A stretch of DNA of 56,460 nucleotides from Bacteroidota bacterium (GTDB lineage: Bacteria > Bacteroidota > Bacteroidia > Bacteroidales > JABHKC01). Each line of letters begins with the position of its first letter. Position 1 is the first letter of the stretch. The position numbers and the translations under genes are program-made. Positions 1-56,460 of the stretch are shown one piece after another. Under the pieces are notes generated by a model, which made no database searches, was not told where the DNA came from, and was given only the letters and a program-made list of their open reading frames with translations. The DNA lies in the NCBI GenBank assembly GCA_018692315.1, contig JABHKC010000115.1, positions 1 to 56,460 on the forward strand, given 5' to 3'.

Positions 1-217
1 ATAGAATCAGTTATTTATGATAAATGTGGTTCATCTGAGTAAAACTAAAAAAATAGCAAGAAAAATAAATTTTAGCCTAAATCATATTTCTCTAAACTTC
101 AGCTACATAAAGAGTTCTTTTTTTTCTTGCGGAATTGCTGGAAAAATCAATTATTTTTTTTCAGACAATTTTCAGATTTTAACTTTGTGAAGCCAACTGT
201 TACTTTTCAATCAGAAT

Positions 218-514
218 TTAGTTGACATACTTGCACATTTTGTCCTCAATTGTAACATCTGAATGTCTATTTGCTTGAATTTTTATTATACTAATTATTT
301 CATCGCTACCATATTCAAAGCAAACTTCATGAATTTGTTTTATTATTTCCATCAACTTGTCATACCTTCCTTCCATAACAGTTTCGAATGGGCATACCTG
401 ATGTTTTATTCCTGAATTTTGGATTATCTCAATAGCTTTATCTACTATCGTATAGGAATCTTTATGTTTAGATTTGGGGATAAGCTGCAGGCTTACATTT
501 ATTAGATTTTGCAT
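218..514 (-). CDS. Thiamine-binding (MTH1187/YkoF-like) small protein
   Basis: A 98-residue protein that looks like the single-domain MTH1187/YkoF family (Pfam thiamine_BP, formerly DUF77), small ferredoxin-like proteins that bind thiamine or its pyrimidine moiety. The family pattern is visible: an N-terminal strand with ISLQLIP-type sequence (here NVSLQLIPKS), a middle segment with the conserved ETVMEG motif (residues about 44-49) and a helix with KIMEIIKQIHE-like sequence. Length matches the family (about 95-100). It has no signal peptide and should be cytosolic. It lies 14 bases downstream of the minus-strand hypothetical gene, so the two are probably co-transcribed. No thiamine biosynthesis or transport gene is visible next to it, so the ligand is inferred from the family alone. 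Confidence 0.75.
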   Translation of the reverse strand: MQNLINVSLQLIPKSKHKDSYTIVDKAIEIIQNSGIKHQVCPFETVMEGRYDKLMEIIKQIHEVCFEYGSDEIISIIKIQANRHSDVTIEDKMCKYVN

Positions 515-528
515 ATATGGAAAAAGTA

Positions 529-1296
529 TTAATCTTCAATTTCATCTGCCTGAGAATCAGTCTCATCGTCAAATTTGTCATTTTTTTCTTCAAGGAACTT
601 TTTAATTTCATCGTTCGAGAAAACTTTTACATTAGTTACCAAAAAATTTGCTTGTAAAAAATTTCCAAGTTGATTGCACTCTTCCAATGCAGATTTAAAA
701 ATAGATTGAATATCGGAACTGATTGGTAATAATGATACGAAAGTTGCATAATTTTCAGGAAAATCAATTTTTTCAATTTCTCCTTCATTATTGTTTATTG
801 CATATTCAAATTCGCTTTTTATTATCTTTTTCTGACTATCGGAAAAACCATTTTCACCTGTAGAAAGAAGAACTACAAAATATCTTAGGTTCAAACCTTT
901 ACCACCCAAACCAGTTGAAATAAATACCTGACTTTCGTCCAACAAATCGCTTTCAATTAGCATTCTGCTTTCCTGCAAAGCAATAGTAGCCCAATCTTTC
1001 AATTGCGATTCCTCAATTTTTGCAAATTCTTCGATGGCTCGGTAAGCTTCAACATTCTGGTTAATAGCAAGATGAATTAGAATATCTTTTTTTTCTTCAT
1101 TAGTGATTTTCGATGATAGTAATTTCGCCTTATATTCTTTAATATCAATATCTTTACTTTTTTTCTTTACATTTTTCGATGCCTCAAAATATTCCATTTG
1201 TATATTGACATCAATTTGCTCCTGTAAAATATTTAATTTATTTGGGACTTCGTTGAACATCTCGCTCAATTTCCCAAATATACTTTCATCATTCAT
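529..1296 (-). CDS. Conserved hypothetical acidic protein
   Basis: A 255-residue cytosolic protein that I do not recognise. The open frame continues upstream to 1329, but the internal ATG at 1296 (start MNDESIFGKL) is preferred because the upstream 11 residues are hydrophobic, atypical and lack a leader-like sequence. The N-terminal third is helical and charged with many Lys. A middle segment (about residues 70-115) reads like helical-repeat packing, with LAINQNVEAYRAIEEFAK and a following helix. A glycine-rich STGLGGKGLNLRYFV segment follows at about 130, and the last 20 residues are strongly acidic (DDETDSQADEIED). It probably forms an operon with the thiamine-binding-like gene 14 bases downstream. 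No catalytic motif is evident. Confidence 0.7.
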   Translation of the reverse strand: MNDESIFGKLSEMFNEVPNKLNILQEQIDVNIQMEYFEASKNVKKKSKDIDIKEYKAKLLSSKITNEEKKDILIHLAINQNVEAYRAIEEFAKIEESQLKDWATIALQESRMLIESDLLDESQVFISTGLGGKGLNLRYFVVLLSTGENGFSDSQKKIIKSEFEYAINNNEGEIEKIDFPENYATFVSLLPISSDIQSIFKSALEECNQLGNFLQANFLVTNVKVFSNDEIKKFLEEKNDKFDDETDSQADEIED

Positions 1297-1430
1297 TAAA
1301 ATAGTTCTAAATAAGTTATAAAATATCAAAAACTAAAACTGTGCAAATGTAGATTATTTTTGAACATTTTCTAATAAAAGGATTTTGAAAAAGATATAAA
1401 GTCTTTTGGGTTTGTAAATAAAAAAATGGT

Positions 1431-1645
1431 AACTATTCAGTGTGTTTAAAGTGTTGAATTTAGGATTGTTCTGAAATTTATTTTAACCGCAAAGAACGCT
1501 AAGTTGTACGCCAAGATCGCTAAGTTATTGAGTATGTTTTCTTTGCGAAACATTGCGCTTTGCATGATGACCTTTGCGTTTAGATTATTTATTTTGTTTT
1601 AGTTTAGTATATTACAATTTATTATCAAACACTGATTTGTTACAA
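1431..1645 (+). repeat. Dispersed intergenic repeat, copy A (inverted relative to copy B)
   Basis: This 215-base segment matches the reverse complement of 52439-52632 along its whole length, by eye at well over 80% identity. The only large gap is a 21-base stretch present here (about 1504-1525), which is itself a partial duplication of the CGCTAAG-containing core. The core holds internal inverted words (CGCAAAG and CTTTGCG). Outer edges are similar in both copies (AACTA-TCAGTGTGTTTAAAG at one side, ACTGATTT-TTACAA at the other). There is no open reading frame inside. It looks like a non-coding dispersed element of the host genome. Confidence 0.85.
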
Positions 1646-1698
1646 AAAATGATATGTGTAAACTAATGATTTATGCCAAATTATACCTAATTATTGGT

Positions 1699-1730
1699 AT
1701 TGCTACATTTTTTATAAGATAGTATTTTTG
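1699..1730 (+). promoter_or_regulatory. Candidate Bacteroidota-type promoter for feoAB
   Basis: TATTTTTG at 1723-1730 fits the TAnnTTTG -7 element of the main Bacteroidota sigma factor. ATTG at 1699-1702, 20 bases upstream, is a one-mismatch version of the TTTG -33 element. Transcription would start about 15 bases before the feoAB ATG. The match is by eye only. Confidence 0.4.
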
Positions 1731-1752
1731 TTTTTTTTAGGAAGAGAAATTT

Positions 1753-4257
1753 ATGAAATTAGCTACATTAAAAAATAGCGAGAAAGGGATTATAACAAAA
1801 GTCAGAGGACGCGGTGCTTTCAGGCGTAGAATAATAGAGATGGGTTTTGTTAAAGGCAAGGAGGTTTTGGTAGTGAAATCTGCTCCACTGAAAGACCCAA
1901 TTGAATATAACATAATGGGCTACGAAGTTTCTCTTAGAAGAAGCGAGGCTAACTTGATAGAAGTAGTTACTTTTGAAGAAGCAAAAGAATTGCTACAAGA
2001 CAATAAATTTGAAGGTATTGTAAATGGCGAACTATTAAAACATACGGCTAAGGAGAAAAGCAAAATAATTAATGTTGCATTAGTTGGAAATCCAAATTGT
2101 GGAAAAACTACTTTGTTTAATAATGCTTCTCATTCGAAAGAACATGTCGGAAATTATAGTGGGGTAACTGTCGATTTAAAATCTGCTAAATTTGAATTGA
2201 ATGGTTACACTATAAATCTTGTAGATTTGCCAGGAACATACTCACTTACAGCCTATTCACCCGAAGAACTTTATGTTAGAAAATATATTCTGGGCGAGAT
2301 TCCCGATATTGTAATTAATGTGATTGACGGTTCGAATCTTGAGCGAAACCTGTATTTGACAACCCAACTTATCGACATGGATGTCAAGGTGGTAGCTGCT
2401 CTGAATATGTATGACGAACTACAATTGAAAGGTGCAAAATTCGATTACATAAGTCTCGGAAAAATGATTGGAATTCCTTTTGTTCCCACAGTTGGTTCAA
2501 AAGGCAAAGGAGTTAAGGAGCTGTTTAGCAAGGTAATTGATGCCTATGAAGACAAAGCAGCCATATTACGACATATTCATATTAATTATGGAAAAGATGT
2601 TGAAAATTCTATCAATAATATTCAAAAGGAGATAAATGTTAAAGAAAATTACTTTTTAACTGATAAAATATCCTCACGATTTATTGCAATCAAACTTCTC
2701 GAAAAAGATAAAACTTCAAAATTTTCTGTGTCAAGATGTGGAAACCACGATGAAATAGTTTCTGTTTCAGAGCAGGAAATCGAAAAAATCGAAAATCAAT
2801 TTAGCGAAGATAGTGAGACAGTTATTACAGATGCAAAATACGGTTTCATTGCAGGAGCCCTGAAAGAAACCTATAAAGAAGGCTTCGTAGGCCGCAGAAA
2901 AAGAACTGAAATTATTGATACTTTTTTAACACACAAAGTTTTTGGTTTCCCAATTTTTCTCTTTTTTCTATGGCTAATGTTTCAGCTTACTTTTTCTTTA
3001 GGGAAATTTCCGATGAATTGGATTGAACAGTTCGTGGGCTTAACAGGTGACACTATTGGAAATATTATGCCAAACGGAGCATTAAAAGATTTATTAATTG
3101 ATGGAATAATTGGAGGAGTTGGAGGGGTAATTGTTTTTCTTCCGAATATTTTAATTCTTTTTCTTTTCATTTCAGTAATGGAAGATACCGGATATATGTC
3201 GCGTGCAGCATTTATTATGGACAAACTTATGCACAAAATTGGATTGCATGGAAAATCCTTCATCCCATTAATTATGGGTTTTGGCTGCAATGTTCCTGCA
3301 ATTTTGGCAACCCGAACATTAGAAAACAGAAACGACCGGCTACTCACAATGTTGATAAATCCGTTCATGTCATGTAGTGCCAGATTACCTGTTTATATTT
3401 TAATTATAGGTGCTTTTTTTCCCGAAAATTCAGGAACAGTTCTATTTAGCATTTACACAATTGGAATTTTTATTGCAATTTTAATGGCTATACTTTTCAA
3501 AAAAACTTTGTTTAAATCTTCCGATGTTCCGTTTGTGATGGAACTTCCGCCATATAGAATACCAACTGTAAAAACCAGCCTTAGGCATATGTGGCACAAA
3601 GGCTCGCAATACCTTAAAAAAATGGGTGGTGTAATTCTCATTGCATCAATTATTATTTGGGCATTAGGCTATTATCCCAGGAATAGTGAATTGACGACAG
3701 AACTTGACACCAAAATTGAGCGAACTTATTCTTCTTTTTTAGACAAGGAAGAAAATACCTTTAATGAAAATGAGATTATTGAAATCCATAGTGAAGGACA
3801 AAACACAATTGATTCTTTGCAATTGATCAAAGAAAGTATTCAACAAGAGAATTCGTATATTGGAAAAATCGGCCATTTTATTGAACCGGTTATGAGACCT
3901 CTTGGATTTGACTGGAAAATGGGTGTAAGTTTACTTTCAGGTGTTGCAGCAAAAGAAATTGTAGTTAGCACTATGGGAGTTTTGTATCAAGCCGATTCAA
4001 ATTTGGAACAAAAACTACAAGAAAACATATATTCGAGTGGAGAAAAAACCGGACAAAAAGTTTTTAGTCCAATTGTAGCTTTCGCATTTTTAATGTTCAT
4101 TTTGCTATATTTTCCTTGTGTAGCAGTAATTGCGGCTATCAAAAAAGAATCTGGTAGCTGGAAATGGGCGGTTTTTATGATTTTTTATACCACAAGTTTA
4201 GCATGGTTCGTTTCATTTTTGGTATATCAAATTGGGAGTTTATCAATTTTTAATTGA
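1753..4257 (+). CDS. feoB: Fused FeoA-FeoB ferrous iron transporter
   Basis: An 834-residue inner-membrane Fe(II) transporter. Residues 1-75 form a FeoA (SH3-like) domain with the typical GAFRRRIIEMGFVKG and Glu-Val-Ser-Leu-Arg-Arg pattern. The FeoB G domain follows: P-loop GNPNCGKTT (about residue 115), G3 DLPGTYSLTAYSPEE (about 158) and a NMYD G4. The rest is the membrane part with two gate regions. Conserved sequences there include MEDTGYMSRAAFIMDK, PLIMGFGCNVPAI and NPFMSCSARLPVY, the last containing the conserved Cys. Fusion of FeoA to FeoB is common in Bacteroidota. A 49-residue Cys-rich membrane protein follows 26 bases downstream. Regulation by a Fur-like protein is possible, but I could not identify a box. 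Confidence 0.96.
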   Translation: MKLATLKNSEKGIITKVRGRGAFRRRIIEMGFVKGKEVLVVKSAPLKDPIEYNIMGYEVSLRRSEANLIEVVTFEEAKELLQDNKFEGIVNGELLKHTAKEKSKIINVALVGNPNCGKTTLFNNASHSKEHVGNYSGVTVDLKSAKFELNGYTINLVDLPGTYSLTAYSPEELYVRKYILGEIPDIVINVIDGSNLERNLYLTTQLIDMDVKVVAALNMYDELQLKGAKFDYISLGKMIGIPFVPTVGSKGKGVKELFSKVIDAYEDKAAILRHIHINYGKDVENSINNIQKEINVKENYFLTDKISSRFIAIKLLEKDKTSKFSVSRCGNHDEIVSVSEQEIEKIENQFSEDSETVITDAKYGFIAGALKETYKEGFVGRRKRTEIIDTFLTHKVFGFPIFLFFLWLMFQLTFSLGKFPMNWIEQFVGLTGDTIGNIMPNGALKDLLIDGIIGGVGGVIVFLPNILILFLFISVMEDTGYMSRAAFIMDKLMHKIGLHGKSFIPLIMGFGCNVPAILATRTLENRNDRLLTMLINPFMSCSARLPVYILIIGAFFPENSGTVLFSIYTIGIFIAILMAILFKKTLFKSSDVPFVMELPPYRIPTVKTSLRHMWHKGSQYLKKMGGVILIASIIIWALGYYPRNSELTTELDTKIERTYSSFLDKEENTFNENEIIEIHSEGQNTIDSLQLIKESIQQENSYIGKIGHFIEPVMRPLGFDWKMGVSLLSGVAAKEIVVSTMGVLYQADSNLEQKLQENIYSSGEKTGQKVFSPIVAFAFLMFILLYFPCVAVIAAIKKESGSWKWAVFMIFYTTSLAWFVSFLVYQIGSLSIFN

Positions 4258-4283
4258 CGATTTAATATAATAATTTTTCAGAT

Positions 4284-4433
4284 ATGATTCAAGATATTAT
4301 CACTCTAATAATAGTTTTTTCTGCAATAAGCTATACTCTGTATAGTCTTTTCTCCATGATTTTTATTAGAGAAAAATCAAATTCAAGGGGTTGTTCGGGC
4401 AATTGTTCTGCTTGTTCGTTTAAAAAGATATAA
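4284..4433 (+). CDS. FeoB-associated Cys-rich membrane protein
   Basis: A 49-residue protein. It starts MIQDIITLIIVFSAISYTLY, giving one N-terminal transmembrane helix (about residues 4-28), followed by a basic stretch and a C-terminal cluster of three cysteines in the pattern C-SGN-C-SA-C (residues 37, 41 and 44). Small proteins with one membrane helix and a C-terminal Cys cluster directly after feoB are a known family (FeoB-associated Cys-rich membrane protein). They are thought to play a role like FeoC, but the function is not established. The 26-base spacing from feoB indicates co-transcription. A perfect 14-bp hairpin follows 15 bases after the stop codon. Confidence 0.88.
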   Translation: MIQDIITLIIVFSAISYTLYSLFSMIFIREKSNSRGCSGNCSACSFKKI

Positions 4434-4448
4434 AGCTATGATATGAAA

Positions 4449-4479
4449 TTCATCATATGACTTTGAGTCATATGATGAA
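4449..4479 (+). terminator. Hairpin downstream of the feo operon
   Basis: Perfect 14-bp inverted repeat TTCATCATATGACT / AGTCATATGATGAA around a TTG loop, 15 bases past the stop of the Cys-rich protein. No clear U-tract follows, so it may be a 3'-end stabilising hairpin rather than an intrinsic terminator. The position fits the end of the operon. Confidence 0.5.
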
Positions 4480-4631
4480 TAACTTACAGTCTAATCCAAA
4501 AATAATTTTGCTTTTTTTACATTGTTACAATTGCTACACTTTTTTTGAATTAATCTATTTTAAGACATCATAGGCATTACTTTCTAAAAGTGAACAAGTG
4601 GGCATCGAGCCACGAACTCACCGGCTACTAT

Positions 4632-4651
4632 GCGAAGTTTCCAAACTTCGC
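4632..4651. repeat. Perfect short hairpin GCGAAGTTT-CC-AAACTTCGC
   Basis: A 9-bp perfect inverted repeat with a 2-base spacer, in a locally GC-richer part of the intergenic region. There is no T-run next to it. Its role is unknown; it could be part of a dispersed palindrome family or a remnant. Confidence 0.45.
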
Positions 4652-4740
4652 TTTCCTCTAACTACTTCATTCAAAATATTCTTGTACATTCTTATCATTA
4701 TTTGAGTTAAAATTAAACTATATTCTCATAAAACCCAAAC

Positions 4741-4821
4741 TCAAGGTTTACTTTTGTTAACTCTATTTTCAATTATTTCAGGATTTTTACCCGCTTCCTC
4801 AGAAATTTCAATCTTGAACAT
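4741..4821 (-). CDS. Very short frame overlapping the antitoxin-like gene (possible truncated partner)
   Basis: A 26-codon frame (MFKIEISEEA...) whose ATG lies inside the last codons of the upstream antitoxin-like gene, 11 bases before its stop codon. That arrangement is typical of toxin-antitoxin operons. The N-terminal pattern M-x-x-I-x-I-S-E-E-A resembles the first strand and helix of RelE/ParE toxins (usually 85-100 residues), but the frame ends after 26 codons. It may be a degraded toxin, or chance coding. No continuation was recognised in the other frames downstream. Confidence 0.3.
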   Translation of the reverse strand: MFKIEISEEAGKNPEIIENRVNKSKP

Positions 4822-5104
4822 ATCGACTATATTTTTTCTTGAATTCCTCGAAAGAGGTAAAATTTGTTTTATTGTTTTCCAAATTATACAATCTCCGTTT
4901 TAGTTCCTCATTTTGCTTGATTGAAAGAAGGTCAATATTCACATATTCTTCTTTTCTTTCATTCGCAATTTCGTTTTTATTCAGATTCTTTTGCTTGGCT
5001 TCATTCATAATATATCGTACAAAAATATCAATTTCATAGAGCTTGTTTTCAGGAACAAAATCCAGATTATCAATTATTTCCTGTTTTTGCTGTCTAATAC
5101 TCAT
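4808..5104 (-). CDS. Small antitoxin-like protein
   Basis: A 98-residue, highly charged cytosolic protein. The N-terminal helix pair (QEIIDNLDFVPENKLYEIDIFVRYI) resembles the leucine-rich helical start of DUF2281/prevent-host-death-like antitoxins, in which a 'lPeekl.ev.dFi.yl' pattern recurs. The C-terminus, FEEFKKKYSRYV, is also antitoxin-like. The middle is a Lys/Glu/Asn-rich linker. No DNA-binding motif is certain. The gene is isolated between the feo operon and the TCA cluster and overlaps only a 26-codon frame downstream. Family membership is a guess from pattern; it may simply be a hypothetical protein. Confidence 0.5.
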   Translation of the reverse strand: MSIRQQKQEIIDNLDFVPENKLYEIDIFVRYIMNEAKQKNLNKNEIANERKEEYVNIDLLSIKQNEELKRRLYNLENNKTNFTSFEEFKKKYSRYVQD

Positions 5105-5275
5105 AGTTTCAATATTTCAAATTCACTTATCAACAAAGATAGTTAATTTTCTATAATTTAATTTGTCCTATTTCTAAATGAGCATTAAAAAGATTAGATT
5201 TTCATCGAATACAACAATTTGGCAAAAACAAAAAATCATAGTTTAAGATTACAAGCAGAATTTACTTCTATGATA

Positions 5276-5308
5276 ATTGTCATATTTATAAATATTTCAA
5301 TATCTTTG
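5276..5308 (+). promoter_or_regulatory. Candidate promoter for the aconitase-led TCA cluster
   Basis: TATCTTTG at 5301-5308 exactly fits TAnnTTTG. ATTG at 5276-5279, 21 bases upstream, is one mismatch from TTTG. The element lies 32 bases before the aconitase ATG, giving a short leader. This is by-eye evidence. Confidence 0.45.
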
Positions 5309-5340
5309 TAATTTTATAAATTAAAGTTGAATTTTGGAAT

Positions 5341-7608
5341 ATGATTTTTGATAAAGACATGGTTTTGAGCATCTATAACGGCCTGACCAAAAAAGTAGAT
5401 TCTGCAAAAAAAACAATAAATAAACCCCTCACATTAACAGAAAAAATTCTCTATTCCCATCTCGAAACTGGTTTCGTAAAAGAGGAATATGAACGAGGAA
5501 AATCATATGTAAATTTTAATCCAGACAGAGTTGCAATGCAAGACGCAACTGCCCAGATGGCATTATTGCAATTTATGCAAGCCGGAAAACAAAAAGTTGC
5601 TGTACCCTCAACAGTGCATTGCGACCATCTTATTCAAGCAAAAACCGGAGCTACAGAAGATTTGAAGGAAGCCGAAACTCAAAACAATGAAGTTTACGAC
5701 TTTTTAAAATCTGTATCAAACAAATACGGTATTGGTTTTTGGAAACCCGGAGCCGGAATTATCCATCAAGTAGTTCTCGAAAATTATGCTTTCCCGGGAG
5801 GAATGATGATAGGGACAGATTCTCACACAGTGAATGCCGGCGGATTAGGTATGATTGCAATTGGAGTTGGTGGTGCCGATGCTGTGGATGTGATGGTAGG
5901 AATGCCATGGGAATTGAAATTTCCAAAGCTTATTGGTATCAAACTTACCGGAAAACTAAATGGCTGGGCTTCAGCAAAAGATGTAATTCTGAAAGTTGCC
6001 GGAATTCTCACCGTAAAAGGCGGAACTGGTTGCATAGTGGAATATTTTGGGGAAGGAGCAGAAAATATTTCCTGTACAGGTAAAGGGACAATATGCAATA
6101 TGGGTGCAGAAATAGGTGCAACAACCTCAATTTTTGGATACGACAAAAAAATGTCGGAATATTTGAAAGGAACCGAAAGAGAGGAAATTGCAATTGAAGC
6201 TGATAAAATTGCCGAATATTTGACAGGTGATAAAGAAGTTTATGAAAATCCAGAATTGCATTTCGATCAAGTAATAGAAATCAATCTATCGGAACTCGAA
6301 CCACATATCAACGGGCCATTTACACCTGACAAAGCCTGGAAATTGTCGGAATTTGCAAAAGCAGTTAAGGAAAATAATTATCCTGAAAAAATGGAAGTTG
6401 GCCTTATTGGTTCATGCACCAATTCTTCTTACGAAGACATGACTCGTGCCGCATCTTTAGCAAAACAAGCAATTGATAAAAATATTGAAGTAAAAGGACA
6501 ATATATTGTTACACCCGGGTCAGAGCAAGTTAGATATACCATCGAAAGAGACGGTTTAATCGACATTTTTGACAAAATGGGTGGCATAGTTGTAGCTAAC
6601 GCCTGCGGACCATGTATTGGGCAATGGGCAAGAGAAGGTGCTGAAAAGCAAAAACCAAATTCCATCATGACTTCCTTCAACAGAAACTTTGTGAAACGAA
6701 ATGATGGCAACCCAAACACTTATGCTTTTGTAGCTTCACCTGAGATTGTTACGGCATTTTCTATTGCAGGAGATTTAACATTTAATCCTATAAATGATTA
6801 TTTGACTGACAAAAATGGAGAAAAAGTAAAGCTAAAAGAGCCTCAAGGTCTGGAACTTCCAATAAAAGGATTTGCTGTTGAAGACAATGGATATGTTGCA
6901 CCAATAAAGGATGGTTCGAAAATAGAAGTGGTTGTAAAAAATGACTCTGAAAGATTGCAATTGCTCAAACCATTTGATAAATGGGATGGAAACGATTATA
7001 AAGACCTTAAACTTTTAATCAAAGCAAAAGGAAAATGCACTACAGACCATATTTCTATGGCAGGGCCATGGCTACGCTTTCGTGGACATCTCGACAATAT
7101 ATCGAACAATATGCTTATTGGAGCTATAAATTATTTTAACGAAAAACAAAATTCAGTAAAAAATCAAACTAATGGCGAATTTGCCGCAGTTCCGGATGTT
7201 GCAAGAGCTTATAAATCGGCAAAAATCAGCTCATTAGTTATTGGAGATGAAAACTACGGCGAAGGCTCGTCTCGCGAACATGCAGCAATGGAACCTCGTC
7301 ATCTTGGAGTAAAAGTAGTAGTGGTAAGATCTTTTGCAAGAATTCATGAGACAAATCTGAAAAAGCAAGGAATACTGGCTCTTACTTTTTCCAAGAAGGA
7401 AGATTACGGTAAAATTCAAGAAAATGACAGTTTTGATATTGAAGGTCTGACTGATTTTTCTGAAAATATGCCATTGAAAATGATAATTAATCATTCAGAT
7501 GGAACAAAAGACACTATTGTTGTAAATCATTCTTATAATAAAAATCAAATAGAATGGTTCAAAAATGGTTCGGCATTAAATTTAATTAAAAAAAGAAATA
7601 AAAACTAA
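5341..7608 (+). CDS. Aconitate hydratase (mitochondrial-type aconitase)
   Basis: A 755-residue TCA-cycle enzyme that interconverts citrate and isocitrate through a [4Fe-4S] cluster. The cluster cysteines are visible in [11 protein letters not shown] (residues about 358-368) and in [11 protein letters not shown] (about 421). The substrate-binding swivel-domain segment [17 protein letters not shown] is at about 640. The early active-site region [10 protein letters not shown] and the [13 protein letters not shown] motif are intact. Length and sequence pattern fit the mitochondrial ACO2-like class rather than the longer AcnA (about 890) or AcnB. It heads a co-directional cluster with isocitrate dehydrogenase (13-base gap) and citrate synthase. 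No fusion or truncation is seen. Confidence 0.95.
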
Positions 7609-7621
7609 ATAATTATTTAAT

Positions 7622-8989
7622 ATGAAAGGAGAAAAAATAACAATAAAAGACGGAAAATTATCAGTACCAAACTTTCCTGTATTACCATTTATTGAAGGCG
7701 ATGGAACCGGTCCGGACATTTGGGCAGCTTCGCAAAAAGTATTCGATGCCGCAGTAGAAAAAGCATATAAAGGAGATAAAAAAATAGTGTGGAAAGAAGT
7801 TTTTGCCGGCGAAAACTCGTTTAACAGAAATGGCGAATGGCTTCCACAAGAAACATTAGATGCTTTCAAAGAATATCTTGTTGGGATAAAAGGACCTTTG
7901 ACTACCCCTATCGGTGGCGGAATTTCTTCACTAAATGTTGCCCTACGTCAAAAACTCGATTTATATGTTTGTTTAAGACCTGTTCAATATATTGATGGAG
8001 TTCCTTCGCCTGTAAAGAAACCAGAAGATGTGAATATGGTTATTTTCCGTGAAAACACAGAAGATATTTATGCAGGAATTGAATGGCAAAATGGTTCGGC
8101 AGAAGTAAAAAAAGTTATTGAATTTTTGCAAAAACAAATGGGAGTTACAAATATCCGTTTTCCTGAAACATCGGGAATTGGAGTAAAACCAATTTCGAGC
8201 GAAGGAACCAAAAGACTTGTAAATGCTGCCATAGAATATGCCATAGAAGAAAATAGAAAATCGGTTACCTTAGTGCATAAAGGTAATATAATGAAATTTA
8301 CTGAAGGAGCGTTCAAAAGTTGGGGATTTGAAATTGCTAAGGAAAAATATAGAGACCAAATTGTTACCGAACGCGAAAGTTGGATAATTGGCAATAAAGA
8401 TCACAATCCGGAGCTTAGCATTGAGGAAAATGCAAAATTGGTTGATCCCGGATATTTTATGATGACCGATGAACAAAAAAAGGAAAAGTGCGATGAAGTT
8501 GAGGAAGTTTTAAATCTATATCCGACACACGGTAACGGAAAATGGAAAAACAAGTTGATGATAAAAGATGCAATAGCAGATATTACTCTACAGCAGGTAC
8601 TTACTCGTGCTGCAGAATTTGACGTTGTCGCTACAATGAATTTAAATGGCGATTATCTTTCCGATGCACTTGCGGCTCAGGTAGGAGGAATAGGAATTGC
8701 TCCGGGTGCAAATATCAACTATGAAACGGGACATGCAATTTTTGAAGCAACACATGGCACAGCTCCAAAATATGCAGGCTTAGATAAAGTGAATCCGGGC
8801 TCGGTAATTTTATCAGGTAATATGATGTTTAAATATATGGGTTGGCAAGAAGCTCACGATTTGATTTGGAACGCCCTTGTGAAAACTATTGAGCAAAAAC
8901 GAGTAACTTACGATTATCATAGAATGATGGAAAATGCTGAATTGCTAAAATGTTCTGAATTTGCCGATGCGATAATTGAAAATATGTAG
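7622..8989 (+). CDS. icd: Isocitrate dehydrogenase, NADP-type homodimeric
   Basis: A 455-residue oxidative decarboxylase giving 2-oxoglutarate. It resembles E. coli Icd (416) but is longer, with an extra segment at about residues 255-310 (from the [11 protein letters not shown] stretch to [11 protein letters not shown]). Substrate-binding [13 protein letters not shown] contains Ser103, equivalent to the regulatory phosphoserine of E. coli Icd. NADP preference is indicated by Lys-Tyr in HGTAPKYAG and by Tyr and Arg in YDYHRMM, matching the E. coli determinants Lys344, Tyr345, Tyr391 and Arg395. The C-terminus [15 protein letters not shown] is almost the E. coli one. No IDH kinase/phosphatase gene is in the window, so phosphorylation control is not supported here. 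Confidence 0.95.
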
Positions 8990-9037
8990 TGAGATAGTTA
9001 TGAATTATTAATTATGAATTTCATATTAATCACGAAG

Positions 9038-9063
9038 AATAATAAATAATAAATAATAAATAA
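9038..9063. repeat. Heptanucleotide tandem repeat in the citrate synthase leader
   Basis: About 3.7 copies of AATAATA end three bases before the citrate synthase ATG at 9066. Copy-number change would alter the length of the A/T-rich translation initiation region. It could also be an incidental low-complexity tract. Confidence 0.7.
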
Positions 9064-9065
9064 AA

Positions 9066-10376
9066 ATGACCACATTAAAAGAAAAATTATTTGAAAAAAT
9101 AGAAACATGGCGACCAAGAACCAAGTCGTTAATAAAAGATTATGGAGATATTGTTGTTGATAATATCACCATCAGTCAAATTATTGGAGGAATGCGTGGT
9201 GTTAAAAGCCTTGTTACCGATATTTCATATCTCGATCCAAACGAAGGAATCAGATATAGAGGCTATACTTTACCAGAAGTTTTCAAGAAATTGCCTAAAC
9301 CAAAAGACTCCGAAATTCCTTATGTAGAAGGATTATTTCATTTACTATTAACTGGCGATATTCCTACAGATGAAGAAGTAAACGATTTGGTTGATGAATT
9401 TAGTAAACGAAGAATTGTTCCAAGATATATCTACGAAGTAATAGATTCATTTCCTTGTTGCAGTCATCCGATGACAGTTTTTTCAACAGCAGTTGCCACT
9501 CTGAATAGAGAATCCTTTTTTACTAAAAAGTATAATGCAGGGATAAATAAATTAGATTATTGGAATCCTACATATGAGGATGCTTTAAATCTTTTGGCCA
9601 AGTTGCCCGAAATTGCATCCTATATTTACAATAAACTTTATAGAGATGAAAAACGCATTATTTCTAATCCTAATTTAGATTTTGGTGGAAATTTTGCTCA
9701 TATGATGGGTAAAGAAAAACCCTATGACGATGTTGCACGATTAACATTTATTCTTCATAGCGATCACGAAAGTGGAAATGTAAGTGCTCATACAGGTCAT
9801 TTAGTTGCAAGTTCGCTGGCAGATGTTTATTTGTCAATTTCGGCAATGTTGAATGGATTGGCAGGACCATTGCATGGATTAGCAAATCAGGAAGTTCTAC
9901 GCTGGATTCAGGATTTAAAGGAAAAGATGGGTGGTGAAGTTCCGAACGAAGACGAGATGAAACAATTTGTTTGGGATACCTTAAATTCAGGTCAGGTGAT
10001 TCCCGGATATGGCCATGCAGTTTTGAGAAAAACCGACCCAAGATATTCGCTACAAAGAGAATTTAGCCTGAAATATTTAAAAGATGATGTTCTTTTCAAA
10101 TATGTTGATATGCTATATAAAGTTGTTCCACCAATCTTGAGAGAGCACGGAAAGGCAAAAAATCCATGGCCAAATGTTGATGCACAATCGGGAATTTTAC
10201 AATGGCATTATGGTATTACAGAATACGATTTTTATACTGTACTTTTCGGTGTTGGCCGCTCAATAGGAATTCTTGCAAATATTATTTGGGACAGAGCTTT
10301 AGGTTATTCTCTTGAACGACCAAAATCTTTAACTACCAGTATGCTTGAGAAAATTGCTAAAGACAGCAAAAAGTAA
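9066..10376 (+). CDS. gltA: Citrate synthase, eukaryotic/mitochondrial-like
   Basis: A 436-residue enzyme that condenses acetyl-CoA and oxaloacetate. It belongs to the citrate synthase class resembling the mitochondrial enzyme rather than E. coli GltA. Diagnostic segments are HSDHESGNVSAHT (about residue 236), GPLHGLANQEV (about 265, catalytic His) and IPGYGHAVLRKTDPRY (about 312, second catalytic His). The catalytic Asp lies in PNVDAQSG (about 370), and GRSIG and RALG(Y) are near the C-terminus. The N-terminal RGYTLPEVFKKLPK replaces the GltA strand domain. It ends the acn-icd-gltA cluster, 76 bases after icd. Similar enzymes are known in Geobacteraceae and some Bacteroidota. Confidence 0.95.
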   Translation: MTTLKEKLFEKIETWRPRTKSLIKDYGDIVVDNITISQIIGGMRGVKSLVTDISYLDPNEGIRYRGYTLPEVFKKLPKPKDSEIPYVEGLFHLLLTGDIPTDEEVNDLVDEFSKRRIVPRYIYEVIDSFPCCSHPMTVFSTAVATLNRESFFTKKYNAGINKLDYWNPTYEDALNLLAKLPEIASYIYNKLYRDEKRIISNPNLDFGGNFAHMMGKEKPYDDVARLTFILHSDHESGNVSAHTGHLVASSLADVYLSISAMLNGLAGPLHGLANQEVLRWIQDLKEKMGGEVPNEDEMKQFVWDTLNSGQVIPGYGHAVLRKTDPRYSLQREFSLKYLKDDVLFKYVDMLYKVVPPILREHGKAKNPWPNVDAQSGILQWHYGITEYDFYTVLFGVGRSIGILANIIWDRALGYSLERPKSLTTSMLEKIAKDSKK

Positions 10377-10396
10377 AAAATTTCAATAACAAAATT

Positions 10397-10437
10397 GGCT
10401 TGCTGAGAATTAATACGTTTTCTGCAAGCTATTTTTT
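10397..10437 (+). terminator. Intrinsic terminator of the TCA cluster
   Basis: GGCTTGC-T-GA-containing left arm and TTCTGCAAGCT right arm form an imperfect hairpin followed by TATTTTTT, 20 bases after the citrate synthase stop. It lies between convergent genes and might also serve the hybrid kinase gene. Confidence 0.7.
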
Positions 10438-10470
10438 AGCTTTTAATTTATTACAAATAGAAATCTCAAA

Positions 10471-13400
10471 CTATTTTCCCAATATGTACTTCGATATCAT
10501 TTCCAAAAGTAATTCTTTATTAATTGGTTTTGAAACATAATCGTTGCAACCTGCTGCAATTGCATTTTCTCTGTCGCCTGTAAGACAATAAGCTGTTTGT
10601 GCAATTATAATAATTTCCTTGTTAAACTTTCTGATTTCTTGTGTAGCTTTAAGTCCGTCAATATCCGGCATTCTAATATCCATCAGAACTATATCAAAAT
10701 CGCTATTACTCCTACAGGTTTCAATTGCTTCTCTTCCGCTTGTAACAAAATGTAAATCGCTGCAAATATTTCTCAAAATTGTTTTTAAATACAAAGTACT
10801 AACCTCCTCGTCCTCAGCAATAAGGACTTTTAAACTTTCAGCTTTCAAATCAATCAACTCGCTTGCCTTTTTTTTCGGACGCTCAACAATTTTTTCAATT
10901 GTTTTCTTTTGATATGGTATTGTAAACATAAATTTCGACCATCCCTCTTTACCAATTTTTTTGTTTTCTTCTTCAGACTCTAACCAAATTTTTCCACCTA
11001 ACATATCCACATATGCTTTCGAAATTGCTAAGCCAAGTCCTGAGCCCTCATATACTTGCCAATCTTCAATATCTGCCTGTTCAAAACGATTGAATATAGC
11101 TTCTTGTCTATTTTTGGGTATTCCAATTCCTGTATCTTTTACAAAAAATTCTATAAAGTTCTTTTTCAAGGTATATCCAAAGGTGATTTTACCCTTATCG
11201 GTATATTTAATTGCATTTTTAATTAGATTAGTTAGTATGCCATGAAGTTTATCATTGTCGGTCAAAATAGTAGCCTGATTGTTGGAAAGTGCAAGTGCAA
11301 AAAATAAGGACAATCCTTTCGATTTTGCATCGGGATTAAAAAACTGATTCAGCTCGTCCATTAATAAATTTATTGAAGTTTCTGTTTTTACTAACTTCAT
11401 TTGCCCTGCATCAAGTTTCGAAATATCAATTATGTCGTTAATTGTATTTAAAAGACGATTGCTACTTTTATTAATAATTTTCGAGTATTCACTTTTATCT
11501 GAAGCACTAATACTTGGTTGGTTAAGTAGCTCTATAAAACCAATAATTCCATTCATAGGAGTGCGAATTTCATGGCTCATATTGGCAAGGAATGCACTTT
11601 TAAGCCGCTCACTTTCTAAGGCTTTTTCAAGAGCTATCTTTAATTCTTTTTCTGTTTTTTTTCTATAAGTAATATCCTGTGCTATCCCTTCAATTTTTAC
11701 TAATTGTCCTTCATCGTCAAAAGTAGGCTCATTTACACCAAAAATATACCTTATCTCATCATTTGGCCGAATTATTCTATATTCTAATGATATTCCATTT
11801 CCACTTTCAGTAGCTTCATCTATTTTAGTTTTTAATTGTTCAGAATCTTCAGGATGAACATATTTGAAACTATCATCAACAGTAAAACTATTTCCATTTA
11901 TATTAGGATCAAGCCCATAAATACGTAACAATTCGTCGCTCCAATAAACAAGACCAGATTTTATATCATACTCATAATTACCAACATGTGCAATTTGCTG
12001 AGCATATCTATGTCTTCTTTCACTTTCAACAAGATTTTGTTCAGCTTTTTTTCTTTGGGAAATATCCCTCAAGGCAGTTAAACGGATAGGTTTGTTATTA
12101 TAATGCATCATTCGAGCTTGTATTTCACAAGGAAAAGTTGAACCGTCCTTTCTTACTGCAGTTACATAATAAGCTTGTTCGTATCCCGACAACATATTTT
12201 GTTTTACTTTTTCCCTGTCATAAGGAGTAATCCAATCAGTGCCAGGTTTATTAAGAGCTTCCTCCATTGAATATCCAAACAGTTTTTCTGCACTCTTGTT
12301 TTGCCCTATACACAATCCTTTATCAGATATGAATATACCTTCAAATGTTGCATCAGATAATAATTGATATAGCGCTTCGCTTTCTTGTAAAGCTTTTTGA
12401 CTGGCTTCAAGTTGTTGGTGCGAAGCTCTTAACTGTTGTTCGCTTGATATTAATTCATTTATAGTTTCTTGCAGTTGATCTTCTGCCTGCTTTCGTCTTG
12501 TAATATCTATGAGGGTTCCGGTCATTCTGATTGGATTTGATCTCTTATCCCATTCTACAACTTTTCCTTTGTCAAGAACCCAAATCCAAGCACCATTTTT
12601 GTGCTTCATCCGAACTTCACATTCATAAAAGTCTATTTCTTTAGCAAAAAGTTTTTCTAACAATTCTTTCGATTTTTTCTGATCATTTGGATGACTCAAT
12701 CTTTCCCAGGTTTTTATGCTTACCGGCTCAAGTTCTTCAAGTTTATATCCAAAAATTTGTGCCCATCTTTCGTTATAAACCATTTTCCCTGTTTGAACAT
12801 ACCAATCCCAAAGTCCTGCATTCGTACCTTGAATTGCAAGATCTAATCTTTCTCTACTTTCCTTCAAATCCCTCTCTGCTTGTATTCTTTCAGTTACATC
12901 TCTGCTAACTGCTATAAGCTTATTTCCTGCAAGATTAACCATACTTTGCATATTCTTCCATCTGCCATCTTTGTTTCTAAAACGAAATTCAATTGATTCC
13001 TGAACAGTTGTTTCGCCACGGAATAAGATTTGATTTATCTTCATCTGAAGATATTTCTTCAGCAAAGGAAATAGTTTTACCTTATCATTAGGATGAATAA
13101 AATCAAAAAAAGATTTACCCATCAATTCTTCCGGCTCGTAACCATGCATAGATTTTGCAGAATAACTAGCATATAGATATTTTGCTTTTAAATCGAATGT
13201 ACATATTGCTATAGTATCGCTGGTATTTTCAGCAATCATTCTGTATTTTTCCTCGCTTTCTCTTAATGTTTCCTCCGACAGTTTTTGCTCTGTTTGGTCA
13301 GTGCAGATACCAATCCAATATGCTGGTAAGCCATCTTCATCAAGTACAGGTAAAGCTTTATCTTTCCAATGTCTCCATAAACCATCTTTAGTTTTTATCC

Positions 13401-14550
13401 TATAATCATAATGTATCGGGTCCTTCAATCTTCTATGATCTTCCACCGCATCTTTCATACGTATAGCATCTTCAGGATGAATTAGCTTTAACCATGCTTT
13501 AATAGTTTGAGAAATTTCCCCCTTTTCAAATCCCAGCATACTATCTATATCACCATACCATTTTAATTCATCATTTCTAATATTCCATTCATAGATTAAA
13601 TCATAGGCTACTTTCCCAGCGAGACGCAAACGATTTTCACTTTCCCTTAATGAACTTTCCATTTGTTTCTGTTTAGTTACTTCACGAGAAACTACAACTG
13701 AACCATTAAATTTTTTATCAATAAATATTGGGGACAAGTTCATAGAAAACCATTTGTGTCCAATAGGAAGATCCAGGGAGTATTCAATATTAGCCAATTC
13801 GCCAATTTCGTTTTTAGCAAATGCCTGATTAAATAATTCGCTTACATTTGAAGGTAATATATCGCAAGGTTTTTTACCTATAAAAATTTCAGGTTTTATA
13901 TAAAGATATTTCGGATCATGAGTATGATAAGATGTAAAACGACCGGCAGTATCAAATACAAAAAGAAGGTCTGACATTGATGAAAGTATTCCTTTGAATT
14001 TACTTTCTGATTTTTGGAGTTCTCGCTGAGACTTCTTAAGTTTTGTAATATCCCTACTAACTCCCAGAACAGAAACTATATCACCATTTTTGTCGAACAC
14101 CGGATTTAGAGAAGTATTTATCCAAATAGTTCTATCAGTTGCCGGCATTATGGATTCAAAAGTTTCTGCTCTTTTGCTTTTAAATACCATTTGAATGCTC
14201 CGTTCATAATTATTTGCCACGCTTTTAGGGAATAGGTCTGAAATATTTTTCCCTTGTATTTCTTCCACAGTTTTACCCAAAGTACCGGCTGCTACACGAT
14301 TCACTGATAAAACTTTCCCATTATTATTTATTAAGAATATTAAGTCGGAGGAATATTCAATCAAGGTTTTATATTTCTCTTCACTTTCCTTTAAATTACG
14401 GTTAGTCGTTTTTAATTGTTGTTCGCTGACTGATAGGTTTTCGTATGCAGCAATTAGTTTTTTTTCAGCACTTTCTGAGGCAGCAAGTTTCTGTTTAAGA
14501 ATTTCATTTTCTTTCAAAAGTTGCTCTCGTGTAAGTTCAATATTTTCCAT
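10471..14550 (-). CDS. Soluble hybrid sensor histidine kinase with about seven PAS domains
   Basis: A 1359-residue two-component sensor. Residues 1-60 form a coiled coil with repeated Lys-Leu-Ala and Ser-Glu-Gln-Gln patterns. About seven PAS/PAC units follow, to about residue 965, each starting near ESE-x-(K/R)-(Y/L) and ending in a D-(I/V/Q)-T-x-(R/Q)-(K/I/Q) PAC tail. The HisKA H-box MSHEIRTPMNG has phospho-acceptor His993. The HATPase domain shows an N-box with Asn-Ala-Ile-Lys-Tyr (about 1112) and GSGLGLAISKAYVDMLGG. A receiver domain fills about 1236-1359, with Asp1291 in VLMDIRMPD and the Lys of YVSKPIN. No membrane segment or signal peptide is visible, so it should sense a cytosolic cue. 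No separate response regulator is next to it. Confidence 0.93.
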   Translation of the reverse strand: MENIELTREQLLKENEILKQKLAASESAEKKLIAAYENLSVSEQQLKTTNRNLKESEEKYKTLIEYSSDLIFLINNNGKVLSVNRVAAGTLGKTVEEIQGKNISDLFPKSVANNYERSIQMVFKSKRAETFESIMPATDRTIWINTSLNPVFDKNGDIVSVLGVSRDITKLKKSQRELQKSESKFKGILSSMSDLLFVFDTAGRFTSYHTHDPKYLYIKPEIFIGKKPCDILPSNVSELFNQAFAKNEIGELANIEYSLDLPIGHKWFSMNLSPIFIDKKFNGSVVVSREVTKQKQMESSLRESENRLRLAGKVAYDLIYEWNIRNDELKWYGDIDSMLGFEKGEISQTIKAWLKLIHPEDAIRMKDAVEDHRRLKDPIHYDYRIKTKDGLWRHWKDKALPVLDEDGLPAYWIGICTDQTEQKLSEETLRESEEKYRMIAENTSDTIAICTFDLKAKYLYASYSAKSMHGYEPEELMGKSFFDFIHPNDKVKLFPLLKKYLQMKINQILFRGETTVQESIEFRFRNKDGRWKNMQSMVNLAGNKLIAVSRDVTERIQAERDLKESRERLDLAIQGTNAGLWDWYVQTGKMVYNERWAQIFGYKLEELEPVSIKTWERLSHPNDQKKSKELLEKLFAKEIDFYECEVRMKHKNGAWIWVLDKGKVVEWDKRSNPIRMTGTLIDITRRKQAEDQLQETINELISSEQQLRASHQQLEASQKALQESEALYQLLSDATFEGIFISDKGLCIGQNKSAEKLFGYSMEEALNKPGTDWITPYDREKVKQNMLSGYEQAYYVTAVRKDGSTFPCEIQARMMHYNNKPIRLTALRDISQRKKAEQNLVESERRHRYAQQIAHVGNYEYDIKSGLVYWSDELLRIYGLDPNINGNSFTVDDSFKYVHPEDSEQLKTKIDEATESGNGISLEYRIIRPNDEIRYIFGVNEPTFDDEGQLVKIEGIAQDITYRKKTEKELKIALEKALESERLKSAFLANMSHEIRTPMNGIIGFIELLNQPSISASDKSEYSKIINKSSNRLLNTINDIIDISKLDAGQMKLVKTETSINLLMDELNQFFNPDAKSKGLSLFFALALSNNQATILTDNDKLHGILTNLIKNAIKYTDKGKITFGYTLKKNFIEFFVKDTGIGIPKNRQEAIFNRFEQADIEDWQVYEGSGLGLAISKAYVDMLGGKIWLESEEENKKIGKEGWSKFMFTIPYQKKTIEKIVERPKKKASELIDLKAESLKVLIAEDEEVSTLYLKTILRNICSDLHFVTSGREAIETCRSNSDFDIVLMDIRMPDIDGLKATQEIRKFNKEIIIIAQTAYCLTGDRENAIAAGCNDYVSKPINKELLLEMISKYILGK

Positions 14551-14884
14551 TTTATAATTCTTTCTAAAATTCTTTACTTACAAATATCCTATTTAAAGTA
14601 TTCACAAAAATTGTTCAATCTACTAAAAAAATCATCAAACAAATAATATAGACCTTAAAGTTTCATTATTTGAATATTTCTGCTTACAGGAATCCTTTAA
14701 AACAAACATAACTACCAATTTTTAATTAATTTTTTCATTACAGCAAATATAAAGAAATTGCTTTTAGTGCAATTATAAATTATTGAGTCAAAACAAAATC
14801 ATACTGAAAGCATTTATTATTGAGAGCTTCTAAAAATAGAAAAATTCAAGGTGTAATAAATTTATGAACCACAGTTTACTGATG

Positions 14885-14967
14885 TAAATGCGATGTGTTG
14901 AGCTTGTCGATACAAAGATTTTAATCCCGATAACTATCGGAAGAAACAACGAAGAAGATTGCATTTA
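14885..14967. repeat. Possible small inverted-repeat element
   Basis: Ends TAAATGCGAT and ATTGCATTTA are complementary with one mismatch. Between them lie GAGCTTGTCGA and the palindrome CCGATAACTATCGG, words that look like dispersed intergenic repeats. No second copy is present in this window, so this is tentative. Confidence 0.3.
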
Positions 14968-15003
14968 TAGAAGTTCACTACATTTATTTTGTTTTCTTAA
15001 CAA

Positions 15004-15038
15004 AAAAAACCTGACAAGATAAACTTGTCAGGTTTTTT
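15004..15038 (-). terminator. Strong intrinsic terminator of the giant T9SS gene
   Basis: Perfect 15-bp inverted repeat AAAAAACCTGACAAG / CTTGTCAGGTTTTTT around the loop ATAAA, about 50 bases past the stop of the giant gene. The A- and T-runs on both sides would let it work in both directions. Confidence 0.9.
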
Positions 15039-15089
15039 ATTCAGATAAAATATTGTGAAGTTTGTCTGAAGGGTGAATATCCAAAAATA

Positions 15090-18000
15090 CTATTCAACAT
15101 TCATAATACGAGTATCAGAAAAATCTCCACAATTTAATCTATAAAAATACACTCCTGAAGAGAGGTTTTTCTTATCATAAACAATCGTATGTTTTCCATG
15201 AGAATAATTCTTTTCTTCGATAGACTCAATTTTTTCACCTAAAATGCTAAATAATTCAATTTCAACAAAAGCCTTTTCGGGAAGATAAAAACTTATTTCG
15301 GTAGTTTTGGAAAATGGATTTGGCACATTTTGGAAGAGTTTTGCAATTGATAATTGATAATTGATAATTGATAATTTTTTAGCAATTGAAATTTTATTGG
15401 TTTCATAAAACTTATCTCCTTCAATCCATGATACTATTTGCAAACTTTGCTCTTCGCCGGCAGTCCACAGTTTTATCAGAAATTCTTCATTTGACTTTTG
15501 TCCATCAGTTTCCTGCGAAAGTTCGTCGTCGCCCCAGATTGTAATTGCAAGGTTTTCGCCGGTATAAACACCGGCTCCAACCAACAATCCGTTTTGCGAG
15601 AAAATACCTATCTCAGAACCAATTTCAGGTTTAATATCCCAAGTCTGATTTGGAATCATCAAACTCATATTATTTCCAGTGATTTTCACATTTTTATAAT
15701 GCTTAGGTTTAGGAATTTCGATATTCGATTTTGATGTATTCGCTGTATTTGCAGGATAAAATAAAGTAGCAGAATTGCTCATTTTTATTTGATAGCCTTC
15801 GCCGGGATACATATAATCAATAAGGTTAACTCCAAAAATAGGCCAATACATCTGTCCGTAATCATCTTTCACAATAATAATATCGTTTACAATAGAACTT
15901 AAAGCATCTGCTACAGACATTGGTGTAATACGCAAATAAGCAATATAACTCCAACCTTGCTGAATATTTATCGGTGTAATTTCCGGTGGATTATAAAAAC
16001 CAGTAACTATCATTGTATCTAACTGATTCATTTTTATCCAATATCCTTCTTTGAAATTAAAATCGCCTATATCATTAATTCCATACGATGGCCAATAAGT
16101 TGTACCTATATAGTTTTTCATTAAATATACATTTGTCGAAACATTTGCAAACATGCTGTCGCAATTTGTATTCTCCGGCTCCAAATATGTAGATATCATG
16201 CTCCAGCCAAAGTCTAATGGAATATCTTGCTGATTTATTGAATCTACTGCATAGCTTAACTCACTCATACAGATATTGTTATCTGATAGTGTTAGCTCAT
16301 AAATGCCGGCCGATAGGTTTGCAATATTTTGGCTGGTTTCGCTATTGCTCCATAAGAACTGGTAAGGCATAACACCGCCCGAAACGGTTAAATCTATTGC
16401 TCCCACACTGATTGCAGCCGGTGTGTTGATTATGCTTTCGGTAACAACAATTTCATTGGGTTCGATTAGAGTAAATGTTGTGTCGGTGCTACATCCCTGC
16501 ATATCCTGAACCGTAAGGTAGTAGTTTCCGGCTGCGAGGTTTATAGGTGCATAATTTGGAAACGGTGTTGCCCAGATATACATAAATGGCGAAGTGCCAC
16601 CACTTGTCGAAACTGAAATTTCACCACTATTGTTGTCAAAGCAAGATAGATGAGTAATATTTGCAGATATTTGCATTTCGGCAAGTATGTCTATTTGAGT
16701 AGTTGGTGTTGAAATACTTACTCCATCAGAAACTTCTAACATGAATATTGTATTTGCAGTAATGATAGCTTGCAGAACAGAACTTGTGTCTTGCTGAATT
16801 AGAGTATTTCCTGCATACCAACTATATGTATTATTTCCTGTTCCGTTTTCGGTATGGGCAGTGAGTGTTACATTTGTTCCGCTGCAAACTAAGGAATCGG
16901 AAACAGTTATCCAAGCATTAAGTGCCGGACTACCAAACTGTAGCGAACAGGAATTATTATACGGATTGTATTCCTGAGGTGAAACATTCACAATTTCGAC
17001 ATATATTTCTCCAAGTGCAGTAGTTGCCGTCCACGAAACAAAAATTGGGTTTGCAAGACTCGAATTTGCACCTATGAAAACCGGAGAAGAGCCAATATAC
17101 AAGGTGTCGAAATTATTTATAGAAAATACATTCACGGTAGCCGAACCTGCTTCGTTTCCAATATTTATAATTTTTGGATAAATCATAACAAAGCTGCCTA
17201 CATTCGGGTTAGGATTCGATATGCTTACACAAGGGCTTTCGAAAGTAAAATCGGGTGCTAAACCTACAATAAGTGCACGTGTAGCCTGGTTGTTTGCAAC
17301 ATAATCCTCCGGTACAAAATTAGCATTGTCAAGAGATACAGTTATATTATCTACACCGATAGTATCGGGAACAAACACATCTGTACATGCTACCGAAGAA
17401 TCTTCATAAGCTATCAATCCCGAAACATAAACCGAATCGCCAAGGGTTTGACCGTTTACACTAAAGTGAACGAAAAACGGACCTGCATCAACATTTCCAA
17501 TGTTCACAAAAGAGCTTGTAATAGCAACAGTATCGCCCGGATCTGGATTTATTATGCTTGGCGAAATATGTGAAGAAAGAACCTCAAGGTCGGCAAAATG
17601 CTCCTGAACAAAAACATAAATTATATGTGAATTGTTCGATTCGTTTCGTTCGCAAATAATTGAAGAATCCGGTGGAATGAAATCGACTTTCACCTCAATT
17701 TCGTGATTTCCGGGAAGTAGAAACTCATGGTCGAAGGAGCTTAAAACCTGACCGCCAGATGTTATAACCGGAACTACATCAGTGCCAATAAATACACCAT
17801 CGGAAAAATAGGAAACCGAAATATTATTGTTTGTAAAGTTTCCGTTATTTTTCACATAAGTTTTAGCATTTAACGAGCTTCCCAAATCTACATTTATTCT
17901 ATTATAGTAGCTGTTCCATGGATAATATTTCATAGCAAATAAATCGTTGCCAATCTCTTTCACAGAATAATTGTTCGACTCGTTAAGTTCGTAAACAGTT

Positions 18001-21000
18001 TCTGCGGCATCTGCCCAAACGGAAATTGTTTGCGGGCATTCGGTTCTTGCAAAAGTTCCTGACTGAACAAATTGGCTATCGTAGGCAAGCAAACTATCTA
18101 TCCAAACAGAATCTGAAATAAAAGTTGAGTTGTTGTAAAATACTACAAAAAATCCATAAGCATCACTATCGCCGGTATTTGAAATTGTAGCCTGAACAGA
18201 CATCAAAGCTCCTATGGCGGTGTTTACATTTGAAACATTTATATTCGAGGCACTCAGTTCAGGATAAGACTGTTCGATGTATATACTTTCGGTGAGCTCC
18301 TGATTGGCTTCGTTGGTTTCAAAAATATTGTCATTATTATCAACTGTAATTTTTATAAAATGATAACCCGAAGCATAAAAACTATTACTAAACGAAATGG
18401 TATTCTGCGACAAGCCTGAAACAGCTCCAAGATTTAGAATTGCCAGTGTATCGCCGGTAGTAATATCTTCTATCAATGCAGTTGTAGCTGCCGCTGAAAC
18501 GCATTGTAGATTATTAATCTTAAATTGGATATTTACGGATTGTCCAATGTAGGGCGAATTGTCGCTAAATAGAATATCGGTAGGTGCCAAATCCGGAACC
18601 GGTGGATAAATATATTTGCTTTTTTTCAGATAATTGTTCGATTCGTTCGATTCGGAAACAAGGTTAGTATGGTCTATTGAAACTGCAAAAGATTTGGTTC
18701 CGCTCGTAGCAAATGTCATGCTTTTATTTATCGACATACTTTGGCCGGCGGCAAGATTATTTACCCATAAACTATCGCTAATTGTATCGTTTACATAATA
18801 ATAAACCCAGAAATTGCTTGCAGCAAGATTTCCTGAGTTTGTAAAATGTCCACTTATAGACACAGGATTTCCTGCCACTGAACATCCACTATTCCAATTC
18901 AGCCATTGATAGTCTATTCTGAGGTCAACAAACTGATAGACAGGACCTGTTGGAGAACTCGGATAAGGATCGACAGTGAAATATTCGTAGCCAGATTGTC
19001 CGTTTAAAGTATAATCTGTAGCTGTAGAACTAATCGAATAATTGTCCGGCGAGTAAGGAGCCGAGAAATATAAATCGAAATAACCGCCAACAGTAGAGTA
19101 TGTTGTAATTACCTGTCCTGATGGTATTGTCATTTGGATTGTTGCACCTTCGCAAGGCTGATTTCCGCCAAGCGAATCGTAAGTTATCTGACCGAAATAA
19201 TGTATGCTTGCTCCTGTTCCGGCATCAACATTCGTTGGTGTGATTCCGGTGGAAACAAACAGAATTTGCGGAAGCGGAACATTTCCTACAGTTATTGGGC
19301 GAATTGCCATATTGTTCAATTCATTGTCTTCAACTATTGTTTCAAGCGGATCTACTATAACTTTCACAGGAAAATAGTCCCAATATGCAAAATAGTGCTG
19401 TATGGCAACTGAAGTTGAAGTTTGCGGCTGAATTGCGGAAATCATTGTACTATCAACGATTGTATCTTTAATGATAAACCAAACTTTCACGTCTTCGGCA
19501 AGATAATCTGTGTAGTTGTGAATATTTGCAGTGATAGTAATTTGCTCTCCCATATCTGGCGACGAGTTAGAAAAATTTATATCATTTGCAAAAATACTCA
19601 AATCAAGAAAATCGTTACTAACCATTGGATTCGACACATAGCTTGTATTGCTTGCAGTTGCTATATTTCCGAGCGAATCGTAGGCAAAATACTTATAACC
19701 GTGATTTCCAAGACTCAATTGCGTGAAATAGACATAAGTTTTCCCATCTGTAAAATCCTGGTCGTTAGGGTCTTCTTCCGAAAGGCTGATAATTTCGTCC
19801 ATAGGGTCGATAAAATCACCATCGTTATTGTTGTCAATTTTCAGTTTTGGATAGCTTGCCATTGGCGGATTATTATCAAGATCGGAATAAATAATCTGAT
19901 ATTGGAAATAAGTTCCCGACGCTCCTATTGTTGGCGAAACTCCCGAGGTTCCGTTAAAAGGAGAAGCCTGATTGAACGATATATCCGGTGCCTGCGATTG
20001 CAAGTAAGCCCAAGCCAGTAGCGAAACATAATTAGTATTTCCAGAAGCATCTGTAAAACCAAGTTCTGCTGAATGCTGCCCAATTTGGCTTGTATTAAAA
20101 TTAATATCAATTTGTTGGGATGCACCGCTTGCAAGGGTCAAACTGCATGCAGAAACTGTAAATGCTGAATCGCTGATAATGCAATCGGCGATATCAACCG
20201 GTAAAGTGCCCGTATTGTTTATTGTGCAAGTTGTTGAACTCCCGGTGTTTATGTCAACATAGCCCAAGTTGGTATTGTTACAAATCAATTCCCAACTTGA
20301 AACTGCTTCTAAACCTTGCCCTGTAAGTGAAATGTCGGAACATGGTGTATAGCTGTCAGTTACGATATTCAGAATTTCAGAAAATGCTGTATCATATGAA
20401 GGACTAAAAGCCACTTCAATTGTGAGACTTTGCCAGCTCGGTATAACTCCTGCAAATGGGGTGAGGATACTAAAAGCATTTCCCGTAATATCCATTGAAA
20501 CAACCTGCATAGGCGAATTTCCAATATTACTTAGCGTGAACGAAGAGGTATCTGTTAATCCTTCTGCAATACTATTAAAACTTATAGAGTTGCTTGAAAT
20601 ATCGCATTGAGGGCATTCATTCAAAAATTCGCTTGGAATAATAATTGGCGAATTGCTTAAATCATTGCTGTGAATTTCTATATTGCCGGAGAAATTGCCT
20701 GCAAATGCACTTTCAAAATAAACATCTATAGCAATAGTATTCCCAGAGGCTACTGAAACATTTGGATTTGTAACATGAAGCCAGGCAAAGGATTCAATAA
20801 CATTTACATTTAAAATGCCGCTTCCTGAATTGCTTATAAAAATAGTGTCGTAAACAATATCGCCACAATTTGCTGTATGCGACAAACTATCTGTTTGTAC
20901 AGAAATAGTTGGGAACGAAACAGGTTCGTCTATTGTGAAATTAGCAGTTGCTGTACAATTTGAAGCATCTGAAATTGTTACAGAATAGTTTCCTGCAACT

Positions 21001-24000
21001 ACATTTTGCAAATTCTGACTTGAAGAACCATCGCTCCAAATGAAACTATACGGTAAAGTACCTCCGGAAACCGAAAGATTTACAGCACCGGAAGCAGTTC
21101 CCGGATAAATTACATCTGTTACGGCAGAATTTATTATTAGAGGTGCGGGCGAGTATATTGCAAAATAAACTTCAACACTGCAATTGTTTGCATCGTTTAC
21201 GCTGACTTGGTAAGTCCCTGATGATAAATTATTTATCGAACTTGTGCTTTGCCCAATAGACCACATATAATTGTAGGGAGCTGTGCCACCACTCACATTT
21301 AAAGCAATGCTTCCGTCGTTTGCACCGCTGCAACTAATGTCGGAAATAACTTCATTTAATGACAATTGAGCAGGATCGCTTAAATAGTAAGTCGCTATAG
21401 TTTGGCAGGAATTTAAATCGGTTACTGTTACATAATAGTTCCCGGCAGACAACCCACTGATTGTTTGATTGTTATTTCCAATATTCCAACTATAGTTGTA
21501 AGGTGAGTTTCCACCGTTAGCACTAATGGAAATGCTACCGTCTGAACCGGCGGGACAAAGTGGTGAAACTAAGGTTTCGGTAACATTTATCTGATTTCCC
21601 TCGAAAATTTCGACATTTCCAGTGGCTGCACAACCCGTTTGGTCGCTTGCTGTTACAGTATAGACACCTGCAGAAATATTATTCAAATCTTCGGAATTGC
21701 TACCTGTGTTCCATTGATAGACGTATGGAGCAGTTCCGCCCGAAGCAGAAAGATTTATTGCTCCTGAAGAACCGCCATAACAAAACACATCGAAAGTTGC
21801 AAAGTCGAGATCCATAGAATCGCCGACAGTTACAGTAAAAACTTCTGAATTTGTACATTGCCCATCGAAATAACTATATGAAATATCGAAAGTTCCTTCT
21901 CCGTTCAATGTTGGATTATATGTATTTCCATTAATACCATCACCGGTAAATAAACCACCTGCCGGCATACCTGTAAGTGTTACAGTAGGAGCATTGAAAC
22001 AGTAAGCCGAATCAAGACCAAGAATGCTAACATTTGTGGTTTGCGAAACATTTGTAGTTTGGCTTGTGCTGTTTGAACATCCGTTTGCATCGATAAATGA
22101 ATATGTAATTGTATGAAAACCAAGACCTGCCGTGTATGGAACAAAGGCATCGTTAGACAATCCGTTTCCGTTGAAAACTCCACCTGCCGGACTTCCAGTC
22201 AATGAATAGTAGGTGGCTGATAGACAATAATTTGTATCTAATCCTGCGAAACTAACCGTAGGCAGGGGATTAATAGTAATCAGAATTTCGTCGCTCGATT
22301 GGCAACCATTTACATCGCTTACAGTTACACTGTACAATCCTGTAGAACTGGCTGTTATTAATGGATTTATTGAACCTGTATTCCAATAATAATTTATGAA
22401 AGTTCCATTGTTTGCCGACAGAGCCTCAACTGTAACAGGTGTTCCACAAGTAGTGGTATCGCTTGGCAGGCTTACAAAAATTGTGTTTGAGTTTTGAACA
22501 TCGAGCTGGCAGGCTATTTCAAATTGTGGTGTCAAAGCATCGTTTGTGGCAATAGTTATATTTCCTGAATAAATGCCTGTTGCAAGATTCGTTGCATCGA
22601 AATTTATATCGAAAACCACCGAATCGCCTGAGGATAGCGATGAGCCAATATTAGAAACCGTAAGCCACGATAAATTTTCGCTGACCGTATAGTTCAAAAT
22701 TCCCTGTCCTTCATTTTTCAGAATTAGTGTTTGGTTGAGCTGATCGTCGCAGTTCACTGCAATAGCATCGAGGTTGTCTGCCGAAATGGTTACATTAGGA
22801 ATACCAAGCCCGAAACCGTGTAAAGAAACTTCTACATATTGGTCATTATTATAAATTTTTAGAGTGTCAAAATAATGAGTAATAAGCCCGGGTGTGAACA
22901 ATACATCTTTATTTGATGATTGTCCAGGCAATATATAAAATGGAGATTGGCTTACTGCATACCATGGATTTGTTGTTCTTAAACTATCGACAAAAAGGGT
23001 GTCGCAACCAATGTTTGCTAAAGTTGCATATAAATAGCCGGTAGTATTCAGATTTATTGAATCGAATTCTAAACTTGGAGTTAAAACCGAAATTGTAGGG
23101 GCACCAATAACATCCATCGAAACTGTAAACATATGAGTTGTGTTTAGCGGGTCGTTGGTATTTAATAATATTTGAGTGCTATATGAGCCAACATTCATTG
23201 CATTTGCATCGAAACCAAAATCAATAACTATTGAATCGCCAATAGGAACAATTCCCATATCCGGCGATGCGCTTAGCCACGGTACAGTAAGATTACTAAA
23301 ATTGAAATCTAATTCGCCAATTCCAGTATTATAAATAGTGAATTCAGAAACTGTTGAATTTTCGCAGTTTACGTTTGCTGCAATCGAATTTTGATTGTAA
23401 CCTACAATAGGTGCTCCGGTAGAAACTCCTTGCAAATTAATGGTATGAACTCCATCATTGGTTGATAACACTAATTCATCTGAATAAACCTGGGCATTTT
23501 CCGGAATAAAATCTATCGTTAAATCATATTGACTGAAAGGCTGAATTGTCAATGAGTTTACATATGCCCAAAAGTCTGACAGAGTGTTGCTTACACTGTA
23601 AATTTCTAATGTATTGCACCCATTGTTGAAAATTGTGAGTGTTTGCATGTCGCTCATCCATTGCATAGTCTGGTCGAAATAAACCGTATCAGTAGAAAAT
23701 GAAATTTGTGGATTTCCGAACAGGTACAAATTACAATAAATTGAACTTGAAGGATTTTGTGGGTCGTTTGTAGAAATAATAATTTCTGCCTGATAGTTTC
23801 CGGCTATCAATCCTGCTGTGTTCACAATTAAAGTCATTTGTGAAGTGTCGCCTGCAAAAACAGTATTCTGTGCATTTTGCAATTGCAGCCATGAAGGAAT
23901 ACTGCCGGTATTCATAACTGTATAGCTTAAGCCACCTTGCCCAAAATTGTAAATTTCAACTGCCAAAGTATCAGTAGAATTGCAGTTTTGCAGAGTTGTG

Positions 24001-27000
24001 CTAAGGCTGGTCGAAGAATAGCCAACCACAGGTGCACCATCGGAAATTCCTGAAAGTACTATAAAAGTATCTGTTGCATTGTTGAACAAATATAAGGTAT
24101 CGACAAATTGCCCCGAGCTTGTAGGACTAAAACTAACGCTAATTTGTTCCGAACTAAATGGTTCAATAAACAAGGAATTGTTGCCGGCAGAAAATTCAGC
24201 CAAGGAATTCGCAATATTTGTAATAACCAAAGTATCGCAACCCGTATTTTCTATAGTGAAACTTTGCTGCGAGCTTGTCCATTGTGTTACATTCCCGAAG
24301 TCGAGAGAAGTATCAATCAATGCAATTTCCGGTGAACCATAAACATTTAAATTAATTGGGATTGAGATTTGGGGGTTTAAGGGGTCGTTGGAATTTATAA
24401 TTACATTGGCTGAGTAGTTTCCACTTTCGAGATTAAGAGAATTGAACGATAGATCAATTTGCTGGTTTTGATTTTGTGGAATAATACCAGTATTCGGAAT
24501 AATATCAACTATATTGTTATTAATAATTGGTGCAGTTGAGTAAATTGTTGTTGTATTGCCGTATGCTACTCCATTGTTTCCATTGCCAGATAAATCTTCC
24601 CAAGGATTTTGTCCATTAAAATTATAATAAGCAACCAGACCTGATTCGTTTCCTGTTAAGGATGTGTTCATTGAAGATTGGATTTCTTGTTGAGATCTTG
24701 CATAATTCCAAATTCGTATTTCATCAATCTGTCCTGAAAACGATTCTGGATCATTAATTCCATATCCACCAATTTGAATTTTATTGATAATTTCTACGAC
24801 ATTATTTACAGAGCCATCAAAAATTCCATTAACATAATACTGCAATAAACCATTTGAAGAACAGGTTGCGACAACATGTGTCCAAACATTAGAAGGAATG
24901 GATGATGTAGCTCCTGGTTGTGGCCAATAGCCAAGCACACTACCAGAAGTTGTGGGACAAATATAAAGAGCCTGATCGCTACCCGTATAAGTTTGAATAA
25001 TAGCACGGTAATCACTTTGAGTCCCATCATCTTTAATCCATGCTTCTAATGACCATGCAGTAAGATTTCCTGAATATGGAGTGTTAATATAATCCCCACT
25101 TCCATCAAAACTTGCAGCCTGCCCTGAAGAATTATTTTGATTCCCCAAACTTTCAATCTCATACTCCAAATCGCCACTACCATTATTATAAATTGTGATA
25201 GGAACTGTGGCTGAATCGTCGCATGAAATATAAACGTCTATTGAGTCGGGCACAACAGAAATTGCTGGTGCTCCGAGACAAATTCCAGATAAGCAAATAG
25301 TTGAATTGCCAATATTTGTTTGAATCAACAAAGTGTCATTAAAAGTGCCACCCGAAATAGGCGAATATGTTACAGAAAACTGCTCAATTTGGTTTTGTGC
25401 AATTGTGTATCCTGTTCCCGAAAGTTGGAAAATTGTATCGGCATTTGTTATCGAACTAACATATAAGGTATCGCAACCGGTGTTTTCGATTGTAAAATTT
25501 ATTGTAGTATCGGTGTTTTGCATTAGGCTTCCAAAATTGAGACAAGTATCGGATAATAGAATTTGAGCCGGCGAATTGTCAATAATGGCTATTGCCGAAA
25601 CCAAATTGCTTGCACAAACCGATTGATTTCCATTTATTGTGAGTGTAAAATCGTCAATAGCCCATTGGTCATAATAATTTCCAGAGTGATCTATTTGACG
25701 TAAACGGAAACTAGTGGAAGCTGTTTGAGCCCCGACTGGCATATTTTCTGAAATATATGTAAAACTGCTAAATGCTTCTGTATCATAAATACTTATAGTT
25801 GTCCAACTTGAGCCATTATTTGTTGAATACTCTAATGCAATGTCTTCTCCACTATCAGCATTTTCACAGGTTGAACCACCTCCGGTACCAATTAATAGGT
25901 AGAACTCAATGCTACCTCCAAGAGTAAAATCAAAGTTGTTTGATTGAACTAATCGTGTTCCACTTGAAGTAAAATGAAGAGCATTTCCGCTCATAGCACC
26001 ACAAGTAGTATTATTTGAAGCATTGCTTGAACTTGCCCAAATTGAAGAATTCAGACCCGAATTAAAATCATCAGTCAAAGTAATTGAACTTGGATAGAGA
26101 GCCTCAACATAAAAAGTATCGTTGTCGAAAAGTACCGGACTAGTGTAGTTTGCACCGGAATGAAGTAGTGTTCCGCCGGGGAAATCGTACCAGTTGTAAA
26201 TACCCGATGAGCCTGAAACAAATAAATCGACAGAACCGCTTCCGCAAAGGTAACCATCGGTAGCTGTAGGGTCTGGGGGCGATAAGCTTACCATTGTAGT
26301 ATCGCTGTAGCTATTCATACAACCCATCGTATCGTAATAGAGATAATAAATATTGTATGTTCCTATTCCCGACAAATTTGGATTGAAAGTATTGCCGCTA
26401 ATGCCTTGTCCGTTGAAAGTTCCGCCGGCGGGAATCCCTGTCAAAATACTTGGTGCATCGCTGCCACAATATTCTGGCTGCAAACCTGTGAAACTAACCA
26501 CCGGTCCTACGTATGTAGAAACAATTAAAGTATCGGTGCAGCCATATTGGTCGGTATAGCTGTATGAAATATCAACTGCTCCGGCTGCAACCATTCCGGG
26601 ATAAAAAATATTGCCATTTATTCCGTCTCCTGTAAAAGTACCACTGTCGGGCGTGGCAAACAGAGAGTCGGGCAAACCGTTTGTTGCACAATAGTACGAG
26701 TCTAATCCACTCACAGAAAGTGTAGGATATGAATAATTGAAAATCTCGATACTGTCGGTTGCCAAACAGCCGTTTTGATTGCTCACTTCTACCCAATAAA
26801 TTCCGGCAAGCGAAACATCAATAGTTTGTGTTGTGTCGCTGGTGTTCCAGAGATATATCATTCCGGGATTTCCAGCATCAAGAGTTGCTGAATTATTAAA
26901 ACATAAATTTTGGTCTGCACCTAAATCAACTATTGGATTTTGGTGAATAGTTAAATCTACAATCACCACACTATCGCAGCCGTTTGCTGTGATTAGTGTG

Positions 27001-30000
27001 TCGTAATAAATTCCGCTCGAACTTGCCAAAACTCCACTAAAATAAACTTGCTCCGATTCACAAATTTCCATTGAAAGATTGCTGACATTGTAGCAAGAGT
27101 CTGTTAGGTTTGCTTGGACTATTAGTTGGGAAATTCCGGTGCCTTCGTTATAGAGGGCTTGGATTTCTGCTTCAGAGAGGGCTCTGTTGTAGATGCGGAT
27201 GTCGTCGATCTTACCGTTGAAATAAAACGGGAGTCCATTAAAACTACCACCACCAATCCTGACTGGGTCATTACCTGATGCTAATAATCCAGAGGTGCTA
27301 ATTAAGTTGTCCAATTGACCATCTATATATAATGAAAGGTTTGCTCCGTCCCAATGTTGAGTAATAAAGAACCATTTATTTTCAATTAGATTAGAATTAG
27401 AAGGAAAAGCATATTGATTGTTAGTCCATACATGTGCAAAAATTTGACCAGCTGACGACGATCCTATAACCCATTGTCTATTTTGAGTTTCACCATCTTT
27501 ACTAACCAAATCGCCATACCAAGCATCTGCATTAACCCAAAGACAAATCGTATGAGAATTTTGCTCAAATCTATAGTCTTCTTGTATTGAAATATAATCA
27601 TCTTCACCATCAAAACTATAAGCAGAATTTGGATTTCCAAATCTGTCTGTAGAAAGTGTTGGCCCATAGTTTATTGTTCCATGTAAGATTCCATCATTTG
27701 GAATCGAATCACCACTCTCATCATTTGCATCTCCATTAAACGGATAATAAGCCACGAGCCCAGAATCTAAGTTTAGAGTTTCTGTGGCATCGCTCGAAAT
27801 GTTAAGCGTGTCGGTATAATTTCCAATTGCATTATTTTGGTTTAAAATAATTGGAATTTCTAATGAGTCGCCTGCGGGTACCGAAATACCCTGCGGGTTT
27901 TGAAAACCCGCAGGGTATGCTCCCATTATAAACGGTTCTTCCAAACCAAACAAACTGTCAATTGTTAGGTTGCAGTTTCCTGTATTAATAAGGTATGCCG
28001 AAAGAGTGTCGTATGCCTGCATAATATCAAGAGTTCCAAAGTTTATGGTGTCGGGGCTGAGGCTTAGGATTGGGGTGCATGGTTCTGTAACTTCAAAACT
28101 ATCAGAAACTATGCAGCCGTTTGCATCGGTAATATCGACAAAATATGTTCCGGCAAGTAAGCCGCTAATATCTTCGGTGGTTCCGCTGGAATTCCATACA
28201 TATATATAAGGTGTGGTTCCGCCGGAAATTGATATATCAATTGCTCCATCATTTGTTCCCATAGAAGAAACATCAGTAATAGTTGCATAAATTGTTGGCA
28301 AAGAATTCACTGTTAAAGTTAATGTTACTGTAGAATCGCAAGCATTTGCAGCAGTGAAAACTTCAGTATAAATTCCTGTTACAGAAAGCATTTGTGTACC
28401 GAAAATGTATGATTCGCCATCGCAAATCGAAGCCGATATTGTGTTTGTTATTTCGATTGGTTCAGTGATATTAAATGATAAAACTTCATTCTGATTTCCA
28501 TTAGTTCCAACGGCTACAAGGCTCTCTAATCCACTCATTCCGTTTACAACAAACACAGAATCACTAATAAATGGAAAACCTGACAGAATATAAGTTGCAT
28601 TTGCATCGTAAGTGCTTCCTGTCGATGCTTGCCAGATTCGCCATTTAAACAATTCCCCAGTAGCAAAGCCATCGTTGCCGGTATCAACACCCCAGGCTGT
28701 TATAGCATCCATATTACCTGTCCATTGAATGTATCCTCCACATGTCAAATCTCCTGTATTTTGCTCATAGAAAACACCAATATAATCTCCGTTTTGTAAT
28801 GGTTGACCATCAATTAACAGTGAAACAGTAGGTTGCACCATTATTATGTGATTTGTTCCGGTAACATTATAATTCCAATCGAAAATGCCCGAAGTATTCC
28901 CTCCATTATCATCACCTACTGTTACAGAATAATTTCCGGCAAGTAATCCTGAGAGATCTTCTGTTGTTGCTCCGATTGACCATGAATATGTGTATGGTGG
29001 GTTGCCTCCTGAGATTGTTAGGTCGATTGCTCCGTCAGCACCGCCATTACAGCTTAGGTTGGATTGAGTATAACTAACTGAAAGTTGAGGAGAATTAACT
29101 GTGATATAATCCACCATCACCAAAGTGTCACTACTATTTCCATCAGAAACAATCAACGAAATTGTATATAATCCGTCAGTTTGGTAAATATGCGAAGGAT
29201 TTTGCACGGTATCAGTTGTTCCATCACCAAAATCCCATAGCCAAGTTGTTGGGTTTCCGGTTGATAGGTCGGAGAATTGGATTGTGTCGTTTGGAGTAGT
29301 GAGTGTGTCGGAGGTGGTGAAGTTGGCTGTGAGTGGATCGTATAAAATTCCAGTTTGAGAAGTAAAATAGACATTATCCAATCTAACTTTTCCTCCTTCA
29401 CTATCATTTTCGTTTCCATGTCTGTAAACTAAAGCTTTTACTGCAAGAGTTTGTCCGGAATATGCCGATACATCATACCATACATCTTCATAATTTGTTT
29501 GGCTGTTCTGCCAAGAATATGAATCGGGCGATTCTTCTAAAACATTATTCCCAAGTAGTATTTGAGAATAATTATTATGGTAACCATCATATTCATGAAG
29601 CTGCCTCTTCATATGTAGAAAAACCGGAGCTGATGGAATCTGTATTGGAGTAGAAGATAATGTAGTAGTTCCTTGTTCTCCTTGAGACCAAGCGGTCAAA
29701 TGAGCATTTCTATTTCCGGTTTCATATTCTTCAATGCTTGCAATTCCATTTCCTGTTAGTTGCCAATTTACTAAATCTGGATATTGTTCAAAGTTGAAAT
29801 TTGGAACAAGAATACTACTTGCTCCAACAAAGATATAATCCACCATAACCAAAGTATCGCTACTTGTGCCGTCAGAAACTACCAATGAAACTGAATAAGT
29901 CCCGGCTGTTTGATAAATATGCATTGGGTTTTGGGTAGTGTCTGTAGTTCCATCGCCAAAATCCCAAAGCCAAGCTGTTGCGTTTCCTGTTGATAGGTCG

Positions 30001-30395
30001 GTAAATTGGATTGTGTCGCCTAATGTTAAAGAGGTATCGGATGCAGTGAAGTTGGCCACGAGTGATGGAGCAATTCCAGATAACACTTCAATATAATTTG
30101 TTTTAACATGAGTATCAGAAATCTCACCTTCATCAATAAACAATGAAACAGTGTAAACGCCAGTTGTTTGATATATATGGCTTGGGTTTTGAATTGTGGA
30201 TGTATTTCCATCGCCAAAATTCCATGACCATAAATAGTATGGACCTGTTGAGAGATCAGTAAAAAAAATAGTATCTCCCAATACAATTGAGGTATCGGAA
30301 GCTGTAAAATTTGCTTGAACGTACTGTGCCTTTAATTCATTCCACAGCCCCAAAAAAGCCACTGTCATTGTCAAAAAAAGCAATGTTTTTCTCAT
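15090..30395 (-). CDS. Giant secreted multidomain protein with T9SS sorting domain (SprB/PKD/CARDB type)
   Basis: A 5101-residue protein. It has a Sec signal peptide (1-24, ending LKAQ), then PKD domains (about 25-110, 110-195 and 355-440) flanking a carbohydrate-binding-like module. SprB repeats and HYDIN/choice-of-anchor-D-like repeats follow, with two LamG domains (about 875-1087 and 1752-1959) and a Reelin-like domain (about 1436-1593). A tandem set of four SprB repeats (about 2860-3157), several CARDB-like domains (about 3597-4490) and two more SprB units come next. The C-terminus (about 5020-5101) begins FQNVPNPFSKTTEISF and is a type A T9SS sorting domain. It is probably exported and attached to the cell surface, or released, as an adhesin or cell-surface filament. 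No enzyme motif was seen. A TPR/AraC regulator lies upstream on the same strand. There are no frameshifts. Confidence 0.93.
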   Translation of the reverse strand: MRKTLLFLTMTVAFLGLWNELKAQYVQANFTASDTSIVLGDTIFFTDLSTGPYYLWSWNFGDGNTSTIQNPSHIYQTTGVYTVSLFIDEGEISDTHVKTNYIEVLSGIAPSLVANFTASDTSLTLGDTIQFTDLSTGNATAWLWDFGDGTTDTTQNPMHIYQTAGTYSVSLVVSDGTSSDTLVMVDYIFVGASSILVPNFNFEQYPDLVNWQLTGNGIASIEEYETGNRNAHLTAWSQGEQGTTTLSSTPIQIPSAPVFLHMKRQLHEYDGYHNNYSQILLGNNVLEESPDSYSWQNSQTNYEDVWYDVSAYSGQTLAVKALVYRHGNENDSEGGKVRLDNVYFTSQTGILYDPLTANFTTSDTLTTPNDTIQFSDLSTGNPTTWLWDFGDGTTDTVQNPSHIYQTDGLYTISLIVSDGNSSDTLVMVDYITVNSPQLSVSYTQSNLSCNGGADGAIDLTISGGNPPYTYSWSIGATTEDLSGLLAGNYSVTVGDDNGGNTSGIFDWNYNVTGTNHIIMVQPTVSLLIDGQPLQNGDYIGVFYEQNTGDLTCGGYIQWTGNMDAITAWGVDTGNDGFATGELFKWRIWQASTGSTYDANATYILSGFPFISDSVFVVNGMSGLESLVAVGTNGNQNEVLSFNITEPIEITNTISASICDGESYIFGTQMLSVTGIYTEVFTAANACDSTVTLTLTVNSLPTIYATITDVSSMGTNDGAIDISISGGTTPYIYVWNSSGTTEDISGLLAGTYFVDITDANGCIVSDSFEVTEPCTPILSLSPDTINFGTLDIMQAYDTLSAYLINTGNCNLTIDSLFGLEEPFIMGAYPAGFQNPQGISVPAGDSLEIPIILNQNNAIGNYTDTLNISSDATETLNLDSGLVAYYPFNGDANDESGDSIPNDGILHGTINYGPTLSTDRFGNPNSAYSFDGEDDYISIQEDYRFEQNSHTICLWVNADAWYGDLVSKDGETQNRQWVIGSSSAGQIFAHVWTNNQYAFPSNSNLIENKWFFITQHWDGANLSLYIDGQLDNLISTSGLLASGNDPVRIGGGSFNGLPFYFNGKIDDIRIYNRALSEAEIQALYNEGTGISQLIVQANLTDSCYNVSNLSMEICESEQVYFSGVLASSSGIYYDTLITANGCDSVVIVDLTIHQNPIVDLGADQNLCFNNSATLDAGNPGMIYLWNTSDTTQTIDVSLAGIYWVEVSNQNGCLATDSIEIFNYSYPTLSVSGLDSYYCATNGLPDSLFATPDSGTFTGDGINGNIFYPGMVAAGAVDISYSYTDQYGCTDTLIVSTYVGPVVSFTGLQPEYCGSDAPSILTGIPAGGTFNGQGISGNTFNPNLSGIGTYNIYYLYYDTMGCMNSYSDTTMVSLSPPDPTATDGYLCGSGSVDLFVSGSSGIYNWYDFPGGTLLHSGANYTSPVLFDNDTFYVEALYPSSITLTDDFNSGLNSSIWASSSNASNNTTCGAMSGNALHFTSSGTRLVQSNNFDFTLGGSIEFYLLIGTGGGSTCENADSGEDIALEYSTNNGSSWTTISIYDTEAFSSFTYISENMPVGAQTASTSFRLRQIDHSGNYYDQWAIDDFTLTINGNQSVCASNLVSAIAIIDNSPAQILLSDTCLNFGSLMQNTDTTINFTIENTGCDTLYVSSITNADTIFQLSGTGYTIAQNQIEQFSVTYSPISGGTFNDTLLIQTNIGNSTICLSGICLGAPAISVVPDSIDVYISCDDSATVPITIYNNGSGDLEYEIESLGNQNNSSGQAASFDGSGDYINTPYSGNLTAWSLEAWIKDDGTQSDYRAIIQTYTGSDQALYICPTTSGSVLGYWPQPGATSSIPSNVWTHVVATCSSNGLLQYYVNGIFDGSVNNVVEIINKIQIGGYGINDPESFSGQIDEIRIWNYARSQQEIQSSMNTSLTGNESGLVAYYNFNGQNPWEDLSGNGNNGVAYGNTTTIYSTAPIINNNIVDIIPNTGIIPQNQNQQIDLSFNSLNLESGNYSANVIINSNDPLNPQISIPINLNVYGSPEIALIDTSLDFGNVTQWTSSQQSFTIENTGCDTLVITNIANSLAEFSAGNNSLFIEPFSSEQISVSFSPTSSGQFVDTLYLFNNATDTFIVLSGISDGAPVVGYSSTSLSTTLQNCNSTDTLAVEIYNFGQGGLSYTVMNTGSIPSWLQLQNAQNTVFAGDTSQMTLIVNTAGLIAGNYQAEIIISTNDPQNPSSSIYCNLYLFGNPQISFSTDTVYFDQTMQWMSDMQTLTIFNNGCNTLEIYSVSNTLSDFWAYVNSLTIQPFSQYDLTIDFIPENAQVYSDELVLSTNDGVHTINLQGVSTGAPIVGYNQNSIAANVNCENSTVSEFTIYNTGIGELDFNFSNLTVPWLSASPDMGIVPIGDSIVIDFGFDANAMNVGSYSTQILLNTNDPLNTTHMFTVSMDVIGAPTISVLTPSLEFDSINLNTTGYLYATLANIGCDTLFVDSLRTTNPWYAVSQSPFYILPGQSSNKDVLFTPGLITHYFDTLKIYNNDQYVEVSLHGFGLGIPNVTISADNLDAIAVNCDDQLNQTLILKNEGQGILNYTVSENLSWLTVSNIGSSLSSGDSVVFDINFDATNLATGIYSGNITIATNDALTPQFEIACQLDVQNSNTIFVSLPSDTTTCGTPVTVEALSANNGTFINYYWNTGSINPLITASSTGLYSVTVSDVNGCQSSDEILITINPLPTVSFAGLDTNYCLSATYYSLTGSPAGGVFNGNGLSNDAFVPYTAGLGFHTITYSFIDANGCSNSTSQTTNVSQTTNVSILGLDSAYCFNAPTVTLTGMPAGGLFTGDGINGNTYNPTLNGEGTFDISYSYFDGQCTNSEVFTVTVGDSMDLDFATFDVFCYGGSSGAINLSASGGTAPYVYQWNTGSNSEDLNNISAGVYTVTASDQTGCAATGNVEIFEGNQINVTETLVSPLCPAGSDGSISISANGGNSPYNYSWNIGNNNQTISGLSAGNYYVTVTDLNSCQTIATYYLSDPAQLSLNEVISDISCSGANDGSIALNVSGGTAPYNYMWSIGQSTSSINNLSSGTYQVSVNDANNCSVEVYFAIYSPAPLIINSAVTDVIYPGTASGAVNLSVSGGTLPYSFIWSDGSSSQNLQNVVAGNYSVTISDASNCTATANFTIDEPVSFPTISVQTDSLSHTANCGDIVYDTIFISNSGSGILNVNVIESFAWLHVTNPNVSVASGNTIAIDVYFESAFAGNFSGNIEIHSNDLSNSPIIIPSEFLNECPQCDISSNSISFNSIAEGLTDTSSFTLSNIGNSPMQVVSMDITGNAFSILTPFAGVIPSWQSLTIEVAFSPSYDTAFSEILNIVTDSYTPCSDISLTGQGLEAVSSWELICNNTNLGYVDINTGSSTTCTINNTGTLPVDIADCIISDSAFTVSACSLTLASGASQQIDINFNTSQIGQHSAELGFTDASGNTNYVSLLAWAYLQSQAPDISFNQASPFNGTSGVSPTIGASGTYFQYQIIYSDLDNNPPMASYPKLKIDNNNDGDFIDPMDEIISLSEEDPNDQDFTDGKTYVYFTQLSLGNHGYKYFAYDSLGNIATASNTSYVSNPMVSNDFLDLSIFANDINFSNSSPDMGEQITITANIHNYTDYLAEDVKVWFIIKDTIVDSTMISAIQPQTSTSVAIQHYFAYWDYFPVKVIVDPLETIVEDNELNNMAIRPITVGNVPLPQILFVSTGITPTNVDAGTGASIHYFGQITYDSLGGNQPCEGATIQMTIPSGQVITTYSTVGGYFDLYFSAPYSPDNYSISSTATDYTLNGQSGYEYFTVDPYPSSPTGPVYQFVDLRIDYQWLNWNSGCSVAGNPVSISGHFTNSGNLAASNFWVYYYVNDTISDSLWVNNLAAGQSMSINKSMTFATSGTKSFAVSIDHTNLVSESNESNNYLKKSKYIYPPVPDLAPTDILFSDNSPYIGQSVNIQFKINNLQCVSAAATTALIEDITTGDTLAILNLGAVSGLSQNTISFSNSFYASGYHFIKITVDNNDNIFETNEANQELTESIYIEQSYPELSASNINVSNVNTAIGALMSVQATISNTGDSDAYGFFVVFYNNSTFISDSVWIDSLLAYDSQFVQSGTFARTECPQTISVWADAAETVYELNESNNYSVKEIGNDLFAMKYYPWNSYYNRINVDLGSSLNAKTYVKNNGNFTNNNISVSYFSDGVFIGTDVVPVITSGGQVLSSFDHEFLLPGNHEIEVKVDFIPPDSSIICERNESNNSHIIYVFVQEHFADLEVLSSHISPSIINPDPGDTVAITSSFVNIGNVDAGPFFVHFSVNGQTLGDSVYVSGLIAYEDSSVACTDVFVPDTIGVDNITVSLDNANFVPEDYVANNQATRALIVGLAPDFTFESPCVSISNPNPNVGSFVMIYPKIINIGNEAGSATVNVFSINNFDTLYIGSSPVFIGANSSLANPIFVSWTATTALGEIYVEIVNVSPQEYNPYNNSCSLQFGSPALNAWITVSDSLVCSGTNVTLTAHTENGTGNNTYSWYAGNTLIQQDTSSVLQAIITANTIFMLEVSDGVSISTPTTQIDILAEMQISANITHLSCFDNNSGEISVSTSGGTSPFMYIWATPFPNYAPINLAAGNYYLTVQDMQGCSTDTTFTLIEPNEIVVTESIINTPAAISVGAIDLTVSGGVMPYQFLWSNSETSQNIANLSAGIYELTLSDNNICMSELSYAVDSINQQDIPLDFGWSMISTYLEPENTNCDSMFANVSTNVYLMKNYIGTTYWPSYGINDIGDFNFKEGYWIKMNQLDTMIVTGFYNPPEITPINIQQGWSYIAYLRITPMSVADALSSIVNDIIIVKDDYGQMYWPIFGVNLIDYMYPGEGYQIKMSNSATLFYPANTANTSKSNIEIPKPKHYKNVKITGNNMSLMIPNQTWDIKPEIGSEIGIFSQNGLLVGAGVYTGENLAITIWGDDELSQETDGQKSNEEFLIKLWTAGEEQSLQIVSWIEGDKFYETNKISIAKKLSIINYQLSIAKLFQNVPNPFSKTTEISFYLPEKAFVEIELFSILGEKIESIEEKNYSHGKHTIVYDKKNLSSGVYFYRLNCGDFSDTRIMNVE
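15345..15376. repeat. Heptanucleotide tandem repeat inside the giant gene, before the sorting domain
   Basis: Four complete ATTGATA units plus partial ones lie in the coding sequence at about residues 5007-5017 (protein reads KLSIINYQLSIAK). The unit is 7 bases, so gain or loss of one copy shifts the frame just before the T9SS sorting domain. Confidence 0.9.
24520..25140 (-). other. LamG-like cassette nested in a HYDIN-like repeat of the giant protein
   Basis: Residues about 1752-1959 form a LamG/concanavalin-fold unit (ASFDGSGDYINTP, AWSLEAWIK, WTHVVATCS, GQIDEIRIWNYARSQQEI, SGLVAYYNFNG). It interrupts a repeat whose first half ends NNGSGDLEYEIESLG and whose second half resumes IVDIIPNTGIIPQ and NYSANVIINSNDP. 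The neighbouring uninterrupted repeat (LSYTVMNTGSIPSW...NYQAEIIISTNDP) shows that the two halves belong together. Confidence 0.75.
25620..26090 (-). other. Reelin-like cassette nested in an Ig-like domain of the giant protein
   Basis: Residues about 1436-1593 read DDFNSGLNSSIW, CGAMSGNALHF, SIEFYLLIG, IALEYSTNNGSSW, FRLRQID and WAIDDFTL, which is the pattern of a Reelin subrepeat. It splits an Ig-like unit: FYVEALYPS before and VCASNLVSAIAII after are the normal consecutive strands of that unit. Confidence 0.65.
27135..27771 (-). other. LamG-like cassette nested in a choice-of-anchor repeat of the giant protein
   Basis: Residues about 875-1087 start DSGLVAYYPFNGDANDESG and end KIDDIRIYNRALSEAEIQALYNEG, both standard LamG landmarks. 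They lie between NISSDATETLN and ISQLIVQANLTDSC, halves of one repeat. Confidence 0.75.
27886..27918. repeat. Perfect 33-bp palindrome in frame inside the giant gene
   Basis: Arms ATACCCTGCGGGTTTT and AAAACCCGCAGGGTAT flank a single central base. The element is exactly 11 codons and is read through as AYPAGFQNPQGI. A related fragment CCTGCGGGTACC lies about 10 bases away. It looks like a GC-rich dispersed palindromic element tolerated in a coding region. Confidence 0.85.
28497..28905 (-). other. About 137-residue cassette nested in a SprB repeat of the giant protein
   Basis: Residues about 497-633 (from FDWNYNVTGTNHIIMVQ to GMSGLESLVAVG) interrupt the first SprB repeat. The repeat stops at NYSVTVGDDNG and its tail resumes as EVLSFNITEP. 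The next SprB repeat is uninterrupted (FVDITDANGCIVSDSFEVTEP). The insert resembles a domain common in Bacteroidota secreted proteins that I cannot name. Confidence 0.7.
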
Positions 30396-30738
30396 AATTT
30401 AAATCTTTAATAATTATTAATGAATTTGTTTATCGAAATTTTAATCTTGTTCTTAGTTTTATGATTTGCTTTAGATTGATTTACAAAAAGAATTGAAGCT
30501 ATACCATTATTCAGATATCGTGTTGAATTTAATACAATTTGGTTTCTATTTCTGTTAATTAATCTATTCATAATTTATGTTTCAAATCCTTGCTATGGCT
30601 TATATTTGATTTGCTAATATGCATAAGATTTTTGAACTATTCAAAAAAAAGATGCTCAATATCTGCAATTGTTAAAATAGTGTTTTTATGTCTTTATATT
30701 TTAATAGTTTAGATAATATGTTCTTTTTGCAAATTTTC
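30396..30738. other. Upstream region of the giant gene
   Basis: 343 bases between the regulator stop and the giant gene start, with AT-rich simple sequence. It should hold the giant gene's promoter, but I could not find a clear TTTG/TAnnTTTG pair on the minus strand. I see no gene or strong hairpin. Confidence 0.6.
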
Positions 30739-32400
30739 CTATGACTTAAAAAATGCACCTTGTTTTCGATATATTGAAGGTTTTAATCCTGTGATTTTTT
30801 CGAAATTTGAACGAAAAGTATTCACTGAATTATATCCAACTGCTACGCCAACTGCTTCAATTTTTAGATTTGATTCGGTAAGCAAGATTTTAGCTTCCAT
30901 AATTCTATAATAATTTATAAACTGATTGATAGTTTTTCCACTATATTTTTTTATTGAGTCAAACAAATATTTACGGTTGGTTTCCATTATTTTTGCTAAT
31001 TCATCAATATTCAAACTATCTTTTTTAAAAATATTGTCTTTCTCAAATTTTTCAATTACTTTATCAAACAGTTCTTTTAATACTTCGTTCTCATTATTTT
31101 CTGTAGAGTTTTGATAAGTATCATCAATTGAAATAGTAGTTTTGTATTGATTTTCTATTTCAAGATTCTTTTTATATAGTGCCTTATATGCCTTATTTTT
31201 CTGCTTATATTGCCAATAAATTAATATCAGAAGAAAAATAACAACAATCAGTGCTATTATCACATTAAACAATATTCTTTCTTTCTTAGATATCTCAGCT
31301 TGTTGAAGCTTTATCATGTTTTGCTTCTCTTTTGTTTCATATTCGACTTGCAAATTTGCAATTCGCTTATTCATATCCTCATTCAGAAGAGTATCTCTAA
31401 GTTTGTTGTAGGCATTTGTATAATCAAAAGCTTCTTTGTAGTTTTCTAAATAATAATTGAAATTTGCAAGATTTTTCAGATTATCTTTTATCAATGGTCT
31501 ATTTCCCACTTTTTTGTTTATTTCAATTGCCTGTTTTAAATAAAATATTGCTTCATCGTACTTTTCTTGTTTCGATAATAATGTGCCCAAATTATTTAAG
31601 TTTACCGCAACCTGACCAGTTCGGCCAATTCTTTTATTAATAGCCATTGCCTCTTTATGAAGCTGCAAAGCTTTATCGTACTGCTTATTAGATGTTGCAA
31701 CTAAGGCTAAACCATTGAGGGAGATTACCAAATAATCAGGTGCATCTATATTTTGAAGAATATTGTATGCCAGGCTGAAATAGAAAGAAGAGGAGTCAAT
31801 ATTATTTAGTTTATAATAGGTACTACCTAACTCATTATAATCTACAGCAATATACATAGAGTTGCCAGACTGTTTATCCATTTCCAAAACTAATCGGGTA
31901 TATCTTATTGACTCTTCATAATTTCCCATTGTGTAATACAAACTGCCTAAAGTGGAATAACAATCTGCAATAGAATTCAAATTGTTTGATTCTTTAGCAT
32001 GTCGCAGTGCATTTAAATTATGTTCTATTGAAATTTCAAAATTGCCTAGCCTGTTGTTGCATGTGCCTAAAAAGATATAGCAATTAACAATTCCACTAGT
32101 GTCAGATACTTGCTTGTTGAAAAAAAGTGCAGTATCAGCATATAAAATGGAAGAATCAATCTTTCCTACATACAAAAGGCAACCACTAATTGCTAGTGAA
32201 ACTTCAGCTATTTTATTTTTTTCATGCAGTGCTGGTAGCACCTTTTGATAAATTGGTAAAGCCTTCGAATACTGACGTTTGGTATATAAACTATCTGCTT
32301 TGCTCAATAATTGTTGGCTTGAATTGTCAATTGCCATTGTATCATAAGCAGTAGCAATGAAAATTAATAAAATAATAATATGTACGATTCTTGTTTTCAT
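30739..32400 (-). CDS. TPR sensor with membrane helix and AraC-type DNA-binding domain
   Basis: A 553-residue one-component regulator typical of Bacteroidota. It has a signal peptide (about 1-23), about six TPR repeats (about 30-335) predicted to be periplasmic, and a coiled segment with KQNMIKLQQAEISKKE. A membrane helix at about 375-392 (IIALIVVIFLLILIYW) and a C-terminal AraC helix-turn-helix pair (about 450-553) follow. The last region includes RKYLFDSIKKYSGKTINQF and YNSVNTFRSNFEKITGLKPSIYRK, the standard second HTH. It would sense a periplasmic or secretion-related cue and act on DNA at the membrane. It sits 343 bases upstream of the giant T9SS gene on the same strand, so that gene is a plausible target, but this is inference. 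Confidence 0.9.
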   Translation of the reverse strand: MKTRIVHIIILLIFIATAYDTMAIDNSSQQLLSKADSLYTKRQYSKALPIYQKVLPALHEKNKIAEVSLAISGCLLYVGKIDSSILYADTALFFNKQVSDTSGIVNCYIFLGTCNNRLGNFEISIEHNLNALRHAKESNNLNSIADCYSTLGSLYYTMGNYEESIRYTRLVLEMDKQSGNSMYIAVDYNELGSTYYKLNNIDSSSFYFSLAYNILQNIDAPDYLVISLNGLALVATSNKQYDKALQLHKEAMAINKRIGRTGQVAVNLNNLGTLLSKQEKYDEAIFYLKQAIEINKKVGNRPLIKDNLKNLANFNYYLENYKEAFDYTNAYNKLRDTLLNEDMNKRIANLQVEYETKEKQNMIKLQQAEISKKERILFNVIIALIVVIFLLILIYWQYKQKNKAYKALYKKNLEIENQYKTTISIDDTYQNSTENNENEVLKELFDKVIEKFEKDNIFKKDSLNIDELAKIMETNRKYLFDSIKKYSGKTINQFINYYRIMEAKILLTESNLKIEAVGVAVGYNSVNTFRSNFEKITGLKPSIYRKQGAFFKS

Positions 32401-32447
32401 ATGTGTAGTTTTGATTTAGAATTTTGTAACTTATGTTGTTTCGTGTA

Positions 32448-32792
32448 TTAAAATTTCGGGATACTGAGATATGGATGTCCAAAATGTGTTGTAGAATATA
32501 CTAACCTTTGAGCTGATGCAGGAAACAACCAGATAAAGGATGAATCAATAAATGAAAATACATTTTTCAAATTGCTAATAGTTTCTGAATTTATATTTAT
32601 CATATTTGAGTATTCTTTTTCTTTTTCCAAATCGAAATTCATATATTCCCGAATTATTTTTACGAAATTTGGATTTTTTTCATTGGCTTGAACTGTCAGT
32701 AAGTTAACTGTTAAACTGTCAATTTTTGTCTCAGAGTACGAAAATGACATAAAATAAATTGAAATAGCAATAACTAAAAATATTCTTCTCAT
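32448..32792 (-). CDS. Small secreted hypothetical protein
   Basis: A 114-residue protein with a clear signal peptide (MRRIFLVIAISIYFMSFSYS, cleavage about residue 20). The mature part is polar and helical (KIDSLTVNLLTVQANEKNPN, FDLEKEKEYSNM), with a more hydrophobic aromatic C-terminal third (FSFIDSSFIWLFPASAQRLVY). I recognise no family. It is 47 bases upstream of the TPR/AraC regulator on the same strand and probably shares its transcript. It could be a periplasmic partner of that regulator, which is only a guess from position. Confidence 0.65.
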   Translation of the reverse strand: MRRIFLVIAISIYFMSFSYSETKIDSLTVNLLTVQANEKNPNFVKIIREYMNFDLEKEKEYSNMININSETISNLKNVFSFIDSSFIWLFPASAQRLVYSTTHFGHPYLSIPKF

Positions 32793-32908
32793 TTGCGATA
32801 ATTATGTTTTAGTGTTCATTAAATATTTTTTTGTCGTAAAGATAATAACTCATTATTGTACTCCAATACTTTTTTGATATTTTTCTAAAAAAGAATCTGC
32901 CTAAGTAA

Positions 32909-32937
32909 ATTGTAATCTCAAAATTTTTGTATTTTTG
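32909..32937 (+). promoter_or_regulatory. Candidate promoter for the xanthine dehydrogenase-like gene
   Basis: TATTTTTG at 32930-32937 fits TAnnTTTG, with ATTG 17 bases upstream. Transcription from it would start almost at the ATG of the 42-codon frame and about 150 bases before the large subunit gene. Confidence 0.4.
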
Positions 32938-32946
32938 AAATAAATT

Positions 32947-33075
32947 ATGATGGTAGAAAATATTGTACATAGAGATGCTGTGCTGCTGGGAATAAATAAT
33001 TATTCACAAAAACGGATGATTCATTATTTTCTCTTAGATAAATTTAATTCCTTTAGTGTAAATAAAAAAATATGA
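32947..33075 (+). CDS. 42-codon frame in the leader of the xdh-like gene
   Basis: This frame (MMVENIVHRDAVLLGINNYS...) starts about 10 bases after a candidate -7 element and ends 16 bases before the large-subunit ATG. It has no recognised family and no membrane helix. It could be a leader peptide, a small real protein, or chance. Base use is like the surrounding leader. Confidence 0.3.
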   Translation: MMVENIVHRDAVLLGINNYSQKRMIHYFLLDKFNSFSVNKKI

Positions 33076-33091
33076 CAGTCTGAATATTTTA

Positions 33092-35404
33092 ATGAAAAAC
33101 AAAAAAACATATCACGAAAGCGCAAAATTGCATGTAACGGGTACCGCAAAGTATATTGATGATATAGAAACTGATAACAGAATTATCCGGGGTTTTGTTT
33201 TTAAAAGTGAATTTGCTCATGCAAAAATATTATCATTCGACCTATCGGAAGCCAAAAAAGTAAAAGGAGTTCATGCAATTGTAAGTTACAAGGACATTCC
33301 TGGAGAAAATCAAATGGGTCCTGTAATTCATGACGAGGAAGTGCTTGCAAGCCAAAAAGTTGGTTTTATTGGACAGGCTATATTTCTAATTGCTGCTGAA
33401 AATGAAGAAATTGCAAACGAAGCAAAAAGCTTAATAATAATCGAATTTGAACCATTGAAGCCAGTTATTACTATAGAACAAGCAATAGAATGTGGCGATT
33501 TTTTTCAGGAAGAAAGAAAAATTGAATGCGGCAATTTCGAGGAGGCTTATCATAAATCGCAAAATAAGATTGAAGGAAGATTTAAGACTGGAGCCCAGGA
33601 ACATTGGTATCTCGAAACTCAGGTTTGTCTTGCCTTGCCTGGGGAAGGAGATGAGATTAAAATATTTAGCTCTACTCAAAATCCCACTGAAACCCAGTGC
33701 ATTATTGCTGAAGTTTTGAATATCTCAAATAAAGATATTGAAGTTGAAAACAGGCGGCTTGGCGGAGCGTTCGGAGGTAAAGAGACTCAGGCAAATCATA
33801 TTGCAAGCTGGACGGCATTATTGTGTAAAACAACGAAACGTCCTGTTAAAATGCGGCTTCAGCGAAAAGAAGACCAAATCATGACAGGAAAACGTCATCC
33901 TTTTTTGATAAACTACAAAGCTGCTTTTGAAAGCAATGGAGAAATTACAGCCATGTCGAGCGAGCTGAATTCTAACTGGGGATATTCCTGTGATTTGTCG
34001 ATGGCAATTTTAGAACGTGCAATGTTACATTCCGAAAACTGTTACTACATCCCTAACGCAAGAATAATAGGAAAAGCATGGAAAACAAACCTTCCTCCAA
34101 ACACAGCTTTTAGAGGATTTGGAGCACCTCAGGCTATTGCAGCAATTGAATTAATTATTGATAAAATTGCACGTTATTTGAAAATAGATGCTGCAATAGT
34201 CAGAGAAAGAAATTTTTATGGAATAGAAAATGAAAAAACTACTCCCTATGGACAAATATTTACGAATAGCGTTATAAACTTAATTTATACAGAGTTGTCA
34301 GAATCTTCAGATTATTTCAACAGGCGAAAACACATAAATGAATTTAATAACAAAAACGAATTTGTGAAAAAGGGGATGGCAATAAGTCCGGTAAAGTTTG
34401 GAATTTCGTTTACAACTGCTTTTCTTAATCAAGCAGGTGCTTTGGTAAATATTTATAAGGATGGTTCTGTTATAGTAAATCACGGCGGAGTAGAAATGGG
34501 GCAAGGGCTACATACAAAAATTCAACAAATTGCTGCAAACGAATTAGGGATTCAATTAGACAATATTAAAGTAAGTCCGACTAACACTTCTAAAGTTCCA
34601 AACAGCTCGCCTACAGCGGCTTCCTCCAGCACCGACCTTAACGGGATGGCAGTAAAAATTGCCATAGATAAATTAAAAAATAGAATTGCAAAAGTAGTGA
34701 TTGAACTATTTAATAAGGAAAATGAAGGGACAAAATATTTATTCGAGAATTTAATTTTTAAACACGATTTCATTTATGATGCTTTAGATACTAAAAAGAA
34801 AATCTCGTTTAAAAATGCTGTCTTGAAAACATATTTAAACAGAGAAAGTTTGAGTGCCACAGGATTTTATAAAACACCCGGAATCGATTTTGACAGGAAG
34901 TCTGGCAAAGGAAATCCGTTTTTCTATTTTGCTCAGGGAATGTCAATCTCCGAAGTTTTGCTCGACACACTCACTGGCAATTGTAAAATTCTGCAAACCG
35001 ACATTTTACACGATGCAGGAAAATCTATAAATATTGAAATAGATAAAGGACAAATAGTTGGCGGTTTTCTTCAAGGAGTGGGCTGGTGTACTACCGAAGA
35101 ATGCAAATGGGATAGCTCAGGAAATTTATTAAATAACTCTCCTGAAACATACAAAATTCCAACAACAGACGATATTCCGGAAAAATTGATAGTAAATTTC
35201 TACGAAAATTCGAAAAACGAAAATACAATTCGTCAGAGCAAAGCAATTGGAGAACCTCCATTTATGTTAGGCTTGTCGGTCTGGCTTGCACTAAAAGATG
35301 CAATTTCGGCGGTTGGAAATCATATAATCGAACCTGATTATTTCTTACCCGCAACTAATGAAAATATTTTATTGTCGATAAAAAAACTAAAAGCAAACCT
35401 ATAA
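33092..35404 (+). CDS. Xanthine dehydrogenase-like molybdopterin-binding large subunit
   Basis: A 770-residue Mo-hydroxylase catalytic subunit (XdhB type). The N-terminal a/b hammerhead domain (about 1-115, with GTAKYIDDIETDNR and AHAKILSFD) is followed by the molybdopterin-binding domains. Family landmarks are RLGGAFGGKE (active-site Glu, about 228), NTAFRGFGAPQ (active-site Arg, about 345) and HGGVEMGQGLHTK (about 465). SSPTAASSSTDLNG (about 507) and the catalytic base Glu in AIGEPPFMLG (about 716) complete the set. Glu-228-like and Arg residues favour purine hydroxylation over aldehyde oxidation. The FAD/2Fe-2S partner (XdhA) normally encoded alongside is absent: the upstream neighbour is a minus-strand secreted protein and the downstream one is a HAD phosphatase. 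Nothing suggests truncation. Confidence 0.92.
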   Translation: MKNKKTYHESAKLHVTGTAKYIDDIETDNRIIRGFVFKSEFAHAKILSFDLSEAKKVKGVHAIVSYKDIPGENQMGPVIHDEEVLASQKVGFIGQAIFLIAAENEEIANEAKSLIIIEFEPLKPVITIEQAIECGDFFQEERKIECGNFEEAYHKSQNKIEGRFKTGAQEHWYLETQVCLALPGEGDEIKIFSSTQNPTETQCIIAEVLNISNKDIEVENRRLGGAFGGKETQANHIASWTALLCKTTKRPVKMRLQRKEDQIMTGKRHPFLINYKAAFESNGEITAMSSELNSNWGYSCDLSMAILERAMLHSENCYYIPNARIIGKAWKTNLPPNTAFRGFGAPQAIAAIELIIDKIARYLKIDAAIVRERNFYGIENEKTTPYGQIFTNSVINLIYTELSESSDYFNRRKHINEFNNKNEFVKKGMAISPVKFGISFTTAFLNQAGALVNIYKDGSVIVNHGGVEMGQGLHTKIQQIAANELGIQLDNIKVSPTNTSKVPNSSPTAASSSTDLNGMAVKIAIDKLKNRIAKVVIELFNKENEGTKYLFENLIFKHDFIYDALDTKKKISFKNAVLKTYLNRESLSATGFYKTPGIDFDRKSGKGNPFFYFAQGMSISEVLLDTLTGNCKILQTDILHDAGKSINIEIDKGQIVGGFLQGVGWCTTEECKWDSSGNLLNNSPETYKIPTTDDIPEKLIVNFYENSKNENTIRQSKAIGEPPFMLGLSVWLALKDAISAVGNHIIEPDYFLPATNENILLSIKKLKANL

Positions 35405-35427
35405 TTCCAGAAACTCTCTGAACGTAT

Positions 35428-36258
35428 ATGACGCAAAAAATTAAAATGGTTGTAACTGACCTTGACGGGACTTTACATAATGACAAAAACAAACTAAGCG
35501 ACACAGATTTTTTCACATTAAAAGAACTAAATCAAAGGAAAATAATTAGAGTTGTAGCAACCGGAAGATCTCTGTTTTCTTTTGAAAAAGTATGCATGCC
35601 GGATTTTCCTATTGATTTTCTAATTTTTTCGTCGGGATGCGGTATTTACGATTGGAACAATAAAAATTTAATTAGTGAAAATCATATTCCAAAGCAATCT
35701 GTTCTGTTAATTGCAAACGAATTGAAATCGCAAAATTTGAGTTTTATGATTCATTCGAATATTCCGGAAAATCATAAATTTTGTTATTACATCGGAAACG
35801 ATAACAAAAATTCTGATTTTTATAATCGTATTAAACTTTATGATGGTCATACAAAGGAAATTGGAGACGACTTCAAAGAAATTGGAGATGCTTGCCAATT
35901 TGTTGCTATTACTGAAGAAATTCCACAAATTCTTAGCAAAGTTGAAAGATATTTGTCGCAATTTAAAGTGGTCCGCACTACTTCGCCATTAGATGGAAAA
36001 TCTATGTGGATCGAAATTTTTCCGAAAAAAGTATCAAAGGGGGATGCCGTTTTAAACTTATGCAAAAAATTGGAATTTTCTACAGATTTTGTGCTTGGAA
36101 TAGGTAACGACTATAACGATATTGATTTGTTAAAAACTACGGGCTATAGTTTTGTTGTAGAAAATGCCCCCGCTGTATTGAAAGAAAAATATATAGTTAC
36201 TTCCAGCAACAATAATAGTGGCTTTAGCGAAGCCGTAAAACATTTTTTCGATTTATAA
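35428..36258 (+). CDS. HAD-superfamily Cof-type phosphatase
   Basis: A 276-residue cytosolic hydrolase of the Cof/YbiV (HAD IIB) type. Motif I is VTDLDGTLHNDKN (nucleophile and acid Asp at about 9 and 11), motif II is the Thr/Ser in VVATGRSLFS, Lys of motif III is in EIFPKKVSKGDA, and motif IV is IGNDYNDIDLL. The C2-type cap lies between about 85 and 190. Substrates in this family are sugar phosphates or similar small phosphates; the natural one cannot be read from sequence. It follows the xdh-like gene by 23 bases, so co-transcription is likely although a functional link is unclear. It ends 6 bases before the convergent glycosyltransferase gene. Confidence 0.9.
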   Translation: MTQKIKMVVTDLDGTLHNDKNKLSDTDFFTLKELNQRKIIRVVATGRSLFSFEKVCMPDFPIDFLIFSSGCGIYDWNNKNLISENHIPKQSVLLIANELKSQNLSFMIHSNIPENHKFCYYIGNDNKNSDFYNRIKLYDGHTKEIGDDFKEIGDACQFVAITEEIPQILSKVERYLSQFKVVRTTSPLDGKSMWIEIFPKKVSKGDAVLNLCKKLEFSTDFVLGIGNDYNDIDLLKTTGYSFVVENAPAVLKEKYIVTSSNNNSGFSEAVKHFFDL

Positions 36259-36264
36259 AGAATA

Positions 36265-37467
36265 TCAAATTTTCTGTTGCCTTTTAGCTTTTTCCCAATT
36301 CACAGATTGTTTTCCCATGAGATATTTTATAGCTCCTTGAATAATTGAAAAATTCATGACGAAAAAATAATATGGAATAAAAAGTATTTTAAGCCGTAAC
36401 TTTTTATTAGAAAATATCCAACCCAAGAGAGTAAATAAATAAAATACCATTTGCAAAAGCAGAAGAATGGTATAAATATCAGCAAAATCAAATTTCTTTA
36501 AATAAACAATTGCCACATTCAAAGGAAGTAAAATAATCATCGACAAAGGGCAAATCGTCCATCGAAGCACTTTATGTGAAATATATTGGAAACTCAGGAT
36601 TTTATATTTGAAAGGGTTGAGAAGTTCCGGTAATCGGAAAATAGTTTGCAAAGAGCCGGCAGCAATTCGAACTTTTCGTTTCAATTCTTCTTTCACATTT
36701 AGGCTGGCAGTCTCAATTGCATATGCTTCAGGATTGTATTGAACTGTGTAACCTTGTTTGGCAATTCTTAGCGAAATAATAAAATCGTCTAATAAAGTGT
36801 CCTTCTCCACTTCCTCGAACAAACAGGTACGAATTGCAAAAAGTTCGCCAGCTGCACCAACCACCGAATTAAACTCTGCTTCAATTTTTTTGAGTGCCGA
36901 TTCGTATTTCCAATAAAATCCTTCGCCCGAACCGCTTGCTCCATCATAAACTTCTTTGTAAATTCTTTTTTCGCCGGCAACACAACCAACTTTTTTATCG
37001 TGAAAAAGGTTTGCTATAATTCTAATACTGCTTTTCGAAAGGTTAGTATTGCAATCAGAAAAAACCACAATTGGAGTTTTAACAAATTTCATCCCACGAT
37101 TCATTGCAGCAATTTTCCCATTTCGTTCTGACAAATGAAACAATTCAATATTTTCATATTTCGCCAAAATTTTCTCAGAACCATCATTCGATCCATCGGT
37201 AATCCAAACATGCTTTAACTTTCCTTTCGGATAATCTAAATCGAAAGAATTTTTTAGTTTTTCTTCAATATAATCTTTCTCGTTATAGGCTGCAATTATT
37301 AAAGTAATTTCTGGCAAATCGGAATCCGCCAATTCCTGAACATTACTATTCCTTTTTGAAAACACTTTTTTGATTTTTACTATAAAAAACAAAATCAGAC
37401 CATATGCTATATAGGAATAGAATATGCTAAACAACAATACGAAAAAAACAATTTCTAAAAATTTCAT
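36265..37467 (-). CDS. Membrane glycosyltransferase, family 2
   Basis: A 400-residue GT-A fold processive-type glycosyltransferase. It has an N-terminal membrane helix (about 2-25) and a GT2 catalytic core starting ITLIIAAYNEKDYIEEKL (about 51). The first Asp motif is in WITDGSNDGSEKI, the second in VVFSDCNTNLSK, and the acceptor-site DDFIISLRIAKQGY is followed by RKVRIAAGSLQ in the place of the QxxRW motif. Three or so C-terminal helices (about 300-385) follow. The likely role is membrane transfer of a sugar to a polysaccharide or lipid, as in exopolysaccharide synthesis. It is 8 bases downstream of a GT4 gene and probably forms an operon with it. Donor and acceptor are unknown. Confidence 0.88.
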   Translation of the reverse strand: MKFLEIVFFVLLFSIFYSYIAYGLILFFIVKIKKVFSKRNSNVQELADSDLPEITLIIAAYNEKDYIEEKLKNSFDLDYPKGKLKHVWITDGSNDGSEKILAKYENIELFHLSERNGKIAAMNRGMKFVKTPIVVFSDCNTNLSKSSIRIIANLFHDKKVGCVAGEKRIYKEVYDGASGSGEGFYWKYESALKKIEAEFNSVVGAAGELFAIRTCLFEEVEKDTLLDDFIISLRIAKQGYTVQYNPEAYAIETASLNVKEELKRKVRIAAGSLQTIFRLPELLNPFKYKILSFQYISHKVLRWTICPLSMIILLPLNVAIVYLKKFDFADIYTILLLLQMVFYLFTLLGWIFSNKKLRLKILFIPYYFFVMNFSIIQGAIKYLMGKQSVNWEKAKRQQKI

Positions 37468-37475
37468 TCGATATT

Positions 37476-38705
37476 TTAGTTTTGATTTTCAAATTTCTGA
37501 TTGATAATTTCTTTATAGAAATCAATTAATTTGGCAGATTGATTTGTGTTGTCGAAATTGGTTCTTATTAAATCGATAGCCTTCTCCCCTACTCTTTCAC
37601 ATAATGTTTCATTTCCCGACAATTCTAAAATAGTTTGAATAAATTCATCGGGAGTATTTGCCAGAAAAATGTCTTTTTTGTGAGTACTATTTATTCCTTC
37701 TGTACCTATATTAGTAGAAATAATAGTTTTCCCAAGAGCCATACCTTCAATAATTTTAATGCGCATTCCGCTACCCGAAAGTAGTGGTACTATCATAACA
37801 GATTTTGAATTCATAAAATCATAAGCATCAGGCACTTCTCCCAAATATATTACATTTTTTTGCAAAGAAATAATTTTGAACAACCAGTCAGGAGCATTTC
37901 TTCCGGCAATATGAAATTTCAGTTCGCCATTTTTTTGCAAAACCTTGTTCCATACATTTTTAAAAAACCATTGCAAACCTTCCTGATTTGGAGCCCAATC
38001 TAAAGCACCAATATGAAAAAATGATGGGAATTTGGCTTTTTTGCTACTTCTTTTAATATCATAAATATCAAATCCGGTCTGGCTCACATGAACCGGTTTA
38101 TTGTTTCCGAATGTCTGAAAGAATTTTGCATCATGTTCAGTAATTGGAACAATGGCATCGTAGCTATTCAAAATATTTTGTTTTAGTTTTTTTATTCTTT
38201 TTGATAAAAAAAGAAGATATTTTTTTCTTAAAATATTTTTTTCGTTACTGGCCACTCTTTCCCAAATCTGATGCTCAATGTTGTGAGCTCTAAGAACAAT
38301 TATTCCATCCGAAAATTTTCGAATAATTGGAATATACAAAGTCATATAAAGACCTTCGAGCTGTATGACATCATATTTTTCTATTTGCAATAATTCAACA
38401 AGTTTTTCTTCGAAATTCTTATCTATGAATCTTTCAGCACTATATGGGAGTTTCGAAAAAAGAATATTTTTAATAGCAGCCATTTTCGTAATTGGAGCTT
38501 CAACATAAATTCCAAGAATTTTGACTAACTTTTTAACATTTTCCGGCAAGTCAGACAAGTCGTAGAAATGTTTTGAAGTATTCATCGCCAAGATTGTTGA
38601 ACTATGGCCAAGCTTTGCAAAACCCTTTGCCAGATTTAAAGTTGCAATTGCACCGCCATCAATTGGAGGATATGGAACTTTATTTGAAAGTTGGATTATC
38701 TTCAT
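37476..38705 (-). CDS. Glycosyltransferase, family 4 (GT-B fold)
   Basis: A 409-residue cytosolic glycosyltransferase. The N-terminal domain starts MKIIQLSNKVPYPPIDGGAI, with the Gly-rich acceptor loop and a following helix (LNLAKGFAKLGHSSTIL). The C-terminal nucleotide-sugar-binding domain (about 215-400) carries FHIGALDWAPNQEGLQWF and the family motif GMRIKIIEGMALGKTIISTNIGTEGI, which includes the donor-binding Glu. The pattern is like GT4 enzymes of exopolysaccharide and LPS clusters. It is followed after 8 bases by a GT2 gene. The sugar is not predictable. A 105-base gap separates it from the upstream LptF/G-type permease gene. Confidence 0.9.
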   Translation of the reverse strand: MKIIQLSNKVPYPPIDGGAIATLNLAKGFAKLGHSSTILAMNTSKHFYDLSDLPENVKKLVKILGIYVEAPITKMAAIKNILFSKLPYSAERFIDKNFEEKLVELLQIEKYDVIQLEGLYMTLYIPIIRKFSDGIIVLRAHNIEHQIWERVASNEKNILRKKYLLFLSKRIKKLKQNILNSYDAIVPITEHDAKFFQTFGNNKPVHVSQTGFDIYDIKRSSKKAKFPSFFHIGALDWAPNQEGLQWFFKNVWNKVLQKNGELKFHIAGRNAPDWLFKIISLQKNVIYLGEVPDAYDFMNSKSVMIVPLLSGSGMRIKIIEGMALGKTIISTNIGTEGINSTHKKDIFLANTPDEFIQTILELSGNETLCERVGEKAIDLIRTNFDNTNQSAKLIDFYKEIINQKFENQN

Positions 38706-38810
38706 TTATCATTTTTTCAAAAAAAGCTGCAATTAAGCAAAAAATGGTTTTCATAAGATAAAATTCAGGCAAAAGATTTACATTATTATTTACACTATTA
38801 AGCGAAAACA

Positions 38811-40292
38811 TTAGTTACTCGATTTTTTGTTCTTTAACTTAATTATTCTTTTGAAGAAATTCATATATGTATCAATATTCAAAACGGCAGAATCTGTTGT
38901 AGCTTTATAAGTTAGAAAAATTCCAAGAGGCAACAATATCACCGAAGATAGCCACATTCCTTGATATGAAGGTAATATGCCTTCGCGAACAAATTTTTCT
39001 CCGGTAATAGAAATTATATAATATAAAAGAAAGAACAGAACAGAAACAACCATTGGCATTCCGAGACCTCCTTTACGGATGATAGCTCCCAATGGAGCTC
39101 CAATAAAAAACAGCACCAAACAAGCAAAGGATAATGAGAACTTTCGATGCCATTCAATCAGATGCCTGTTAATCCACTTTGCTCGGTTGTGCAAATCTTT
39201 TTTCGATGAAACTATGTAAGAATTAGTGGATCGAGCATAATTTAATGCCAAATCTATTGCCTTTTTCTTTTTTTCATATTCTAAAGATTCAAAAACACTA
39301 TCTATATCAAAACTTTTGTCGTATAGTTGAATTGTATCCAACATAATATTTGAAGTATCAGGATTTCGTTTATCTCTATTTGGTATAATTTTAAAATAAT
39401 TCGATTTCAAAATGTTAGTATAAAAAAGTTCTTGCCTATTTTCTCTAGTAATTTTTAAAGAATCAACTGCAGTTGATAGCTGCCCGAGATTTAACATTTG
39501 ATAATGCTTTTTGAATAGGTTTTCATCGGTTCGTGTAAGGTCAAATCCTTTAAGTCTGAACATTAAAGTTTGTTCCTCGAATGTTTCCCGTCTCTGTGGA
39601 TGCTTTTTATCTGCATTTCTAACATTTTTTTCTATTTGCTCTTCATAACTTTTTCCGCTATATAGCTGCAATACAAGAAATCTACTGTCGGGTGTAACCT
39701 TCATATATCCCGAATCGGCAATAGTTGTGTTAATATTTCCTTTATGCTCTTTAAGATGATTGTATATCATAATATCATAAAGAGTATTATTCTGTTTGTT
39801 TTTTTCACCTATTTTTATGGAGTAGTTGTCAATTCCATTAAAAAATACTCCTTCTTTGATATTCAATTCGGGACGCAATTGCCGGACATCCCAAAGTAAC
39901 GAACTCATTTTCAAATTTGTATATGGAATTATATGATTCGAGAAATAGAACGCTCCGATACTCATAATAACCGATAATACTATAATTGGCAACAAAATTC
40001 TTTGAAGGGAAATTCCTGAAGACTTCAGTGCTGTCAATTCGTTGTACTCTCCTAAACTACCAAAAGTCATGATAGATGCTAACAAAACTGCCAGAGGAAG
40101 AGCCATTGGGACAAGCCATGTTGAAACATATAACAACAGCTTTGCAATTATATACCATTCTAAACCTTTTCCAACCAATTCGTCAATATATTTCCAAAGC
40201 CACTGCATTAATAACACAAATAAAGCAATGAAAAAGGTCAGAATTAGTGGCCCCAGATATGATTGTAATATAAATTTATGAAGCTTTTTCAC
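38811..40292 (-). CDS. LptF/LptG-family permease
   Basis: A 493-residue inner-membrane protein of the YjgP/YjgQ family, the transmembrane half of the LPS export ABC transporter LptB2FG. Three N-terminal helices (about 10-120, including LILTFFIALFVLLMQWLWKY and a VPMALPLAVLLASIMTFGSL segment) precede the periplasmic beta-jellyroll region (about 135-370). The latter is larger than in E. coli LptF/G (about 360 residues in total). Three C-terminal helices follow (about 385-475, with FFIGAPLGAIIRKGGLGMP). Bacteroidota often encode a single LptF/G-type protein; no second copy is visible here. It lies upstream of two glycosyltransferases, consistent with an envelope role. Confidence 0.9.
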   Translation of the reverse strand: MKKLHKFILQSYLGPLILTFFIALFVLLMQWLWKYIDELVGKGLEWYIIAKLLLYVSTWLVPMALPLAVLLASIMTFGSLGEYNELTALKSSGISLQRILLPIIVLSVIMSIGAFYFSNHIIPYTNLKMSSLLWDVRQLRPELNIKEGVFFNGIDNYSIKIGEKNKQNNTLYDIMIYNHLKEHKGNINTTIADSGYMKVTPDSRFLVLQLYSGKSYEEQIEKNVRNADKKHPQRRETFEEQTLMFRLKGFDLTRTDENLFKKHYQMLNLGQLSTAVDSLKITRENRQELFYTNILKSNYFKIIPNRDKRNPDTSNIMLDTIQLYDKSFDIDSVFESLEYEKKKKAIDLALNYARSTNSYIVSSKKDLHNRAKWINRHLIEWHRKFSLSFACLVLFFIGAPLGAIIRKGGLGMPMVVSVLFFLLYYIISITGEKFVREGILPSYQGMWLSSVILLPLGIFLTYKATTDSAVLNIDTYMNFFKRIIKLKNKKSSN

Positions 40293-40539
40293 TCAAATTA
40301 ATATAGTTGTTGTTTTACGGAACTTATCATTTTTTGAATTTGAATATATGCAAAAAATTAATATATATTAAGTGAAAAAGCTATAATTTCATGAAGCAGA
40401 AAATTCAAATTATTATAATATATTTTTCAAAATAGTTTGATAATGTTTGTGTGTTTTATCTACTAAAAATTATTTTGAAGATACTTTGAATATTTAAAAA
40501 CTAAATAATAAATAATTGACCTCCATCAGTTTAAGAATA

Positions 40540-40920
40540 TTACAAACCTATGGTGCGTTTTAGATTTCCTATTTGTTTTGTCCAAAGTTCAATTGCATCT
40601 GCTTTTTCGTCTTCTTCGGCAAAATCTGTTATGAGTAATGCAACATCGCGTGTTAGCTCATCAATATTTATTTTAAACTCAAAAAATGAATCTTCTTCTT
40701 CATCGTCTAACCATTTAAATCGAACATACTTATTATCTTTTTTCAGAAGCAATTCTGCTTGTTGCTCAGATCCATCCCAAATAAATGTAAAGATTTTTCC
40801 TTGAAGGTTTACATCGTCGGCAAACCATTCGGATAAACCTCCGGGCGAACTTAAACGATAAAACAACACTTTTGGGGAAGTATTTATTGTAAATTCAATT
40901 GTATATTGTTCTAAACTCAT
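40540..40920 (-). CDS. START-like (SRPBCC) domain protein
   Basis: A 126-residue cytosolic protein. The open frame extends to 40959, but the internal ATG at 40920 (MSLEQYTIEFTINTSPKVLF) matches the usual start of this family. Features are TIEFTINTSPKVLFYRLSSPGGLSEWFADDV, with the Trp and Asp expected of AHSA1/START-like proteins, a strand FTFIWDGSEQQAEL, an acidic loop DDEEEDSFFEF and a long C-terminal helix ELWTKQIGNLKRTIGL. The fold forms a hydrophobic cavity, but its ligand in Bacteroidota is not established. It is a common single-copy gene in the phylum. No tight neighbour is seen. Confidence 0.82.
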   Translation of the reverse strand: MSLEQYTIEFTINTSPKVLFYRLSSPGGLSEWFADDVNLQGKIFTFIWDGSEQQAELLLKKDNKYVRFKWLDDEEEDSFFEFKINIDELTRDVALLITDFAEEDEKADAIELWTKQIGNLKRTIGL

Positions 40921-41091
40921 AATCAAATTTTTAATATTGACAATATTTAATTGTTGCAATATATTAATTTTTATTCAATAAAAAAATGCCACGTATTGGT
41001 TTTAACAAAATATTACTTTAATTATTGTAGTAAATAAAAATATTTAATTTGGCTAAAACTTCCAACTTTGAAATATCAGTCTATTAAGGAA

Positions 41092-42654
41092 CTATTTCGC
41101 ATAATTTACAGAGCGGGTTTCCCTAATTACGGTAATTTTTATTTGCCCGGGATAGGTCATCTCAGTTTGGATTTTTTTTGCAATATCATAAGAAAGTGTA
41201 TCTGATTCTTTATCGCTAATTTTATCGCTACCGACTATGACTCTAAGTTCTCTACCAGCTTGAATTGCATAGGTTTTCATAACACCTGGGTATGAAAGAG
41301 CCAATTCTTCAAGATCTTTCAATCGTTTAATGTACGAATCTACAACTTCTCTTCTTGCTCCGGGTCTTGCTCCTGATATGGCATCGCAAGTTTGCACTAA
41401 TGGTGCAATCAGGCTGGTCATTTCAACCTCGTCGTGGTGTGAACCAATTGCATTACAAACTTCTGGTTTTTCTTTATACTTTTCTGCCAATTTCATTCCA
41501 AAAACTGCGTGAGACAATTCTGGTTCATCGTCTGGTACTTTTCCTATATCGTGCAATAATCCGGCTCGTTTGGCAATTTTTGGATTCAGCCCGAGTTCTG
41601 AAGCCATGATAGCACACAGATTTGCAGTTTCACGAGAGTGTTGCAACAAATTTTGTCCATAGCTCGAACGATATTTCATTTTTCCTACAAGCCGTATTAA
41701 TTCTGGATGAAGCCCATGAATTCCAAGATCTATTGCAGTGCGTTTTCCTACTTCAATTATTTCTTCCTCAATTTGCTTTTTTGTCTTTTTCACTACTTCT
41801 TCTATCCTTGCCGGATGAATTCTTCCGTCAGTAACCAATTTGTGTAAAGCAAGTCGTGCTATTTCTCTACGAACCGAATCGAATGCCGATAAAACAATTG
41901 CTTCGGGAGTATCGTCCACAATGATTTCTACTCCTGTAGCAGCTTCTAATGCACGTATATTTCTTCCTTCACGTCCAATAATTCTTCCTTTAATTTCATC
42001 GCTATCAATATTAAAAACAGTTACTGAATTTTCAATAATATTTTCTGATGCTACTCTTTGAATTGTCTGCATTATTATTCGTTTTGCCTCTTTGTTTGCA
42101 GTCATTTTGGCATCTTCCATAATATTATTTATATACGACATTGCCTCAGTTTTTGCTTCAGCTTTCAACGAATCTATTAGCAAGGCTTTTGCTTGCTCTG
42201 CCGACATTGCAGCAACATTTTGTAATTGTTCAATCTGGTCTTTTAACAGTTTGTCTAACTCTTTATTTTTCTTATCGATTAATTCAAGTTGCTTAGAAAC
42301 ATTAGAATTAAGTGTTTCAACTTCTTTTTTCCCAATCTCTAGCTCCTTGTTTTTTCGTTGAAGGTCTTCCTTTCTTTGTAGAAACGATGATTCTTTTTGT
42401 TTTAAGCGATTTTCTGTGTTAGCAATTTTTGAATTTCTTTCCTGAGCTTGTTTGTCAAATTCTTTTCTCATCTGAAAAGATTTCTCTTTTGCTAGTAAAA
42501 TTTTCTCATTTTTAATTGCTTCTGCCTTCAAATCGGCTTCCTTAATTATACTTGAACTTTTGTTGGCAATTACTTTTTTCCAATAAGAACTAGTGGCTGC
42601 CCACCCAATTATCAGAGCAATTACACCAACTGACAAATTAATAATAATATCCAT
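41092..42654 (-). CDS. rny: Ribonuclease Y
   Basis: A 520-residue membrane-anchored endoribonuclease that starts mRNA decay. An N-terminal helix (about 4-20), a long Lys/Glu-rich coiled coil (about 30-190), and a KH domain (about 205-275, with [29 protein letters not shown]) are followed by an HD domain (about 335-430). The HD motif is [12 protein letters not shown], with further metal ligands in [10 protein letters not shown]. The C-terminal part [18 protein letters not shown] and the ending [10 protein letters not shown] are canonical. Length matches the usual 510-525. It follows, on the same strand, the probable 6S RNA and zapA, an arrangement known in Bacteroidota. Confidence 0.96.
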
Positions 42655-42684
42655 TTTGTTTTTATTTAATAATAATATATATAT

Positions 42685-42886
42685 AAAAAAACCCGCATAA
42701 ATTCCCTATAAATTTAAAAAACCCCTAAATAACATGGGTGGAGAGGCCAAATATTTCTTGCTTCCAATGTCTTCAAATAAATGAAGAGCCTAAATAAATA
42801 GGTTAAGGCCTGCCTTACATATGTGTGAGCTTATCTCCAATATCAATAATGTTGAGTTTCCAAACAAATAAGAAATAATGCGGGCA
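42685..42886 (-). ncRNA. ssrS: Probable 6S RNA (ssrS) between zapA and rny
   Basis: The zapA-rny gap has a long-stem RNA candidate of about 200 bases. On the minus strand it starts GCCCGCATTATTTC and ends GAATTTATGCGGG followed by seven T, so the two ends pair (CCCGCAT/ATGCGGG and beyond) and a terminator-like tail follows. In between are a large, weakly paired bubble region and an apical hairpin around CCTA-TTTATT-TAGG. Length, closing stem and location beside zapA are those of 6S RNA, which binds and inhibits the housekeeping RNA polymerase holoenzyme. Exact ends are approximate, and no covariance model was run. Confidence 0.65.
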
Positions 42887-42917
42887 ATATCTTGCTTTAT
42901 CTTTAAGAACGTACAAA

Positions 42918-43211
42918 TCACTCTAAATCAAGATAATCGTCTAATAAATTATCTATATCATACAGACTCTTTTTAATCTCTATAAAATCTTTATTTTTAA
43001 TATCTTCTAATTTCTGAACAAACTGCAAGGATGACATGGTTAATAATTGAAAATCATCATTTTGTGGATACCTTTGTTTATATTGATAAAATTTATCATT
43101 TAATAGTTTTGAAGCTATCCTTATAGTTTCTTCTTCATTGTTATTTTTTCCTACTCTTACCGGATATTTTCTTCCGGCGATTGTAACATTTATTAATCTT
43201 TTTTCTTCCAT
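42918..43211 (-). CDS. zapA: Cell division protein ZapA
   Basis: A 97-residue FtsZ-ring-associated protein. The start at 43211 (MEEKRLINVTIAGRKYPVRV) is preferred to the upstream ATG at 43247. The latter would overlap the preceding gene by 25 bases and add a non-family hydrophobic tail. The globular head shows the ZapA strand pair INVTIAGRKYPVRV and the helix EETIRIASKLLNDKFYQYKQ. The C-terminal helix (about 60-97) should form the coiled-coil tetramer. It follows a small coiled-coil gene by 11 bases, and the probable 6S RNA lies just downstream. Confidence 0.88.
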   Translation of the reverse strand: MEEKRLINVTIAGRKYPVRVGKNNNEEETIRIASKLLNDKFYQYKQRYPQNDDFQLLTMSSLQFVQKLEDIKNKDFIEIKKSLYDIDNLLDDYLDLE

Positions 43212-43222
43212 TAACAAAATAA

Positions 43223-43522
43223 TTAACTGTTTAAGAGAGCAATACAACCATCAATTTCCCGCACAATTGAATTGATTTTGTCTTTTGCCTCATGTCTATC
43301 TTTTACAGATGAAAGCAATACATTTGAGACTTTTATGTCATTATAATTACTTTCCGACTCAGCTAATCTCTTCTTTAAGTCTTTAATTTCTTCTTCTAAT
43401 TTTTTTTCGTTTGTAACTAATTTTTCTCTATCACTCTTAATTTCAATATTTTCATTAATGAGAAATTCGATTTTTCCTTTCACTGCAACAATCAAATCTT
43501 TTATCTCATTTTTCATTTTCAC
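43223..43522 (-). CDS. Small coiled-coil protein upstream of zapA
   Basis: A 99-residue (or 97, if the second ATG is used) protein, mostly one long Lys/Glu-rich coiled coil (KLVTNEKKLEEEIKDLKKRLAESE) with a short C-terminal helix REIDGCIALLN. A gene of this type directly before zapA is a common arrangement in Bacteroidota, suggesting a ZapB-like divisome role. The sequence is too simple to prove homology. It is co-transcribed with zapA (11-base spacing). It starts 225 bases from the divergent M23 peptidase gene. Confidence 0.7.
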   Translation of the reverse strand: MKMKNEIKDLIVAVKGKIEFLINENIEIKSDREKLVTNEKKLEEEIKDLKKRLAESESNYNDIKVSNVLLSSVKDRHEAKDKINSIVREIDGCIALLNS

Positions 43523-43641
43523 TAATTATCACCGACAAAATTACTAATTCTAAGATAAATTTCAAATATAAATAGAGAACTAAATTAACAATTTTATTTT
43601 AATAATGAAAGAAAGTAACAATAAAATTGATTCAAATTTTT

Positions 43642-43677
43642 TTTGCCTCTATTTTTTATAAAAAAAATATACTTTTG
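43642..43677 (+). promoter_or_regulatory. Candidate promoter for the M23 peptidase operon
   Basis: TACTTTTG at 43670-43677 fits TAnnTTTG exactly. TTTG at 43642-43645 lies 24 bases upstream, slightly more than the usual spacing. The leader would be about 65 bases. Confidence 0.35.
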
Positions 43678-43747
43678 GCTAAAAATAATCAATTGTTTTC
43701 AAATACATAATTTTCAGATATACTGATGTTTACATTACAAATTAAAC

Positions 43748-45481
43748 ATGGCAACTAAAAAGAAGAGTATTATAATTATATTTATATTTTGTTTTCATTT
43801 TGCATATTCGCAAAAAGATTATCCTCAGAACTATTTCCGTTCACCAGTTGATATTCCAATTTTTTTATCAGGAAATTTTGGTGAAATTAGGGCTTCACAT
43901 TTCCATTCAGGAATCGATATTAAAACTCAAGGCATAGTTGGGAAATATATTTATGCAGCAGCTGAAGGATACGTTTCAAGGATAAAAATCAGCCCAAGTG
44001 GTTATGGGAATGCTCTTTATATAACTCATCCGAATGGTTTGCTTACAGTTTACGGCCATTTGAAAAGTTTTAATGATACCATAGCTAAATATGTGTTAGC
44101 TCAACATTATGCGAAAAAAAAGTTTGCAATGAATTTGTTTCCTTCCTCCGATAAATTTCCTGTTTCTAAAGGTCAAATTATTGGATATAGCGGAAACTCA
44201 GGATTTTCTGGCGGACCACACTTACACTTCGAAATTCGGGATTCTAAAACTGAAAACCCATTAAATCCGCTTTTATTTAATTTTGAAATTAAGGACGATA
44301 TTTCTCCTAAACTTTACGATTTATACATATATCCTCAAAACAGCCACAGTTTTGTCGATAATCAGAACTATTCAAAAAAAATAGCTCTTACAGGCAAAAA
44401 AGGAGAATACAAACTAAAAAATGAAAAGACATTTGAAGTTTACGGAGAAATTGGTTTTGGGCTAAAAACTTACGATTTCTTGAATGGTTCTCATAACAGG
44501 TGTGGAGCTTATTCAGTGAAAGTTTTTGTTGATAACAATTTGATCTATTTTCACGAACTCACAGAGTTTTCATTTTCGGAAACGAGCTATATAAAAAGTT
44601 TTATTGATTATTTTGAAAAAGAGAAAAATAGCAGCAAGGTTCAAAAGAATTTTGTTGAGCCAAACAATAAATTAAGCATATATAATCACTTAATAAACAG
44701 AGGTGTATATGAATTTGTTGATGACACAATTCACTTGGTAAGTTTTGAAGTGAAAGATGCCTATAATAATATTTCCACTTTAAGTTTTAACATAAAAAGC
44801 GGTTTTCCTGAAACAATCAAGGCTGACGAAAAAATGAATGATTATGTAATGGCAATGCCTTTTCAAATTCAAAACACATATGAAAATGAGGGTATTAAGA
44901 TTTTAATTCCGAAAAATACTTTGTTCGACAATCTATTTTTTGAATATTCCGCTTATGATTTACCTTTGAACCAATATTCGAAAATTCATAATGTTCACAA
45001 CAAATTCACACCTTTGAATAAGGCTTTTACAATTTCGATAAAATCGGATAAAATCCCAAAAAAATATTATGAAAAGTCTGTAATTGCAACCTTCGATGAG
45101 AATTATTCAATTACAGGCTCGATAGGCGGAACAGTGAAAGACAATTTTATCAGTGCAAAATCTGTACAATTTGGCTCGTTTGCAATTGCCATTGACACAG
45201 TTGTACCGGAAATAAAACCTTTGAACATAACCGATGGAAAAAACATAAGTAAATCTAAAAATATAAAATTCCGGATTTCTGACGATTTATCAGGCATAAA
45301 ATCATACATTGGATATATTGACGAAAAATGGGTTTTGTTTAGGTATGATGCAAAAACCCAAACAATATTTTACAATTTCAGTGATGACAAAATTGATAAA
45401 GGACTTCAACACAAATTAGTATTATTTGTGATTGACAATAAAAATAATAAAGCTTCTTTTGAAGCAAATTTTACATGGTAA
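43748..45481 (+). CDS. Secreted M23-family (LytM) peptidase
   Basis: A 577-residue exported peptidase. Signal peptide is about residues 1-22 (ending FAYSQ). The LytM domain is at about 33-185: the zinc ligands are His and Asp in HFHSGIDIK (about 56-63) and the HxH of GPHLHFEIR (about 157-162), with AAAEGYVSRI and YGHLKSF between them. The remaining about 390 residues form beta-rich domains of unknown function. M23 enzymes cut peptidoglycan crosslinks or act as inactive LytM activators; all metal ligands are present here, so it should be active. Downstream (25-base gap) is an AmgK-RapZ fusion gene, which links the locus to cell-wall turnover and recycling. Confidence 0.92.
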   Translation: MATKKKSIIIIFIFCFHFAYSQKDYPQNYFRSPVDIPIFLSGNFGEIRASHFHSGIDIKTQGIVGKYIYAAAEGYVSRIKISPSGYGNALYITHPNGLLTVYGHLKSFNDTIAKYVLAQHYAKKKFAMNLFPSSDKFPVSKGQIIGYSGNSGFSGGPHLHFEIRDSKTENPLNPLLFNFEIKDDISPKLYDLYIYPQNSHSFVDNQNYSKKIALTGKKGEYKLKNEKTFEVYGEIGFGLKTYDFLNGSHNRCGAYSVKVFVDNNLIYFHELTEFSFSETSYIKSFIDYFEKEKNSSKVQKNFVEPNNKLSIYNHLINRGVYEFVDDTIHLVSFEVKDAYNNISTLSFNIKSGFPETIKADEKMNDYVMAMPFQIQNTYENEGIKILIPKNTLFDNLFFEYSAYDLPLNQYSKIHNVHNKFTPLNKAFTISIKSDKIPKKYYEKSVIATFDENYSITGSIGGTVKDNFISAKSVQFGSFAIAIDTVVPEIKPLNITDGKNISKSKNIKFRISDDLSGIKSYIGYIDEKWVLFRYDAKTQTIFYNFSDDKIDKGLQHKLVLFVIDNKNNKASFEANFTW

Positions 45482-45506
45482 TTTTTTGATATAAAAACAT
45501 TTAGCT

Positions 45507-46937
45507 TTGGACGAAATAATAAAAAATAATCTGACAATTCTTTTTGAAGATTGGGCAGACGAAAAAGTGAGCACATTTTCAGCATTGCCAGTTTCAGGCT
45601 CATCAAGAAAATATTTTAGGATTGTAGGTGAAAACAATCAAGCTATTGGAGCTTTCAACAATAATTTTGAAGAGAATGATGCATTTATTGATTTTTCTCA
45701 ACATTTTTTCAATAAAAAACTTCAAGTACCCGAAATTTATTCTGTTGATTTGTCAAAAAACATTTATTTATTACAAGATTTGGGGAATGAAACTTTATTT
45801 TCGGTATTAAATAAAAAGAATAACTGGGAAAAACACTCAACTGAGCTTATTGATGTATATAAAAATGTTGTTGAAGAATTATTAAAATTTCAAACAATTG
45901 GAAACGACGGACTTGATTACTCAAAATGTTATCCTCGTCAGAAATTCGACGAACAATCAATAATGTGGGATCTGAATTATTTTAAGTACTATTTTCTTAA
46001 ACTTGCTGATATTAAGTTTAATGAGCAAAAACTTGAGGACAATTTTTTGCGGTTCGCTAAACATTTGATTCAAGCCAATAGCAATTTTTTCATGTTCAGA
46101 GATTTCCAGTCGCGAAATATTATGATTTCGAATAATGAAATATATTTTATTGATTATCAAGGTGGAAGAAAAGGTGCTTTGCAATACGATCTTGCTTCCT
46201 TACTTTTTCAGGCTAAAGCTGAAATTCCGTTTCAAATTCGAGACGAAATATTAAGGCACTATTTGAAAATTGCTAAACAAAATGCGCAAATAGATACAGA
46301 AGAATTTATGAAGTACTATTATTCATTTGTTTTGATTAGAACATTGCAAGTGCTTGGAGCATATGGGTTTAGAGGTTTTTACGAAAGAAAATCCCATTTT
46401 ATTGAAAGCATCCCATTTGCAATAAAAAATTTGAAATGGATTACAGAGAACCAACCATTGCCAATAGAACTTCGCGAACTTTTCTACACTTTCAAACAAA
46501 TTATTTCGTCAGAAAAATTCAAAACTGAAAATACAGATAAAAATATTTTAACTGTAAATATTTGCAGCTTTTCGTACAAGAAAAAAGGAATTCCAATTGA
46601 TATGTCGGGAAATGGCGGTGGATTTGTTTTTGATTGCCGAGCTAATAACAATCCAGGGAGATATAAAGAATATCAGAACTTTACAGGAAAAGATAAGGCT
46701 GTGATTGACTTTTTTAAAGACGACTTGAAAATAAAAAACTTTCTTACGAACATATATAATATAGTGGACGATGCGGTTGAAAATTATATTGAACGAAAAT
46801 TTTCAAATTTAGCTGTAAATTTTGGATGCACAGGTGGTCAGCATCGTTCAGTTTATTCTGCCGAAATGCTTGCAAAACATTTGCAAAAATATGGTTGCAA
46901 AATTATTCTTAAGCATCAGGAATTTGAGAATATATAA
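45507..46937 (+). CDS. AmgK-like sugar kinase fused to a RapZ C-terminal domain
   Basis: A 476-residue protein starting with TTG at 45507. Residues about 10-335 form an aminoglycoside-phosphotransferase-fold kinase of the AmgK type. Its signatures are GSSRKYFRI (nucleotide-binding loop), FRDFQSRNIM (catalytic Asp and Asn, with Phe instead of the usual His) and IDYQGGRKGALQYDLASLL. Residues about 346-476 form a RapZ C-terminal domain (SFSYKKKGIP, FVFDCRANNNPGRY, GCTGGQHRSVYSAE). The RapZ N-terminal P-loop domain is absent. AmgK phosphorylates the anomeric OH of MurNAc/GlcNAc; the RapZ C-domain senses GlcN6P in Enterobacteria. With the MurU-like gene 30 bases downstream, a MurNAc salvage role is likely. 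Confidence 0.88.
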   Translation: MDEIIKNNLTILFEDWADEKVSTFSALPVSGSSRKYFRIVGENNQAIGAFNNNFEENDAFIDFSQHFFNKKLQVPEIYSVDLSKNIYLLQDLGNETLFSVLNKKNNWEKHSTELIDVYKNVVEELLKFQTIGNDGLDYSKCYPRQKFDEQSIMWDLNYFKYYFLKLADIKFNEQKLEDNFLRFAKHLIQANSNFFMFRDFQSRNIMISNNEIYFIDYQGGRKGALQYDLASLLFQAKAEIPFQIRDEILRHYLKIAKQNAQIDTEEFMKYYYSFVLIRTLQVLGAYGFRGFYERKSHFIESIPFAIKNLKWITENQPLPIELRELFYTFKQIISSEKFKTENTDKNILTVNICSFSYKKKGIPIDMSGNGGGFVFDCRANNNPGRYKEYQNFTGKDKAVIDFFKDDLKIKNFLTNIYNIVDDAVENYIERKFSNLAVNFGCTGGQHRSVYSAEMLAKHLQKYGCKIILKHQEFENI

Positions 46938-46967
46938 TTCATTTTTCAAAACTAAAAACTGAATCCT

Positions 46968-47693
46968 ATGAAAGCTATGATTTTAGCTGCAGGCCTGGGA
47001 ACACGTCTGAAACCGATGACAAATACAGTTCCAAAAGCATTAGTAGAAATCAACAATAAAACCCTACTCGAAATTGCAATATTAAATCTATATTCGTCTG
47101 GCTTTGATGATATTATAATAAATGTTCATCATTTTTCGGAGAAAGTAATTGAATTTGTAAAATTGAATAAATTTGAAGCAAAAATTACAATCTCAGATGA
47201 ATCTGAAAAATTGCTTGATACTGGAGGAGGATTATTTTTTGCCAAAGAATTTTTTGATAAAAAAGAACCATTTCTTATCTACAATGTCGATATTTTGTCA
47301 GATATTGATTTGAAAAAATTGCACAATTCGCATATCAAATCTAATGCAATTGGAACAGTAGCAGTGCGAAATCGTTCGACTTCAAGATATTTATTGTTCG
47401 ATGAAAATAAAAATCTTTCAGGTTGGAAAAATATTAAAAGCGGTGAGACTAAAATAGTTAGACAAAATCAGAAAGATTTAACACCTCTTGCTTTTAGTGG
47501 AATTCAAATAATTGATCCAAAGATTTTTGAACTTTACGAAAAAATTGGCAAGTTTTCAATAATTGATGTATTGCTTTCATTGGCAAAAAATGAACAGATA
47601 AAAGCTTTTCGGCACGACAATGATTTTTGGATGGATCTCGGGAAACCGGAGAATCTTCAACTTGCAGAAAAATTGCTAAATCGCCAAAAGTAA
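46968..47693 (+). CDS. MurU-like sugar-1-phosphate nucleotidyltransferase
   Basis: A 241-residue NTP_transferase-fold enzyme. The N-terminal MKAMILAAGLGTRLKPMTNTVPKAL is the nucleotide-binding signature (GxGTRL...PKAL). Downstream landmarks are YNVDILSDIDL (metal-binding Asp), NRSTSRYLLF, LAFSGIQIIDPKIFE and FWMDLGKPENLQLAE. In Pseudomonas, MurU converts MurNAc-1-phosphate, made by AmgK, to UDP-MurNAc. The gene order here (AmgK-RapZ fusion, then this gene 30 bases later) supports the same role. Mannose-1-phosphate guanylyltransferase-like activity is the alternative. Its stop codon overlaps the next start. Confidence 0.88.
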   Translation: MKAMILAAGLGTRLKPMTNTVPKALVEINNKTLLEIAILNLYSSGFDDIIINVHHFSEKVIEFVKLNKFEAKITISDESEKLLDTGGGLFFAKEFFDKKEPFLIYNVDILSDIDLKKLHNSHIKSNAIGTVAVRNRSTSRYLLFDENKNLSGWKNIKSGETKIVRQNQKDLTPLAFSGIQIIDPKIFELYEKIGKFSIIDVLLSLAKNEQIKAFRHDNDFWMDLGKPENLQLAEKLLNRQK

Positions 47694-48286
47694 TGAATAC
47701 AAAAAATAATATTTCAGCAATAATTCTTGCAGCCGGAAATTCCGAAAGGATGAATTTTCATAAGGCATTCTTAAGATTTGATAACAAAACTACTTTTCTT
47801 GAAAAAATTATTGATGAATATTTAAATTTTGGAGTAAATGAAATTGTAGTAGTTCTAAATAATAATTCTTGTAAGCGTTTGAATTTTAACGAGTTCAACA
47901 AACAAAAAAAATGCAAATTGATAATCAATCCTGCACCGGAATTAGGACGATTCTATTCATTAAAATTAGCTCTAAATGAAATAAATACCGAGTTTTGTTT
48001 TGTTCAAAATGTTGATAATCCATTCGTAAATGAAAATATTTTGGAGAAATTATTTATAAACAGAAATGCTGATGCTTGCACAGTTCCAGTTTTTGAAACA
48101 AAAGGTGGGCACCCAATAATCATTAATAATCACATAAAATCGGAAATATTAAAATCTCCTAATCATCTAATCCTTAACGAATTTTTAAAAAACTATCAAA
48201 ATCGAAAAATTGAAGTTGACGACAAAAGTGTTTTAATAAATATAAATACAAAGCAAGATTACTCAATAATTAATGGGATGAAATAG
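47693..48286 (+). CDS. MobA/MocA-like nucleotidyltransferase
   Basis: A 197-residue NTP_transf_3-like protein. The ATG at 47693 overlaps the stop of the previous gene (TAATG), so translation is probably coupled; the longer frame from 47627 reads through that gene and is rejected. Signature: ISAIILAAGNSERMNFHKAFLRFDNKT, a variant of the nucleotide-binding loop (GNSERM in place of GxSxRMG). FCFVQNVDNPF (metal-binding Asp) and VPVFETKGGHPIIIN follow. Related enzymes transfer CMP or GMP in molybdenum-cofactor maturation (MocA/MobA) or act on sugar phosphates. Operon context suggests sugar metabolism; the distant xdh-like gene would favour Mo cofactor work. Substrate unresolved. Confidence 0.8.
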   Translation: MNTKNNISAIILAAGNSERMNFHKAFLRFDNKTTFLEKIIDEYLNFGVNEIVVVLNNNSCKRLNFNEFNKQKKCKLIINPAPELGRFYSLKLALNEINTEFCFVQNVDNPFVNENILEKLFINRNADACTVPVFETKGGHPIIINNHIKSEILKSPNHLILNEFLKNYQNRKIEVDDKSVLININTKQDYSIINGMK

Positions 48287-48322
48287 ATTTTGTAGATTAT
48301 TTAATTTTGCACTATTCCAAAT

Positions 48323-49492
48323 TTATTCATATGCCCCTCTTTTCAATAAACTAATCTCTTTTTCGGTTAAAAAACGCCATCTACCCCGAGTAATTTTCTT
48401 TTTCGTCAATCCTGCAAAATATACTCTATCAAGTTTTATAATTCTATAACCCAAATGTTCGAAAATGCGGCGAACTATTCTATTTCTCCCTGAATGAATT
48501 TCGATTCCGATTTGTTTTTTATTGTCTGCCTCAACGTAGCTAATTGCATCGCAATTAACAAAACCATCTTCGAGCTCAAAACCTTCAGATATTTTACTCA
48601 TATCGTTTTTAACCAGAGGTTTGTTTAACAACAAATGATAAATTTTCTTTTTATTATATTTAGGATGTGTGAGTTTTTTTGTCAAATCGCCATCGTTGGT
48701 AAAAAGCAAAATACCGCTCGTCATTTTGTCTAAACGCCCCACCGGATAAATTCTTTCTTTGCAAGCATTTTTTACTAAATCCATAACAGTTCTGTCTGCA
48801 TGCGGATCGCTAACACTTGTAACATAATCTTTTGGTTTGTTCAGAACCAAATAGATTTTTTTTTCGGAAGAGAGCAGTTTTCCATTAAATTCGACTTTAT
48901 CGTCAAGAAAAATTTTAAAACCGAGCTCAGATACAGTTTTTCCATTTACTGAAACTAATCCTGCGGCAATATATTTGTCGGCTTCACGCCTTGAACATTT
49001 TCCGGAATCGGCAATAAACTTATTAAGTCTAACTTTTTCATCTTCAACACTTTGTTTATCCGACCTAAATTCTTGTTTAGAAAATCTTGCTTTCTGAAAA
49101 TTTCCCCTTTTTTCATAGGGAGGTTTTTGAGTTTTCTTTTCTGAATATCTGTCTTTTTCGTAAGAATTTTCATCATCACGAAAACTTCTTTTTACATTTT
49201 TCCTACTACCTGGATTTTTCTTATCAAAATTTCTATAAGTTTTCTTTTCGGAGAATCTGTCTTTTTCATGAGAATTTTCATCATCACGAAAACTTCTTTT
49301 TACATTTTTCCTGCTAGCTGGATTTTTCTTATCAAAACTTTTGGAAGTTTTCTTTTCGGAATATCTGTCTTTTTCATGAGAATTTTCATCATCACGAAAA
49401 CTTCTCTTTACATTTTTCCTGCTAGCTGGATTTTTCTTATCAAAACTTTTGGAAGTTTTCTTTCTTTCGTTTCTATAACCTTCTCTATTCAT
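48323..49492 (-). CDS. RsuA/RluB-family 23S/16S pseudouridine synthase with repetitive N-terminal tail
   Basis: A 389-residue protein. Residues about 152-200 form an S4 RNA-binding domain (VRLNKFIADSGKCSRREADKYI). The pseudouridine synthase domain follows, with catalytic Asp in PVGRLDKMTSGILLFTNDG, and ends with NRIVRRIFEHLGYRIIKLDRVYF. RluB-like enzymes modify 23S rRNA helix 80; the exact site is not predictable. The N-terminal 150 residues are a very basic, disordered tail with three near-identical 36-residue repeats. Such tails are common in Bacteroidota members. The start ATG overlaps the stop of the upstream sulfatase-type gene (8-base overlap), indicating translational coupling. Confidence 0.93.
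   Translation of the reverse strand: MNREGYRNERKKTSKSFDKKNPASRKNVKRSFRDDENSHEKDRYSEKKTSKSFDKKNPASRKNVKRSFRDDENSHEKDRFSEKKTYRNFDKKNPGSRKNVKRSFRDDENSYEKDRYSEKKTQKPPYEKRGNFQKARFSKQEFRSDKQSVEDEKVRLNKFIADSGKCSRREADKYIAAGLVSVNGKTVSELGFKIFLDDKVEFNGKLLSSEKKIYLVLNKPKDYVTSVSDPHADRTVMDLVKNACKERIYPVGRLDKMTSGILLFTNDGDLTKKLTHPKYNKKKIYHLLLNKPLVKNDMSKISEGFELEDGFVNCDAISYVEADNKKQIGIEIHSGRNRIVRRIFEHLGYRIIKLDRVYFAGLTKKKITRGRWRFLTEKEISLLKRGAYE
49139..49462 (-). repeat. Three tandem 108-bp coding repeats in the pseudouridine synthase tail
   Basis: Each unit encodes 36 residues (KKTSKSFDKKNPASRKNVKR then SFRDDENS(H/Y)EKDR(Y/F)SE). The first two are almost identical in DNA and the third is slightly diverged. The period is a multiple of three, so copy-number changes keep the frame. 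Confidence 0.92.
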
Positions 49493-51404
49493 AGTGCTTA
49501 GTTTGTTTTTCTATAGTTAAATCATTATTAATGAGCCTTGTATTATAAGATTGTATAATTCCTTTTAGGTGATTATTTAAATTTTCAACAAATTCATTTT
49601 TCGTTTTCTTAAGATTTTTTTTCAATAAACTATCCTTTTCTAAATTATACAAACCTACAGTTTTTGATTTGTCGTACTGAAGAACATGATTATTTTCAAT
49701 CAATTGATAGATATTATTTAAATAATTTACTGCCATGCCTGTATTGCTACTGTCAAAGACTGAATTTCCAAAAGACAGAAATTCCTTTTCATAGTTCAAA
49801 TAATCAAGAACCGATGGCATAATATCTATCTGCTGGCATTCTAATTTGCTTGTTCCTACCAGATTAGAATCTGAAGGATGGAAAAAAATTAGCGGAATTT
49901 CGTAGATTCCTGTTTTCGTAGTAAACTTTTTGTGCTCGTGTTTTTCAGTATGATCGGCAGTAATCACAAACAAAGTGTTTGCATACCAAGAAGTTTGGCT
50001 AACTGTTTCAAAAAATTTCTGCAAAGAAAAATCTGTGTATTGAATTGCTTGATGAATTTTGAGCTTACCTTGCTTAAATTTATCTTCATACTTCGGAGGA
50101 ATTGAATATGGATGATGCGAAGACAAAGAAAAAATGACTGAAAAAAATGGTTCGGAGAAAATACTTAGATTTTTCGCAAAAAATTGAAAAAACTCCTCAT
50201 CATAAATTCCCCAATTGCCATCAAAGTCAGATTCGTTGTTATATTCATTTCTTCCATAATAATTTTCTATTCCGCAAATTTCGATAAAATTATCAAAGCC
50301 CATTGTCCCATTTTTTCCACCATGGAAAAACGAGCTATGATAATCTTTTGACTTTAAAATACTTGCTGTGCTATTTATCCGATTTGTAGAATATTGCGAT
50401 GTTATATAAGGATTTTCTGATAATGCCGGAATGCTTGCCAAAATTGCTGGCAAAGCTTCAATAGATTTTTTGCCGTTTGCATATGAATTTTCAAAAACCA
50501 AACTTTTTTTCATCAATGAATCTAAAAAGGGAGTATAACTATAAGTTTTATTGTACTTTCCAATATATTCTTCTGCAAAACTTTCTAAAATTATAATTAC
50601 AACATTGTCGTTTTTGAATTTATCAACACTTCTGTAGATTTTGACTGGATTAAAATGTAAATCCAATTCAGATTCATCAAAATAATTGACTACTGAAAGT
50701 TCATTTTTGTTGATTGTGCTTACGATTGTAAATGCTGAATTCAAAACCAATGGGATGTTTTTAGCATCGGTATATTTTGCAGCAGAAATAATTCGTATTG
50801 GTTTTAGCTCAATTCCTCTGGCACCTATATAAAATACTGCCAAAATTAATATAGAGATTATGCCTTGAAAAACTCTTTGCTTTTTTGTTGTAGTAACATA
50901 TCTTGCTTTTTCATTTTTTATCTTCGGATAAACAAAACATGTAATTATTATGATGGCAATCCAAGTAATTAACACAAACCAAAAATCGCGCAGATATTGA
51001 GGAAGCAAAGTAAGTACATCGTCTCCTAAGCCAAAAAGCGAGAATAAATCTGCTGTAGATCGTTTATTTATGAATTGAAAATACTGAGAATCAACAAAAT
51101 TTGGGATCAAAACAATGCTAGTTTCTAATATGAACAATATTTTTAAGAACTTTTGATACGATTTTTTATAAACAAAATCAAAAGGAATTAAATGAAAAAG
51201 TATCAGTATCGAATAAATATAAATTATAGCTGCAAAATCGAAACGAGTTCCATAAAAATAAATTCCTATTAACTCAAAAAATGAAAGGTTTACGAAATAT
51301 TCTGAATTGAATAAATAAAAATATAATCTGCAAAACTGAAACAGAATTAATAGCAGTAAAATCCTCTTAATCAGAACTATTAAATGATTTATGTATGCTT
51401 TCAT
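49485..51404 (-). CDS. LtaS/MdoB-like membrane sulfatase-fold phosphoglycerol/phosphoethanolamine transferase
   Basis: A 639-residue inner-membrane protein. Five helices occupy about 1-205 (ILLLLILFQFCRLYFYLF, AIIYIYSILILFHLIPF, and others), followed by a periplasmic alkaline-phosphatase/sulfatase-fold domain (about 265-600). Metal site and nucleophile: NVVIIILESFAEEY (Glu), YANGKKSIEALPAILASIP with a Ser where LtaS has Thr, and FVITADHTEKHEHK near the C-terminus. Relatives transfer phosphoglycerol or phosphoethanolamine to envelope glycans or lipids. The Gram-negative setting points to a MdoB/OpgB-like or similar reaction. Its stop overlaps the pseudouridine synthase start. Confidence 0.88.
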   Translation of the reverse strand: MKAYINHLIVLIKRILLLLILFQFCRLYFYLFNSEYFVNLSFFELIGIYFYGTRFDFAAIIYIYSILILFHLIPFDFVYKKSYQKFLKILFILETSIVLIPNFVDSQYFQFINKRSTADLFSLFGLGDDVLTLLPQYLRDFWFVLITWIAIIIITCFVYPKIKNEKARYVTTTKKQRVFQGIISILILAVFYIGARGIELKPIRIISAAKYTDAKNIPLVLNSAFTIVSTINKNELSVVNYFDESELDLHFNPVKIYRSVDKFKNDNVVIIILESFAEEYIGKYNKTYSYTPFLDSLMKKSLVFENSYANGKKSIEALPAILASIPALSENPYITSQYSTNRINSTASILKSKDYHSSFFHGGKNGTMGFDNFIEICGIENYYGRNEYNNESDFDGNWGIYDEEFFQFFAKNLSIFSEPFFSVIFSLSSHHPYSIPPKYEDKFKQGKLKIHQAIQYTDFSLQKFFETVSQTSWYANTLFVITADHTEKHEHKKFTTKTGIYEIPLIFFHPSDSNLVGTSKLECQQIDIMPSVLDYLNYEKEFLSFGNSVFDSSNTGMAVNYLNNIYQLIENNHVLQYDKSKTVGLYNLEKDSLLKKNLKKTKNEFVENLNNHLKGIIQSYNTRLINNDLTIEKQTKHYE

Positions 51405-51415
51405 TTTTGTTATAA

Positions 51416-51541
51416 AAAAAAGAGCTAAACATAAGGCAATCTATAAAAATCAAGAGTTTCAAACAGAAAATATCGAATTTATTCAAAAAGAAATAAAGTC
51501 AATAATTTGATTTTTACAGCCCCTCAAATAGCTCTTTTTTT
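51416..51541 (-). other. Long-range inverted repeat between lipoprotein and sulfatase genes
   Basis: AAAAAAGAGCTA (51416-51427) and TAGCTCTTTTTTT (51529-51541) are complementary ends around about 100 bases of AT-rich sequence. The pair might end the lipoprotein transcript or bound a small RNA. No other structure was found. Confidence 0.3.
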
Positions 51542-51560
51542 GTATTGAATTATTAGAGAT

Positions 51561-52313
51561 TTATTTTTTCTTGAACACTTCGTGAAATTCTTCTGAAGCA
51601 CTTGAACCCCCATATGATGCCACATATATAATATCAATGCCGTAATTTCCACGATTTACTGTACCGGCATATCCACCTTCAGCAATTTCAACAACTTGCT
51701 TTACATTAAAATCGTCATCGAAAGTCTGGACAGGAATAAAAACAGTATCGCCAATTATGTCAGCAAAAATATCATTTCCTGAACCACCCAAATCTTTAAA
51801 CCAAATTCGATTGTTAATTGCATCGTCATACTCAACATCAGATTCATATACTACTTCCGGATCATCGTGGTCAGTGAGATTTGTTTTGGTAATAATATAT
51901 TCTCTTTGAAATTTATACATTTCATTTCTAATCGTTACATTTCTTTCTTTCGTTTCAGTATTTCCTGCTGCATCTGTAATAGAATAAGTAACAATATATT
52001 CACCAACTTCAACTGTTGCACCCGAGTCCAAATAAACATAAGGTTCTTGCTCGCCAAGAGCTTCAGTTTCTTCAAGAGCTTCAATATTGTGCGTAATTTC
52101 AATGTTTTCAGTAATCTCACCATCGAAATTATCCCATGCAGTTGCACCTAATTCAATATAGAAATCATTTAAATTCATATAGACATCAATATTTCCATTG
52201 GAATTAGTATTCAATAAAAGGTTCGGTTTAAATTCGTCTTTCTTTCCACAAGCACCTAAGATAAATGCAACAAGTATTAGAGCTGCAAACTGAATCAAAT
52301 ATTTATTTTTCAT
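51561..52313 (-). CDS. Surface/periplasmic lipoprotein with Ig-like (DUF5011) domain
   Basis: A 250-residue lipoprotein. Signal peptide II with lipobox LGAC (Cys at residue 21) is followed by KKDE. Residues about 35-130 form a DUF5011-type immunoglobulin-like domain (YIELGATAWDNFDGEITENIEI, TVEVGEYIVTYSITDAAGNT, ERNVTIRN). The C-terminal about 115 residues carry NRIWFKDLGGSGNDIFADI and GGYAGTVNRGNYGIDIIYVASYGG, beta-rich and of unknown function. The Ig-like domain is often seen in SusE/F-like or surface lipoproteins. No partner gene such as SusC/D is in the window. It is separated from the sulfatase-type gene by a 156-base gap. Confidence 0.87.
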   Translation of the reverse strand: MKNKYLIQFAALILVAFILGACGKKDEFKPNLLLNTNSNGNIDVYMNLNDFYIELGATAWDNFDGEITENIEITHNIEALEETEALGEQEPYVYLDSGATVEVGEYIVTYSITDAAGNTETKERNVTIRNEMYKFQREYIITKTNLTDHDDPEVVYESDVEYDDAINNRIWFKDLGGSGNDIFADIIGDTVFIPVQTFDDDFNVKQVVEIAEGGYAGTVNRGNYGIDIIYVASYGGSSASEEFHEVFKKK

Positions 52314-52727
52314 TACACATTAAATTTAGATTAAAAAAACAAAAATATGAATTTTTTATAAAACGAGGAGTTTTAAAATTTATTTGTATTGAATTTTATG
52401 AAAAAGGCTTTGCTTCGCAATAATATGGATTACTTGAATTGTAATAAATCAGTGTATAATAATAAATGGTAACATGCTAAACTAAAGCAAAATAAATAAT
52501 ATAACCGCAAAGGTCGCCATGTAAATCGCAATGATTCGCAAAGAAATCATATTCAATAACTTAGCGTTCTTTGCGCTTAAAATAAACTTCACAACAATCA
52601 TAAATACAACACTTTAAACACACTGATTAGTTACATTAAATTTTATCGATTATATACAAAAAAAATAAAATTATTAGTAATATTGTAGGGTAAAATTATG
52701 ATTCTATATTAATTAAAACAAACAACG
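52314..52727. other. Intergenic region with dispersed repeat copy B
   Basis: 414 bases between divergent genes, mostly the second copy of the dispersed repeat (52439-52632). The last 90 bases form the AT-rich leader of the nucleotide-sugar dehydrogenase gene, with TAATATTG as a weak -7-like element. I see no gene. Confidence 0.65.
52439..52632 (-). repeat. Dispersed intergenic repeat, copy B
   Basis: 194 bases matching, in reverse complement, the copy at 1431-1645, with one 21-base deletion relative to it and scattered substitutions. It carries the same internal CGCAAAG/CTTTGCG words. Both copies lie in gaps between divergently transcribed genes, about 51 kb apart and in opposite orientation. 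Confidence 0.85.
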
Positions 52728-54377
52728 ATGGAAGAAACTAAAGTAAATTATTCGATTACTCCTTGGGGAGAAAAATTTGAAATTCCATTAGAGTCTGAAT
52801 ATCAGGCTGAATTGGAAAAAATTGAACATCAAGTTAAGGAAGCCAGAGCTGAGGGAAAAGAGATTGTTGTGGTGATGGGAGTAGGATTCGTTGGAGCTGT
52901 AATGGCAGCAATTGTAGCCGATACAAAAGACGAAAACGGAAAATCGACCAAATTTGTAATTGGCTGTCAACGTCCGAGCAAAAGAAGTTATTGGAAAATT
53001 CCGATACTTAATAGAGCAGAATCGCCTGTAAAAGCTGAAGATCCTGAAGTGGATATTTTGATAAATCGTTGCGTTCAAGACTCAAAAACTTTAGTTGCAA
53101 CCTACAATAGCGATTGCCTAAAATTCGCCGATTGTGTCGTAGTTGATGTTCAGTGCGATTTCAAGAAAAACGATCTGGGAAATATGAAAACCGGCGATAC
53201 TGATATGGCAGCCCTTGAAGCTACAATCAAAACTATTGGAGAAAGAGTTATGCCAAATTGCCTTACTTTGATAGAAACTACAGTAGCTCCGGGAACTACC
53301 GAATTTGTTGCCTGGCCAATTCTAAAAAAAGAATATAAAAAACGAGGAATTGACTCTGTGCCTTTACTTTCGCATAGTTTTGAAAGAGTTATGCCCGGCA
53401 GGGAATATGTAGCAAGTATTCGCGATTTTTGGAGAGTTTGTTCAGGTTGTGAATCGGAAGCACGTGCCCGAGTAGAAAAATTCTTGCACGAAGTTCTAAA
53501 CACTAAAGAATTTCCATTGACAGTTATGGATCGACCCATTGAGTCTGAAACTACCAAAATAGTAGAAAATTCTTATCGTGCAACTACACTTGCATATTTG
53601 AACGAATGGAGCCTATTTGCTGAACGGAACGGAGTGGATATTATTAAGGTTATCAATGCAATTAAAATGAGACCTACCCATAGCAATATGATTTTCCCAG
53701 GTCCGGGAATTGGTGGATATTGTTTACCAAAAGACGGAGGTTTAGGCTATTGGGCATATCGCCATATTTTAGGTTTTGAAGACGGCGACAGTATTTTTAA
53801 ACTTACACCAACAGCTATTGATATAAATGATACTCGTTCGCTGCATGTGGCAGAACTTACAAGAGATGCTTTAAGAAATATGGACAGATATATTGCTGGA
53901 GCAAAAGTCCTTATTTGTGGTGCAAGCTATCGTCAAGATGTGGGTGATACCCGATATAGCGGTAGCGAAATGGTTGTAAGGAAACTTTCGGAAATGGGTG
54001 CAGAAATGGACGTTCACGATCCATACGTAGAAAATTGGTATGAATTTGAAGAGCAAGACAATAAAAACGAGGAAGCATATTCATGGAAAAGGTTTTTCCG
54101 TAACCAACAAAACCTTACTGATATAAAAGTCTCGAAAAACTTACCCGAGGCTCTTAAAGACACCGAAGCTCTAATACTTGCTGTGCCGCATGAAGAATAT
54201 TTGATATTAGATCCTGACGATATTGTGAAATGGGCTGGAGGACCAATAGCTATTGTAGATTGTTTTGGAATTTTGTCGGACGAAAAGATTCGTCGATATT
54301 TTGAATTAGACTGCGAAGTTAAAGCTCTTGGACGTGGACATATTGCCAGAATTAAGAGAGAAGTTAAGAAAAATTAG
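52728..54377 (+). CDS. Nucleotide-sugar dehydrogenase (UDP-glucose/GDP-mannose dehydrogenase family)
   Basis: A 549-residue NAD-dependent enzyme that oxidises a sugar nucleotide to a uronate in two steps. The N-terminal Rossmann core is VVVMGVGFVGAVMAA (about 46-60), after a 40-residue extension. Sugar-binding and catalytic segments are LIETTVAPGTTE, ENSYRATTLAYLNEW and PGPGIGGYCLPKDGG (catalytic Cys about residue 331). The C-terminal UDP-binding domain holds KVLICGASYRQDVGDTRYSGSEMV. At 549 residues it is about 100 longer than typical Ugd/WecC proteins, with an insert after the first Rossmann helix (residues about 63-105). A terminator follows. The exact substrate is unknown; polysaccharide precursor supply is likely. 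Confidence 0.9.
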   Translation: MEETKVNYSITPWGEKFEIPLESEYQAELEKIEHQVKEARAEGKEIVVVMGVGFVGAVMAAIVADTKDENGKSTKFVIGCQRPSKRSYWKIPILNRAESPVKAEDPEVDILINRCVQDSKTLVATYNSDCLKFADCVVVDVQCDFKKNDLGNMKTGDTDMAALEATIKTIGERVMPNCLTLIETTVAPGTTEFVAWPILKKEYKKRGIDSVPLLSHSFERVMPGREYVASIRDFWRVCSGCESEARARVEKFLHEVLNTKEFPLTVMDRPIESETTKIVENSYRATTLAYLNEWSLFAERNGVDIIKVINAIKMRPTHSNMIFPGPGIGGYCLPKDGGLGYWAYRHILGFEDGDSIFKLTPTAIDINDTRSLHVAELTRDALRNMDRYIAGAKVLICGASYRQDVGDTRYSGSEMVVRKLSEMGAEMDVHDPYVENWYEFEEQDNKNEEAYSWKRFFRNQQNLTDIKVSKNLPEALKDTEALILAVPHEEYLILDPDDIVKWAGGPIAIVDCFGILSDEKIRRYFELDCEVKALGRGHIARIKREVKKN

Positions 54378-54394
54378 ACGATAGAATTATCACT

Positions 54395-54430
54395 GGAAAA
54401 AAGCTTGAAGTTTTACTATTTCAAGCTTTT
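54395..54430 (+). terminator. Intrinsic terminator of the nucleotide-sugar dehydrogenase gene
   Basis: AAAAAAGCTTGAA / TTCAAGCTTTTTT, a perfect 13-bp stem around a 10-base loop, lies 18 bases after the stop codon and ends in a T-run. Confidence 0.9.
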
Positions 54431-54662
54431 TTAATTATCAAGCCTAGCGAAAGTGTGAAGATTTTGAAATTTTATAACAAAGTACTTTTAAGAATCTGAA
54501 AAAGATTTAATTGCCGGGCACAGAATAAATTAATTTCATTTTTGATAATCACGAAAGATATTTTCCATATAATTGCATTTTGGAAATTTAAATTAGTAGT
54601 ATTTGAATACATAATTTTATATACTTATAATTTTAACATTATTATAAACAAATCAGAACATT

Positions 54663-55274
54663 ATGAAAATAATAGCAATAGGAAGAAACTATATCGAACA
54701 TGCAAAAGAATTGAACAATCCGGTACCAAAAGAACCAATTTTTTTCCTTAAACCAGAAACTGCAATTCTAAGAAAAAACAAGCCATTTTATATCCCCGAA
54801 TTTTCGAACGAAATACACTACGAACTTGAAGTGGTATTGCGAATAGACAAAATTGGAAAACATGTAGATAAAAAATTTGCACACAGATATTACAGTGAAA
54901 TAGGTCTTGGAATAGATTTTACTGCTCGCGATTTGCAATCGAAATGTAAAAAAAACGGGCACCCTTGGGAAATTGCAAAAGCTTTTGATAACTCCGCTCC
55001 TATTAGCGATTTCGTAAGCAAAAATAATTTTCCCGATTTACAAAACATAAATTTTTCTCTAACTAAAAATGAAACAGTTGTACAAGACGGAAATACAAAA
55101 CACATGATTTTCGATTTCGACGAAATTATTGCTTATGTTTCTAAATTTGTTTCCTTGAAAATAGGAGATATGATTTTTACTGGCACTCCTGCCGGTGTTG
55201 GCAAAGTTGAAATTGGCGATCGACTTACAGCTTTCCTTGAAGATAAGAAGCTTATGGATTTTGAAATTAAATAA
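54663..55274 (+). CDS. Fumarylacetoacetate hydrolase-family protein
   Basis: A 203-residue single-domain FAH-fold enzyme. MKIIAIGRNYIEHAKELNN starts it, with FFLKPETAIL, the metal ligands Glu in IHYELEVVLRID (Glu-x-Glu) and Asp in GLGIDFTARDLQ, and the lid/catalytic segment KNGHPWEIAKAFDNSAPIS. The end, MIFTGTPAGVGKVEIGDRL, is the strongly conserved family motif. Members of this length hydrolyse or decarboxylate beta-diketo acids (for example fumarylpyruvate or oxaloacetate decarboxylase-like activity). Substrate is not determinable. It is co-directional with an isochorismatase-like gene 15 bases downstream, probably one operon. Confidence 0.92.
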   Translation: MKIIAIGRNYIEHAKELNNPVPKEPIFFLKPETAILRKNKPFYIPEFSNEIHYELEVVLRIDKIGKHVDKKFAHRYYSEIGLGIDFTARDLQSKCKKNGHPWEIAKAFDNSAPISDFVSKNNFPDLQNINFSLTKNETVVQDGNTKHMIFDFDEIIAYVSKFVSLKIGDMIFTGTPAGVGKVEIGDRLTAFLEDKKLMDFEIK

Positions 55275-55289
55275 TATAAAACATTAAAT

Positions 55290-55832
55290 ATGAGAATTTT
55301 ACAAAATGAAACTATAGGTCTGATTATTGATATGCAATCGGTGCTTTATCCGCATATCTACAAATACGAAATGCTTACAAAAAATACCTATACCTTAATT
55401 GAAGGGCTTAAAACTTTAAAAATACCATTGTTGATTACTCAACAATATACCAAGGGTTTGGGAGAAACTATAGCTCCTATTAAAAAACTTTTGGGAGATT
55501 ATCAAACCATTGAGAAATCGTCTTTCAGTTGTTGCGATGATGAAGTTTTTATGCAGGAAATATCTTCCAATTCTAAGAAAAATATAATAATTGCAGGAAT
55601 TGAATCGCATGTTTGTGTAATGCAAACTGCCATCGATCTAATTGAAAAAGGCTACCAACCAATTATTGTGGAAGATTGTGTTTCGTCGAGACACAAAAAG
55701 AACAAAAAAATTGCAATAGAACGAATGCGCTCAAAAGGTGCTATAATAACCGGATTCGAATCAATCCTATTTGAATTGTGCAGATATTCAAATAATGAAT
55801 ACTTTAAGAGTATCTCGAAAATAGTTAAGTAG
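55290..55832 (+). CDS. Isochorismatase-family cysteine hydrolase
   Basis: A 180-residue cytosolic hydrolase. The catalytic triad of the family is visible: Asp in IGLIIDMQSVLYPH (about 13), Lys in TQQYTKGLGET (about 54), and nucleophile Cys in IAGIESHVCVMQTAIDL (about 111). The sequence QPIIVEDCVSSR and ERMRSKGAIITGFESILFELC complete the pattern. The type resembles the YcaC-like/nicotinamidase-related group rather than true isochorismatases. The pair with an FAA hydrolase suggests a small catabolic or housekeeping hydrolase module; the substrate is unknown. Confidence 0.9.
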   Translation: MRILQNETIGLIIDMQSVLYPHIYKYEMLTKNTYTLIEGLKTLKIPLLITQQYTKGLGETIAPIKKLLGDYQTIEKSSFSCCDDEVFMQEISSNSKKNIIIAGIESHVCVMQTAIDLIEKGYQPIIVEDCVSSRHKKNKKIAIERMRSKGAIITGFESILFELCRYSNNEYFKSISKIVK

Positions 55833-56142
55833 TAAATCTCGAAAAAATCTATATGTTCATCTGAATATTGTAAATCATTTTCTTAAGAATATAATTTACA
55901 ACAATTCCACTTTACTCCCATTTTTCAAGAATTTTACTAAAATACAATGTGTAGATTTTAACATAAATCTATCACTATAGTATAAAATTGCTATTACATA
56001 ATATATGAATAATCAGGGCAATATGTGTCATGGTTATATTTTGTTGTAGTCTTATTAAATATTGTTGAATTATTGTACCTGATAAAAATTGAATAAAGAT
56101 TTTTCATACAACAATTTTGTAAGCGAATCAAAAATTTATATT
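55833..56142. other. Intergenic region before the repeat protein
   Basis: 310 AT-rich bases with no recognised gene or hairpin. TATTGTTG preceded by TTTG at short spacing is a weak promoter-like pair upstream of the secreted repeat protein. Confidence 0.5.
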
Positions 56143-56460
56143 ATGAAAAAAATTATTTTACTTTATTCAATTGTTCTATGTGCTTTGTTTAGCAGCGCAC
56201 AGAATTACAATGCTGTTCTTGTTATAAACGATGGCATGTTAGGAATTATGGGAGCAGATGTAACAATCGGAAACCAAACAATCACTACTGATTTCTGGGG
56301 TGAAGCCTGGTTTAGTTTGCCTGCAGGAACTTATGTTTATTCTGTAACTGCAAATGGATATAGTTCAGCTCAGGACACTATTGAAATCACAAATGCCGAT
56401 GTTTGGGAATATGTGTCGCTGCAAGCTCAAACTTATAATGCTGTTCTTGTTATAAACGAT
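56143..56460 (+). CDS. Start of a secreted tandem-repeat protein (cut by window end)
   Basis: 106 codons are seen before the window ends; the frame remains open. It has a signal peptide (MKKIILLYSIVLCALFSSAQ, cleavage about residue 20). A 76-residue repeat follows: YNAVLVINDGMLGIMGADVT opens it, and the segments GEAWFSLPAGTYVYSVTANGY and DTIEI suggest a PEGA/carboxypeptidase-regulatory-like beta-sandwich. The next unit begins with the identical YNAVLVIND at 56434-56460. The DNA of the repeat start is almost identical (228-bp period). It is likely a surface or secreted protein, possibly with a T9SS sorting domain at its unseen end. Confidence 0.8.
   Translation, partial: MKKIILLYSIVLCALFSSAQNYNAVLVINDGMLGIMGADVTIGNQTITTDFWGEAWFSLPAGTYVYSVTANGYSSAQDTIEITNADVWEYVSLQAQTYNAVLVIND

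Follow-up and report, generated by a model that had tools for sequence, protein, structure and literature searches.

Domains nested within repeats of a giant T9SS-type surface protein of Bacteroidota

A 56,460-nucleotide stretch of contig JABHKC010000115.1 (hereafter the window) contains a single open frame for a 5101-aa giant T9SS-type surface protein (15090–30395; this and all other features described here lie on the minus strand), in which four modules appear to interrupt other repeats. Are these modules nested within single host domains, or do they stand between small separate ones? And if they are nested, is each of them a fixed part of its host or one of several domains that the same host may carry? 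A sequence-only reading of the region had opted for nesting and had seen in it a repeated mode of cassette acquisition rather than end-to-end domain fusion.

The giant protein and its four nested modules

Besides the four modules and their hosts, which belong to the SprB, LamG, Reelin-B, Ig_7 and HYDIN-like families of Pfam or carry an unnamed domain, the protein contains PKD, CARDB and Por_Secre_tail domains. A T9SS type A sorting domain, the C-terminal export and anchor signal, was located at 15111–15323 (TIGR04183, 33.3 bits, cut-off 23), and the T9SS translocon gene SprA is present in the genome (PF14349, 608.8 bits). The TIGR04183 cut-off was also passed by seven of the nine comparable giants tested. 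Type A cargo of T9SS is anchored to the cell by its C-terminus; therefore, the N-terminal part of the protein should be distant from the cell. The four modules had been described as lying in frame within other repeats of one ORF, and all of them were found, at 24513–28901, in agreement with the coordinates of that reading.

Insert 1, delimited by alignments and AF2 modeling, is a 138-aa module with an unnamed domain of about 120 aa (aa 499–636; 28488–28901). It occupies the F-G hairpin of SprB repeat 1, between the N-terminal part of this repeat (host 1, aa 437–498; 28902–29087; Pfam SprB, AF2 model and VIA alignment) and its last strand, EVLSFNITEP (28458–28487). In the AF2 model of the repeat together with the insert (33 sequences, mean pLDDT 91), confidence drops at both linkers; the last strand after the insert has a pLDDT of 97 and pairs with the N-terminal part to form one Ig-like domain. 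Correspondingly, about 73 residues taken from across model positions 1 to 210 fit a single Ig-like domain in structural alignments with RB49 Hoc (Z 7.3, rmsd 2.1 Å) and GhpA of Aureispira (Z 6.9, 24% identity); these Z values are middling, yet the aligned range crosses insert 1. A Foldseek search of PDB with the first model of repeat and insert gave nothing at E 0.001. Neither Pfam nor NCBIfam contains a match to the inserted domain itself; by sequence, no solved structure is a convincing relative, and by fold the matches are only weak ones (5ek8, Z 7.1).

The same domain was revealed in the same SprB hairpin in about 40 instances from named Bacteroidales and Bacteroidia genomes, and the pair of SprB and insert-1 domain recurs as a unit in other families, where it can be aligned end to end. 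The majority of the 198 distinct insert-1-type domains seen are not nested, however: they also occur free, in tandem and fused end to end. In two genomes (G239 and G144) LamG in turn interrupts an insert-1-type domain; thus, cargo can turn into a host.

Insert 4 is a LamG module (aa 1752–1961; 24513–25142; Laminin_G_3, 7.2e-21, 75.3 bits, cut-off 27.6) that aligns with the filled sockets of other genomes. It separates the N-terminal half (aa 1709–1751; 25143–25271; socket HMM 2.5e-19, AF2 and VIA) and the C-terminal half (aa 1962–2020; 24336–24512; socket HMM 7.9e-25) of a PapD-like/HYDIN repeat, host 4. With the HYDIN-like profile PF22544 (cut-off 25.5) the N-terminal half alone gave nothing and the C-terminal half 23.2 bits, whereas the joined halves scored 31.0 bits. 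The AF2 model, built from window sequences alone, contains two confident halves with the LamG between them not resolved. Together the halves align to single PapD-like/ASH domains, with Z 12–13 to HYDIN, CEP192 and others (best Z 13.3); for HYDIN 2e6j, 102 residues are aligned with Z 12.1 and rmsd 1.9 Å. The insertion site is the loop past the fourth strand. As with insert 1, the combination of PapD-like repeat and LamG recurs as a unit in other families and aligns end to end.

Using profiles of the host 4 halves, we detected four empty repeats of this type in the window, at 23715–24035, 23103–23414, 22491–22802 and 20634–20912, in which the halves are joined by linkers of 8, 6, 5 and 6 aa, respectively, against one filled repeat. 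The sequence-only reading had pointed to uninterrupted neighboring repeats as confirming the host pattern; for host 4, these four copies are such repeats.

The host of insert 3 is an Ig_7 domain, present up to its F-G hairpin (aa 1373–1436; 26088–26279; PF19081, 42.9 bits). It is followed by a Reelin subrepeat-B module (insert 3, aa 1437–1592; 25620–26087; PF21471, 1e-28, 100.1 bits, cut-off 27) and then by the last strand of the host, VCASNLVSAIAIID (25578–25619). When the flanks were joined, the Ig_7 match rose from 42.9 to 48.2 bits and lengthened from 65 to 79 of 84 profile positions, which suggests that the insert stands ahead of the host's last strand. While the Reelin-B module of the window is hosted by Ig_7, those of six other genomes occupy PapD-like sockets.

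Insert 2, a second LamG module (aa 876–1087; 27135–27770; Laminin_G_3, 3.7e-27, 95.8 bits, cut-off 27.6), follows a HYDIN/choice-of-anchor-like repeat that extends to its last loop (host 2, aa 773–875; 27771–28079). The presumed last strand of this host, ISQLIVQANLT, is at 27102–27134. The host scored below the PF22544 cut-off of 25.5 bits both before and after joining of the flanks (20.8 and 21.2 bits), a gain of 0.4 bit. Paralogues from the same genome point to nesting here: two are uninterrupted (contig 165), and one (contig 207) has LamG at the same point, with a similar strand after it. Insert 2 is the weakest of the four cases, and its location ahead of the last strand of its host is a likely one, as judged from these paralogues.

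Thus, the nesting is confirmed for the four modules, less firmly for insert 2. The hosts were said to become canonical after removal of the inserts; this proved correct for inserts 1 and 4, whose hosts are one domain each by AF2 and structural alignment, and for insert 3 by the longer Ig_7 match, and it is suggested for insert 2 by the paralogues and not by the profile. The insertion at loops stood for the F-G hairpin (insert 1) and the loop after the fourth strand (insert 4), and is a presumed one for inserts 2 and 3. We consider it likely that the 5101-aa protein is a type IX-secreted giant with split Ig-like and PapD-like stalk repeats, each holding a whole second domain in a loop and projecting it as cargo.

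The host 4 socket across Bacteroidota

The repeat of host 4 was found at E 1e-6 in 137 of 295 genomes of the order, and in other genomes of the order its two halves lie either side by side or widely separated. A single-sequence scan (1671 aa) of the genome contigs gave no match. Filled sockets were also revealed elsewhere in the phylum, including other classes (G303, G410, G547, G316, G382, G417 and G349). In the 112 sockets that could be scored the distance between the two halves falls into two separate ranges, 6–27 aa in 27 sockets and 107–432 aa in 85, with none at 28–106 aa; since socket loci were picked by host match, these numbers cannot be read as frequencies. A single protein can have as many as eight filled sockets among those scored.

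The cargo of the filled sockets forms 13 sequence clusters, although one cluster with a single member also matches ThuA weakly, so that slightly fewer than 13 folds may be truly unrelated. The cargo includes LamG (22), ThuA-like domains (16), GEVED (15), an unnamed domain of about 125 aa (13), Reelin-B (6) and PA14 (2), plus others. LamG in particular was seen in at least three types of host. It should be mentioned that the ThuA-like and propeller-like cargo is not obviously ligand-binding. The host 4 repeat is therefore a fixed socket, the same loop of which is either empty or occupied by unrelated domains.

Filled and empty sockets are not distributed at random along the chain. Of the 69 filled/empty pairs from proteins with both kinds, 62 have the filled socket on the N-terminal side (permutation p 5e-5). 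Since the T9SS signal and cell anchor are C-terminal, the filled N-terminal sockets can be read as the far end of the protein.

Inheritance and exchange of the cargo

To what extent does the cargo follow its host? Across families, host identity was 0.342 for sockets with the same cargo and 0.336 for those with different cargo (permutation p 0.11), which means that a link between host and cargo is absent at this distance. Nearest host neighbors share their cargo in 49 of 112 cases, and host and cargo are thus inherited together over short times. Comparison genomes nearest to that of the window belong to the same order.

A difference in cargo at a syntenic socket was revealed in two collinear giants from different species of one genus, G169 and G262, in which socket 3 contains LamG in one and PA14 in the other, while the adjoining sockets retain their cargo (73–92% identity). 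DNA identity is 0.85 before this socket, 0.70 in its N-terminal half and 0.63 in the repeat after it, returning to 0.84 at the next socket; this drop and recovery indicate that the swapped block appears to span the cargo, the C-terminal half of the host and the repeat that follows. In a second genus (G316 and G398) the cargo of the last socket is non-homologous (25–29% identity, near that of shuffled sequences) between homologous flanks, although the orthology is less certain here.

These data bear on the possibility that the architecture is ancient and fixed, each host-insert pair having arisen once and spread by duplication or inheritance of whole repeats, so that the observed variety reflects repeat gain and loss. 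The end-to-end alignment of SprB with insert 1 and of the PapD-like repeat with LamG across families fits this explanation, as do the shared cargo of nearest host neighbors and the stability of some giants: G115 and G214, a pair from one genus, align collinearly over 4551 columns, with 46% identity and 22 gaps, and have stable socket occupancy, and G349 and G543 (94.7% identical) have the same sockets in an identical layout. Many host-cargo pairs are indeed inherited as fixed units. The explanation is nevertheless an unlikely one on the whole, because across families host identity is independent of cargo, a syntenic socket has non-homologous cargo within one genus between unchanged flanking sockets, and the same cargo occurs in different hosts, Reelin-B in Ig_7 here and in PapD-like sockets elsewhere, LamG in three or more host types. 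Cassette exchange in homologues is real but occasional, and may be rare. Accordingly, only a part of the proposed mode of cassette acquisition stands: nesting is repeated and position-specific, the slot is empty or holds unrelated cargo, host and cargo are uncoupled across families, one cargo class enters different host types, and cargo differs at syntenic sockets in two genera; against it, two of the host-insert combinations recur as units, socket occupancy can be retained across large divergence, and end-to-end fusions of these domains occur as well.

We also considered whether a dedicated element or a site-specific system actively inserts domain-coding cassettes into loops. The insertion point is recurrent and precise, the junctions are in frame, and N-G-N-Q-type linker residues were noted at three of eight junctions, all of which would suit such a system; selection that keeps the host folded would, however, be expected to yield equal precision. 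The DNA at the boundaries argues against it. Direct repeats or microhomology at the insert junctions amount to at most 1 base, so that no target site is duplicated, and a repeat search over the region revealed host-repeat similarity and one short hairpin only, with no shared inverted repeats. A single-sequence scan (1671 aa) of the genome contigs gave no match. The comparison of base composition and codon usage between inserts and hosts, suggested earlier as a check, showed no clear foreign signal: codon usage is typical of the host gene, and a low GC3 was found in inserts 3 and 4 only (0.20 and 0.19 vs 0.30 ± 0.04). The inserts are without sign of mobile cassettes in composition or junctions, and active mobility is very improbable. 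No more credible is the view that each flank is a small domain in its own right and that the modules are ordinary end-to-end neighbors. Insert-1-type domains do occur free and in tandem, and insert 2 brought little profile gain; but the models and structural alignments across inserts 1 and 4 and the joined profile scores contradict independent flanks for inserts 1, 3 and 4, and in the empty copies the two halves are directly joined.

Nested display in exchangeable sockets thus remains the reading that we prefer, and the stalk is probably a rack presenting interchangeable binding domains. An insert placed off the chain axis would leave the stalk continuous and project sideways, its far face being free for glycans or other ligands. 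The filled N-terminal sockets could then form the far, ligand-seeking part of the protein and the empty sockets a spacer. Cargo would mostly be inherited with its host repeat and now and then be replaced, probably when similar host repeats recombine and so swap the cargo block together with part of the adjoining stalk. More broadly, it can be hypothesized, if only tentatively, that the PapD-like repeat serves specifically as a socket for display, that its conserved halves act as homology arms, that recombination exchanges the displayed domains and so diversifies adhesion, and that an open-ended plug-in adhesin system of this kind exists phylum-wide.

If the preferred reading is right, sequence alone would flag candidate ligand-binding domains in many unannotated giants of Bacteroidota, as interruptions of stalk repeats, and the way in which giant adhesins change their specificity would become testable in congeneric strains. 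The sockets would also offer a natural set of loops tolerating many unrelated domains, useful in protein design.

Comparison with known systems

The closest parallel in working is provided by RTX adhesins such as MpIBP, FrhA and AhLap, in which split Ig-like domains project ligand-binding domains, PA14 included, from the axis (PMC12077191, PMC10865825). In both cases a stalk domain of the beta-sandwich type has a whole domain inserted into it, and PA14 is among the cargo. The differences are considerable: secretion is of type I there and of type IX here; the hosts here are PapD-like, SprB and Ig_7 domains; up to eight scored sockets are filled per protein, with many cargo classes and the cargo on the N-terminal side; and ligand binding, shown there, is inferred here. 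Membership of the 5101-aa protein among RTX adhesins was rejected, since its Pfam scan at E 0.01 contained no RTX family and no RTX nonapeptide repeats; the resemblance is in working only. We found no description of a socket of this kind in Bacteroidota or in type IX-secreted giants in the open-access literature. Hence, the split-domain principle is already known, while its occurrence in type IX-secreted giants appears, from open-access text, to be new. If our reading is right, the principle extends to another secretion system and to other host folds, and suggests convergent use of loop insertion for sideways display from a tethered stalk.

In GH10 xylanases of gut Bacteroidetes, CBM4 is located within a loop of the catalytic barrel (PMC7848910). 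As here, a binding module is held in one permissive loop of the host, and the arrangement is conserved in many Bacteroidetes; the host, however, is an enzyme with one site, whereas the sockets are repeated stalk domains that take cargo of many types and of which some copies are empty. More generally, nested domains are common: insertions are reported in 20% of multidomain proteins, including architectures in which one domain interrupts another and families that serve as hosts or inserts (PMC13114784). The present case differs in that many mutually unrelated domains enter one small repeat family at a single position, in tandem copies and with congeneric exchange. Finally, the grappling-hook protein GhpA of Aureispira (PDB 9flw and related) is likewise a giant surface protein of Bacteroidota, and the split SprB repeat that hosts insert 1 matches the Ig-like domains of GhpA.

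The insert-1-type domain

Insert 1, the module nested in SprB repeat 1 of the giant surface protein, contains a copy of a domain of about 120 aa (window 28518-28880) with the pattern W..NTG.NHTILI...GDYIGVFY. A diverged copy is located directly ahead of the sorting domain of the same protein (window 15372-15692). No model of this domain was found in Pfam or NCBIfam. In total, 198 distinct copies were revealed in 75 loci (L099-L173), with a taxonomic range extending from Bacteroidales to Ignavibacteriae and Cloacimonadota.

Surroundings of the giant gene and short tandem repeats

On one side of the giant gene lies a gene for a multi-PAS hybrid histidine kinase, on the other a gene for a TPR/AraC-type regulator (window 10471-14550 and 30739-32400); their products may regulate expression of the giant gene. 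Near its 3' end, directly ahead of the sorting domain, the heptamer AATTGAT is repeated 4.6 times (window 15345-15376). A pseudouridine synthase gene contains another tandem repeat in its 5' portion, with 3.1 copies of a 108-bp unit (window 49130-49463).

Cargo domains and their hosts

Stalk sockets (PapD-like/HYDIN host repeats) of loci L043, L046, L080, L083 and L213 contain ThuA/glutamine-amidotransferase-like domains, an unexpected type of cargo in an adhesin-like protein. In L214, L216, L222 and L228, all from one genus, the host repeats along the protein are alternately filled and empty.

The insert-1-type domain is itself split by LamG in L088 (genome G239; ORF aa 597-906) and L093 (G144; ORF aa 594-903). 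Thus, a cargo domain is able to serve as a host.
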